Source: a virus. Taken from it: a DNA stretch of 42,417 bases. Positions 1 through 42,417 of the stretch are shown here, piece by piece. The first letter of the stretch is position 1. The number at the start of each line of letters is the position of its first letter. Made by a program: the position numbers and the translations under genes. The notes beneath the pieces were generated by a model. The model had not been told where the DNA came from, searched no databases, and was given only the letters and a program-made list of their open reading frames with translations. The stretch spans positions 1-42,417 of the IMG/VR virus record IMGVR_UViG_3300020421_000046; one strand, 5' to 3'.

Positions 1-73
1 AAACACCATCTACGGTAACACCGTTTCCAGATGATGACTCTAATACGCTATCTACTTTTATTTGACTAACCAT
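1..73 (-). CDS. tail fibre-like protein, N-terminus only (cut by window edge)
   Basis: Only the first 24 codons are present. The start is the ATG at 73, which overlaps the TAA of the upstream gene (TAATG). The visible peptide begins MVSQIKVDSVLESSSGNGV and continues TVDGV. This is the same N-terminal module seen in the gene at 1150-1665 (SQIQVDTINESTSGSGVTIDGV) and, more loosely, in the one at 402-935. The module is familiar to me from the N-termini of marine phage fibre or tip proteins, where it probably docks the protein. The receptor-binding or structural part lies outside the window, so its function beyond 'fibre-like' is inferred from the module and the neighbours. Confidence 0.7.
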   Translation of the reverse strand, partial: MVSQIKVDSVLESSSGNGVTVDGV

Positions 74-402
74 TATTCACTCGGTTTCGGATTGTCGTCT
101 TTTACTTCTTTTAAGGCAAGATACAAAGAACCTGTCTTAGCATCTTCTCCTAAAAGTCCATCATCTATATCATGGAATAGTTTATCTAATTGTTCTGAAA
201 TCTGAGGATAAGCTAATGCTCTATCTCTTTGATACTCATTTGTATCATATTCTGTTTGTAATCTAGTTTGTTCTGATGTTATTTCTGCATCAGTAGGTTG
301 TGTAATATCTTCACTATGCCACTCTGTAATTTCATCTTCTACTGTAACAAATTGAGCGTTTGGTTTTAAACTTAAAATTGCTTCTATTTTACTAATTGAC
401 AT
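73..402 (-). CDS. small tail fibre assembly/chaperone-like protein
   Basis: This is a 109-aa acidic protein. The N-terminal part contains a W in VEDEITEWHSEDITQPTDAEI. The C-terminal half has the pattern YQRDRALAYPQISEQLDKLFHD, close to the R-x-x-x-YP-x-I-x-x-QLD-x-x-HD motif of small proteins found next to tail fibres in many marine and enteric phages (established association; likely role as a fibre chaperone or accessory). It is joined to its neighbours by overlapping stop/start codons at both ends (402 and 73), which suggests translational coupling. No catalytic motif or membrane segment is visible. The role is inferred from the motif and position. Confidence 0.6.
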   Translation of the reverse strand: MSISKIEAILSLKPNAQFVTVEDEITEWHSEDITQPTDAEITSEQTRLQTEYDTNEYQRDRALAYPQISEQLDKLFHDIDDGLLGEDAKTGSLYLALKEVKDDNPKPSE

Positions 403-935
403 TATTCACCTATTTCTAAAAGTATTATTTGACTAGGTTTACTACCATTTTGTGCATATAAATTTGTATTAGCAGCTACTATTTTCTGTTGTGTTTTATA
501 AGTAGTAGCAGAAGTTGTTGATGGACTATCTAAATACATTATGGGTCTAACATCAGTTGTTTGCACATATCCAAATGCTCCATAATCTGCATTAAAATTA
601 ATCATAGTACTACTTTCCCATATATCAGTAGCAGAGCCACCAATAGTTCTAACAAGTTTTACAGCGGCAGTAATATTTTGAGTTGAGTTACTTTGTAAAT
701 CAAAACTTTGAGCAATCAAAACTAACACTTTACTACCAGTTGCACTTGGAGTAATACTTGCAGTTAAAGTTGTATCTGCATAACTAGTAGATGTAGAGTG
801 AGTTTGTGTTGTGGTTTGTGCTTGAACAATTTGTAATACTTTACCTGGTGTAGTCCCAGCTAATGTATGTCCATCAGCAATAGATATAGTTGTACCACTT
901 CTACCTTGTATTGTATCTACTTTTAATAAACTCAT
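402..935 (-). CDS. tail fibre-like minor structural protein
   Basis: This is a 177-aa Ser/Thr-rich beta-type protein. I chose the ATG at 935 rather than an upstream GTG at 947. It overlaps the upstream TGA (ATGA) and has GGAG about 8 bases before it. The N-terminus (LLKVDTIQGRSGTTISIADG) is a variant of the VDTI...SG..I.DG module shared with the genes at 1-73 and 1150-1665. The body carries a pattern I associate with marine phage virion proteins: GKVLQIVQ, SYADTTLTASITPSATGSK, and VLVLIAQ. It ends in a hydrophobic strand, SQIILLEIGE. It is probably a tail-tip or fibre component. No enzymatic motif is visible. Confidence 0.6.
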   Translation of the reverse strand: MSLLKVDTIQGRSGTTISIADGHTLAGTTPGKVLQIVQAQTTTQTHSTSTSYADTTLTASITPSATGSKVLVLIAQSFDLQSNSTQNITAAVKLVRTIGGSATDIWESSTMINFNADYGAFGYVQTTDVRPIMYLDSPSTTSATTYKTQQKIVAANTNLYAQNGSKPSQIILLEIGE

Positions 936-1150
936 TCTTCGCTCCACTCTGGTGCTATACCAAATTTGTGTTCAGCATCTTTTTTTGCTTCCCAAGAATC
1001 TTTTACTTCTTGTGTCCAATGTTCATTAGCTAAATTTTGTATTTCTTGACTTTCACCAGTCACATCCATATCTGGTGTATAGATAGCTTTGTGTCCATTT
1101 TCATCTGTTGTATTTATATGCTTATATTCTGACAAAATTTCGTATTCCAT
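932..1150 (-). CDS. small hypothetical protein between fibre genes
   Basis: This is a 72-aa acidic, Trp-containing protein beginning MEYEILSEYKHINTT. A longer reading frame opens at a TTG (1168). The ATG at 1150 is better, because it has AGGAG six bases upstream and overlaps the TAA of the preceding gene (TAATG). The gene sits between two fibre-like genes that share an N-terminal module, the same position as the 109-aa chaperone-like gene at 73-402. An accessory or chaperone role is therefore plausible. I do not recognise the sequence. The second half, with NEHWTQEVKDSWEAKKDAEH, looks helical. Confidence 0.55.
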   Translation of the reverse strand: MEYEILSEYKHINTTDENGHKAIYTPDMDVTGESQEIQNLANEHWTQEVKDSWEAKKDAEHKFGIAPEWSEE

Positions 1151-1665
1151 TATGCTCCTATAAACCAACCAGATAACATTGCATATCCACTTATGTCGTG
1201 TCTTACTTGTAAAAAACCTGTGGAGCCATCATCCCTCATACCTTGTACTATTGCATCAGAGCTATTAGAACTTGTTTGAATCATTGTACAATAATTATCA
1301 TAAGTTGTTGTGTTATATCTTACCCTGTGTCCATATCCACCTACACTACTTACGCTTTGATTTGTTGAACTACTTGTTGCAGGTAAAGTTAATTTATAAA
1401 TTTGAAATGTGTTAGAAGTTCCTATATTTGAATTATTAATTTGCGGTAGCCACCATTGATAAAGTTTACCTATTTTTATATAATTACCAGTTATATTTGT
1501 GTTTTCCCAACCAGAGTTTCCTGTATGACTTAAATTATCTTCCCAATGTATAGTTGAAGTCCAAGTACCTTGTGTAAAATCACCATCTTTTATCAATACA
1601 CCATCAATAGTTACACCACTACCAGATGTTGATTCGTTAATTGTATCTACTTGTATTTGACTCAT
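1150..1665 (-). CDS. tail fibre-like protein with VDTI-SGVTIDGV module
   Basis: This is a 171-aa protein. Residues 1-28 are the docking-like module MSQIQVDTINESTSGSGV followed by TIDGVLIKDG. The rest is Thr/Ser/Asn- and aromatic-rich and probably beta-structured. It includes FTQGTWTSTIHWEDN and a Gly/Tyr-rich GYGHRVRYN segment, as in fibre-tip head domains. The start at 1665 overlaps the TGA of the upstream small membrane protein (ATGA). The module is shared with the truncated gene at the left window edge, so these are probably paralogous virion proteins with different distal domains. The receptor-binding role is an inference. Confidence 0.6.
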   Translation of the reverse strand: MSQIQVDTINESTSGSGVTIDGVLIKDGDFTQGTWTSTIHWEDNLSHTGNSGWENTNITGNYIKIGKLYQWWLPQINNSNIGTSNTFQIYKLTLPATSSSTNQSVSSVGGYGHRVRYNTTTYDNYCTMIQTSSNSSDAIVQGMRDDGSTGFLQVRHDISGYAMLSGWFIGA

Positions 1666-1853
1666 GCTGTGCCTTCTGGTTTAATAAAATAATTTTCAGG
1701 GTCAAACTCTGAATCGACCATGTCTTCTAAAGTTTTCCCATTAAAATTATTGTAATCTTTTTTACTTAATTTTCTGTCTTTTGTTATATAAAAAGCGAAT
1801 CCTGCAAGAACTACTGAAAAAGCACCTATAAACATTCCAAAGAAAAATTCCAT
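1662..1853 (-). CDS. small single-pass membrane protein
   Basis: This is a 63-aa protein. Residues 2-23 form one hydrophobic segment (MEFFFGMFIGAFSVVLAGFA, then FYI). It is followed by a basic stretch, TKDRKLSKKD, and an acidic soluble tail of about 28 residues. The charge pattern suggests the C-terminus is cytoplasmic. The start at 1853 overlaps the stop of the giant fibre gene (TAATG). A short membrane protein in a late operon can be a holin, an antiholin or a membrane-anchored accessory protein. No adjacent endolysin gene exists here, and the only lysozyme-like domain in the window is in the tail hub. I therefore leave the function open, with holin as one possibility. Confidence 0.6.
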   Translation of the reverse strand: MEFFFGMFIGAFSVVLAGFAFYITKDRKLSKKDYNNFNGKTLEDMVDSEFDPENYFIKPEGTA

Positions 1854-4800
1854 TATACTATCACCAATGTTCCTTGACAGTCTACTGTTCCTTGTATATC
1901 TAATGGACCAGCAGCAACAGTACCTTCTGTTGAAGCAATTGTGTATGTTTCTGATGCGTGCATAGTTAAGTTATGTGTAAAGAAACCACCTCTAGCTGAC
2001 ATAGAAATATTATTGTTTACTTTAGCTCTTTCTTGACCACCTGTTGTTATGACTACTTCATCTGCATCAGAGTTTTCTACTTCTATCTTTGTATCGTTAT
2101 CAGCGTCTTTAATTGTGTCTGAACTTATACCAGAAGTTGCTGTATCTACATAAGCAGTTGTAGCTACTTTAGTTGAGTTATCACTTTGATTCTGAGTTTT
2201 TGCTTGTAAGTCTCCTAATGTATAACTTACATTTGCAGCAGCAGAACCGTCTGTTGTAGTTGTTCCTGCAACCCAAGAATCAGCTGATTCATCCCAAATA
2301 AATGCTGCATTAGCTCCTGTAGAACCTCTTTCTACAATCATTCCAGCATCTGTAGTTAATGAACCACCATCAGCGTTTAATTCAAATAAAGTATCCGTAA
2401 TTTTTAATTCGTTAGCTTGTGTAGTTGTTCCAGTAACAGTTAAGTTTGTTATTGTTACACCAGAACTTGTAGCAGTTATAACATCAGTACCACCAGCTTT
2501 AACATGAACTGTATCGTTATCTGTAGTTCTTTCTACTTCAATCTTTGTGTCGTCATCTGCGTCAGCATAAGAAGTTAGTGTTTGAGTAGTTGCACTCATT
2601 GCTATTGGGTCAGAACCAGTTCCAGCAAGTGTCAAAGGTAATGAACCACCAGTTGATGCAGAGCTTAAAACTATTGGGTCTGATGCAGTATTTGAACCAT
2701 CAAATTCTGTAAATGGTAATGAACCACCACCACTGGTACCACCAGATGAAGTAAATGTAATACTGTCTGCACTTGCGTCAGTTGCTATAGTCATTCCACT
2801 ACCAGCTACAAGAGTTAAGGTATCAGTAGCTGCGTCAGCTACAACATTTGATTGTCCAGAAACTGCTAAGGTTGAGAAAGCATTTGCTGCACCACCAGTT
2901 GCTGCAATAGTAACTGTGTCAGAAGAAGCGTTTGTAGATAAAGTAATATTTGCACCAGCTGCAAGAGTTAAATTATCAGTAGAACTATCTGCTACTACAT
3001 CATCTTCTCCAGATACTGAAATAGTTTTGAAAGCGTTTACTCCACTAGAAAGACCAGAAACAAAGTTAGCTTTAGTCATCTTTCTTAGTGCTGTTGCTGA
3101 AGTATCGTATAAGAGTATTAAGTCATCATCTGCAATAGAGGTTTCTGCTGTTTGACCGGTAATAACTGTAGAATCAACATTTATTGTTACAGTATCTGTT
3201 GCACTAGCCACAGTAGATATACCATCACCACCAGCAATATCAATAGTTTCACCGTCAGCAACAGTTTGGCTTGAACCACTGTCTCCTGATATAGTAAAAC
3301 TGCTCATATTTCCAGCTCCAGCACTAGCTAGTAATGTAGATACAGTTACTTTTCTAAGAGCGGTATTTGAATCGTCATAAAGTAAAACTAAATCATTACC
3401 TGTATTAACTGAGCCAGATAATGCTGTTTGTCCTGTTATAGCTGTTGCATCTACTGAAAAAGCACCAGAGCCAGACATAGTAATACCATTACCACCAGAT
3501 AAGTAATTTTGTACTCTTGCATTTGTGTAATAAAGATTTGACGAACCTTCAGATAAATCATCTGTATCTTTAGTTCCTATCCAAGTATTTGCAGTGCTTG
3601 TAAAATCTGATATTGCTAATTTTGTAGCAATAGAGTTTGTAACTGTTGTAGAAAAGTTTGCATCATCACCTAATGCCGCAGCTAATTCATTTAAAGTGTT
3701 TAATGCTCCCGGTGCTGAATCTATTAAGCTATTTACTTCTGTATCAACAAAATCTTTTACTGCTGCTGAAGTAGGAAGAGTTGTATCATTGTCATTACTA
3801 CCTATACCTTCACTTTCAGTTACTATTACAGCACTTGTCATATTTCCAATATCTATGTTGGTTATGTTATTACCAGACCCATTTGCATCAATAGTCTTAT
3901 TAGTTAATGTATCAGAAGTACTTTGACCAACTAATGTCTGTGTTGAGGCTGGTAATGTAATTACTGGATTTCCGCTAAAGTTTGAATGTGCAGGAGCCTG
4001 TAATCTTGCATAATGTGCATTATTTGATTCACAATAAAAATCTATATATGATTGTGTACCACCATTCTTAATCTTTATGCCACCCTGTTCTATTACTACA
4101 CCATTTGTAGAACCACCACCTATACCAAGTGAAGTAGTTATCTCTGGTGATGCAGGTAAACCTACTGTTATAGTTCCTGAACTTTCAGCAACCTCTACTT
4201 CATTAGAAGTTCCTGAAAATGTAATAGTTCCACCTAATGCTGTAGCAGTAGAGTTAGAACCATCGGTAACAGTAATTGATGAATTTGCTAGTTTTGAATT
4301 TGCAATAGAACCAGCAAGTTGTGCATTTGTAATTGTTCCAGTTAATGATGATGTCGGGTAGTTTGTAGCATCTGCTAAATCAAAAGCTGGTGTTGCATCA
4401 GAAGCACCTAACGCTAGTGATACTCCACCGTAAGATACAGTGCTATTAGATAGTTTTGTATTAGCTATCGAACCAGCTAATTGTGCATTCGTTATTGTTC
4501 CAGTCAATGATGATGTCGGATAATTAGTAGCATCTGACAAATCAAAAGCTGGTGTTGTGTCTGTATCTCCTAGATTTAGTGTTACTCCACCTACAACTAT
4601 GCTTGAGTTTGCTAACTTACTGTTAGCTATAGAACCTGCAAGCATATCGTTATCTACAGCACCAGAAGCTATTGTTGTTGCTAGTGCTACTGCACCAGAA
4701 CCATCAAAGCTAACAGCACTTGCAGTAATATCGCCAGTTAAAGAAAAGTTTTGTGGAGAAGCTAAAGCAGTTGCTGTAGCAGCATTACCAGTTGTAGAAC

Positions 4801-7030
4801 CAGAGCTACCAGTTATATTACCTTCAACATTGGCTATTAAAGTTCCTGTTGATATAGTTAAGTTCCCTGTTGAAGCACCTGTGAATGAACCTGTACCAAG
4901 TTTAAATTTATCTTCGCTTTCATCAAATCCTATGAATGCATTATCAGCACTTCCTCTTTCTATAACTAAACCAGAATCGTTTGCAGGTGTTCCAGAAGTA
5001 CCATTTCCAAGTTCTATAAGTGTGTCGGCTACAACTGTGTTAGTAGTATCAATTGTTGTTGTAGTTCCATTTACTGTCAAATCTCCAGTAATTGTTGCAT
5101 TACCAGCAACTTCTAAGCCAGTACCATTTAATAATTGAAAGTTTGTAGTTTTTAATCTTGCAGCTATATTGCTTGAACCATTTTTTATAGTAGCAAATTC
5201 AATAAGTCCATCTTCAGTACCAGCAGAAGAGTCATCAATCTTACCAGTTATTTTTGCATAAACAGTAGAAGCTCCACCATCATCTTCACCTTTAAACTTT
5301 ATTTGTCCTAAGTAATCTGCATCAGCAGGTGAAGCACTATCCCTAACTAAATTAATTATAGGTCCAGCAGATGAGCTAGTACTTGTTGATGTAATTGTAA
5401 TATCACCAGTTGTATCAATGTTTCCTGTACCTGTAATATTGCTTGAATTAATATCTAAGTTACCACCAAGTTGTGGAGTTGTATCTTCTACTAAATTGTT
5501 AATAGATACTGCTTGAGCATCACTATCTGTATATTGAGTTATTGTTGTAGCAATTGCACCAGAACCAGAAATAGTTATTCCTGTACTTGCTGAGATATGA
5601 GCTAATACTTCAGCTTGTGAAGGACCTGTATAAGTAATAACACCAGTACCTGAATCATAAGCTAAAGAACCGTCACCTCCACTATCAGTTACTGATACAG
5701 CACCTCTTGCTCTAGTATTTGTAAAATATAAATTTGTTGAACCTTCTGTAACATCATCTGAATCACCAGATAATTCTGATAAAGCATCTTTTGTATCTAT
5801 TTGAGCATCAACATAAGTTTTAATTGCTTTTGCAGAAGCTAATGTATCATCACTACCACTAACAGAAGATATGTCAGTATCAAGTACACCAGATTTTAGA
5901 TTTGCTACATCAATGTTAGATATGCTGTTACCAGTTCCCTCAACATCAAAGGTTTTATTTGTAAATGTCATTGTGTCAGAAGCAACGTTTGCTGTTTCTG
6001 TGTCTACATAAGCTTTTACAGATTGTTGTGTTGGAAGATGAGTAGCGCTATCAGATGTCATATCATCTTCATCTTTAGTTGCTACTGTGAAGTTAAGTCT
6101 GTCATTTGTGTCGTCATATGCAACATCTATAAATGATTCTGTACCACCAGTAACCATTCCACCGACTTTATCGGTAAACGCTTCTGTTATTTCAGATAAA
6201 TCTGCAGTAAGTGTTAATGTTCCAGCATTATCATCATAAGCTGTATCTACACCAGCGCCACCTATAATTAAAGCGTTTACTCTATCATCAACTCTTTCGT
6301 CTGTATAGTATTTATTTGTTCCTTCAGCTAAGTTTGATGTTGTTAGACCAGATAAGCTTGATACAGTACCTGTTACATTACCAGTAAGGTTACCTTCAAT
6401 ATTTGCTATAAGAGTTCCAGTTCCATGTCCTGTTGCTCCAGTATCTACTAATGTATTTGGTTCGCTTTGATTACCTGTCCAAAGAATAAATTTATCAACA
6501 GAAGCATCCCAAGTAAAACCTAAATATTTTGTTGTTGAGGATTCTCTATATTCACCATACCAACCTAAATCAACTGCATCTGAAGTGTTTCCAGAACCAA
6601 GTTTCATTAAAACATCTTCAACACTTACTGTTGCAGTGTTTATAGTTGTTGTATCTCCTTGTACAGTTAAGTCACCTGTAACTGTTAAGTCATTTGATAT
6701 TGTTAAGTTAGTAAAAGTTGGAGAGTTTGATGTACCAAGTCCTAAAGAATCTCTTGCTGTAGAACCACTTTCTGTTGTCCAAGCAGAGCCATTAGAAACA
6801 ATAAATTTTCCGTCTGAATGTGTTAGACCTGCAATTACTGCTAAGTCAGCATCATAGGCTTGAACATTAACACCAATAGATATACCTAAAGCAGTTCTAG
6901 CACCAGAAGCCGTAGTAGCACCTGTACCACCATCATCTAAACCTATAAATTCTGAACCTTGTAGTTCAGCAAAACCAATCGCATTACCTGCGTTATCGTA
7001 ATTTACTCTTACTGGCGTTTTTTCTGACAT
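1853..7030 (-). CDS. giant repetitive tail fibre protein (1725 aa)
   Basis: This is a fibre-type protein rich in Thr, Ser, Asn, Asp and Gly, built from modules. Near the N-terminus is GLDDGGTGATTASGARTALG, a common fibre element. Three diverged copies of a DLTV-x-G-TTTI module recur (for example DLTVTGDLTVQGDTTTI). Three copies of an EG-[ST]-NLYYT-x-x-R element occur (NKYYTDERV, NLYFTNTRA, NLYYTNARV), similar to long-tail-fibre repeats. Two full 54-aa repeats lie near the middle. The C-terminus reads VAAGPLDIQGTVDCQGTLVIV, a GPL...V...GTLVIV ending typical of trimeric fibre or adhesin tips. It is probably a homotrimeric beta fibre for host attachment. The gene overlaps its neighbours at both ends. 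Trimerisation and receptor binding are inferred from family features. Confidence 0.85.
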   Translation of the reverse strand: MSEKTPVRVNYDNAGNAIGFAELQGSEFIGLDDGGTGATTASGARTALGISIGVNVQAYDADLAVIAGLTHSDGKFIVSNGSAWTTESGSTARDSLGLGTSNSPTFTNLTISNDLTVTGDLTVQGDTTTINTATVSVEDVLMKLGSGNTSDAVDLGWYGEYRESSTTKYLGFTWDASVDKFILWTGNQSEPNTLVDTGATGHGTGTLIANIEGNLTGNVTGTVSSLSGLTTSNLAEGTNKYYTDERVDDRVNALIIGGAGVDTAYDDNAGTLTLTADLSEITEAFTDKVGGMVTGGTESFIDVAYDDTNDRLNFTVATKDEDDMTSDSATHLPTQQSVKAYVDTETANVASDTMTFTNKTFDVEGTGNSISNIDVANLKSGVLDTDISSVSGSDDTLASAKAIKTYVDAQIDTKDALSELSGDSDDVTEGSTNLYFTNTRARGAVSVTDSGGDGSLAYDSGTGVITYTGPSQAEVLAHISASTGITISGSGAIATTITQYTDSDAQAVSINNLVEDTTPQLGGNLDINSSNITGTGNIDTTGDITITSTSTSSSAGPIINLVRDSASPADADYLGQIKFKGEDDGGASTVYAKITGKIDDSSAGTEDGLIEFATIKNGSSNIAARLKTTNFQLLNGTGLEVAGNATITGDLTVNGTTTTIDTTNTVVADTLIELGNGTSGTPANDSGLVIERGSADNAFIGFDESEDKFKLGTGSFTGASTGNLTISTGTLIANVEGNITGSSGSTTGNAATATALASPQNFSLTGDITASAVSFDGSGAVALATTIASGAVDNDMLAGSIANSKLANSSIVVGGVTLNLGDTDTTPAFDLSDATNYPTSSLTGTITNAQLAGSIANTKLSNSTVSYGGVSLALGASDATPAFDLADATNYPTSSLTGTITNAQLAGSIANSKLANSSITVTDGSNSTATALGGTITFSGTSNEVEVAESSGTITVGLPASPEITTSLGIGGGSTNGVVIEQGGIKIKNGGTQSYIDFYCESNNAHYARLQAPAHSNFSGNPVITLPASTQTLVGQSTSDTLTNKTIDANGSGNNITNIDIGNMTSAVIVTESEGIGSNDNDTTLPTSAAVKDFVDTEVNSLIDSAPGALNTLNELAAALGDDANFSTTVTNSIATKLAISDFTSTANTWIGTKDTDDLSEGSSNLYYTNARVQNYLSGGNGITMSGSGAFSVDATAITGQTALSGSVNTGNDLVLLYDDSNTALRKVTVSTLLASAGAGNMSSFTISGDSGSSQTVADGETIDIAGGDGISTVASATDTVTINVDSTVITGQTAETSIADDDLILLYDTSATALRKMTKANFVSGLSSGVNAFKTISVSGEDDVVADSSTDNLTLAAGANITLSTNASSDTVTIAATGGAANAFSTLAVSGQSNVVADAATDTLTLVAGSGMTIATDASADSITFTSSGGTSGGGSLPFTEFDGSNTASDPIVLSSASTGGSLPLTLAGTGSDPIAMSATTQTLTSYADADDDTKIEVERTTDNDTVHVKAGGTDVITATSSGVTITNLTVTGTTTQANELKITDTLFELNADGGSLTTDAGMIVERGSTGANAAFIWDESADSWVAGTTTTDGSAAANVSYTLGDLQAKTQNQSDNSTKVATTAYVDTATSGISSDTIKDADNDTKIEVENSDADEVVITTGGQERAKVNNNISMSARGGFFTHNLTMHASETYTIASTEGTVAAGPLDIQGTVDCQGTLVIV
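4311..4634 (-). repeat. 162-nt tandem repeat inside the giant fibre gene
   Basis: Two complete 162-nt units (54 codons each) are followed by a partial third. The anchor sequence encoding LAGSIAN recurs at 4311, 4473 and 4635, exactly 162 bases apart. Each unit encodes LAGSIAN[ST]KL...GGV.L.LG...D.TPAFDL.DATNYPTSSLTGTITNAQ. The DNA copies are similar but not identical, so this is an old duplication under protein-level constraint. It could allow length change by recombination. Confidence 0.85.
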
Positions 7031-8184
7031 TATTCTGCTACATCCATATCTATTGTATGCGTTGACCCAGAGCTATCTAATATACTTAATTGTAGTGTAG
7101 AGTTATCCGATTTAGCAGGCATTAAAACATCACTGGTAGTTCCTGAACTATTAGTAAGTTCTAGCGCTCTTGTACTAACTCCTAAATTTGCTCCACCACC
7201 TGATATATTATTTACTCCAGATGTTGTTACATTGTAAAACTTATTTCTAAGCGGAACTCCTGTATTTGTTCCTGTTTGAGCTACTACTGGTACTTTACTA
7301 GACATTGAAAAAGTTTTGGGTATATTGTTTTTAAGCATCATTTTATTTGTTGCTGTATCAGTTTCTAAAGTTACTTTATCTCTATCATCTGCATATCTAG
7401 CATCTGTATTTGTTTCATCTTCAGAGTCAAATGTTACAGTATCAGTTGTACTTCCTGCTTGTATAGTGTTTTGTCCAGTTGCAGCAACATTTTGAAAAGC
7501 ATTTTGATTAGCATCTCCAGATGTAGAAGCAGCAATAGTAATAGTATCTGTTGAACTATCTGTACTAATAGTTACATTTGAACCTGCAACTAATGTAAGA
7601 GTATCTGATGAACTATCAGCTACTATATCTGTACCACCAGCGTTTATTGTTTTAAAAGCGTCTGATACACCACCACCACTAGCAGTTATTGTTATTCTGT
7701 TATTACTAGCGTCAGTAGTAAGAGATATTCCTGTGCCTGCAACTAAATTTAAAGCTTCTGATAGATTGCCAGCTTGTACTGTATCTTGACCAGATATAGT
7801 AAAACTTCCAAAAGCATATTGTTGTGATGGTTGGTCTGTCCAAGATAAATTACCAAATCCATCTGTTTTTAATATTTGATTAGCATTACCTGTAGTACCA
7901 TTTAAAAGAAACTTACCTGATAATAAATCTAAAGCACCATCAGTTGTAAATTGCGCTACTGCAGTTGAGTCTGTTGCAAATATAACTTTTTTAGATGCAT
8001 TTGTTCCAATAACAAATGTACCGTCAGATATAATTGTTTGACCATCAAGAAATAAATTATCATCTACTGATGCAATTTTGACAGTAGCATTGCTAGTAGT
8101 AAATCCGTAAGAGCCATCTAATATGTGGTCAGCCGAAAGGCTTCCACTCATTTGAGTCGTCGAGGTATGTGTTACATCAGCCAT
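7030..8184 (-). CDS. repetitive tail fibre protein (384 aa)
   Basis: This is a Thr/Ser/Asp/Gly-rich beta protein. It contains repeated segments of the form T-L-x-L-x-A-G-[ST]-x-[IV]-x-[IL]-[ST]-T-D-x-S-x-[DN]-x-I-T-I-x-A (for example around LNLVAGTGISLTTDASNN and LTLVAGSNVTISTDSSTD). Each is preceded by an F..[IV].[AV].G...[IV].A motif. The same repeat type occurs in the 1725-aa fibre next to it (LTLAAGANITLSTNASSD), so the two proteins share building blocks. The gene overlaps the upstream 90-aa ORF by 8 nt, and its stop overlaps the start of the giant fibre. A structural fibre or fibre-connector role is the best reading. No enzymatic motif is visible. Confidence 0.75.
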   Translation of the reverse strand: MADVTHTSTTQMSGSLSADHILDGSYGFTTSNATVKIASVDDNLFLDGQTIISDGTFVIGTNASKKVIFATDSTAVAQFTTDGALDLLSGKFLLNGTTGNANQILKTDGFGNLSWTDQPSQQYAFGSFTISGQDTVQAGNLSEALNLVAGTGISLTTDASNNRITITASGGGVSDAFKTINAGGTDIVADSSSDTLTLVAGSNVTISTDSSTDTITIAASTSGDANQNAFQNVAATGQNTIQAGSTTDTVTFDSEDETNTDARYADDRDKVTLETDTATNKMMLKNNIPKTFSMSSKVPVVAQTGTNTGVPLRNKFYNVTTSGVNNISGGGANLGVSTRALELTNSSGTTSDVLMPAKSDNSTLQLSILDSSGSTHTIDMDVAE

Positions 8185-8449
8185 TTATAAACTCAGACCC
8201 GAAACTTCCTCCTAACTGCCTGTATATTGTTTTCAATCTATTTATTTCATCTATAATTACATTTACTGCTTCAAGCCAATCCATATATTCAGAATGATTT
8301 TCATCTAATCTGTCTACCATTAACTCAAAATGTGCTCTTTCAGCAGCTGCTATACGTTGTAATACATAATCTTTTTTAAATTCATCATTAACAAATTTAT
8401 ATTCAATTTGCCAAGGTTTTATCTCATTTGGTTCTTGTGATTCTTCCAT
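8177..8449 (-). CDS. hypothetical helical protein between fibre genes
   Basis: This is a 90-aa protein with high predicted helical content, for example AAAERAHFELMVDRLDENH and AVNVIIDEINRLKTIYRQL, with heptad-like hydrophobic spacing suggesting a coiled coil. It lies between the S74-chaperone fibre and the 384-aa fibre. It overlaps the former by one base and the latter by 8 nt. A chaperone or connector role is possible from position. I do not recognise the family. Confidence 0.55.
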   Translation of the reverse strand: MEESQEPNEIKPWQIEYKFVNDEFKKDYVLQRIAAAERAHFELMVDRLDENHSEYMDWLEAVNVIIDEINRLKTIYRQLGGSFGSEFING

Positions 8450-10167
8450 TATCCCTCCAATACCTCGATTCTAGCAGTTAAATCTGAAATCTGTGTGCTT
8501 AGTTCTTGTATGGATTTTATTAATGGACCTATAAATTGATAGTAATTTATATGAGGGTGTCTACTGCTATCTACTTCATATTCTTCACACTCTTCTACAG
8601 TATGATGTAAGTAGTTTCTAGTTTCCCCTCTTGAGTTTGTGTGTTTAAAATATTCATCGCAACATTCATCTTCACAGTAATAGTCATTTTCTAATTCACT
8701 TGTACTGCAAGCAACTACATGGCTACACCTATCAAAGTATTGATACTTATCTTTTCCTATTTCTTCTACAAAGTAATAACCATCCCAAGAATTATCAGAT
8801 AGTACAGTTTTTAAATCTTCTGCAATCATACCTGTATATTTCAAATCACTATGGTCTTTAGTTATATAGTTAAATTCTTTTGTAACCATAGAATTTATAA
8901 AATCTAATCCTAAAGTATTTTCAGCTACATTTTCTTTTACATTTTGTGAAGATGAATTAATAAGTGTTCCATAAAATATACCACCATGATGATTAGCCGC
9001 ATATATGTCAGCAAATCTATCACTATTACTGTTACCTATATCTGAAGTTGAAAAAGAAGGGTCTAAACTTCCTACATGAATTGTACTATTGTCTGTATTA
9101 GTTGTATTTAATGTTATTGCATTACCTATTGTTGTAACACTTGTTAAGAAACCTGTACCACTAGAGCCCATACCAACACTTGTAATACCACCACCAGAGT
9201 GAGAGTGGTCTGACCTAGATACAGTTGAAGCACTACCATTTCCACCATAGCTAACATGTGTACCATGAGAAGAGTTAGCTTTTCCTGATAAAAAACTATC
9301 TACTTCTGATTCAGTATAAAATTCATCGTGATGGTCACTATCTGCGTGTGAATTACCGGAAGAAGATGCCCAATAAACTTGAGTTCCATCACTGTGTAAA
9401 ATATCACCACTATTACCATCAGAACCATTTTTATCTTTAATACCGTGTGGTCTTATCATCATATTAAATTGTGCTGTATCAGATGATGAATTACCTGGCC
9501 CATCAATATATATTGTTGGTGAACCAGCAAAATCTGTTTTTATTCCAGGAGCATCAACACCTAAATGAAAATAATCATCATCTGTAGAAACATAAGCAAT
9601 TTTGTTATAATCACTACTTCCTGATTGATTTATCCAATACATTTGTGCAGAGCTAGAATTAGGGAAATCACTATCGTGCCAAAAACCCATAGCATCTCCA
9701 GTACCGAGACCATCAAACATAAGTTGCATGTTCCCAGCACTGATAGCTGATTTAGTTAAGGTTAATTGGTCTTTTACTTTAACTTGATTATTTGTAGATG
9801 AAGCATCTAAAATTAAGTCATTACTATGTTCATATATTCTTGCACTACCAATATCTAGTTTTTGAGTATCTACTGTAGGTGGGTCAGCTGCACCACCTTC
9901 TATTTTTAAATCTATTTTGTAAGCAAAAACAGTAGCAGTATTATTATCAAACCTCCAACCGGTATCTGAAGAAGCGTCATAATTTGAAGATTGCATTCCA
10001 TCTGCATCAATTACTATTCCTCCTATATGTCCTGATACAGCATATATTGCACCTGCACTTGTTACATAAAATTTTGTATCTGAGTCATTTTGAGCAGTGC
10101 TAAAATTATCAGAAACTCCTGTTCCTATCCAGAGATTACCGCTTGTATCTACATTAAAATTTGCCAT
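8449..10167 (-). CDS. tail fibre with C-terminal S74 intramolecular chaperone
   Basis: This is a 572-aa fibre. Residues 1-400 are beta-rich shaft, including TVSRSDHSHS. The C-terminus from about residue 406 matches the peptidase S74 intramolecular chaperone. SSQNVKEN carries the Ser-x4-Lys pair (S406, K411) equivalent to the S and K of the usual SDERLKEN motif. It is followed by LDFINSMVTKEFNY, YTGMIAEDL, and a terminal helix (IGPLIKSIQELSTQISDLTA and on to LEG) for trimer assembly. Family knowledge: this domain folds the trimer and is then released by self-cleavage before S406. Unusually, about 80 residues carrying six cysteines (481, 487, 498, 502, 503, 527) sit between the AEDL motif and the last helix. 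Confidence 0.85.
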   Translation of the reverse strand: MANFNVDTSGNLWIGTGVSDNFSTAQNDSDTKFYVTSAGAIYAVSGHIGGIVIDADGMQSSNYDASSDTGWRFDNNTATVFAYKIDLKIEGGAADPPTVDTQKLDIGSARIYEHSNDLILDASSTNNQVKVKDQLTLTKSAISAGNMQLMFDGLGTGDAMGFWHDSDFPNSSSAQMYWINQSGSSDYNKIAYVSTDDDYFHLGVDAPGIKTDFAGSPTIYIDGPGNSSSDTAQFNMMIRPHGIKDKNGSDGNSGDILHSDGTQVYWASSSGNSHADSDHHDEFYTESEVDSFLSGKANSSHGTHVSYGGNGSASTVSRSDHSHSGGGITSVGMGSSGTGFLTSVTTIGNAITLNTTNTDNSTIHVGSLDPSFSTSDIGNSNSDRFADIYAANHHGGIFYGTLINSSSQNVKENVAENTLGLDFINSMVTKEFNYITKDHSDLKYTGMIAEDLKTVLSDNSWDGYYFVEEIGKDKYQYFDRCSHVVACSTSELENDYYCEDECCDEYFKHTNSRGETRNYLHHTVEECEEYEVDSSRHPHINYYQFIGPLIKSIQELSTQISDLTARIEVLEG

Positions 10168-10168
10168 A

Positions 10169-13100
10169 TTATCCTATGTGTATTGACCCAGCATTTATAT
10201 TTAAAGTACCTGCTATTGTTGCTCCAGATGCAACTAATGTTCCATCTGTGTCTACTCTAAATGGAGAACTTCCAAAAACAGCATTACCCATATGTAATTG
10301 ACCACTACTGTTTACTTGAAAAGCATTACTTCCTATATCTATTGTAGCACCAGTTATAGCTCCTCTAAACGTTCCATTATTAAATTCTACAGTACCATCA
10401 TTGTTTAGAATAAAACCTTGTGAACCAGCTGAATAGTTGCCCTTTATGGTTGTATTACCAGCATCTAGTTCTAAGTTACCTGCAGTTAGTTTATTACTTG
10501 CAGCAGTCCATCCACCGATAGTTCCTGTTGTAGCTGTTATATTACCTCTAGCTACTATGTCGCTAAACTCAGCAAAACCATTAGGGTAACCAGATTTTTG
10601 TTTTTCTATTATCCAACCTGTACTACCTGCAGAGTAATTATCTGACTGGATAGTATCTCCTATTTTTGCATTAGTGATTGCAGCATCAGTTATCTTTGCA
10701 GTTGTAACAGCTAAGTTCTTTATTTTAGCTTCTGTAATTGCAGCATCAGAAATAAATGCAGTATCAACTAAAGTTCCAGCTGCTTGTTGTTGGTCAGAAG
10801 GAACAGATTCGTTACCTGCATTATCTACTGCTGTAAATCTAAAGAAGTGTGAAGAACCATTTTCTAAAGCTATTTCACCAACTACAGGAACATTATTTCT
10901 TATGTTACCAGCAGAAGCAGGTATTTTACCTTTGGGTTCCATGCCTGTAATAGAGAAACCAGTCTGTGTAGATACATAAACATTTAAATGATTTATATCA
11001 TTTTGTAATGTGAAGTCTACTACAGGTGAAACTGCTTGTCCTTGGTCATCAACAGCTCTACCTAAACTATGTACTATTTGAACTCTTAAAGCACCCGGTG
11101 TTATTGTATCAGCAGGCCCAGGCTTAGAAGGAGCATCAGAGTCAACAGCAGTTGTAATTGTTGCAGATACGTAATCATTAAAGTCACCATTACTATTTAC
11201 AGGTTGTACTCCAACTTCATAATTAGTAGCAATATCTAGTCCTTCTATTGTAAATTCTTCAGTTCCCCAATTAACAGTTAATTGAGTATATGGGTCTGTA
11301 CTTGCAACTTTTCTATATCTAATACGATACATAGTTCCATTTTGAATAATTGTTCCATCAGTATTTAAAGGAGTGTCCCAAGTGACTTTAATAATAGCTC
11401 TTGCAACTCCTAAAGCATCTTCTAAAAATCCAGAAACTAAAGCTAAGTTACTAACACTTTTAGGTTGAGAAAATTTATCTCCAAGAGTTATACCACTTGT
11501 TACTTGACTAAACCTTAAATCATCCCCAAGTTTTAAAGGTAAGTCACCTACTTCTAAGGTTGTACCTGCAGTTTCAAAACTAACATAAGGAGTAAGGTCA
11601 ACATACTCAACTAAATTAGATGAAGAAGAACGTAATCTTCTTAAGTAAATACCATAACCAGCTTTAACAGGCCATGTAATTGAAGTAACTCTTATTTTTT
11701 CCGGGTTTATAAATTGACCTTGGTAAGATACTTCGTATTTAGATGTCCTTGTAGGGTCTTCTGTTACTTTGTCATCGTTATCTTCAAAACCTAAATCAGG
11801 GTCATAAACAAAGATATTGTCTCCTACTTCAAAGTCTCCTTGTATGTCGTAAAAATCTAAATCTAAGTTAATACTTCTTTTTGTTCTTTTAAGTTCATTT
11901 AAAAATGCAAGGGCTCTTTCTTCCCTTGTCATATATGGATGGTCAGGTTCTGTTACATATATTGCTCTTTCTAATTCTTCACCATTAAGACCTCTATATG
12001 GATTGTTATCATCAATAACATCTAAAGCATCATATTTACTTCCATCGCCATAATCTGCAATATATTCAACAACTGATACATATTCAGAAGCATCAAAAGA
12101 AGACTTTATAGCAGAAGGATTTAAACCAGTTATCGAAGGGTCGTCACCACTATTTTCTCTTACTACTAATACTGTTGGGTCTAAGTTATGACCAGAAAAT
12201 AAATTTTCTCTAGGTCCTACATCTATTAAAAGCTTGCCTTGATTAGTACCACCTGGAATTGGTCTAGGTGTATCATCTGCAGAAGTACCTATTCTCATTT
12301 TGTACTCAACATCTAATTGAGTTGTCATTTTATCCATTGCACTTTTAACAGTTTCAATGTGATGTTTACCATAATATGCATTTTGAGTTGTTTCTACAGT
12401 AGGAGCTGAAGTAGGAACAGTAAATGTAACAGTTCCATCGTTAGCTATATTAATTTGTCCTTCACCTTTAGTCCATTTTAATCCATCGATATATCCATGA
12501 AAATAGTCACCACCTTGGGATTTACCTATTGATAAGTCCATTCCTGCAACATCATAATTTTTTAAATCAGGTGTAGGCACTTTAATACTTTTATCTGATT
12601 GAAAAGTACTGACCATAGTTCCATTTTTAAATGTATAAAAATCTACACCTTTACGAACAATTGCAAAGTGATTCCATTGTCCGTAATTAATTGTTCCTAA
12701 ACTAACACCATCTGCTATATCAAAAGCATTAGTTACTCCACTATTTGTAGCAGGAACTATTTCAGATGACCTTATATAAATTTTAGATGTACCAGCACCG
12801 CTAGTATTTAACCCAAATATAAATGAAGGTAAACTGTTATGAGTAGTTTGTGCAAGAACAGGTCCATGTTTAGTTGCTGTTCTAGGTGTTGTACCAAGAG
12901 AAGTATTACCATGAAAAAAAGAATTGCTATCTTGCCAAAACTCAGAAAATACTGCTTGGTATGTATCAGTCAATTTATAGTAATTTTCATCACCTTCATC
13001 CGTTTCAGTTATAGACCTGTCACCAGCATAGTACTCAGGATAATCAGTAGAATCCCAACCAGAAGCAGTCCAAAAATCAACACTAGGTCTAGACATAATA

Positions 13101-14299
13101 TCGTCAACTATATCTTGTATGTTTTGTGATGTTGATACAGTATATGTTCCGCCAGGATTACCAGTAACATTGTAGTTCCCAGTATTACCTGTAGAGCTAC
13201 CAGGTTGTCCTACTTGATATTGTCTTTTGTTTAAAAAACTTGTAGGTATAGATAAGCCTGAGTACCAGTTATTATTATTTTCTGCATCTAAGTCTCCTAA
13301 AGAGTGTGTAGTTGTAGTTGAACTATTTTTAAGTAGCCTGTTTATGTGTTTTTGATATCTATTAGCCATACCAGAATTAATGTAAAATCCACCACCAGTT
13401 TTTCTGATAGAGGCAAAAAACATTAAAGATGCAGCAATATCTCCGTATTGACCATCTAGTTGACTAGCATTAGTAATACCAGTCCCATCTTTTTGTTTAT
13501 AAAAATGTGCAAATAAAGATTTGCTAAATCCAGCGTTACCTCTGTGATAAGCAATAGCTACCATAATTTCAAAATGTGTTTGAGCTAAAGTAGTATCATA
13601 AGGAAAACAATCTTCATGTCCAGCCATAGCACTTTTCACTGCTGCTACATAACCACCAGATTTAGTACATAACCATAGAGATTGTGCTCTTGCATGTGAA
13701 TAGCTGTATCTTTGATTGCTATTAGAACTATCGTTACCTGTATATTTAAAAGGTAAATCTTTACCTGTTTGTAATGTACCGTTATTGTCTAGCCAATAAC
13801 CTCCATTATTATTTACTAAAGCAGAATCAAAACTAGCAGGGAATGTATATGTAGTTCCATTAATTTCTATTCCATTAGTATAAAAAGCATTAAAAAACTG
13901 GTCGTAAGTCATTCCATAAGGATGAAATGTTGCTCCCATACCAACAGTCAATGTACCATTAGGTTTACCATGTAAAGTAGGATTATATGGAATACGTGAA
14001 CCTGATACACCGGTGTTAGAACTTAAGTAATTAACTCTTCTTTGATATTCTTTAGAACCATTTGTAAATTGGGTTTCATTATAAGGGTCTTCATGATGAT
14101 ACCAAACACCTTTTGCATTGTGTGTTGAATTATGTAGTTTATCGTCCATTGGAGGTTTTAAACCCTCTGCTAAACTTTTACTAATTACTAAAGGATATTT
14201 ATCGTCATATACATATGGTACAAATCCTTCATCAGGATAAATAAGATTATCTATAAAGGTATTGTCTACTGTTGCGTTTGCTAAATCAAATTGAGGCAT
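10169..14299 (-). CDS. tail hub/tip protein part 2: lysozyme + laminin-G half + hub + FN3 (1376 aa)
   Basis: Domains in order. Residues about 13-325 look like a GH24 (T4-type) lysozyme: E24 in PDEGF, D32/D33 in YVYDDK, and T118 in TLTVGMG match the Glu-Asp-Thr triad, although the spacing between D and T is unusually long. AIAYHRGNAGFSKSL and RYQKHINRLL resemble the later conserved helices. Residues about 465-610 are the second half of a laminin-G/concanavalin-like fold (QWNHFAIVRKGVDFYTFKNG, LSIGKSQGGDYFHGYIDGLKW). Residues about 690-900 resemble the tail hub region (EERALAFLNEL, GDFEVGDNIFVYD). Roughly 950-1055 is fibronectin III. The C-terminus resembles lambda gpJ-type tip regions (AAITEAKIKNLAVTTAKIT). 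It is probably at the tail tip, degrading peptidoglycan during entry. Confidence 0.75.
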   Translation of the reverse strand: MPQFDLANATVDNTFIDNLIYPDEGFVPYVYDDKYPLVISKSLAEGLKPPMDDKLHNSTHNAKGVWYHHEDPYNETQFTNGSKEYQRRVNYLSSNTGVSGSRIPYNPTLHGKPNGTLTVGMGATFHPYGMTYDQFFNAFYTNGIEINGTTYTFPASFDSALVNNNGGYWLDNNGTLQTGKDLPFKYTGNDSSNSNQRYSYSHARAQSLWLCTKSGGYVAAVKSAMAGHEDCFPYDTTLAQTHFEIMVAIAYHRGNAGFSKSLFAHFYKQKDGTGITNASQLDGQYGDIAASLMFFASIRKTGGGFYINSGMANRYQKHINRLLKNSSTTTTHSLGDLDAENNNNWYSGLSIPTSFLNKRQYQVGQPGSSTGNTGNYNVTGNPGGTYTVSTSQNIQDIVDDIMSRPSVDFWTASGWDSTDYPEYYAGDRSITETDEGDENYYKLTDTYQAVFSEFWQDSNSFFHGNTSLGTTPRTATKHGPVLAQTTHNSLPSFIFGLNTSGAGTSKIYIRSSEIVPATNSGVTNAFDIADGVSLGTINYGQWNHFAIVRKGVDFYTFKNGTMVSTFQSDKSIKVPTPDLKNYDVAGMDLSIGKSQGGDYFHGYIDGLKWTKGEGQINIANDGTVTFTVPTSAPTVETTQNAYYGKHHIETVKSAMDKMTTQLDVEYKMRIGTSADDTPRPIPGGTNQGKLLIDVGPRENLFSGHNLDPTVLVVRENSGDDPSITGLNPSAIKSSFDASEYVSVVEYIADYGDGSKYDALDVIDDNNPYRGLNGEELERAIYVTEPDHPYMTREERALAFLNELKRTKRSINLDLDFYDIQGDFEVGDNIFVYDPDLGFEDNDDKVTEDPTRTSKYEVSYQGQFINPEKIRVTSITWPVKAGYGIYLRRLRSSSSNLVEYVDLTPYVSFETAGTTLEVGDLPLKLGDDLRFSQVTSGITLGDKFSQPKSVSNLALVSGFLEDALGVARAIIKVTWDTPLNTDGTIIQNGTMYRIRYRKVASTDPYTQLTVNWGTEEFTIEGLDIATNYEVGVQPVNSNGDFNDYVSATITTAVDSDAPSKPGPADTITPGALRVQIVHSLGRAVDDQGQAVSPVVDFTLQNDINHLNVYVSTQTGFSITGMEPKGKIPASAGNIRNNVPVVGEIALENGSSHFFRFTAVDNAGNESVPSDQQQAAGTLVDTAFISDAAITEAKIKNLAVTTAKITDAAITNAKIGDTIQSDNYSAGSTGWIIEKQKSGYPNGFAEFSDIVARGNITATTGTIGGWTAASNKLTAGNLELDAGNTTIKGNYSAGSQGFILNNDGTVEFNNGTFRGAITGATIDIGSNAFQVNSSGQLHMGNAVFGSSPFRVDTDGTLVASGATIAGTLNINAGSIHIG

Positions 14300-14303
14300 A
14301 ATA

Positions 14304-14999
14304 TCACGGTGCTAACCTGTACTCCCACCATTCGACAGTAAAATCATCTGAATGTAAAACAAAATCTGGTTTATATTTAACAGTTAAATGTGCGTTAGTA
14401 TTTTCAGTAAGATTAAGACTAGTGTTCCCAAACTTCTTTTGGTCAGTAGATATTTCTGCACTTTGATGAAATTCAACTTTGTGTTTTCTATCTGTTTCAT
14501 CAGTAGTAAATTGGTCTGTATCAGAACCTTCAAAATTTAAAAGTAAGTCAGTTTCTTGTATTGTTTTTTCAGTAATAGTACCGGGAAACACACCTCTTAA
14601 TGTACCAGTATCATTACGTCTTAATATTCCATAAGGCTGTCCATCATCATTGTTTATAAAATACTCTAAGGAAACACCTGTATAATCTCTTGGTCTAGTA
14701 GAGGCACCAGCATCAGTAATAGGCATACCTTTGTTTTCATCATCTCCTAAGTAAAAATTTAATCCAGCTCCTTCTATGTAAGCTACATCTGGTTCCAATG
14801 ATAAAGTTCTAATTACTCCGACATATTCAGACATAGGTAATATAACCTGGTCTACTCTGTCTTGGGTTTCTACTTCTCCATTAGTTATAACTATTTGGTC
14901 AAAAGGTTGTATTGCATTAAGTATTGCATTTGGAACTAAAGATAAATCTAAAGCAACGTTGAAACCACCTTGAGCCATCAACTTTTCTGTAACTGACAT
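14304..14999 (-). CDS. tail hub protein part 1, ending in half a laminin-G domain
   Basis: This is a 231-aa protein. The first about 150 residues (FNVALDLSLVPNAILNAI...) look like the start of a tail hub/tip protein. Residues about 152-231 are the first half of a laminin-G/concanavalin-like domain: LLLNFEGSD, STDQKKFGNTSLNL, DDFTVEWWEY. The reading frame stops at YRLAP, in the middle of the fold. The matching second half is found about 460 residues into the next gene, after a lysozyme-like domain. The gap to that gene is 4 nt, and the downstream frame has a TAG just upstream of its ATG, so no simple frameshift joins the two. Both halves are probably needed at the tail tip. Confidence 0.65.
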   Translation of the reverse strand: MSVTEKLMAQGGFNVALDLSLVPNAILNAIQPFDQIVITNGEVETQDRVDQVILPMSEYVGVIRTLSLEPDVAYIEGAGLNFYLGDDENKGMPITDAGASTRPRDYTGVSLEYFINNDDGQPYGILRRNDTGTLRGVFPGTITEKTIQETDLLLNFEGSDTDQFTTDETDRKHKVEFHQSAEISTDQKKFGNTSLNLTENTNAHLTVKYKPDFVLHSDDFTVEWWEYRLAP

Positions 15000-16402
15000 T
15001 ACGCTTTAATTAACCTTTGCTGTTCATTAACATTATCTATATATTGACTATATAAAGAAGCAGCGTCATTGTGACCTAAAGGTTGACTAGTACCAGGGTC
15101 TACTAATTCGTATCCTAAAAAAAATGGAAATGAAGCAGATGAAGAAGCTCTAGTTATAATACCTTTTTCTGTTAAGTTAGTGTCTGTCGATAATTGGGCA
15201 GTACTACCAACTATCCAGAAATTACCATCTTCAGGGCTTGATGTTCCGTCTTTCATATAACCATTAGTAATTGTACCATCTGCAGCAGCTGTAGTTGGTG
15301 CAGTTACTAATCCAAAGTTTATTTGTGTTCCAGATGTTGCATAATTTGAAATAACAGTAGCAAAATGTGACCCTCTACGTAATGAAAAGTCAACTACTAA
15401 TCTTCCAGATTTATCAGTATTTTTGTATGTAGTACATCTTACTATTACTAATTCTGGCTTATTTACTAATATCTGAATTCTTCTCCATCCAGAAAAATCA
15501 TTACCTTTTTGACTACCAGATGAAATAAGGCCTTCACTAAATACCCATTCATGTTGTGTAGCATATTGGTTTACATCCCATATGTAACTACTTACAGTTG
15601 CTGTAGTTGCACTTGTTCCAAGAACTAATTTTATAATTCCATTATCTAATACAAGACTATCTCCAACATTCCATGAATTAGCATTTTTACCACACATGAT
15701 ACTGTTAGTTGTTGTTTCAGTACCTTTTGTAAGATGAGCGGTTGAACCATTGTAAGGACCACCACTTATAACTGGAGATGGGTGTTCTAAATGAGTACCC
15801 ATAGATATTTGACATGCTCCTTTGTAATAATCTTCAATATCCACAATATATTGAGCATTATTATTTCTTAAACTAGCATCTTGTTTTAAATATAAAGTAG
15901 TTGTATCAGTAGAACTAGTAGAAGTTATATCTCTAGCAGTTCTGGTGTTAGATGTTGGCTCATCTGCATGAATGTATGCGTAATGATTTCCTGGAGGTAC
16001 ATGAAATTGTTCTACCGAAGTTGCAGAAACATTAAAATCATTTTCTAGTAAAGAGCCAGTTAGTCTAGATTCAAACATTACATCACCTTCTCTACCAACA
16101 TATTCCATTTCTACTGTATAACTAATACTTCCTAATAAATATTTTTGAACATCTACAGATGCACTAGCTACTTTAACATATCCATTTAAACTTGAATCAC
16201 CATCATATCTAAAAGGAACATGTTCATCCATTTGAGCCATAGATTGAAGTTGGTCTCTAATATATTTAACGTGTGACAAATCATGTTCTTTACCACCAAG
16301 AACACCAGCTATGCTTAGTGTTTTACCATCAGAACCTGCACTATGCTGTAGGGAACCTGGTGAAGTCATTGAAAGTCTACCTATATGTACTTGAAAAGCC
16401 AT
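14999..16402 (-). CDS. distal tail (Dit)-like protein
   Basis: This is a 467-aa protein lying directly between the tape measure gene and the hub genes, which is the usual place of the distal tail protein. The N-terminus (AFQVHIGRLSMTSP..., VKYIRDQLQSMAQMDEHVPF) has the beta-strand and long-helix arrangement of Dit N-terminal ring domains. The rest, up to KA at the C-terminus, is a long Thr/Ser-rich beta region, larger than minimal Dit proteins (about 250 aa), so it may carry an extra carbohydrate-binding-like domain. It overlaps the TMP stop and the hub start by one base each. The assignment rests mainly on gene order. Confidence 0.6.
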   Translation of the reverse strand: MAFQVHIGRLSMTSPGSLQHSAGSDGKTLSIAGVLGGKEHDLSHVKYIRDQLQSMAQMDEHVPFRYDGDSSLNGYVKVASASVDVQKYLLGSISYTVEMEYVGREGDVMFESRLTGSLLENDFNVSATSVEQFHVPPGNHYAYIHADEPTSNTRTARDITSTSSTDTTTLYLKQDASLRNNNAQYIVDIEDYYKGACQISMGTHLEHPSPVISGGPYNGSTAHLTKGTETTTNSIMCGKNANSWNVGDSLVLDNGIIKLVLGTSATTATVSSYIWDVNQYATQHEWVFSEGLISSGSQKGNDFSGWRRIQILVNKPELVIVRCTTYKNTDKSGRLVVDFSLRRGSHFATVISNYATSGTQINFGLVTAPTTAAADGTITNGYMKDGTSSPEDGNFWIVGSTAQLSTDTNLTEKGIITRASSSASFPFFLGYELVDPGTSQPLGHNDAASLYSQYIDNVNEQQRLIKA

Positions 16403-19400
16403 TAATTTCTCCTCACGCTACCGCCTGTACTACCTTCCCTATCTAATCTAGATAAAGCTTTTCTAATTTCGACAGCAGCTTTTCTAGCTTGTGATGGGTC
16501 AGCTGGTACACCAGTAACATTTACTGATAAGTTTTCTACTATTGTATTATTACCACGTCCTCCGTGAGTTAGTGGTTTTACTAAGAAACCAGAACCTGGA
16601 ACAAACCTTACTTCTTCAGGACCATACTCTCCAACGAGAGCCCTTCTCATCATATTGTCTCTACCACCCATTGCATATTTTTTAGGTTTGATATGTGTCA
16701 TGTCAGGCACTCTTCCACCCATCTTAAATCCTTTAGCTCTCATTCCCATATGTGCACCAGGTATATAATTAAATGCCCCAATATCATTACTAAATAAATT
16801 AGTAAGCCAATCAGGAAGACCAAATCCCCCTCCACCATTTCCAGAATCAACATTTATATTTATATTGTTACTACCAGCTGGAGTACCAAATCCATCAGGG
16901 TCTAAATTGTCATCATTAAAAAATTCATCTCTAATAGGACCATCTCTTAAAGCAGCTTCTCCTTCTAAAAATAAGTTTAATAATTGTTTGTAAGCACTAT
17001 CTTGCATACCTAATAAACCAGATGCCATAAGTTCTTTACTAAGACCTTTGGTTATAGATTCTGCATTTGCAATAGAAAAAGCTAATTGACCATCATCAGT
17101 TTTAACTGTTCCTACACCCATTGCATTAATTAATGTTTCAAATATACCTGCATAACCATCTCCAGCAAGTAAATCTTCTGGTCTATTTAATCTGTTTTTA
17201 ACTCTGCCTGAATCTATCATGTAATCTGAAAATTTATCAATGTTAGACAAGTTTGTTATTTCTCTACCACCTCTACCACCTAGAGATTCATATAAATCCA
17301 TAAGTATTGGATTATTAGTCATACCGAGCAATCCTTGATTCATAAGAGTACCAAAAGAAGCACCTTCAAATGGAGTACCACCAGTTACAGCTTGAACTGC
17401 ACTCATGTACATATTAGTAAAGTCAGCTAATCCACCCATGTCCATCATTTCATCTAATTCTTTAGAAAATAATAATTCTGATAAATCTTGTACCACATCA
17501 GATATTTGTGTCTTTAGTCCACTAAAATCAAAAGTTCCATCTGCAGCTAAAGTTGTTATTGTGTCTATAAGTGTTCCAACCCTTTCATTTACACCACCAA
17601 AAGCAGTGTCTAGAGCTTTTATTTCTTCTTGATACTCAGGTGCTTTTTCTTTAAACTCTGCATAAGCTGCCTCTACAGCTAAAACACCAGATGCTACTGC
17701 TTCTTCTGCTTCAGCTATACTATTAGCTCCAGCTTGAATGTCTAGTTGAATTAGTTTTTGTTCATCTAATAACCCAATATATGTTTCCCTAGCAGCCACT
17801 AGTTCTGGAGAAGTTTCTAGTATTTCTTTTTCATATTCTTCTTTAGCATCAATTGCTTCAGCGTACTCTAATAAGAACAATTCTTTTTCTGTATCAGTTT
17901 TAAATTCTCCTTTCATGTCTCTAAGAACATCTTGTTCTGCTTCAAGTTGTAATGCAGAAACTATACCTAGATTAAACATTCTTCCAAGTTCAGAAACTTT
18001 TCTTTCTTGAGCTTGTATATCTAAAGCTTCTCTTGCTGTAAATTCTTTGTCTAATCTACGTTTTCTTTCTGCTAAATCAATTTCTCTTTGTAGAACACCT
18101 ATTCTTTCTGCAGCAGTAATATTTCCTTGCATTCCCTCAACTTCAAGTTTGACTAAATTCTCTTTAGCTTTAGTCAATCTATCGGTTAATGTTGATTCTC
18201 TTCTAAGAACAGCAGCATAATCTTGTTTTGCTTTTACTAGATTTCTAGCTTGATTAGTTTGTGCTCTTTCAGCTCTAGTAACATTAGTAATAATCTGGAA
18301 TGCTTCTTGCATTCTTGTAGTTGCTTTTTCATAAGATTTAGATAATTTTTCTGCAAACATATCAAGATTTTGCATCATTTCAGTTCCCAGTGATTTTAAT
18401 AACCCTTGAGCTAAAAATTCATTTGGAGCAAACTGACTATTAGAAGCAATAATATTTGTTAAGTCACCATAGTTTGTGCTACTACCTTTATAATCTCCAA
18501 CTAAATCTAGATTCTTTGTAATATCTTTAGGGTTAGTAGCTCTTTTAAGTACATTGTTAAAGGTGTCTTTTAGTTTTATTTCACCATCTTCAATACCAAC
18601 AATAACACCATCAATTAAAGGTTGACCAATTGCTTTCCTCATTAACTGAGATGGAGAACGTATTATAAATAATTTTACTGCTCCATCAAAAGCTTTCATT
18701 AATATGCTAGCAAATGCTTCAGATACTTCTTCTGACCTATCATTAAGTCCTTGAAGAATTCCTTCAACAGACCTTTCACCAAGAACGTATCCCATTTCTT
18801 CTAGTCGTGCTGCATCTGCACCTTCTGCTTCATCTGGTACAATTTCAGATACATAATCTGCACCACCTAAACTTCTAAGATATATTTCTTGCGCAGCAGC
18901 TAATGCAGGATTATTTAAAAATTCTTCAGCCATGCCTAATCCACCAGAACCAACTCTTGCAAGTTCTGCTGCTAAGACAGGTTTACCTAAGTCACCCAGC
19001 ATTCCTGTAACTTGTTCAAATCTAGTTTGTTGTGCGTCTTTTTTAATAGTGTTCATTAAAACATCTAGTGCTGTCATGTCTTCAAAAGCATCTTCAGGTA
19101 AAGGAGCTGTCAAAGCTACTAATGATTTTCTTGCTTCTTTAAATGCTTGGTCAAGTCGAGCAGCTAATTGTAATGCAGCAGATTCAGTAATTCCAAGTTC
19201 TTCTTGTAATTTTTGAGATGTTAACTCTGACTGCTTAGTAAATCTATCGTAAGCATCTAAATATAATTGTGATATTTTTTGATAGTTATTTCCAACTCTT
19301 TTAACTTCTGCTTCTGTAACTATTCCTGTGTCTCTAAAGTCTTGTAGTCTATTTTTCATAAACTCTTTAACTTGTTTACCTATTTGAGAATTTTCACTTA

Positions 19401-22400
19401 AAGTACTGTTAAAATTATTTCTTATACCTTCAAGTGACATTCCTATAACACCTTCAGCTGAAGACATAGCTTTTGTTAAATCTAAACTAAATTTAGCAAT
19501 GTCTTTAGCATCAAAAGGAAGCTCATCTATAGTATCTACTTTAAATATATCTAATAAACCTTTAGTAACATTTGCTACTGCAAGTTCTTGTTCAGTTCCT
19601 AAATCTCCAAAGAAATTTTCAAAAAATCCGACTTTAGCGTACCATTGAGATAAATCTTTTGTTAATTCTTGAAATACATTTGGGTCATCTATATCAGTTA
19701 GACCTAGTAAGTCAATTAAATCTACAGCAGCTGCTTCTTTACCCATCTGTTCTTGTAATGCAATTAACATTGCAGAAGAAGCTCCAGAAAATATATCTGA
19801 AGGTATATTTACTCCGCCAACATCCTTTTCAGAAAATAATACAGAATTTATTACATCTTCGACAGTAGGTAAATTACCAGCATTCTTTCTTAATACTTCT
19901 GGGTCAATTGCATCTATTAATACGTTACCAATAGCACTTCCAATTTCTTTTTTAATTATTTCTTGACTTCTACCAAATTTTCTTGCTTCTACTTTTATTA
20001 ATGTTTCAAGTATAGACCCTTGATTACCAGTTCCTGCAATAATTATGTCATTTAGGAATGATGTACCTATTTCCTCTGCAGCATTTCTTTTTGCTTTTTC
20101 TAATTGAAGTCCAATATCTTTAATTTTCTTTTCTGCCGCTTCTAATGTTGCTGTATCAGTTATTGAAGACAATGGTCCATCAGGAGCAGTTAGTTGGTCA
20201 AGCTTAACAGTTTCCATTTGTATTTCTCTTAATTTTTCAGATACTGTACCTAAACTATTAGCAAACTCTTCTATACCTCTAGACCTACCGCCTAATTTAG
20301 CTATAAGAGCAAATATTCCTTGAAATACAAGTAGCTGGACTATAACTTTACCAGCTGCAAGTGCCATTCCCTTTAGAGCACTTGTAAATCTGCCCATACC
20401 AGCTCTTGCTTTATCAGTAGCATCTAATAGTTGTAATTCTTCAAATGTTAAATCTTTAGTTGTTTCTGCTCTATGTCTAAGCTCTGCTATATGGTCTTCA
20501 AAAGCACCCATTCTTCCACCAAGTGCAGCTCCTCTAAATTTTCTCATTTGACGTTTTGTAAGACCTGCCGGGTCTATACCTGTCTCAGCTTGATTTCTCT
20601 TTAGTAATGATTTAATCTGATTGTCAATAATTTGTTTATAAGTTAAAGCACCTTTATTTTTCATGTCTTGTCTAAAGATAGCTAATTCATCAAACATTTT
20701 TTGACGTTGGTTAATTCTTGCTTGAGATTTGACTTGCATAGCCTCAAGCTTTTTAATAGCGCTTGCTATTCGTGTTTGTCCAGCACCTAAGAAACCACCT
20801 TCAGGTCTTAAACCAGATACTCTACTTCCAATAGAACTTCCCATAGTTCTTACTCTTCCCATTAAAGATGGTATTGCTGCATCACCTTCACCAACTCGAC
20901 CTTTAACAAAAGTAGCTAATTGACTAGCTTGTAGTCTTTGTAATAATGAAATAGTTCCTTTAACAGCAGTGTTATAGGTCTTAACAGCATTAGAGTCAAA
21001 CATTCTAAATAATGGGTCTTGTTTCATTCCAAAAGCCATGCCTTCTCTTAATTGTCCAGCAACTTTCATAATTGGAGCAGATAATTGTGCTATACCATCT
21101 TTGAATCCGTTAATCCAAAGTCTTGCAAAATCTCTGAGTCCCCTAAAGATAAATCCAAATTCTCTTCTCATGAAGTTTCCTATACCTTTTATTCCATCTT
21201 TAAAACCATCAATCCATAGTCTTGCAAAATCTCTAAGTCCTCTAAATATAAAACCAAATTCTTTCATAAAAGAAGAAGCTAAACCTTTTATACCATCTTT
21301 GAATCCATTAATCCAAAGCATTGCAAATTCACGTAAACCTCTAAATATAAATGAAAATTGATTACCAAATTTTTTAGCTTGAGCTGTAGCTTTTTGAAAT
21401 ACATCTGTTAATCCAAGTCTTATATTTTTACCCATAGCCATAGACTTATTACTTATAGTTGTGATTTGTTTACCTAATACTTTTGCTTTATTTATAGTTT
21501 TTTCAAATAACTTTACACCTTCTAATTTTTCAAGACCCTTTGAAGATGCTCGTAACCCTGCAATAGTAGCTTCACGAGGAGCTGTTCTAGCCTGAGCTCT
21601 TAGTAACTGACCTCTTGCTCTAGCTTGACCCATTCTAGTTGGTCTAAATGTTTGGATTCCACCAAACATAGTTTCTCTACTAAATCTTGAAAAGTAATCT
21701 TCAGAAAATGCAGCATCTTTAAACCTTTTCTCCATACCACGCATAGTGGTCATACTTGACATAAGTTCTGATTTCTTAGTTTCAAATTCAGGTTTTTTCA
21801 TTTGACCAGCTAAAAATCTCTTTCTAAGAGCAGCCATTTTCTTTCTACCCGCAGCGGTCATTTGAACATCTTCTGCTTTATCTGTACTCATTAATAAAGA
21901 TTGAGGAGTTTGTCCACCAAATATTTGTTCAACTAATTGAGGTTGAGCTAATGTATCTAAAGCTCTCATAGAGAAACTACTACCAATACCAAGATTACTT
22001 AATCTTTCTTTAAAGCCTTGTGGACCTAAAGTATTAAAAGGAAGTCCAAGTCTGTTACTCATGAAACTTCTAGGAGCCATTGCTCTTGCTAACATTGGGT
22101 CTATTTGTGTACCATCTTCTCCTGTACTATAAGCTAAAACATTTGAAGCAGTAAACCTACCAGCACCTTTTGCTCCAGTATTATATGCAGTAGCCATTGT
22201 TTTACCAGCAATAGTTGCTCTTTCAGAAAGAGTAGCAAACATCCTCATGTCTGTAGCTGCTGCAGTTACTGAAGCTCTAACAGATTTGAATGCTGCAACA
22301 ATACCCATTACAGGAATTATTGTTCTAGTAAAATTATCTGCTAAATTTAAAGCAGTTCTAGTTGTTATAAATAATATGTTATTTAAATCTTTAACAATTT

Positions 22401-23562
22401 TTTTAGCGCCATCTAATTTATCTAAACCAAAATCTATAAACTCAGCTTTAAGTATATTTTTACCTTTTGCTAATTCTGAGAATAAAGTTTCATATCTTCT
22501 TTCTGCTTCTTCTGTTAACGCATTGTTTTCTCTATAAGCTACGTTTGCAGTTTCTAACGCATTGTATAGTGTGTCATTTGCTTTTGCTAAAGCTAATATA
22601 GCTTTTTGTGTTCTAACCTGTCCTAATCCTAGTTTTTGAAGTACTGTAATATTTGTTAAACCAACACTACTTGTATCATCTAGTCCTTTTATAAAAGCAG
22701 CAACAGCTTGACTGGAATCTAAACTGTATAATTCCTCAAAAGCAGGAACTGACATTCTTGCAACTTGAGCAAATAATTTAAGATTATCTCCACCCTGAGC
22801 CATAGCTTCTGAAAGCTCTGACATCAATCTCACTATTGCAGTAGCACCAGCTTGTGATGGCTGACCTATAGCTCTTAAGGCAGTTGAGAATGCTAATGCA
22901 TCAACAGCAGCATTATTCATTTCGCCCTGTATCTGAGCAGTAGAAGTAGCTATTTGCATAGCAGCATTTACTATTTCAGATTCTTGAGCAGCAAAGTTGT
23001 TACCTAAAGCAACAAGAGAAGAACCTAAGTTATCTAATTCATCTACAGTACTTCCGGTAATTTCTTGAAGTCTGGACATAGCCATAGAAGCATTTTCTGC
23101 AGATAAGTTTGTTGCTACAGTAAGTTTTTGTATTGTATTTGTAAAAGCTACAATGTCGCTAGCAGCAACACCTAACTGACCACCAACGGAAGCTATCTCT
23201 GTAATTGCATCAGTTGTAACAGGTGATTGTTTAGTTAAGTCACGAAGTTTTTTACCTATATTATCAAAAGATTTTTCTATTTGAGCAGTCTCACCTTTTA
23301 TGTCTAAGGTTTTCTTTACTCTGACAAATTGCTCTTCGAATGAAGCAGCTGCCATTGCACCTGCACCAAATGCTGCAACAATACCAGCACCTGTGGTCAT
23401 AAAAATTGTTTGTGAAGCACGAGCTGCTGAAGCAACCCTGCTCATTCTGGTTCTAAGTGAATTAAAAGAAGTAGCTATTTCGTTATTAGCACGTCTAAGT
23501 GAATTCTTATCGTAACCTGCTTCGATTACTGCACGTACTTTAAATGCGTCTACTGCTGCCAT
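16402..23562 (-). CDS. tape measure protein (2386 aa)
   Basis: This is the longest gene in the window. The N-terminus (FEEQFVRVKKTLDIKG, LRDLTKQSPVTTDAITEIAS, GQLGV) matches the TP901-type tape measure family. Hydrophobic segments occur near residues 52-73 and about 1060-1090 (ALAAGKVIVQLLVFQGIFAL). Long coiled-coil regions follow, and three 33-aa tandem repeats lie at 21061-21357. The C-terminus has GEYGPEEVRFVPGSGFLV, typical of tape measure C-terminal regions. I see no cysteine. It sets tail length by running through the tube and is thought to be delivered during DNA entry. By the usual rule of about 0.15 nm per residue, the tail would be roughly 350 nm. It directly follows the frameshifted chaperone gene. 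Confidence 0.95.
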   Translation of the reverse strand: MAAVDAFKVRAVIEAGYDKNSLRRANNEIATSFNSLRTRMSRVASAARASQTIFMTTGAGIVAAFGAGAMAAASFEEQFVRVKKTLDIKGETAQIEKSFDNIGKKLRDLTKQSPVTTDAITEIASVGGQLGVAASDIVAFTNTIQKLTVATNLSAENASMAMSRLQEITGSTVDELDNLGSSLVALGNNFAAQESEIVNAAMQIATSTAQIQGEMNNAAVDALAFSTALRAIGQPSQAGATAIVRLMSELSEAMAQGGDNLKLFAQVARMSVPAFEELYSLDSSQAVAAFIKGLDDTSSVGLTNITVLQKLGLGQVRTQKAILALAKANDTLYNALETANVAYRENNALTEEAERRYETLFSELAKGKNILKAEFIDFGLDKLDGAKKIVKDLNNILFITTRTALNLADNFTRTIIPVMGIVAAFKSVRASVTAAATDMRMFATLSERATIAGKTMATAYNTGAKGAGRFTASNVLAYSTGEDGTQIDPMLARAMAPRSFMSNRLGLPFNTLGPQGFKERLSNLGIGSSFSMRALDTLAQPQLVEQIFGGQTPQSLLMSTDKAEDVQMTAAGRKKMAALRKRFLAGQMKKPEFETKKSELMSSMTTMRGMEKRFKDAAFSEDYFSRFSRETMFGGIQTFRPTRMGQARARGQLLRAQARTAPREATIAGLRASSKGLEKLEGVKLFEKTINKAKVLGKQITTISNKSMAMGKNIRLGLTDVFQKATAQAKKFGNQFSFIFRGLREFAMLWINGFKDGIKGLASSFMKEFGFIFRGLRDFARLWIDGFKDGIKGIGNFMRREFGFIFRGLRDFARLWINGFKDGIAQLSAPIMKVAGQLREGMAFGMKQDPLFRMFDSNAVKTYNTAVKGTISLLQRLQASQLATFVKGRVGEGDAAIPSLMGRVRTMGSSIGSRVSGLRPEGGFLGAGQTRIASAIKKLEAMQVKSQARINQRQKMFDELAIFRQDMKNKGALTYKQIIDNQIKSLLKRNQAETGIDPAGLTKRQMRKFRGAALGGRMGAFEDHIAELRHRAETTKDLTFEELQLLDATDKARAGMGRFTSALKGMALAAGKVIVQLLVFQGIFALIAKLGGRSRGIEEFANSLGTVSEKLREIQMETVKLDQLTAPDGPLSSITDTATLEAAEKKIKDIGLQLEKAKRNAAEEIGTSFLNDIIIAGTGNQGSILETLIKVEARKFGRSQEIIKKEIGSAIGNVLIDAIDPEVLRKNAGNLPTVEDVINSVLFSEKDVGGVNIPSDIFSGASSAMLIALQEQMGKEAAAVDLIDLLGLTDIDDPNVFQELTKDLSQWYAKVGFFENFFGDLGTEQELAVANVTKGLLDIFKVDTIDELPFDAKDIAKFSLDLTKAMSSAEGVIGMSLEGIRNNFNSTLSENSQIGKQVKEFMKNRLQDFRDTGIVTEAEVKRVGNNYQKISQLYLDAYDRFTKQSELTSQKLQEELGITESAALQLAARLDQAFKEARKSLVALTAPLPEDAFEDMTALDVLMNTIKKDAQQTRFEQVTGMLGDLGKPVLAAELARVGSGGLGMAEEFLNNPALAAAQEIYLRSLGGADYVSEIVPDEAEGADAARLEEMGYVLGERSVEGILQGLNDRSEEVSEAFASILMKAFDGAVKLFIIRSPSQLMRKAIGQPLIDGVIVGIEDGEIKLKDTFNNVLKRATNPKDITKNLDLVGDYKGSSTNYGDLTNIIASNSQFAPNEFLAQGLLKSLGTEMMQNLDMFAEKLSKSYEKATTRMQEAFQIITNVTRAERAQTNQARNLVKAKQDYAAVLRRESTLTDRLTKAKENLVKLEVEGMQGNITAAERIGVLQREIDLAERKRRLDKEFTAREALDIQAQERKVSELGRMFNLGIVSALQLEAEQDVLRDMKGEFKTDTEKELFLLEYAEAIDAKEEYEKEILETSPELVAARETYIGLLDEQKLIQLDIQAGANSIAEAEEAVASGVLAVEAAYAEFKEKAPEYQEEIKALDTAFGGVNERVGTLIDTITTLAADGTFDFSGLKTQISDVVQDLSELLFSKELDEMMDMGGLADFTNMYMSAVQAVTGGTPFEGASFGTLMNQGLLGMTNNPILMDLYESLGGRGGREITNLSNIDKFSDYMIDSGRVKNRLNRPEDLLAGDGYAGIFETLINAMGVGTVKTDDGQLAFSIANAESITKGLSKELMASGLLGMQDSAYKQLLNLFLEGEAALRDGPIRDEFFNDDNLDPDGFGTPAGSNNININVDSGNGGGGFGLPDWLTNLFSNDIGAFNYIPGAHMGMRAKGFKMGGRVPDMTHIKPKKYAMGGRDNMMRRALVGEYGPEEVRFVPGSGFLVKPLTHGGRGNNTIVENLSVNVTGVPADPSQARKAAVEIRKALSRLDREGSTGGSVRRN
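21061..21357 (-). repeat. three 99-nt (33-aa) tandem repeats in the tape measure gene
   Basis: Copies are at 21259-21357, 21160-21258 and 21061-21159. Each encodes F[SG]FIFRGLR[ED]FA.LWI[ND]GFKDGI followed by about ten more variable residues. The aromatic residues (F1, F3, F5, F11, W15, F19) are conserved in all copies. The unit of 33 is three times the 11-residue spacing reported for aromatic residues in other tape measure proteins. The DNA copies differ mostly at synonymous positions. Confidence 0.9.
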
Positions 23563-23565
23563 GTT

Positions 23566-24287
23566 TTACTCTTCATTGGAAATATCTTTAAGGTTTTTTT
23601 TATTCCCTAGCCCATCGGACTGGGCAATAAAATTATCTAAAGATATTCTACTACGTGGTTTGCCGCTTCTACCGGCTTTCCTGTCTAATTCTTTTTTGTA
23701 ACTTGAAGAAGAATACATTCTATCTATATCACCTCCTTCAACATCATCCATTTCTTCAGCTTGTAAGTATGCTTCATAAAATGGTGAAAGAAATATAGAT
23801 TTATCAAACGGCAATCCAGACAATAAAACCATGAATTTTCTCCATGTAATATCTAATGGGTTATCTATTTTATACCAGCGAATGTAATCCGCTTCTACCC
23901 CACTCCATCTCTCTACTATGTCGCTAAGAGAAAAGTTTATGCTTTTGGGTCTGCTTCACCTTCTGAATCAACTTCTGCGTCTTCTTCATCAGAAATGTTA
24001 TATGCTTCTAATAAGAATTGTAATAATGAATCAAGTTGAGGCCATGTTGCACCTGCATCTAGCATTTCATCTAGATTTTCTTTACCTACTAATGACTCAA
24101 GCCATACTGGTAATTGATTTGCATCCATCGCTCCGGATTCATCCATGTATCTCATTTGTGTAAGAACTACACGAGCTGGTAATTGACCAGGAAGTTCATA
24201 TTCACTACCTGCAATTTTAAATTTAATTGGTTCGCCATCAGCTTCAGCTACAGCTGCGTCGAAATCCTTGTATTTTTTGTCGACCAT
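23566..24287 (-). CDS. tail assembly chaperone GT (translational -1 frameshift product, about 240 aa)
   Basis: The short G protein (23937-24287) and the ORF at 23566-23832 form one product by -1 frameshifting at C CCA AAA (23949-23943). After the slip the frame reads AGC ATA AAC TTT TCT CTT AGC, and I followed it codon by codon to 23832 without a stop. It joins in frame with the ATG of the downstream ORF. The new junction encodes SINFSLSDIVERWSGVEADY and continues IRWYKIDNPLDITWRKF into MVLLSGLPF. Predicted length is 115 + 37 + 88 residues. It is the equivalent of lambda gpGT, made in small amounts to load tape measure protein and recruit tube subunits. The T part has no good independent ribosome-binding site. 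Confidence 0.85.
23937..24287 (-). CDS. tail assembly chaperone G (116 aa)
   Basis: This is the zero-frame product, with N-terminal FKIAGSEYELPGQLPARVVL, a pattern typical of actinophage tail assembly chaperones. A helical middle follows (LPVWLESLVGKENLDEMLDA), then a very acidic tail (SDEEDAEVDSEGEADPKA). It lies between the tail tube gene and the tape measure gene, as expected. Translation ends at TAA (23939-23937), four bases after the slippery site. It is expected to bind the tape measure protein before tail assembly and to be absent from the mature virion. Confidence 0.85.
   Translation of the reverse strand: MVDKKYKDFDAAVAEADGEPIKFKIAGSEYELPGQLPARVVLTQMRYMDESGAMDANQLPVWLESLVGKENLDEMLDAGATWPQLDSLLQFLLEAYNISDEEDAEVDSEGEADPKA
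23943..23949 (-). other. programmed -1 frameshift slippery site C CCA AAA
   Basis: The heptamer fits X XXY YYZ in the zero frame (GA C CCA AAA GCA TAA). X is C, Y is A and Z is A, so both tRNAs can re-pair after a one-base slip. The zero-frame stop follows immediately, and the -1 frame stays open into the downstream ORF. Position and arrangement match known tail chaperone frameshifts. Confidence 0.85.
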
Positions 24288-24330
24288 ACCGACCTATCTC
24301 CTATTCGTAATCTAATACTTATATCAACTA

Positions 24331-24981
24331 TTAGTTGACATCAAATGTTGTTGTATCGTTTGTATTATCAACGATTCTGAAAAGTTGAAACTTTCCACCA
24401 GCATTACCAACACTAAATGTTGCATCTGGAACAAGTAATTTAAACTCAGTCGCAATAACCACTTTTTGTGGTGCCTTTGCATGAGACATTGAGAATGCAC
24501 CAACAGATACCATTCTAGGCATTTGAATGTGCCTATCTGCACCTGCAGGACCTTCTGTAATAAGTAGTCCAGCTAACTCAGCATGTTCGTTAGTATCTGG
24601 TGCTATTACTACATCGTATCCAGCTGCAAAGTTGCTGTCGTTTTCACTTACGTGACCGTCAGCTTGTCCCATTGCTATTGACAAGTTTTTAAGTGAAGCC
24701 TGTGATAGCTCACCCATAAGTCTTGCTTCCTGAGCAGTTTTAATTGTCTTAATTGGGTCTACTTCTTCTGCGACTAATATGTCCTCGAATGTTCTATCCA
24801 TTTCGAGTGTCCAACCGTCTTCGGAATATCCGATATCTCGCCATTTTCCTGCATCTACTGCTTCCCAAGCTCCTGAATTGTCACCTGGAAATGCGAGAGA
24901 AGATGTTGTTCTATCAGCCACATAAAGTACACCAGTACCGATTAATACTTCATTAATGGCACCGCTTGTATATGTAGGCAT
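24331..24981 (-). CDS. major tail tube protein
   Basis: This is a 216-aa protein directly upstream of the chaperone G/GT gene, the standard place for the siphophage tube subunit. The sequence is predicted mostly beta (VLIGTGVLYVADRT, WRDIGYSEDGWTLEMDRTFED, KVVIATEFKLLVPDATF), consistent with the gpV/gp19-like tube fold. The segment EDGWTLEMDRTFEDILVAEE resembles tube proteins of actinophages, where a G.T......E....E pattern is usual. It should assemble as stacked hexameric rings around the tape measure protein. The assignment is from context and fold character. Confidence 0.8.
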   Translation of the reverse strand: MPTYTSGAINEVLIGTGVLYVADRTTSSLAFPGDNSGAWEAVDAGKWRDIGYSEDGWTLEMDRTFEDILVAEEVDPIKTIKTAQEARLMGELSQASLKNLSIAMGQADGHVSENDSNFAAGYDVVIAPDTNEHAELAGLLITEGPAGADRHIQMPRMVSVGAFSMSHAKAPQKVVIATEFKLLVPDATFSVGNAGGKFQLFRIVDNTNDTTTFDVN

Positions 24982-24994
24982 AAATTAACTCCTG

Positions 24995-25264
24995 CTACTC
25001 TTCTTCTGTTACTATATCTTCGAAGATATCCTCTTTCAAGGAATCTACATTGTCGTCCCCAATATTCGAACCAGCTTCATTGTCTTCCACTAATTCGTCA
25101 TCAGCAATGAAGATATCCATGTTATTTTCTAACAATCTTTCTCCATCTTTGACATCAACCTCAACCCATGAGCTACTTGTGAACGTAATACCTGTCACAG
25201 TATCACGTACTGTGTCAGCCTTTGTAAACAAAGGACTTACTTTTATTTTCATCTTTTTACTCAT
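24995..25264 (-). CDS. hypothetical protein between tail terminator and tube genes
   Basis: The N-terminal half is small, basic and beta-rich (MSKKMKIKVSPLFTKADTV..., ITFTSSSWVEVDVKDGERLL). The C-terminal half is very acidic (LVEDNEAGSNIGDDNVDSL... to TEEE). The start is uncertain. The frame is open from a GTG at 25324 inside the upstream gene, but neither that codon nor the ATGs at 25264 and 25252 has a clear Shine-Dalgarno sequence. I chose 25264, which avoids a 20-residue very basic extension and leaves a clean 49-nt gap. The position suggests a tail-assembly role. The family is not recognised. Confidence 0.55.
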   Translation of the reverse strand: MSKKMKIKVSPLFTKADTVRDTVTGITFTSSSWVEVDVKDGERLLENNMDIFIADDELVEDNEAGSNIGDDNVDSLKEDIFEDIVTEEE

Positions 25265-25313
25265 AATGTTAAATGGTATAGTACCTTTACGTTTTTTGTG
25301 GTATTTTGAAAAA

Positions 25314-25784
25314 TTAAACTGCACGATATGTCATACCTATAGAAAAGTCGTATCTACCTAAACCACTAGCTACTTCTTCAACTCTTGTTGGCATCTGTAT
25401 TATGTCCATACCGTATATTTTTGCTCTAGTTGTAGAATCATCTGTTTGTATATATTCATTTTCCATATTAAAACATTCTTTTAAAATTACGTTTGCTAAG
25501 TTCATTGCACCACCATAATCAGGATTAGCTTTAGTACCATCACTACCCCATTGCCCTGCATAAGCAATTATAGGAAATATAGCTGATTGTATATGGGCTT
25601 GTGATGATGGCCTTACTAAAATACCACCTGCTCTTACAAATACTAAAAATGGTAACTGTGCATCTCTAGGTAATCTAGTAGATATTCTTGTACCAAGTAA
25701 GTCAGTTACAGGTGTTTTAGAAAGCAAAAATTTTCTGAATATAATTTCAGCGTCTGGTGGTACGGGTTGTCCTGTGGTTGGCAT
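25314..25784 (-). CDS. tail terminator/completion protein
   Basis: This is a 156-aa protein with the layout of tail terminator (gpU-like) proteins. A helix at the start (DAEIIFRKFLLSKTPVTDLL) is followed by GTRISTRLPRDAQLPFLVFV, a common pattern in this group. Beta strands and a helix (YGGAMNLANVILKECF) come next, and a final strand YDFSIGMTYRAV. It lies between the giant 1729-aa gene and the tail tube genes. It is expected to form a ring that ends tail polymerisation and docks to the head connector. The assignment is from pattern and gene order. Confidence 0.7.
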   Translation of the reverse strand: MPTTGQPVPPDAEIIFRKFLLSKTPVTDLLGTRISTRLPRDAQLPFLVFVRAGGILVRPSSQAHIQSAIFPIIAYAGQWGSDGTKANPDYGGAMNLANVILKECFNMENEYIQTDDSTTRAKIYGMDIIQMPTRVEEVASGLGRYDFSIGMTYRAV

Positions 25785-25804
25785 GATATTATATTAATAC
25801 TATT

Positions 25805-28800
25805 TTACCAACTAGGAGTTATTTTAAACATAGGATTACCATCTGAATCTTTAAATATTACTCCTCCTCCATCACTTAAGCCAAGTGCAGCTGTAGGGGT
25901 AGCATCCATAATTTCTTTTTGTAGTTTCTTATAATCAGTCAAACTCATAAATGTTACGTCTTTAATAGTATTAGATTTAACCATTTTTTTATTTAAGTTA
26001 AAAGAAGGAAATAGTGAAAAAGCACCTTCAATTAATTTAAATGATTCTGGTATATTCTCTTGTGTCCTAATACCATCTAAGTTTTTAGGTGTTACACCAT
26101 AAATCCACTTGACACCATCGCCTGCTATACCTGATTTTTGCATAGGGGTGCTCATAGAGTAGTGATATACGCCTTTTAGAAATAAAGCTCTGTCATAGTC
26201 ATTTCTAAAATATCCAGTCCTAGTTCCATTATGTAATATTATTGCTAGTTGGTTTACCGCATTCAATGGCTTGCCTTTTACATTCCTTCTACCTTGCCAA
26301 AATAGTTGACCTAAATAAAATGGTTGCATTGATTCTGAATTACTAATTACACGCATTATTCTTTTGTTACCCTGTTCTAATAACTTTGCTCTAGTAGCAT
26401 TTTTAACACCAAGTTCTTCAATGTAACTTTTTCCATATTGAGGAGCAGTAGTATTAACTGTTTTGATAGTTAAATCATCGACATATGCAGCAGCAGCTCC
26501 TTGAACACTACTAGTTAATTTGTCTCTTAACTCTCCTCCAGACGATGCATTAATAAAATCATCAATTACATCTGCTCCATGTCTTCCAACATATAAGTCC
26601 ATTAAAGTATCATCTGCCAAAAGTCTATCTCTTAATTGTTGTGCATTATGAACTGCTCCTATTGAACCTTGTTTAGTACTTACTATTTTTTCTGCGCCTC
26701 TCATAGGGTCTGTAGCAAAATCTCTAAAAGCTTGTACACCTGGGTCGTAGTAATCTTGTAAATCTGATTCAAGTTGAGTAAATGGTCTAGATGTTCCATC
26801 TATACTGTCATAAACAAATTTATTTTCTGTAATTACTTTTCTTCGACCTGTTTCAAAGTCTTCTTCAATTATGTGTGCTTTGTAAGCAGCATCTTCAACA
26901 GAGTAAACAATATTTACAGAATGAACATCTTCCCAATTTATTTTTTCAGCATTTGCATTGTAAAACTGTTTTATAACATCTTTATCTACTCTTTTTTTAT
27001 CTGCGTATCTTTTTGCAATAAATTGAGTTGCAGTTGCAGCATTGATTTTTGCCCTTTCTACACTGTAAGCCTGTGATTGAAGTAACTGTCTAAATTGACC
27101 TTCGCTACTATCTAAACCATTTATGTTTTTAAAAAATATACTATTGTGTCTATTTTGAAACTTTAATGTTTCTTTTCGTGCAACTTCTGAAATAGCTTTT
27201 TCTATAATACTTTTTGTTTGCGTATCAACACTGTTCATTAGAGGGGTCAATCTTTGTGTCATAATTCTTTGCAATTCATAATTTAATCCATGTATAAAAT
27301 CTTTACCTAAGAATATTCTTTTGTATTCATTAATAGGATGTCGAGGGTCATTTAATGCTATATAACCACCTCTAGGACCTCTAAAAGGACCACCATGTGC
27401 TTTAGCTAAATTAAATGCTTTTACAAACCCTTCCCAACTATCTTCTAATATTGCCTTAATTTTTGGGTCATCAGCTGGATTTAGATTCATGCTTAAATCA
27501 AATCCAAATTTTTCTAAAAATATCCTATCACCTTCATTTCTAGTACCTAGTGCTCTAATTGCTTGAGGTTCTATACCTGTAAATTTAGATGCTTGTCTAT
27601 AATCAATCTTTCCAGTAAAAGGATTTTTAAAAATATTTACCATATTTTTCATATCACCTTCATTAAGATTTAAAACAGGCATTTCTCCACTAGCCATACT
27701 TCCATTAGCCATGTTTTGATAAAATGTTCCATAAAACTTTGTAACTCCAGGTGATTTACCACTACCGTGTTGATATAGTGTATCGGGAGTTGTTTGTTGA
27801 CCAGATAATTCACCTAGTTGAACTCTTTCTCTTTTACCATAATAACCAACGGAACTTTGATTTACCTCTGCAAAGTTAGCTATACTTCTACCTGCACCAT
27901 CAATGTCTGTATCTTTCATTATTATATTTCCAGTTTCTCTATCTATCATTGGTCCATCAATACCTAAATCTCTTTTTTGATTATTGTCCATCATTCGAAA
28001 CACGTCTTCAGCTCTTACAGTTCCTACAGCACCAGATTGTCTAAATAAAGCTAAACTTCTACCCATGGCAATACGTGCTTCATTTGCATGGTCTGAACCT
28101 CTTATGGTTCCTTTTTTATTTTGAATTAAACCTTTAAAATCTTTTTCCATTTGAAGTATTCTTCTAACTCCATCTTTACGAGTTTTCTTAAGTTGTTGTT
28201 CTTCTCTTTTTAAATTACGTCTAACTTTTACACCAGCTTTGTCAGAAGAACCTATATCATAAGGGCTTCTTATTTGATAAACACCCTCAACACTACTAAC
28301 CATTTTGAATGTACCAGTTTTACCTGCAGCAGTTGCTGTAAAAGAACCACCACCTGTATCAAAAATACCAAAAAAAGCTGCTGCTCTAGTTCCTGCTTTA
28401 CCCATAAAGTTAGATGCTAAATAAAACATACCATCAGTTCTTTGGTCTAGAGTCATGTTTCTATCATGAGCAGGACCACCAAACTCAATAGAAAATATGT
28501 CTCTAATACCATCTGCTTTTTTAGACTTAGGTGATATACCACCAGCAGATACTTGATATCTAAATAAATAATCTGTACCATCATTTTCATTTTTACCTTT
28601 TCTTTCCATTCTGTGCATATGAATAGATTTTTGAATTTGTATTCTTGTAGGAACATAGTTATGTGATGTCCTCATTTTTTGAGACCTACCACCTTTCTTT
28701 TTTGCAGTACTGTCAAATGCAGGGTTAGAAAATGTAGATAATCCTCTTTTCTCTATAGTTTTTTTACCAGATTTTCCGTTTATAGTGTAATCAAAAGTAC

Positions 28801-30994
28801 CGAATACATACTCTAATAAATCATCGTCTTGCATACCTACTAAAAGTTTTGCAATTTCTTTTTCAGCATCTCTAAATAATTTATTACCGCCTTGTTTTTT
28901 AGAACCTCTTGATTTTATTGCAGCATTTAATAATGCATGTGTTTGAGTAGTTCTTGCAACTTTAGAGTAATTATTATGTAATGATTTTATTTTTTTATCC
29001 CACCAAGATACATCTTTTCCATAAAGTGTGTCACCTTCATTCGCAAATGCACGACTTGTACCTCCAATTTGGTTTTTAAATTTTTGGTTTGTAGCAACTT
29101 TAGGATTACCTTTAGAATCAAAACTTACACTTATTCCAGGGACTTTACCAGTAACAATGTCTATATAACCTATAGAATGACCTAAACCCATAGTTGTAGG
29201 AGAAGCAGCTTTACCTGCATGATAAATATTATTGACCATACCCTCAGTAACTACACCAGATTTAGTAGAGTGCATTCTTAAACCTTTAACTCCTTTATGT
29301 TTATTTGCATTCATTGTTACTTCTCTTAAATATTCAGATTCATAAAAAGGTCCAGAAGCAGGCCTAAATCTAGCTTCAGTAACATTAGGTGTTCCAACTA
29401 TATATTTAGCAATTTGGTCAGCTTTGTTAAAAGAGTTTATAGTCACTGCTTCACTTGTTCTTATTGCAAATGCTCCTTTAGAAATTTCACTTCTTCCTCT
29501 ATCAAAGTTAATCATACTTCCCAATATTCCACCAGTTTCTTGATATCCGTTATTTACTAACCATTTAGAAAATCTTTTTATTGCTTCACGTTCTGTAGCT
29601 CTACCTACAATTTCTTTACCTATGACATCTGCATTTATTGTTAAAATTGCTTGTGATAAATATCTAGCTGCATTAGCAGGTCCTTTTACTCCTTTAAGAA
29701 CTTGCTCAGATGCCATATGACCAAATGCCTGTAGAAATCTTTGTAATTCCTTAAGGCCATCATCATTTAAAAATAATTGTGTGGGTGCAGCTCCATTTCT
29801 TCCTGCATCTTGTTTTAAACTTGCTAAAAAATTGTTTCTTAATAAAGCTTGTTGTTTTCTCATTTCAGATGTTGTAACACCACCAGTAATTGTATTTATA
29901 TTTATATTGTCTTCTTTAGTCGCTTTCCTTACGCCAGTTGATGGGTCTGTTTCTGTTACTTTAGGATTTCTTGGCGCAACTAATGTACCTTGACTTCCTA
30001 GCTCTTTATAATTACGTGTCTGAGTAAAAGCAATTAATTGATTAACTTTATTATATTCTGCTTCACGCATCATTTCAGTTCGAGCTTTTTGTGGTAAGGT
30101 CATAATTCTTGCGTCATCTTGGTATTTATGATTAGCAATTGCATTGTCTAAAACATTTGCAAGTCTTTTCTGAGTACCTCCCATTCCTTTATCTAATATG
30201 TCTGTATCGGCAATACCCATTTTTGACAATACTTTGTCTATTGATATTGGTAATTCTGAAGGTTGTTCAAATGTAATACCTTCAAATATTTTTCTTCCTT
30301 TTTTACCTTGACGTATATTAGAAGCAACTTTCTTTCTATTTTTATCTCTGCTCATTACTTGCATAATTGGGTTATCAGTAAAAGGATTAGGAGCATGAGT
30401 ATATGCATCAGCAAATGTTCTATTACGCCATGCAATAAATACGTTGCCTTTTCCTGGTATCTGTGCTTGATTTAAAAGAGTATTATCCATACGGCTAGGA
30501 TTTATTTCTTGAATTAAACTCATTACTATACCACCAGAACCAACAGACCTAGCTTGTTTTAGTAATGCAGATGTTTCTCTACCTATAACAATGTTTGTAG
30601 CTCTGTCTATTGGTGTATTAGTTCTAAGAGCAGAAGTAACTTGAGGTCTTACTTTACCAATAACTTTTGCTGCACCTAATAATTTTTGACGACTAAGTAT
30701 TTGACCACCTAAAACATTAGAAGGATTTCTAAGGTTCTTTTTCAAAGCATTTAAGTTATTAGAATATTGACCAATTAAATAAGGTACAGAACCCAAAGCA
30801 GCAAAATCAACTCCAAATGCTCCTAGTGTAGATAAGTTATAACCTACTGCATAAAGTAATTCTTTTCTAGGAAGATTACGTAATGATTTAAATAAAGGTA
30901 TTTTACCTTTGCCATAATTAGGGCTTTTATCGGTAAGTGAGAAACCACCGGATTTAAAGAAATCTTTAACATATTGACCAGGTCTATAAGCCAT
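25805..30994 (-). CDS. giant 1729-aa protein of unknown function, probably virion-associated
   Basis: I do not recognise this protein. It sits between the head-tail stopper and the tail terminator, where siphophages normally encode a small (about 100-200 aa) HK97-gp10-like protein. It is rich in Lys and Arg (for example RRNLKREEQQLKKTRKDGVR). A mostly hydrophobic stretch lies at residues 46-77 (LLYAVGYNLSTLGAFGVDFA...), and long helical segments alternate with Gly-rich basic linkers. I found no cysteine on reading the translation. Large, basic, Cys-free proteins in this part of a genome are often packed in the head and delivered with DNA, but that is inference. TLYQHGSGKSPG faintly recalls the H-G-[ST] motif of ADP-ribosyltransferases, which is too weak to call. 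The start (ATG 30994) overlaps the upstream stop. Confidence 0.8.
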   Translation of the reverse strand: MAYRPGQYVKDFFKSGGFSLTDKSPNYGKGKIPLFKSLRNLPRKELLYAVGYNLSTLGAFGVDFAALGSVPYLIGQYSNNLNALKKNLRNPSNVLGGQILSRQKLLGAAKVIGKVRPQVTSALRTNTPIDRATNIVIGRETSALLKQARSVGSGGIVMSLIQEINPSRMDNTLLNQAQIPGKGNVFIAWRNRTFADAYTHAPNPFTDNPIMQVMSRDKNRKKVASNIRQGKKGRKIFEGITFEQPSELPISIDKVLSKMGIADTDILDKGMGGTQKRLANVLDNAIANHKYQDDARIMTLPQKARTEMMREAEYNKVNQLIAFTQTRNYKELGSQGTLVAPRNPKVTETDPSTGVRKATKEDNININTITGGVTTSEMRKQQALLRNNFLASLKQDAGRNGAAPTQLFLNDDGLKELQRFLQAFGHMASEQVLKGVKGPANAARYLSQAILTINADVIGKEIVGRATEREAIKRFSKWLVNNGYQETGGILGSMINFDRGRSEISKGAFAIRTSEAVTINSFNKADQIAKYIVGTPNVTEARFRPASGPFYESEYLREVTMNANKHKGVKGLRMHSTKSGVVTEGMVNNIYHAGKAASPTTMGLGHSIGYIDIVTGKVPGISVSFDSKGNPKVATNQKFKNQIGGTSRAFANEGDTLYGKDVSWWDKKIKSLHNNYSKVARTTQTHALLNAAIKSRGSKKQGGNKLFRDAEKEIAKLLVGMQDDDLLEYVFGTFDYTINGKSGKKTIEKRGLSTFSNPAFDSTAKKKGGRSQKMRTSHNYVPTRIQIQKSIHMHRMERKGKNENDGTDYLFRYQVSAGGISPKSKKADGIRDIFSIEFGGPAHDRNMTLDQRTDGMFYLASNFMGKAGTRAAAFFGIFDTGGGSFTATAAGKTGTFKMVSSVEGVYQIRSPYDIGSSDKAGVKVRRNLKREEQQLKKTRKDGVRRILQMEKDFKGLIQNKKGTIRGSDHANEARIAMGRSLALFRQSGAVGTVRAEDVFRMMDNNQKRDLGIDGPMIDRETGNIIMKDTDIDGAGRSIANFAEVNQSSVGYYGKRERVQLGELSGQQTTPDTLYQHGSGKSPGVTKFYGTFYQNMANGSMASGEMPVLNLNEGDMKNMVNIFKNPFTGKIDYRQASKFTGIEPQAIRALGTRNEGDRIFLEKFGFDLSMNLNPADDPKIKAILEDSWEGFVKAFNLAKAHGGPFRGPRGGYIALNDPRHPINEYKRIFLGKDFIHGLNYELQRIMTQRLTPLMNSVDTQTKSIIEKAISEVARKETLKFQNRHNSIFFKNINGLDSSEGQFRQLLQSQAYSVERAKINAATATQFIAKRYADKKRVDKDVIKQFYNANAEKINWEDVHSVNIVYSVEDAAYKAHIIEEDFETGRRKVITENKFVYDSIDGTSRPFTQLESDLQDYYDPGVQAFRDFATDPMRGAEKIVSTKQGSIGAVHNAQQLRDRLLADDTLMDLYVGRHGADVIDDFINASSGGELRDKLTSSVQGAAAAYVDDLTIKTVNTTAPQYGKSYIEELGVKNATRAKLLEQGNKRIMRVISNSESMQPFYLGQLFWQGRRNVKGKPLNAVNQLAIILHNGTRTGYFRNDYDRALFLKGVYHYSMSTPMQKSGIAGDGVKWIYGVTPKNLDGIRTQENIPESFKLIEGAFSLFPSFNLNKKMVKSNTIKDVTFMSLTDYKKLQKEIMDATPTAALGLSDGGGVIFKDSDGNPMFKITPSW

Positions 30995-31344
30995 TAGTCG
31001 AATCTATGACAAGTTACTATTACCCCCAGTACTCTATTGTCTCTTGTTAAAGATTTTCTAACACCATCAATTTCATAATATTTTGTATTATCAACAGTAT
31101 CTTGTAATCTCATATCTGCTTTTATGTTTACATCACCAGGACAACTAATAATAAAATTTGTAAGTATAGTATTTTGACCACTTCTGTTTTCAACACTACC
31201 TAAATCCTGTATATGACATTTGACATTTGATAAAGCAGTTTGCCATGAATTAGATTCTAACCCTCTTTCATCTAAAGCAGAATCATCCAATGTTTGAACA
31301 TTTATTGTGTCTGTATATAAACGTGTTGTTAATTTTCCGACCAT
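30994..31344 (-). CDS. head-tail stopper/adaptor protein
   Basis: This is a 116-aa protein with the size and beta pattern of the head-tail joining (SPP1 gp16-like) family: KLTTRLYTDTINVQTLDDSA at the start, then SWQTALSNVKCHIQDLGSVE, DMRLQDTVDNTKYYEIDGVR, and a final strand VLGVIVTCHRFD. It lies after the gp6-like connector, with the zinc-ribbon protein interposed, as expected for the component that seals the portal after packaging. The stop overlaps the start of the giant gene. Confidence 0.7.
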   Translation of the reverse strand: MVGKLTTRLYTDTINVQTLDDSALDERGLESNSWQTALSNVKCHIQDLGSVENRSGQNTILTNFIISCPGDVNIKADMRLQDTVDNTKYYEIDGVRKSLTRDNRVLGVIVTCHRFD

Positions 31345-31368
31345 ACCAACACTTTAACAGTTGAATTA

Positions 31369-32013
31369 CTAATTTATGGTATCAGAGACCTTACTGTCAA
31401 TACTTCTTTTTATTCTTCTTGATTTAGATTTACAAATTTTGCAAAAAGGAACAAGTCCATCTTTATACTTTCTATTACGAGTAAAAGAACTTCTTGATTT
31501 TTCTTTTTTACACAATAAACATAATTTTTTATCATTTAAAACATTTGAAGTTTTTTTAGTTAAACAATTAACACAATACGGAACTAACCCATCGGCATAT
31601 TTTTGACTTTTACTAAATTCAATAGTGTCTTTATTTTGATTACATTTTTTACATATTTTACTAGTAGGATTTAATTTTTTACTTTTTGCTATATTTTGTG
31701 CTTGTGTAATTAAAGATTCAACTTCGGGGTTTTTTCTCATCCACGTCATAAAAGCATCTCTACCAATAGGTAAGTCTTCATAAAGTTCTAAAGAAGTTAG
31801 AGTATGTTTTCCAGATGCAATATCTTCTGATATCTTTTTTGCTAAGCTCATGTCTAATTTATATTTAGACTTTACACCAGATTCTAACTTTATTTGCCTA
31901 ACTCTTTCAGCAGTACATCCCCATTCATCAGCCCAATCTTGTAATTTTTTATTAGGAAATTGCAAAAACATTTTTCTTGCTACTTCTGGTGTTGGTGCTT
32001 TTCTTATAGGCAT
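31369..32013 (-). CDS. HTH and double zinc-ribbon DNA-binding protein inside the head-tail operon
   Basis: This is a 214-aa basic protein. Residues 20-48 (LQDWADEWGCTAERVRQIKL) look like a sigma-region-4-type helix-turn-helix. Residues 82-110 (IGRDAFMTWMRKNPEVESL...) have the W-x4-P-E pattern seen in some small terminase subunits. Two tandem zinc ribbons follow with identical spacing, C-x2-C-x22-C-x2-C: C121/C124/C147/C150 and C165/C168/C191/C194. Each contains the shared core KY.DGLVP[YF]C. Such ribbons often precede HNH nucleases, but no HNH motif follows here. It sits between the connector and stopper genes, which are normally adjacent, so it is either an inserted cargo gene or a packaging or regulatory factor. 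The function is unknown. Confidence 0.7.
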   Translation of the reverse strand: MPIRKAPTPEVARKMFLQFPNKKLQDWADEWGCTAERVRQIKLESGVKSKYKLDMSLAKKISEDIASGKHTLTSLELYEDLPIGRDAFMTWMRKNPEVESLITQAQNIAKSKKLNPTSKICKKCNQNKDTIEFSKSQKYADGLVPYCVNCLTKKTSNVLNDKKLCLLCKKEKSRSSFTRNRKYKDGLVPFCKICKSKSRRIKRSIDSKVSDTIN

Positions 32014-32027
32014 AGCCTATATTTTAG

Positions 32028-32687
32028 CTAAATAAAGAAACTTTTTTTGTATTGTCCTAACATATTTAGGTCTGCACCTGAAAGTATTGCTACTGAATTC
32101 ATACCTATATTACCTACATAGTTAATCTGATAATCTCCAACAGATTCTGAGTCTGTAGCAGTAAAGTTACCAACTTGACTAGCACTAGGTTTTTGAGCAA
32201 CTATCTCATTTGGTTCTTGTTGAGCAGAAAGAACTAATGCAGATTCAAGTAATCTTGCTGCAGCTCTAGCAGTAACTACTCTAAAAGCATTAGGTAATGC
32301 AGGCCCTGTTCCACCACCAGTGTTATATCCAGCAGTATAATTTACAGTTATGTTATCTGGATGTGAAAATGACCACCTAGAACCTATTCTTCTAATACGT
32401 CCATTTGAATACCATAAAAAATCTTTTTGATTTCCGTATTCAAGAGTAGTTCCATCTTCCACTACAGATGTGACTCCAAAAACAGGTCGTTCATCTAAGA
32501 AGTATTCTCTAGTTTGATTGCCTGAAAAAGTCTCAGTGTGTGTACCGTAATCTACTGAGTAACCAAGATATTCCCTAATAGCATCTTCAACTACAGGAAT
32601 TAATTCGTTAGTTAAATGAGATTCTAAGTCGCTGTGAAAGTCTATTAACGCAAAGGTTTCTACATCAGCAGCTGTACAGAAAGCCAT
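32028..32687 (-). CDS. head-tail connector (gp6-like adaptor)
   Basis: This is a 219-aa protein with the features of the phage gp6-like connector family. There is an N-terminal helical part (CTAADVETFALIDFHSDLES..., IPVVEDAIREYLGYSV), then beta strands with YFLDERPVFGVTSVVEDGTT and NITVNYTAGYNTGG. The VNYTAGY motif is characteristic of this group. The ATG at 32687 has AGGAGGT upstream. It is expected to form a ring under the portal. The C-terminal about 60 residues are a family-variable extension. Confidence 0.8.
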   Translation of the reverse strand: MAFCTAADVETFALIDFHSDLESHLTNELIPVVEDAIREYLGYSVDYGTHTETFSGNQTREYFLDERPVFGVTSVVEDGTTLEYGNQKDFLWYSNGRIRRIGSRWSFSHPDNITVNYTAGYNTGGGTGPALPNAFRVVTARAAARLLESALVLSAQQEPNEIVAQKPSASQVGNFTATDSESVGDYQINYVGNIGMNSVAILSGADLNMLGQYKKSFFI

Positions 32688-32702
32688 TGTTAGACCTCCT
32701 GA

Positions 32703-32963
32703 CTACTTGTCTTCTTTTTCTACTTTGACAGCTTTATTTTCTACTGGTTCTTGAGCTTTAGCTTTTGCTGGCTCTGCTTTCTTAGCAGGAGCTTTCTTAG
32801 CAGGAGCTTTTATTGCACCTTGCTCTTTCAACCATGCAGTAGGGTATTCGTGACCTGCTTTCGCAATCAAGTCTGCTTGAGCTGATGGTAAATCAGCTGG
32901 AACACCTTTCCAAATCTTACCGTCAGGTAATTTATAAATATTTTGTTCTGGTATTGTATACAT
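32703..32963 (-). CDS. small protein with Lys/Ala/Pro histone H1-like tail
   Basis: This is an 86-aa protein. Residues 1-50 form a compact part (YKLPDGKIWKGVPADLPSAQ..., AGHEYPTAWLKEQGA). Residues 51-70 are a low-complexity basic tail with the KAPAKKAPAKKAEPAKAKA pattern typical of H1-like DNA-binding tails, and the last residues are mixed charge. The ATG has AGGAT upstream. It is the last of four small basic genes between the capsid gene and the connector. DNA binding or a capsid-interior location is inferred from composition only. Confidence 0.65.
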   Translation of the reverse strand: MYTIPEQNIYKLPDGKIWKGVPADLPSAQADLIAKAGHEYPTAWLKEQGAIKAPAKKAPAKKAEPAKAKAQEPVENKAVKVEKEDK

Positions 32964-32979
32964 AATAATCTATCCTAAC

Positions 32980-33042
32980 CTACTTCCCACGCTTCTTTGG
33001 TTTTTTAGGTCCTTTCTTAGGTTTATATTTGCCGTAACCCAT
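32980..33042 (-). CDS. 20-aa Lys-rich mini-protein
   Basis: The reading frame of 20 codons begins MGYGKYKPKKGP and contains nine Lys and one Arg, with no acidic residue. Its ATG has AGGAGA about 10 bases upstream, overlapping the end of the preceding Arg-rich ORF, and it starts four bases after that stop. It is too short for usual gene finders. The good ribosome-binding site, the tight spacing and the matching composition of its neighbours support it as a real gene. It may neutralise DNA charge in the capsid or bind RNA. That is inference. Confidence 0.6.
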   Translation of the reverse strand: MGYGKYKPKKGPKKPKKRGK

Positions 33043-33045
33043 AAT

Positions 33046-33153
33046 TTATCTTCTCCTAGGTCGTCGTCTTGCTCTTACTCTTCCACCCTTCTTCATTCTA
33101 CGAGGTCTAACCCTACCACCCATACGGTATGATTTAGGTCTACCCCTCGGCAT
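33046..33153 (-). CDS. 35-aa Arg-rich protamine-like mini-protein
   Basis: The protein begins MPRGRPKSYRMGGRVRP and ends RARRRPRRR. It has 15 Arg and 3 Lys in 35 residues, with no acidic residue, a protamine-like composition. AAGGAAG lies about 7 bases before the ATG. The start overlaps the end of the upstream 59-aa ORF by 14 nt in another frame, and the next mini-gene follows closely. It is located just downstream of the major capsid gene. A role in DNA condensation or capsid-interior binding is inferred. No family is recognised. Confidence 0.65.
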   Translation of the reverse strand: MPRGRPKSYRMGGRVRPRRMKKGGRVRARRRPRRR

Positions 33154-33319
33154 TGTCTACTTCCTTCTTCTCATCAGAAACTTTTTTTGCCTTTTTTGGT
33201 TCTTTAATAATAAAATCTTTTAATATTTCTTCAGACTTTTTAAAAAAATCTGAATCTCTAACTACCATACCAAATCTCTCTACTTGGTCTTTGGCAGTAT
33301 CTTTGTTTATATATTTCAT
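33140..33319 (-). CDS. 59-aa small charged protein after the capsid gene
   Basis: The ORF begins MKYINKDTAKDQVERFGMVV and ends with a Lys-rich stretch (EPKKAKKVSDEKKEVDNAEG). It has an excellent Shine-Dalgarno sequence (AGAAGGAG) six bases upstream, lying just past the hairpin that follows the capsid gene. It is probably helical. It is the first of four small Lys/Arg-rich proteins in this interval. The function is unknown. A minor capsid or decoration role is possible from position. Confidence 0.65.
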   Translation of the reverse strand: MKYINKDTAKDQVERFGMVVRDSDFFKKSEEILKDFIIKEPKKAKKVSDEKKEVDNAEG

Positions 33320-33331
33320 AAATCTCCTTCT

Positions 33332-33370
33332 GGTTTTAAGGGCGAATACAAATCCGCCCTTATTAAAACC
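33332..33370 (-). terminator. strong hairpin downstream of the capsid gene (not a classic terminator)
   Basis: The arms GGTTTTAA(TA)AGGGCG and CGCCCTTAAAACC pair around a 10-nt loop, with a two-base bulge. It lies between the capsid stop (33381) and the Shine-Dalgarno sequence of the next gene. No T-run follows on the transcribed strand, so it is better read as a partial terminator, processing site or mRNA stabiliser that would raise capsid gene output. Confidence 0.6.
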
Positions 33371-33380
33371 AAATGTCTAA

Positions 33381-34610
33381 TTACATTGCTGTAATAGTAC
33401 AGAATGCAGTTGGACGATAAATTGCAAATCCTAATCTCATTGTCAATCTGATTGCCAATTGATTCTTTGCAAAGAAATCGCTGTGGCTGTCGGAAACAGC
33501 TAGGTCAACACCTTCTCTCAAGATTACTTGAGCAGCGTCGCCACCGCCAAATTTACCGACTAGCATTGTTCCTTCAGCAATAACTGTTGAAGGTACAACG
33601 TTAAGACCCCAAATCTTTGGAGCAACGTCAGCACCAAATCCACCTGCAACGACAAACAATGGGTTTCTTGAACCGCTTGTTTCTACAGAACTTTCTTCTG
33701 TAACAATGTCGTACCAATCAGATGGGTGCATAACTATAGAATCTGGTTCTACAAATGCATCTTTTCTGATTTCAGTGATGGCTTGGTATATTTGACCGAT
33801 TTTCCTTAACTTACCTGAGTAAGAACCAAATGCAAAGGTATTAATACCTGATTTGTTTAATACACCAGTTAAGTTAGGAGCACTTCCGTTACCATTAATT
33901 AATTGGTTGTCCAAGTTCAACTTCATCATTGTTGATAAACGTGAGTTGACATATCCTTGAATTCCAGCAACATCAGCTAACAATTCGTCAGTTACAGGTA
34001 AGAAAGTAGCCATCTTTCTGATGGATTCTGTTCTTTCTGTAAATGCTAAGGCACCTTCATTAGCAGAACTAATGTCGCCTGCTTCAGCAATTGAACCAGC
34101 ATTGTTTGTGAATGTTGTCTCTTCTAAGTAAACATAAGCATTTTGGTTAGTTTGAATTTGGTCAAACAATCCAATAACGCTGTCTGGATTACGAAGAGCG
34201 GTCTCTAGGATTCCAGGAGCTCTTAAGCTCTCTGGTGGATAACCGGTTGTGTTTAAAGTTGTTTTAAATTCAGCTTGTGAATCTACACCTTTAACGCCTT
34301 TTTCTACATATCCTTTATAAGCATCTGTATTAGCAAACTGTTCCCCAATTGTTTGTGGACCTTTTTGCTCTGGCATTGGATTAGGTATAGAATTTACAGG
34401 CTCATTTTCAACCTCTAAAGCTTTCTCGTTTTTGACTTTAGCTTCTTCGATTTTTAAATCATCAACAAGTCCAGCAAGTTCTGTGTTGTAGCCTTTGATT
34501 TTCTCTTTGGCTTCAGCAGTGTACTTGCCGTCTTCTTGTGACTCAAAAGCAGCTTTTAAGTCTTCACGAGATTTTGCAATTTGCTCTTTGAGCTTTGCTA
34601 CTTCACTCAT
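33381..34610 (-). CDS. major capsid protein (HK97 fold) with N-terminal delta domain
   Basis: This is a 409-aa protein. Residues 1-65 are a charged coiled coil (KLKEQIAKSREDLKAAFESQ...), matching the HK97 delta/scaffold domain. About 40 linker residues follow before the capsid fold. Typical HK97 features are SIRKMATFLPVTDELLADVA, DNQLINGNGSAPNLTGVLN, the SIVMHPSDWYDI strand-helix, LNVVPSTVIAEGTMLVGKFG and a late ILREGVDLAVSDSHSDFFAK (E-loop and A-domain regions). The ATG has AGGAG upstream. It lies directly after the protease, as in HK97-type modules. It is probably cleaved near residue 100 during maturation. Confidence 0.95.
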   Translation of the reverse strand: MSEVAKLKEQIAKSREDLKAAFESQEDGKYTAEAKEKIKGYNTELAGLVDDLKIEEAKVKNEKALEVENEPVNSIPNPMPEQKGPQTIGEQFANTDAYKGYVEKGVKGVDSQAEFKTTLNTTGYPPESLRAPGILETALRNPDSVIGLFDQIQTNQNAYVYLEETTFTNNAGSIAEAGDISSANEGALAFTERTESIRKMATFLPVTDELLADVAGIQGYVNSRLSTMMKLNLDNQLINGNGSAPNLTGVLNKSGINTFAFGSYSGKLRKIGQIYQAITEIRKDAFVEPDSIVMHPSDWYDIVTEESSVETSGSRNPLFVVAGGFGADVAPKIWGLNVVPSTVIAEGTMLVGKFGGGDAAQVILREGVDLAVSDSHSDFFAKNQLAIRLTMRLGFAIYRPTAFCTITAM

Positions 34611-34624
34611 GGTTTATATATCTC

Positions 34625-35788
34625 CTATATATTATCTTCTACTTCTAATTCAGCATCCAATGACTCAGCAATATTTTGCTGGGCCTCTAACCATAAGGCT
34701 TCAGCCTCTTCGTCAACGGATTCAGTGTTATCTTCAGCTTCGACTGGTTCAGTCTCTGGGTGGGACTCAACCTCGACTTCTTCAGTAGATTCATCTTCAG
34801 ATTCTTCTACTTCTTCAGCAGGTTCTTCTACTGATATGTCTTCTATGTCTTCAGCTGGTAGTTCTTCTTCTACGTCAACGCTTTCCTCAGTCACTACAGT
34901 GTTTTCACCTACATTATCGATGAATTGGTCTAATTCGACCCAAGCATCTTGTAAGTCTTCTTGAACTGCACGTAGTGCTTCAGTGGCTTTTTCGCCTAAC
35001 TTCCTTCCATCTTTGGCACGCAACATCGCTATGGCGGTAGCTCGTACCATCAAGTCGTTTAATGCGGCAAGCACATCTTTGACTTGTTCCGAAAATGCTT
35101 TAGGGGCATTTTCTGAAATCTCTTCTTGAGTTTCTATAATTGCTTCTTTAAGTTTGTAAAGCTCTTTCAAATACATTGCAGGGCTTTTTAATAACTCTTC
35201 AACAGTTATAGATTTCTCTTCTTCTTGTGGCTCTTCTTCAGGGTCAGGTTGATTCATTGACTCAGTTGTCATAACACCTTTCTCTTCGCCAACAATTTCT
35301 TTTAATAATTCTTCATTGGACTTAATTGCCATTGTATAAGTATCTTGATTTGCTCCAACAAGGACTGGTGAGACTTCAAAAACAGTTAAGTCTTTTAAAA
35401 ACCTAGCATCTTTTTCTTCTTCGCCTTCGCCAATTTTGCCTCGTTCAGCATCATTTACTCTATAGCCGAATGACCATTGTTGCATGTCAGCCATATTTTT
35501 AACTATCTTATAAGCTTCTTTGCCGGAATCTGTATCCATAAAGAATTCACCTTCAAACGTGGCTTTATCTCCATCACTTTTGATTGAACCTTTACCGATT
35601 GGCATGTCCCATTTATGAGCCCATACCATTGGTACAGAACCAGATTTGAAACCTGATTTAATAGACCCTGGAAGAACTATATCTCCATCAGAGTCAAGTG
35701 AATTAAATACAGAAAAAACAGCAGAAACTTTTCCCTCAGTCTCAGATTTGAGTTCGAGGTCAATATTCTTAACTTCTTTTTCAGACAT
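34625..35788 (-). CDS. prohead protease fused to acidic scaffold-like region
   Basis: This is a 387-aa protein. Residues 1-160 match the HK97 prohead protease family (peptidase U35): VFNSLDSDGDIVLPGSI, catalytic His58 in WAHKWDMPIG, Ser106 in WSFGYRV, and FEVSPVLVGANQDT. Residues 170-310 are helical (LLKSPAMYLKELYKLKEAII). Residues 310-387 are extremely acidic (EEVEESEDESTEEVEVE). HK97-type proteases are about 200 aa, so the extra half is probably a fused scaffold that leaves or is degraded during maturation (inference). The Shine-Dalgarno sequence is AGGAG, 10 bases before the ATG, next to the palindrome CTGTTAACAG. Confidence 0.9.
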   Translation of the reverse strand: MSEKEVKNIDLELKSETEGKVSAVFSVFNSLDSDGDIVLPGSIKSGFKSGSVPMVWAHKWDMPIGKGSIKSDGDKATFEGEFFMDTDSGKEAYKIVKNMADMQQWSFGYRVNDAERGKIGEGEEEKDARFLKDLTVFEVSPVLVGANQDTYTMAIKSNEELLKEIVGEEKGVMTTESMNQPDPEEEPQEEEKSITVEELLKSPAMYLKELYKLKEAIIETQEEISENAPKAFSEQVKDVLAALNDLMVRATAIAMLRAKDGRKLGEKATEALRAVQEDLQDAWVELDQFIDNVGENTVVTEESVDVEEELPAEDIEDISVEEPAEEVEESEDESTEEVEVESHPETEPVEAEDNTESVDEEAEALWLEAQQNIAESLDAELEVEDNI

Positions 35789-35825
35789 TTACCTTTATCT
35801 CCTGTTAACAGTAATAAGGTACGCT

Positions 35826-35831
35826 ATATTA
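35826..35831 (-). promoter_or_regulatory. candidate -10 box (TAATAT) for the capsid genes
   Basis: The 74-nt gap between portal and protease holds TAATAT, matching the actinobacterial -10 pattern TAnnnT, about 37 nt upstream of the protease ATG. A ribosome-binding site lies between them. No convincing -35 box is present, so this is a weak call. A separate capsid promoter would fit the need for high capsid expression. Confidence 0.3.
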
Positions 35832-35862
35832 AGAATTATTACATATCGTTTATAAAAATGTG

Positions 35863-38697
35863 TTATTTAATTGGTTTTATGACTTTTAATTTTGAGATAG
35901 GCATTGTCACTTTTCTATCTGTTTTTTTGTGACTTCCGTCTTCCATTATTGCCCACACTTGCATTGTTGCTTCTTTCTTTTCACCATTTACAGAAACTAC
36001 AATTCCATGTACAGTTGATGGTGGTTGAGGGTCTTTATTTATAGACCAACTTACTGACTGTCCTACACGGACACTAGAAGCTTTCCCTTCTATATCTCCT
36101 GATTTTTTAGAACTTAAAGGATGATTGCTAGGTAATAAATCTTGGTCATAAGGTTTTCTCTTAAATCTACCAGTTCTTAAAGCATGTATAAACCCGTTAA
36201 CCCTGCCTAATCCCCACTGGTCAGCTGATGTAACGTTACCTCGAACTGAACCTGGTGAAGTTCTATAAGCACCAACACCTCTGTTAAATACAGATGTTAA
36301 AGTTCTTAAATTAGCTCTGTACTTAGGATTTTTTGCATTATGTTCTTTTACTTTATTTTGTAAAGATTTTCTAATTCTTGCAGATACTGCTTTTGTTTCA
36401 GCAAGTTGTTCAGCAAATATTTCATCTGCCATTTCTTCAGCAGCTTTTCTTCTTGCTCTAACAACTTTCTTTTGGTCGTTAATAACTTTTTTCATTCCAG
36501 ATACACCGATATTTGAAACGCCACCCCATTTAATATTTGCTACAGTTCCAGCAAGTCTTGTATTACCTTGATGTCTACCCATAAACCTTTCTCTTCTTCT
36601 AACCCAATTCAAAACTGATTCACTTCTGTCGCCTGATTGATATTTAGTCCATCTTGAAAATGCATCATTACCAGTAAATGAAGTTGGAGGGTTACCTCCA
36701 TTACCACCACGTCTCCAAATTTCTGGCCAATTTTCTTTTAAGTCTTTTGCGTAACCATAAGGAAATTGTTTATATTTAGAATTAGAAATTCTTACTTGCT
36801 TATCATCACCTGGACTTGGAAAGTTTGTTCTATCTTTTTTTGGTTTTTCAGATTTTTTAGGCTTAATAGCTTCTTCATATTCTTCATGTGATTTACAAGG
36901 CATAAAAACTTTTTTACCATTTACCTCATGAGTATGAACACCAATAGCACATGATAATTCTTTAGACCTATTCATTGCTTCACCCGGATTGTCAAAAACA
37001 TCTTTAGGGTTTGCAGCTTTACTATTTTCTGGTTCTATTTCAAATTGTGATTCCATAAGTACTTCTGCTTCTTCTAAACTTACACCTAGTTCTTCAATAT
37101 TATCATAATTTTTTTTAGGTTTGCGTTTTAAAAAGTTTTCAGCTTCTTTTCTAGTATCAAAACATTTAATAACTTTATTTGTGTCATGACTTATAACACA
37201 GAAAGCACCATTAGGCATTTTAGCAATATACTTTTCTTCACTTCTTGGTTCATCATCCATTACAATTCTTGGTTGTCTTGTTGATTCTGGAAGTCCTTGT
37301 TCAGTTCCTACTATATCTTTTTGTTCTGTTTGTAAATTTGTATCAGCAGCTTGTAACTGTTCTTGTCTCGATTGCTCTCTATTAGCTTCTGGCATTTGAT
37401 TCAATATTGCGTTACCATCTCCATCTATTTGAATCATATTTAAAGGTCTTAAGTAAACGTCATGTTTATCATCAACATTTAAGCCAACAACTTGTCTAGC
37501 TTCACCAATTGTTATCCAACCACCAGATACACCCATGTTTACTCTTTTGTAAAGATTATCTACATCTGTCTGCAAAGCTCTTACTGATTGAATGTCATAA
37601 TCGCACATTAAGTTTTTGTCTTTAAAGTCAGGTATTAACAATTGATGTGTTAGTTCATTAGCTACTGTTCTCCACATTGGAACAAGTTTTTGTTCTGTAA
37701 AAAATTCTCTTAGTTCTTTTGTATTGTTAAAAGTGGCTGCATCCAATCCAGCTCCGAGTCCAGCGAGAATAGCTGGTACACCTAAAACTGCAGATACTCT
37801 CTCTTCAGGAATTCTTCTTAATTCAGCTAATCTCATTTGGTCTGGTGTAAAAGATACAACTTCAACGTTCATTGCACCAGATAAAACCATAGGTGCTCCT
37901 CTATTAGCACCACCAAATTTTTCTTTATACATTGCAGATATTGATTCTGCTTCTTCTTTTGTAGGACCACCATAGCCATCAGTTCTTGGTGTTAACACAA
38001 CACCTGGAACAGCCATGTTATTCAATAGAGCAGTTGTGAATTGTCCAGCTGATTCGTCTCCTAAGATTTCTCTTAGTACTGATTTAAGAGGAGCATGTCC
38101 TCTTCTGTGGTCATTAGGGTCTATTCCTTGTCGGATGTGCACCATATCTTCAACATCAATTTTTATATACTCACCTTTTCCATGTGTGTAGTATTCATAA
38201 TGCGTAATAAGTTTTTGTTCGGTACCTCTTACTTGAACTAAATGAGGCATCAAAGGTACAAGTTCAACAACTTGACCTCTTGCATTTTTGTTTTTAAATA
38301 GGAATGCATCTCCTGCGGTATTTAATGCCAAAACTATATAATGAGAAAGTAAATTGTGAGACATAAAAGGATTAGGTCTTCTTAATAGTTCTGCTAATGG
38401 ATGAGTATAATTAACTTCTCTATCACCAAATATTTGGTCTCTTTTAACAATTTGTAGTTGTGGCTCAGCAAATGAAGTCGCAAGAACATTTAAGCAAGCT
38501 GTAACAGCAGAGTTACCAGAACCATCGCCTATTTCTTTAAGTTTGTCTGATTCGTAAAAACCTGATGATGTATTGTATCCGTATATGGATGCGTCGTTAC
38601 CAAATAATTGATTAAAATTTGATTGTGCTTTAGCTTCCCTACGCCTTGAAGGAACTATGTTATCTAAAGCTTTTTGTAATCTGCTTTTCTCTTCCAA
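35863..38697 (-). CDS. portal protein with about 500-aa multi-domain C-terminal extension
   Basis: This is a 944-aa protein starting at TTG (38697), because no ATG occurs before residue 112. A GGGA lies about 10 bases upstream. Residues 20-430 match the HK97 portal family (NSAVTACLNVLATSFAEPQL, HPLAELLRRPNPFMS, RIPEERVSAVLGVPAILAGL). HK97 portals end near here. Extra regions follow. Residues 490-525 read VISHDTNKVIKCFDTRKEAE. Residues 565-612 have Cys583/His588/His590/Cys601, a possible metal site. Residues 645-745 (NWPEIWRRGG, RRRERFMGRHQGN, NIKWGG) and 795-862 (RGVGAYRTSPGSV, WGLGRVNGF, DQDLLPSNHP) resemble conserved modules of marine phage proteins. Residues 875-944 resemble an HVA1/Tudor-like beta domain (VRVGQSVSWS, VHGIVVSVNG). 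Such domains may stay inside the head. Confidence 0.85.
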   Translation of the reverse strand: MEEKSRLQKALDNIVPSRRREAKAQSNFNQLFGNDASIYGYNTSSGFYESDKLKEIGDGSGNSAVTACLNVLATSFAEPQLQIVKRDQIFGDREVNYTHPLAELLRRPNPFMSHNLLSHYIVLALNTAGDAFLFKNKNARGQVVELVPLMPHLVQVRGTEQKLITHYEYYTHGKGEYIKIDVEDMVHIRQGIDPNDHRRGHAPLKSVLREILGDESAGQFTTALLNNMAVPGVVLTPRTDGYGGPTKEEAESISAMYKEKFGGANRGAPMVLSGAMNVEVVSFTPDQMRLAELRRIPEERVSAVLGVPAILAGLGAGLDAATFNNTKELREFFTEQKLVPMWRTVANELTHQLLIPDFKDKNLMCDYDIQSVRALQTDVDNLYKRVNMGVSGGWITIGEARQVVGLNVDDKHDVYLRPLNMIQIDGDGNAILNQMPEANREQSRQEQLQAADTNLQTEQKDIVGTEQGLPESTRQPRIVMDDEPRSEEKYIAKMPNGAFCVISHDTNKVIKCFDTRKEAENFLKRKPKKNYDNIEELGVSLEEAEVLMESQFEIEPENSKAANPKDVFDNPGEAMNRSKELSCAIGVHTHEVNGKKVFMPCKSHEEYEEAIKPKKSEKPKKDRTNFPSPGDDKQVRISNSKYKQFPYGYAKDLKENWPEIWRRGGNGGNPPTSFTGNDAFSRWTKYQSGDRSESVLNWVRRRERFMGRHQGNTRLAGTVANIKWGGVSNIGVSGMKKVINDQKKVVRARRKAAEEMADEIFAEQLAETKAVSARIRKSLQNKVKEHNAKNPKYRANLRTLTSVFNRGVGAYRTSPGSVRGNVTSADQWGLGRVNGFIHALRTGRFKRKPYDQDLLPSNHPLSSKKSGDIEGKASSVRVGQSVSWSINKDPQPPSTVHGIVVSVNGEKKEATMQVWAIMEDGSHKKTDRKVTMPISKLKVIKPIK

Positions 38698-38712
38698 TTG
38701 TTTATCCCAGTA

Positions 38713-39927
38713 TTAAAACGCTTCCCAAGTTCTTCTTGCTTGAAGAGTTGAGGCAGCCATACCCAGTGCGTCTACCATGTCGTCATTTTTACCGACAGGA
38801 AACGTCAGCAGTTCTCTTTCTAAATCTGCTAACCATGGCGCATCTTTCCTAAACAAGATGTCACCTGACTCCATCCTAGCCGATAAGGGTAAACTTTTGG
38901 TTATTTTATCTTTCTCAGCTCTCATTTCTCTAACTTTTAAACCTGACCTACCTGCTTCTTGAATGAATGGTTTTGACAATCCTTGATTCTCAATACAGAT
39001 ATGTGACCAATTATTTTTACTAGCTATCCTTTTAGCTTCAGGAATAATATCTGGTGATTCCATTTTTCTTCTAACAACATCTTCAATGTATATTTTTCCG
39101 TTAGCCTCTGCACAACTAACTATTACTGTATAGTCACTTCTCTCTTCTGTAGTAACTGCTACATCTAAAGAACCAAAATGTCTCATATCTCTAGGGTTAA
39201 CATTATGTCCTCCACCAACATAATTACCATCTGGCATTTCATCAAAATAACTAAACCATTCTTGTTTAAATAAACCCTGTCCTGCTTCAATAAATTCAGC
39301 CATGTATTCTTGTGCAAATACAATAGAACCAACTTCATCTTTAGCAGATTCAACTTCTTCTGGGTCAATAGAGGGATTGTCTAATGTTGAAAAATGAAAC
39401 CTATCCCAATCATCTCTATCTTCTGCTTGTTGCCATAAATCATAAAACCAATTACCTATACCTAAAGGAGTACTAATAAACAATGCAGAACCTTTTCTTT
39501 CAGTAAGAGTAGGACGTAATACTTCTTGCCAAACTTCTGGTTTTACGAAAGCTGCCTCATCAATAACAATAAAGTCTAGACCTTCACCTCTTAGTCTTTG
39601 TGGGTTATCCGCAGATTTGCAAGCAATAAATCCACCATTTGGGAATTGAACTTCCATGTTTGCGATAGAGATTTTAGGTTCAATTTCTTTCGGAAAGGAT
39701 AACGCTGCACTTTCTAACGCTCTCCAACCAACACGAGCAATAGCAAAAGTAGGAGCAACCCACCAAGCTCGACCACCGGCCAAGGCAGTTTCGATGCAAA
39801 GTTGAACGCCCAACCTAGTCTTGCCAAAACGACGGCCAGCACAGAGTATCTTCCACCTAGCTTTACTATCTGCAACATTCTGTTGTGCAATATGTAATCC
39901 TGGAAGTTTCGGTGCATATTTAGCCAT
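38713..39927 (-). CDS. terL: terminase large subunit
   Basis: This is a 404-aa packaging motor. The ATPase has a Walker A variant CAGRRFGKTR (residues 29-38), Walker B FIVIDEAA (119-126, with Asp123 and Glu124), and motif III LFISTP (149-154). The RNase H-like nuclease has Asp255 (GSLDVAV), Glu313 (CIENQG) and Asp382/383/386 (KNDDMVDAL). It cuts concatemeric DNA and pumps it through the portal encoded next. It overlaps the upstream 70-aa gene by 8 nt and is followed by the portal after 15 nt. Length is normal for small TerL proteins. An HNH endonuclease two genes upstream is a common partner in this arrangement. Confidence 0.95.
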   Translation of the reverse strand: MAKYAPKLPGLHIAQQNVADSKARWKILCAGRRFGKTRLGVQLCIETALAGGRAWWVAPTFAIARVGWRALESAALSFPKEIEPKISIANMEVQFPNGGFIACKSADNPQRLRGEGLDFIVIDEAAFVKPEVWQEVLRPTLTERKGSALFISTPLGIGNWFYDLWQQAEDRDDWDRFHFSTLDNPSIDPEEVESAKDEVGSIVFAQEYMAEFIEAGQGLFKQEWFSYFDEMPDGNYVGGGHNVNPRDMRHFGSLDVAVTTEERSDYTVIVSCAEANGKIYIEDVVRRKMESPDIIPEAKRIASKNNWSHICIENQGLSKPFIQEAGRSGLKVREMRAEKDKITKSLPLSARMESGDILFRKDAPWLADLERELLTFPVGKNDDMVDALGMAASTLQARRTWEAF

Positions 39928-40132
39928 TCTCTAGTTTTGATTGATGTTTAAGCATTCTTTCTAATGATTTCTCAATAGAAGTAACTTGTTGTTTCCAGAC
40001 TAAATGTTCATCTGGAGATTGTAATTGTGAAGGTTCTACTAAAACTAAACTATAATGATTAGCTTCTAATTGTTTCACTTGACCTTCAATAATTTGTTTT
40101 TTGTCTTCTTCAGAAATATATTTGTATTCCAT
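39920..40132 (-). CDS. small helical protein upstream of terminase
   Basis: This is a 70-aa protein, mostly helical and highly charged (SEEDKKQIIEGQVKQLEANH, SIEKSLERMLKHQSKLENG), with a short strand YSLVLVEP in the middle. The ATG at 40132 has AGGAG five bases upstream. The location immediately before terL is where the small terminase subunit often lies, but the length is short and no DNA-binding motif is visible. It could be a small terminase-like or accessory packaging protein. I do not recognise a family. Confidence 0.6.
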   Translation of the reverse strand: MEYKYISEEDKKQIIEGQVKQLEANHYSLVLVEPSQLQSPDEHLVWKQQVTSIEKSLERMLKHQSKLENG

Positions 40133-40138
40133 ATTCTC

Positions 40139-40384
40139 CTACCATCTATACTTTTGCTTACTTGCTTTTTGTCGTTGTGCTAAAGACTTAGGACTTAGAG
40201 TTCTTGGGTCGTCATTCCATTCTGCATCCATTGGTGTCTCAAACATTACATTTGATGATACTTGCCTTTTTGTTGGACTAGCACATTTAGGACAATTAAT
40301 GCTTGGCTCTTCAGTTATTTTATAAGTCACTTCAAATAAGAATTCACATGTATCTTTTATACACTTATGTTCATATCTAGGCAT
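40139..40384 (-). CDS. FmdB-type zinc-ribbon protein
   Basis: This is an 81-aa protein. The N-terminal MPRYEHKC...C...FEVTYKITEE...CPKC pattern matches the FmdB/regulatory zinc-ribbon family. Cysteines 8 and 13 and 31 and 34 probably bind one zinc. The remaining basic helical tail (KSLAQRQKASKQKYRW) could contact nucleic acid. AGGAGA lies about 11 bases before the ATG. The stop of the HNH gene overlaps its start. Family members occur in many bacteria and phages, and their exact role is usually unknown. Confidence 0.75.
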   Translation of the reverse strand: MPRYEHKCIKDTCEFLFEVTYKITEEPSINCPKCASPTKRQVSSNVMFETPMDAEWNDDPRTLSPKSLAQRQKASKQKYRW

Positions 40385-40767
40385 TACACAAATCTCCTCA
40401 AGTATGCTCTTACAAATTTAGTGTACTCTCTTTTTGCTCCAGTAATAGTTTTACCGTCAAAAATATCATGATGGTATTTACAAAAAATAGCAACATTACC
40501 TTCATCGTTCGAAATATTTCGATTCATGCCTCCCATTCCGATTCCAGTAATGTGTGCCATCTCCAGCCACTGTGTTGTATCGCATTCTGGCCACTCACAT
40601 CTATAGTTTGCTCGTTTTAATGCTTTTTCTCTTAAAGCTGATTTATTTATCTTTCCAGTGCCTTCACGCTTTTTTTGTCCCATACCAGATATACCATGAG
40701 ACTTACTTCTTCTTTGTTTAAATTCTTTGTAGGTTTCTTTTTCTGGGTCCCACTCTACTCTAGCCAT
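40384..40767 (-). CDS. HNH endonuclease
   Basis: This is a 127-aa protein from the ATG at 40767. An upstream ATG at 40788 in the same frame gives 134 aa but lies further inside the SET gene and has no ribosome-binding site. The HNH core is C57-x4-C62 (CEWPEC), then LEMAHITGIGMGGMNR with the catalytic His72, and NVAIFCKYHHDIFDG with C96, H99 and H100. The N-terminal about 50 residues are basic. Placed shortly upstream of terL, it probably supports packaging-associated DNA nicking or cutting, a link known for HNH proteins of other phages. It overlaps the SET gene by 8 nt. Confidence 0.85.
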   Translation of the reverse strand: MARVEWDPEKETYKEFKQRRSKSHGISGMGQKKREGTGKINKSALREKALKRANYRCEWPECDTTQWLEMAHITGIGMGGMNRNISNDEGNVAIFCKYHHDIFDGKTITGAKREYTKFVRAYLRRFV

Positions 40768-41068
40768 TTTCAGCTTTCGTTGGGTCATACATAGTGTATT
40801 TTAAAGTTATTTCTTCTCCAGCTTTAATATCTCTATTAAGAACTAAATAACTATTTCTAGCTAAATGTAACAATCTTGAATTAGGTTCTTCGCTATGGTT
40901 AATAAATCCACCAAGAGGTGTTCTAATTACTTCATGAGTTTCAGCATCAATAATATGAGTAATACCAATGTTGACATCTGCTTGTAATTCTTTAGTTGCA
41001 AATAATCCTAGGTTATCTATTTCTGATTTTTGAATAGTCAAACTTTCTGGTAATGGTCTGTATTTCAT
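40760..41068 (-). CDS. small SET-domain protein (putative protein lysine methyltransferase)
   Basis: This is a 102-aa protein that is essentially a minimal SET domain: DNLGLFATKEL (GxG-like start), GGFINHSEEPNSRL with the NHS-x2-PN motif (cofactor-binding knot), LVLNRDIKAGEEITLKYTMY with GEEIT and the late Tyr. No pre- or post-SET cysteines are seen. SET proteins methylate lysines. In phages the target is unknown; host or virion proteins are possible. It starts without a Shine-Dalgarno sequence, directly behind TAAAAT-N6-ATG, which fits a leaderless transcript. The gene is the first of the packaging run. Confidence 0.8.
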   Translation of the reverse strand: MKYRPLPESLTIQKSEIDNLGLFATKELQADVNIGITHIIDAETHEVIRTPLGGFINHSEEPNSRLLHLARNSYLVLNRDIKAGEEITLKYTMYDPTKAENG

Positions 41069-41074
41069 GTATTG

Positions 41075-41080
41075 ATTTTA
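41075..41080 (-). promoter_or_regulatory. candidate leaderless -10 box (TAAAAT) before the SET gene
   Basis: TAAAAT matches TAnnnT and ends six bases before the ATG at 41068, so a transcript would start at or next to the start codon. No Shine-Dalgarno sequence is present. Leaderless starts of this kind are common in Actinobacteria. The -35 region is not conserved. Confidence 0.45.
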
Positions 41081-41099
41081 ACAGGTACTTGTTTTAGAT

Positions 41100-41152
41100 A
41101 CAGCTCTCCGAAGAGAGCCGATGATGGGAGGAGGTCGGTGTGGATGCCGACA
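41100..41152 (-). ncRNA. GC-rich two-hairpin intergenic RNA with UUCG loop and anti-SD linker
   Basis: In the transcribed (minus) sense, hairpin 1 is GTCGG-(8 nt)-CCGAC (41152-41135, approximately) and hairpin 2 is GCTCTC-TTCG-GAGAGC, a perfect six-pair stem with a C(UUCG)G tetraloop. The linker contains CTCCTCCC, complementary to Shine-Dalgarno sequences. The block is far richer in GC than its surroundings, and no T-run follows. It lies in the 93-nt gap between the 75-aa ORF and the SET gene. It could be a terminator-like barrier, a leader structure or a small RNA. The structure is visible; the role is not known. Confidence 0.5.
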
Positions 41153-41161
41153 ATATTAACT

Positions 41162-41389
41162 TTAGCTCTTATGTTTCTGGAAGATGGTATTTGAAGGTGC
41201 TTTGATTAAATAATTATCTGCATACCATTTTATAATGTTATGCCTTACTTCTTCTGGATTTACATTATAAGTTAAATTAAAAATATCAACTAATTGATTA
41301 TCTTTATACATTTCTGTTTTAACTTTACCGTCTTGAATTTCGCCTATTAACTTAAATCTAAATTTTCCTAGTATGTAATTTCTTATCAT
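41162..41389 (-). CDS. hypothetical 75-aa protein
   Basis: This is a small, mildly basic protein beginning MIRNYILGKFRFKLIGEIQD. Predicted strands (FRFKLIGEI, KVKTEMYKD, LVDIFNLTY) are followed by a helix (PEEVRHNIIKWYADNYLI). The start ATG at 41389 has no Shine-Dalgarno sequence and follows TATAGT-N9-ATG, a candidate leaderless promoter. It is flanked on both sides by structured non-coding segments, so it may be a separately expressed unit. I do not recognise a family. Confidence 0.6.
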   Translation of the reverse strand: MIRNYILGKFRFKLIGEIQDGKVKTEMYKDNQLVDIFNLTYNVNPEEVRHNIIKWYADNYLIKAPSNTIFQKHKS

Positions 41390-41398
41390 GGTTCTATA

Positions 41399-41404
41399 AC
41401 TATA
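41399..41404 (-). promoter_or_regulatory. candidate -10 box (TATAGT) for the 75-aa gene
   Basis: TATAGT (TAnnnT) ends nine bases before the ATG, implying a transcript with almost no leader. It lies just downstream of the large hairpin at 41426-41462. No clear -35 box is visible. Confidence 0.4.
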
Positions 41405-41425
41405 ACACAGGGGTGTGGTATTTAG

Positions 41426-41462
41426 AAAGAGAGTCCGCCTCGCAGGACGGACTTATCTCTTT
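41426..41462 (-). terminator. large hairpin after the exonuclease gene
   Basis: The outer arms AAAGAGA/TCTCTTT (7 pairs) and the inner arms GTCCGTC/GGCGGAC (one G-T wobble) are separated by a three-base bulge on one side and a six-base loop. No T-run follows on the minus strand, so termination is only partly supported. It could separate the WhiB-exonuclease transcript from the next promoter. Confidence 0.55.
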
Positions 41463-41474
41463 CGTACATAACCA

Positions 41475-41495
41475 ACATAAGGAGGTCACTTATGT
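41475..41495. promoter_or_regulatory. perfect 7-bp inverted repeat with anti-SD loop
   Basis: ACATAAG and CTTATGT are perfect inverted copies around a 7-nt centre. In the minus-strand RNA the loop reads UGACCUC, complementary to Shine-Dalgarno cores. As DNA it could be an operator for a dimeric regulator. As RNA it would be a hairpin presenting the loop. It lies in the 132-nt gap (41390-41521), which holds no convincing gene. Confidence 0.4.
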
Positions 41496-41521
41496 AACTT
41501 AATTATTACATAATAAATATT

Positions 41522-42130
41522 TTAGACAAAAAGCCAATCTGAATTTTTTTGATTTTCTGTGCCTTTGTATAAAACTTCAAATATATTTGCTACTGCCATA
41601 GTGTCTGCAACTGCGTCGTGCTCTTTATAATCACCAAAACCAAATTCGTGATGTATGTGGGATAATGTAAAACCTGAACATCTTGATTTACAACTATCAA
41701 AACATTTAGTTGCTTTAGGAAAATACTCTTTAGCTAATTCTTTAGTGCATAACCATTCATTAGTAAACATAGGGTGATTGTATAAATCTAAAGTATCTTC
41801 CATAACTTTTTTATCAAATGGTGCATTATGTGCAACTATAGTCTTTTTTCCTATTAGGCCTACTAGTATTGGAAACAAATTGGTAAATCTTGGTGCATTT
41901 ATGCATAATTCTTGTTTAGGTGAAGCAAATGACCATTTTTCATTAAAATAAGCATCTGGTGGTTTGATATAACTATGCGCATTTTTGAACTCTCCGTCCT
42001 CAAACCATACTAAAGCTATTTGTACTGCGTCTTGTTTTGAAACATTATTGTCGAAATAGTATCTACCAAGTAAATCTTTACCTGTTGTTTCGAAATCTAG
42101 GAATATAAACTCACTTAGATTTTTTTTCAT
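41522..42130 (-). CDS. DEDDh 3'-5' exonuclease (DnaQ/RNase T-like)
   Basis: This is a 202-aa protein from the ATG at 42130. This start has AAAGG upstream and overlaps the WhiB end by 20 nt, whereas a longer frame from 42211 would run well into WhiB. ExoI is Asp12/Glu14 in LDFETTG. ExoII is Asp106 in VAHNAPFDKKV. ExoIII is His171/Asp176 in EHDAVADTMAVANIF. The DEDDh set is therefore complete. It could proofread, repair or process phage DNA or RNA. Its coupling with WhiB under an SOS box suggests it is expressed with the regulator, perhaps upon DNA damage (inference). Six cysteines are present, among them CFDSCKSRC, which may bind metal. Confidence 0.85.
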   Translation of the reverse strand: MKKNLSEFIFLDFETTGKDLLGRYYFDNNVSKQDAVQIALVWFEDGEFKNAHSYIKPPDAYFNEKWSFASPKQELCINAPRFTNLFPILVGLIGKKTIVAHNAPFDKKVMEDTLDLYNHPMFTNEWLCTKELAKEYFPKATKCFDSCKSRCSGFTLSHIHHEFGFGDYKEHDAVADTMAVANIFEVLYKGTENQKNSDWLFV

Positions 42131-42386
42131 TGTTACGCCTTTCTCTTCGAATAGCTCTGCGTTCTCGCTCTGATTTACCTCCCCAGATACCAAAACGCTC
42201 TTTTCTTTCAACTGCGTACTCTAAGCATTCTACTCTAACTTTGCATTCGCTACAAATCTGTTTTGCTATAACTGTTGAACTTCCTCGGTCTGGGAAAAAA
42301 TCATCTTGATTAGTGCCTTTACAATTAGCGTCCTTATAAAAGCTAGGTACTGCTAACAAATCCTCTAAATCTCTATGTAAATCCAT
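42111..42386 (-). CDS. whiB: WhiB-family iron-sulfur transcription regulator
   Basis: This is a 91-aa protein with all WhiB hallmarks: Cys22, then Cys45-x2-Cys48-x5-Cys54 (ICSECKVRVECLEYA) that hold a 4Fe-4S cluster, the GIWGG turn (66-70), and a basic C-terminal tail (KSERERRAIRRERRNN) for DNA or sigma factor binding. WhiB proteins are restricted to Actinobacteria and their phages, where known phage copies alter host gene expression. The ATG at 42386 has no Shine-Dalgarno sequence and lies 8 nt after a TACAGT -10 box, so the message is probably nearly leaderless. An SOS box lies just upstream. The gene overlaps the exonuclease by 20 nt. Confidence 0.95.
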   Translation of the reverse strand: MDLHRDLEDLLAVPSFYKDANCKGTNQDDFFPDRGSSTVIAKQICSECKVRVECLEYAVERKERFGIWGGKSERERRAIRRERRNNEKKSK

Positions 42387-42394
42387 ATAGGCAT

Positions 42395-42400
42395 ACTGTA
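42395..42400 (-). promoter_or_regulatory. -10 box (TACAGT) of the whiB promoter
   Basis: TACAGT matches TAnnnT, ends eight bases before the WhiB ATG, and lies one base downstream of the SOS box. The -35 element would fall beyond the window end. Confidence 0.5.
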
Positions 42401-42401
42401 C

Positions 42402-42417
42402 TCGAACATCTGTTCGA
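42402..42417. promoter_or_regulatory. actinobacterial SOS box (LexA site) in the whiB promoter
   Basis: TCGAACATCTGTTCGA is a perfect palindrome with 7-bp arms and matches the mycobacterial LexA consensus TCGAAC-N4-GTTCGA exactly. It sits one base upstream of the TACAGT -10 box, that is, within the spacer where LexA binding would block polymerase. Its last base is the last base of the window. Confidence 0.8.

Follow-up and report, generated by a model that had tools for sequence, protein, structure and literature searches.

Tail-completion proteins (TCPs) are essential and widespread, and HK97 gp10 (PF04883), lambda gpZ (PF06763), SPP1 gp16.1 and 80alpha gp51 are all encoded in the same slot, directly before the tail terminator. 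Those of HK97, lambda and 80alpha are free of cysteine, and by eye the gp10 motif order is helix-AP-[TS]xxL-beta-YxxxxE/NxG-PxxF-helix. The TCPs studied to date are 112-255 aa long and play an auxiliary role in assembly of the tail-to-head interface, SPP1 gp16.1 being needed for the routing of DNA into the cell (PMC11099176), and the 80alpha TCP (gp51) lies inside the neck, where it touches both the DNA and the tape measure (PMC11661146). The T5 protein p143 (255 aa) is found at the tail tip, and its status as a true TCP is doubted (PMC11784142). The place and role of TCPs are disputed, with a neck interior position in 80alpha, a tail tip position in T5 and DNA routing in SPP1.

Here we analysed positions 1-42,417 of IMG/VR virus record IMGVR_UViG_3300020421_000046 (hereafter the window, meaning this whole stretch of 42,417 nucleotides). 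Its genes follow the order MCP, adaptor, stopper, X, terminator, major tail protein (MTP), chaperones, tape measure protein (TMP), which is that of HK97 and lambda, the slot protein X being gp10 in HK97 and gpZ in lambda. In the window, X is a minus-strand gene (25805..30994) which encodes, from its ATG, a protein of 1729 aa and takes up 12.2% of the sequence, and we propose that it is probably a giant form of the tail-completion (TCP/Neck1) protein (gTCP). As the initial annotation had it, the gene lies directly between the head-closure or stopper protein (30994..31344, minus strand; phrog_615, E 1.8e-5), whose stop codon overlaps the giant gene's start by one base in the sequence TAATG, and the tail terminator (25314..25784, minus strand; phrog_123, E 8.9e-5). 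Further upstream are an endonuclease-VII-like zinc-finger gene, an adaptor (phrog_442), a small ORF, MCP, protease, portal and terminase, and downstream of the terminator come a small ORF, the MTP, chaperone-like ORFs and the TMP (16402..23562, minus strand; 2386 aa, no cysteine). Several other genes have features of their own. A 214-aa gene between adaptor and stopper (31369-32013, minus strand) has an HTH-like, terminase-small-subunit-like N-terminal part (PF20901, E 0.0037) and two endonuclease-VII-like CxxC...CxxC units, and its homologues occupy the same place in many relatives and were not found in part of the short size class defined below. The portal (35863-38697, minus strand) carries a C-terminal addition of ~480 aa with a weak DUF5824 match (E 7e-4), and a 102-aa ORF (40760-41068, minus strand) resembles a SET domain by eye ('..GGFINHSEEPNS..', '..KAGEEITLKYT') and gave no match in NCBIfam.

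Three observations show that the giant ORF is not a chance ORF. A relative that is 85% identical (L003) keeps the frame open over its full length, the dN/dS against that relative is 0.33, and 38 other contigs each have one giant ORF in the slot; given the open frame in those 38, an assembly artefact is very unlikely. In the same window-L003 pair the TMP gave a dN/dS of 0.34, the MCP 0.12 and the terminator 0.02, and within the giant gene the ratio peaked near the C-terminus, with values of ~0.4-0.6 for residues 1401-1700 and 1.3 for the last 29. The giant protein is under purifying selection along nearly its whole length, relaxed like the TMP and most relaxed at its C-terminus. The initial annotation had correctly reported the position and size of the gene, as well as a Lys/Arg-rich and cysteine-free product (K+R 14.5%, D+E 10.2%, net charge +75, pI 9.8), zero cysteines in 1729 aa having a chance of ~0.006 at the proteome rate of ~0.3%, which is unusual, not unique. 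It had also noted a hydrophobic stretch near the N-terminus, which is present at residues 57-75 but has a Kyte-Doolittle peak of 1.39 over 19 residues, under the usual membrane-span threshold of 1.6 for a 19-residue window, and a transmembrane segment was rejected on these grounds.

A search with the MCP returned 80 viral contigs, all of them IMG/VR records, and in every one with a complete slot, stopper and terminator were separated by one ORF of 1099-1774 aa. When the conserved core of the giant protein served as query, L101, L104, L200, L201, L204 and L208 were added, and the shortest giant protein then measured 1047 aa. All 38 complete-slot relatives, a number which excludes the window itself and includes several near-identical contigs, thus have one giant protein (1047-1774 aa), with neither a small protein nor any other TCP candidate in the slot. 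Size variation among relatives, which had been put forward as a check in the initial annotation, proved decisive.

Three spacing classes become apparent from the anatomy of the protein. An alignment of 23 members has seven invariant columns (M1, R131, G138, P202, G818, G839 and G840), and most of the conservation lies in two parts, the first ~205 residues and residues 776-892. The first 165 residues (30500..30994, minus strand), which contain R131 and G138, were predicted to be helical by AF2 in the homologue L052. A proposed TCP helix (residues 166-205; 30380..30499, minus strand) ends in the nearly invariant A201 and the invariant P202, a proposed equivalent of '..IDRAPVRTG' in HK97 gp10. 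Residues 206-775 (28670..30379, minus strand) form a fast-evolving insertion of ~570 aa, and residues 776-892 (28319..28669, minus strand) a conserved stretch, with the consensus 'NYVPxRxxIxxSIH...V..GG...AD.IRD..xIE.GGPA.D...RTD..Y.PS.FM..A...AA..G', which is proposed to supply the beta-hairpins and C-terminal helix of a TCP and which together with residues ~166-205 makes up the TCP-like core. The rest of the protein (residues 893-1729; 25808..28318, minus strand) is a C-terminal extension that carries no conserved motif and is found in all members, at ~575-970 aa. The alignment of relatives revealed no conserved motif in residues 206-775 or 905-1729, and comparison of segment profiles found no internal duplication or repeat in either insertion or extension.

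Between the Ala-Pro pair (201-202) and the core there are 24-26 aa in L005, L038, L052 and L081, 289-375 aa in a short class and 550-646 aa in a long class that includes the window. The first four contigs together with L204 constitute a no-insertion clade in which the core is contiguous, being split elsewhere after the invariant Pro, and the core profile of this clade matched that of the other members by hhalign (E 2.6e-6). In a tree of five flanking proteins with midpoint rooting the no-insertion clade is sister to all others, and growth of the giant protein by insertion is the simpler reading because of this topology, the root of which is not independently known.

We consider the identification of the giant slot protein as a TCP to be probable, although no single line of evidence proves it. 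One line comes from Sinorhizobium phage Aussie and ctLpZ231, whose portal and MCP rank among the closest annotated ones (~31-36% identity) and both of which have a TCP. The Aussie portal ranked first among 600 records, at 35% identity to the window portal, and the same slot in Aussie is occupied by a 148-aa protein that matches the PHROG 'tail completion or Neck1' families (phrog_5/phrog_26) with an E value of 5e-9. In ctLpZ231 a 161-aa protein annotated as virion morphogenesis adjoins the connector gene and matches phrog_26 (Neck1; 3e-22). These TCPs differ from the giant protein in being of ordinary size, with no insertion or extension. A second line comes from the no-insertion clade, where the core reads '..LRALAPR..(F)GPNNLADSV....APYVWIANYGG...PTFFAERSLEF' and by eye tracks the HK97 gp10 sequence 'IDRAPVRTGKLKKNV...FYWRFVELGT..MPAHPFVRPA', with the motif order given above for gp10. 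First hhalign comparisons gave no meaningful alignment; the slot profile against a gp10 profile then aligned colinearly in the gp10-like motif register at a non-significant E value of 0.14, an alignment that is weak because 8 of 200 column shuffles equalled its score (3 of 200 with a similar span). Scans of viral contigs with HK97 gp10 and 80alpha gp51 recovered near-identical sequences only, too uniform to deepen the gp10 profile.

Structure prediction also points to a tail protein. The AF2 model of the whole L052 protein had a mean pLDDT of 49 and was best at residues ~148-310 (mostly 65-84, with dips to ~50), where a predicted succession of helix, hairpins, short helix and helix resembles the published description of gp51 (PMC11661146), so that the predicted secondary structure of the no-insertion clade appears to follow the 80alpha TCP. 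In Foldseek the model's best viral match, over 160 columns, was a 'Putative tail component' of 201 aa (probability 1.00, E 1.4e-3), followed by a protein of 173 aa (also probability 1.00), with an 'HK97 gp10 family' protein at rank 44; TM-scores were modest at 0.40-0.50 depending on the target, the output leaving the matched residues unspecified. The L052 model had no structure match in the PDB, and the window core folded alone reached a pLDDT of 47 with no useful structural match.

As the initial annotation had concluded that it could name no family, so the giant protein had no sequence match in Pfam, PHROGs, NCBIfam or the PDB. No related sequence was found by tblastn against 50,697 phage records, nor by a scan of GTDB genomes with the conserved core. 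Because no member or consensus matched the HMMs PF04883, PF05069 and PF06763 or the Neck1 PHROGs (phrog_5/26/222), we infer the TCP fold and function of the giant protein from its position, motifs and predicted structure. Some observations count against this reading. At 1047-1774 aa all 38 relatives lie far outside the 112-255 aa of described TCPs, from which they also differ by a core split by up to ~650 aa, by the C-terminal extension and by the lack of significant HMM similarity. More than about one copy of a 1729-aa protein would be hard to fit in the neck lumen, and T5 p143, encoded in the same slot, indicates that a slot protein need be neither neck-located nor a true TCP and that slot and location can diverge (PMC11784142). 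The initial annotation had the usual ~150-aa protein of the slot displaced by something else; the occupant is indeed giant, but the evidence suggests that it is that same TCP/Neck1 protein with its core split and extended.

We compared composition and length with those of the TMP in 21 phages of the clade. The giant proteins contain 6 cysteines in 28,614 aa and the TMPs none in 42,253 aa, and the MTP, which is not ejected, likewise has none in 4,579 aa, with 1.0-1.3% cysteine in stopper and terminator. Of five known TCPs checked, none contains cysteine and four are net basic. The scarcity of cysteine, as in the TMPs, would be in keeping with an exit of the giant protein alongside the tape measure, but it is no proof of ejection, since the non-ejected MTP and ordinary TCPs also lack this residue. 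Like the giant protein, the TMP of the same phages is long and fast evolving and its length tends to track that of the insertion, but it is a separate gene and is net acidic in 20 of the 21 phages, whereas the giant protein is basic in every member. A charge complementarity between the two was discarded, the raw trend disappearing with phylogenetic contrasts (r 0.26 and -0.07). Raw Spearman correlations with TMP length were 0.72 for the giant protein and 0.74 for the insertion, and the corresponding values from phylogenetic contrasts were r=0.39 (p=0.08) and r=0.45 (p=0.04), based on 20 contrasts with several tests made, so that a scaling of giant protein length with the TMP is a hint and suggestive only. 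For these counts the TMP of the L077 genome was read through an in-frame stop: near position 4150 of the reverse complement of L214, which belongs to that genome, the ~2880-aa TMP gene has a single in-frame stop beyond which the same frame continues, with sequencing error, recoding and a real split as candidate explanations. The window TMP contains, at residues 736-833, three tandem copies of ~33 aa (F-G-F-I-F-R-G-L-R-D-F-A-R-L-W-I-[DN]-G-F-K-D-G-I).

Other explanations can be set against a giant TCP. The giant protein might be a novel ejected protein that is not a TCP, stored in neck, tail or head, its gene having displaced that of the TCP and now filling the TCP role as a side effect. Its large size and lack of a conserved catalytic motif, cysteine near-absent as in the TMP (6 in 28,614 against 0 in 42,253 aa), net basic charge in every member and TMP-like dN/dS (0.33 against 0.34) would all suit such a protein, but conservation is highest in a TCP-like core, the gene lies in the TCP slot, the Foldseek matches indicate a tail component, and the lack of cysteine extends to the non-ejected MTP and ordinary TCPs, so we regard this explanation as unlikely. 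Storage in the head as an inner-capsid protein, the first suggestion of the initial annotation, finds no support in homology or position, the gene following the stopper, which argues against membership of the head module. Alternatively, a TCP-like or other core may serve as anchor for extensions on the outside of the neck, in the form of a collar, a whisker or an appendage that scans for receptors. The fast evolution and the size classes fit a surface appendage, as does T5 p143, whose gene occupies the same slot and which sits outside, at the tail tip (PMC11784142), but domain searches found no Ig-like, adhesin or other appendage domain and the extensions are without internal repeat, and we judge a neck decoration of this kind to be distinctly unlikely. 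The initial annotation had also suggested a protein that carries several effector domains, a faint H-G-[ST] element recalling ADP-ribosyltransferases. There is one H-G-S, at residue 1076, but it is not conserved even in L019 or L025 of the same size class, conserved catalytic motifs of the H/R-[ST]-E type were not found, residues 206-775 and 905-1729 hold no conserved motif, and Pfam, PHROGs and NCBIfam contain no matching domain; an ADP-ribosyltransferase was accordingly rejected and an effector carrier in general seems extremely improbable.

For the giant TCP we propose the following working model. The TCP-like core would consist of the helix to A201-P202, then beta-hairpins, a short helix and the C-terminal helix of residues 776-892, and would join the completed tail at its proximal end, beside the terminator, as do gpZ, gp16.1 and gp51. 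On this core two large, cysteine-free and mostly basic additions would have grown, in the loop after Ala-Pro and at the C-terminus. Since TCPs act in assembly of the tail-to-head interface and route DNA, and the 80alpha TCP lies in the neck, the core would do the same job, keeping both the DNA end and the tape measure in place at the neck, and the additions would lie inside the neck and tail lumen or reach into the portal, exiting with the tape measure at infection and helping DNA routing across an actinobacterial envelope. Ejection is possible by analogy, because TCPs route DNA and that of 80alpha lies within the lumen of the neck in contact with DNA and tape measure, but both lumen location and ejection of the giant protein are speculative. 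In its fullest form the proposal is that the TCP of this clade turned into another long polypeptide poor in cysteine, which would occupy the neck and tail lumen alongside the TMP and be expelled together with it, acting as a conduit or plug that guides DNA at the actinobacterial envelope, its size scaling with that of the tail. We put this forward tentatively and regard it as rather doubtful.

WhiB is an actinobacterial regulator, and WhiB (PF02467) matches were present in 12 of 21 related records examined, the clade being found in many marine metagenomes, often with WhiB. Mizuno et al. linked 'Ca. Actinomarina minuta', a marine actinobacterium of low GC content, with a marine phage fragment that bears WhiB (PMC3861242). 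The hosts of these marine phages are probably actinobacteria, and by inference a host of the 'Ca. Actinomarina minuta' type is plausible for this clade. In the window a WhiB-like protein can be recognised by eye at 42111-42386 (minus strand). None of the five no-insertion records, which may be fragments, has a WhiB match, an absence that may point to a different host there.

A TCP enlarged ~5-10 times, with natural intermediates that have an uninterrupted core, a ~300-aa insertion or a ~600-aa insertion, would provide a large marker for a protein whose described forms are small, one that should show in cryo-EM and be easy to detect by proteomics. This clade could thus settle where the TCP is located and whether it exits with the DNA.
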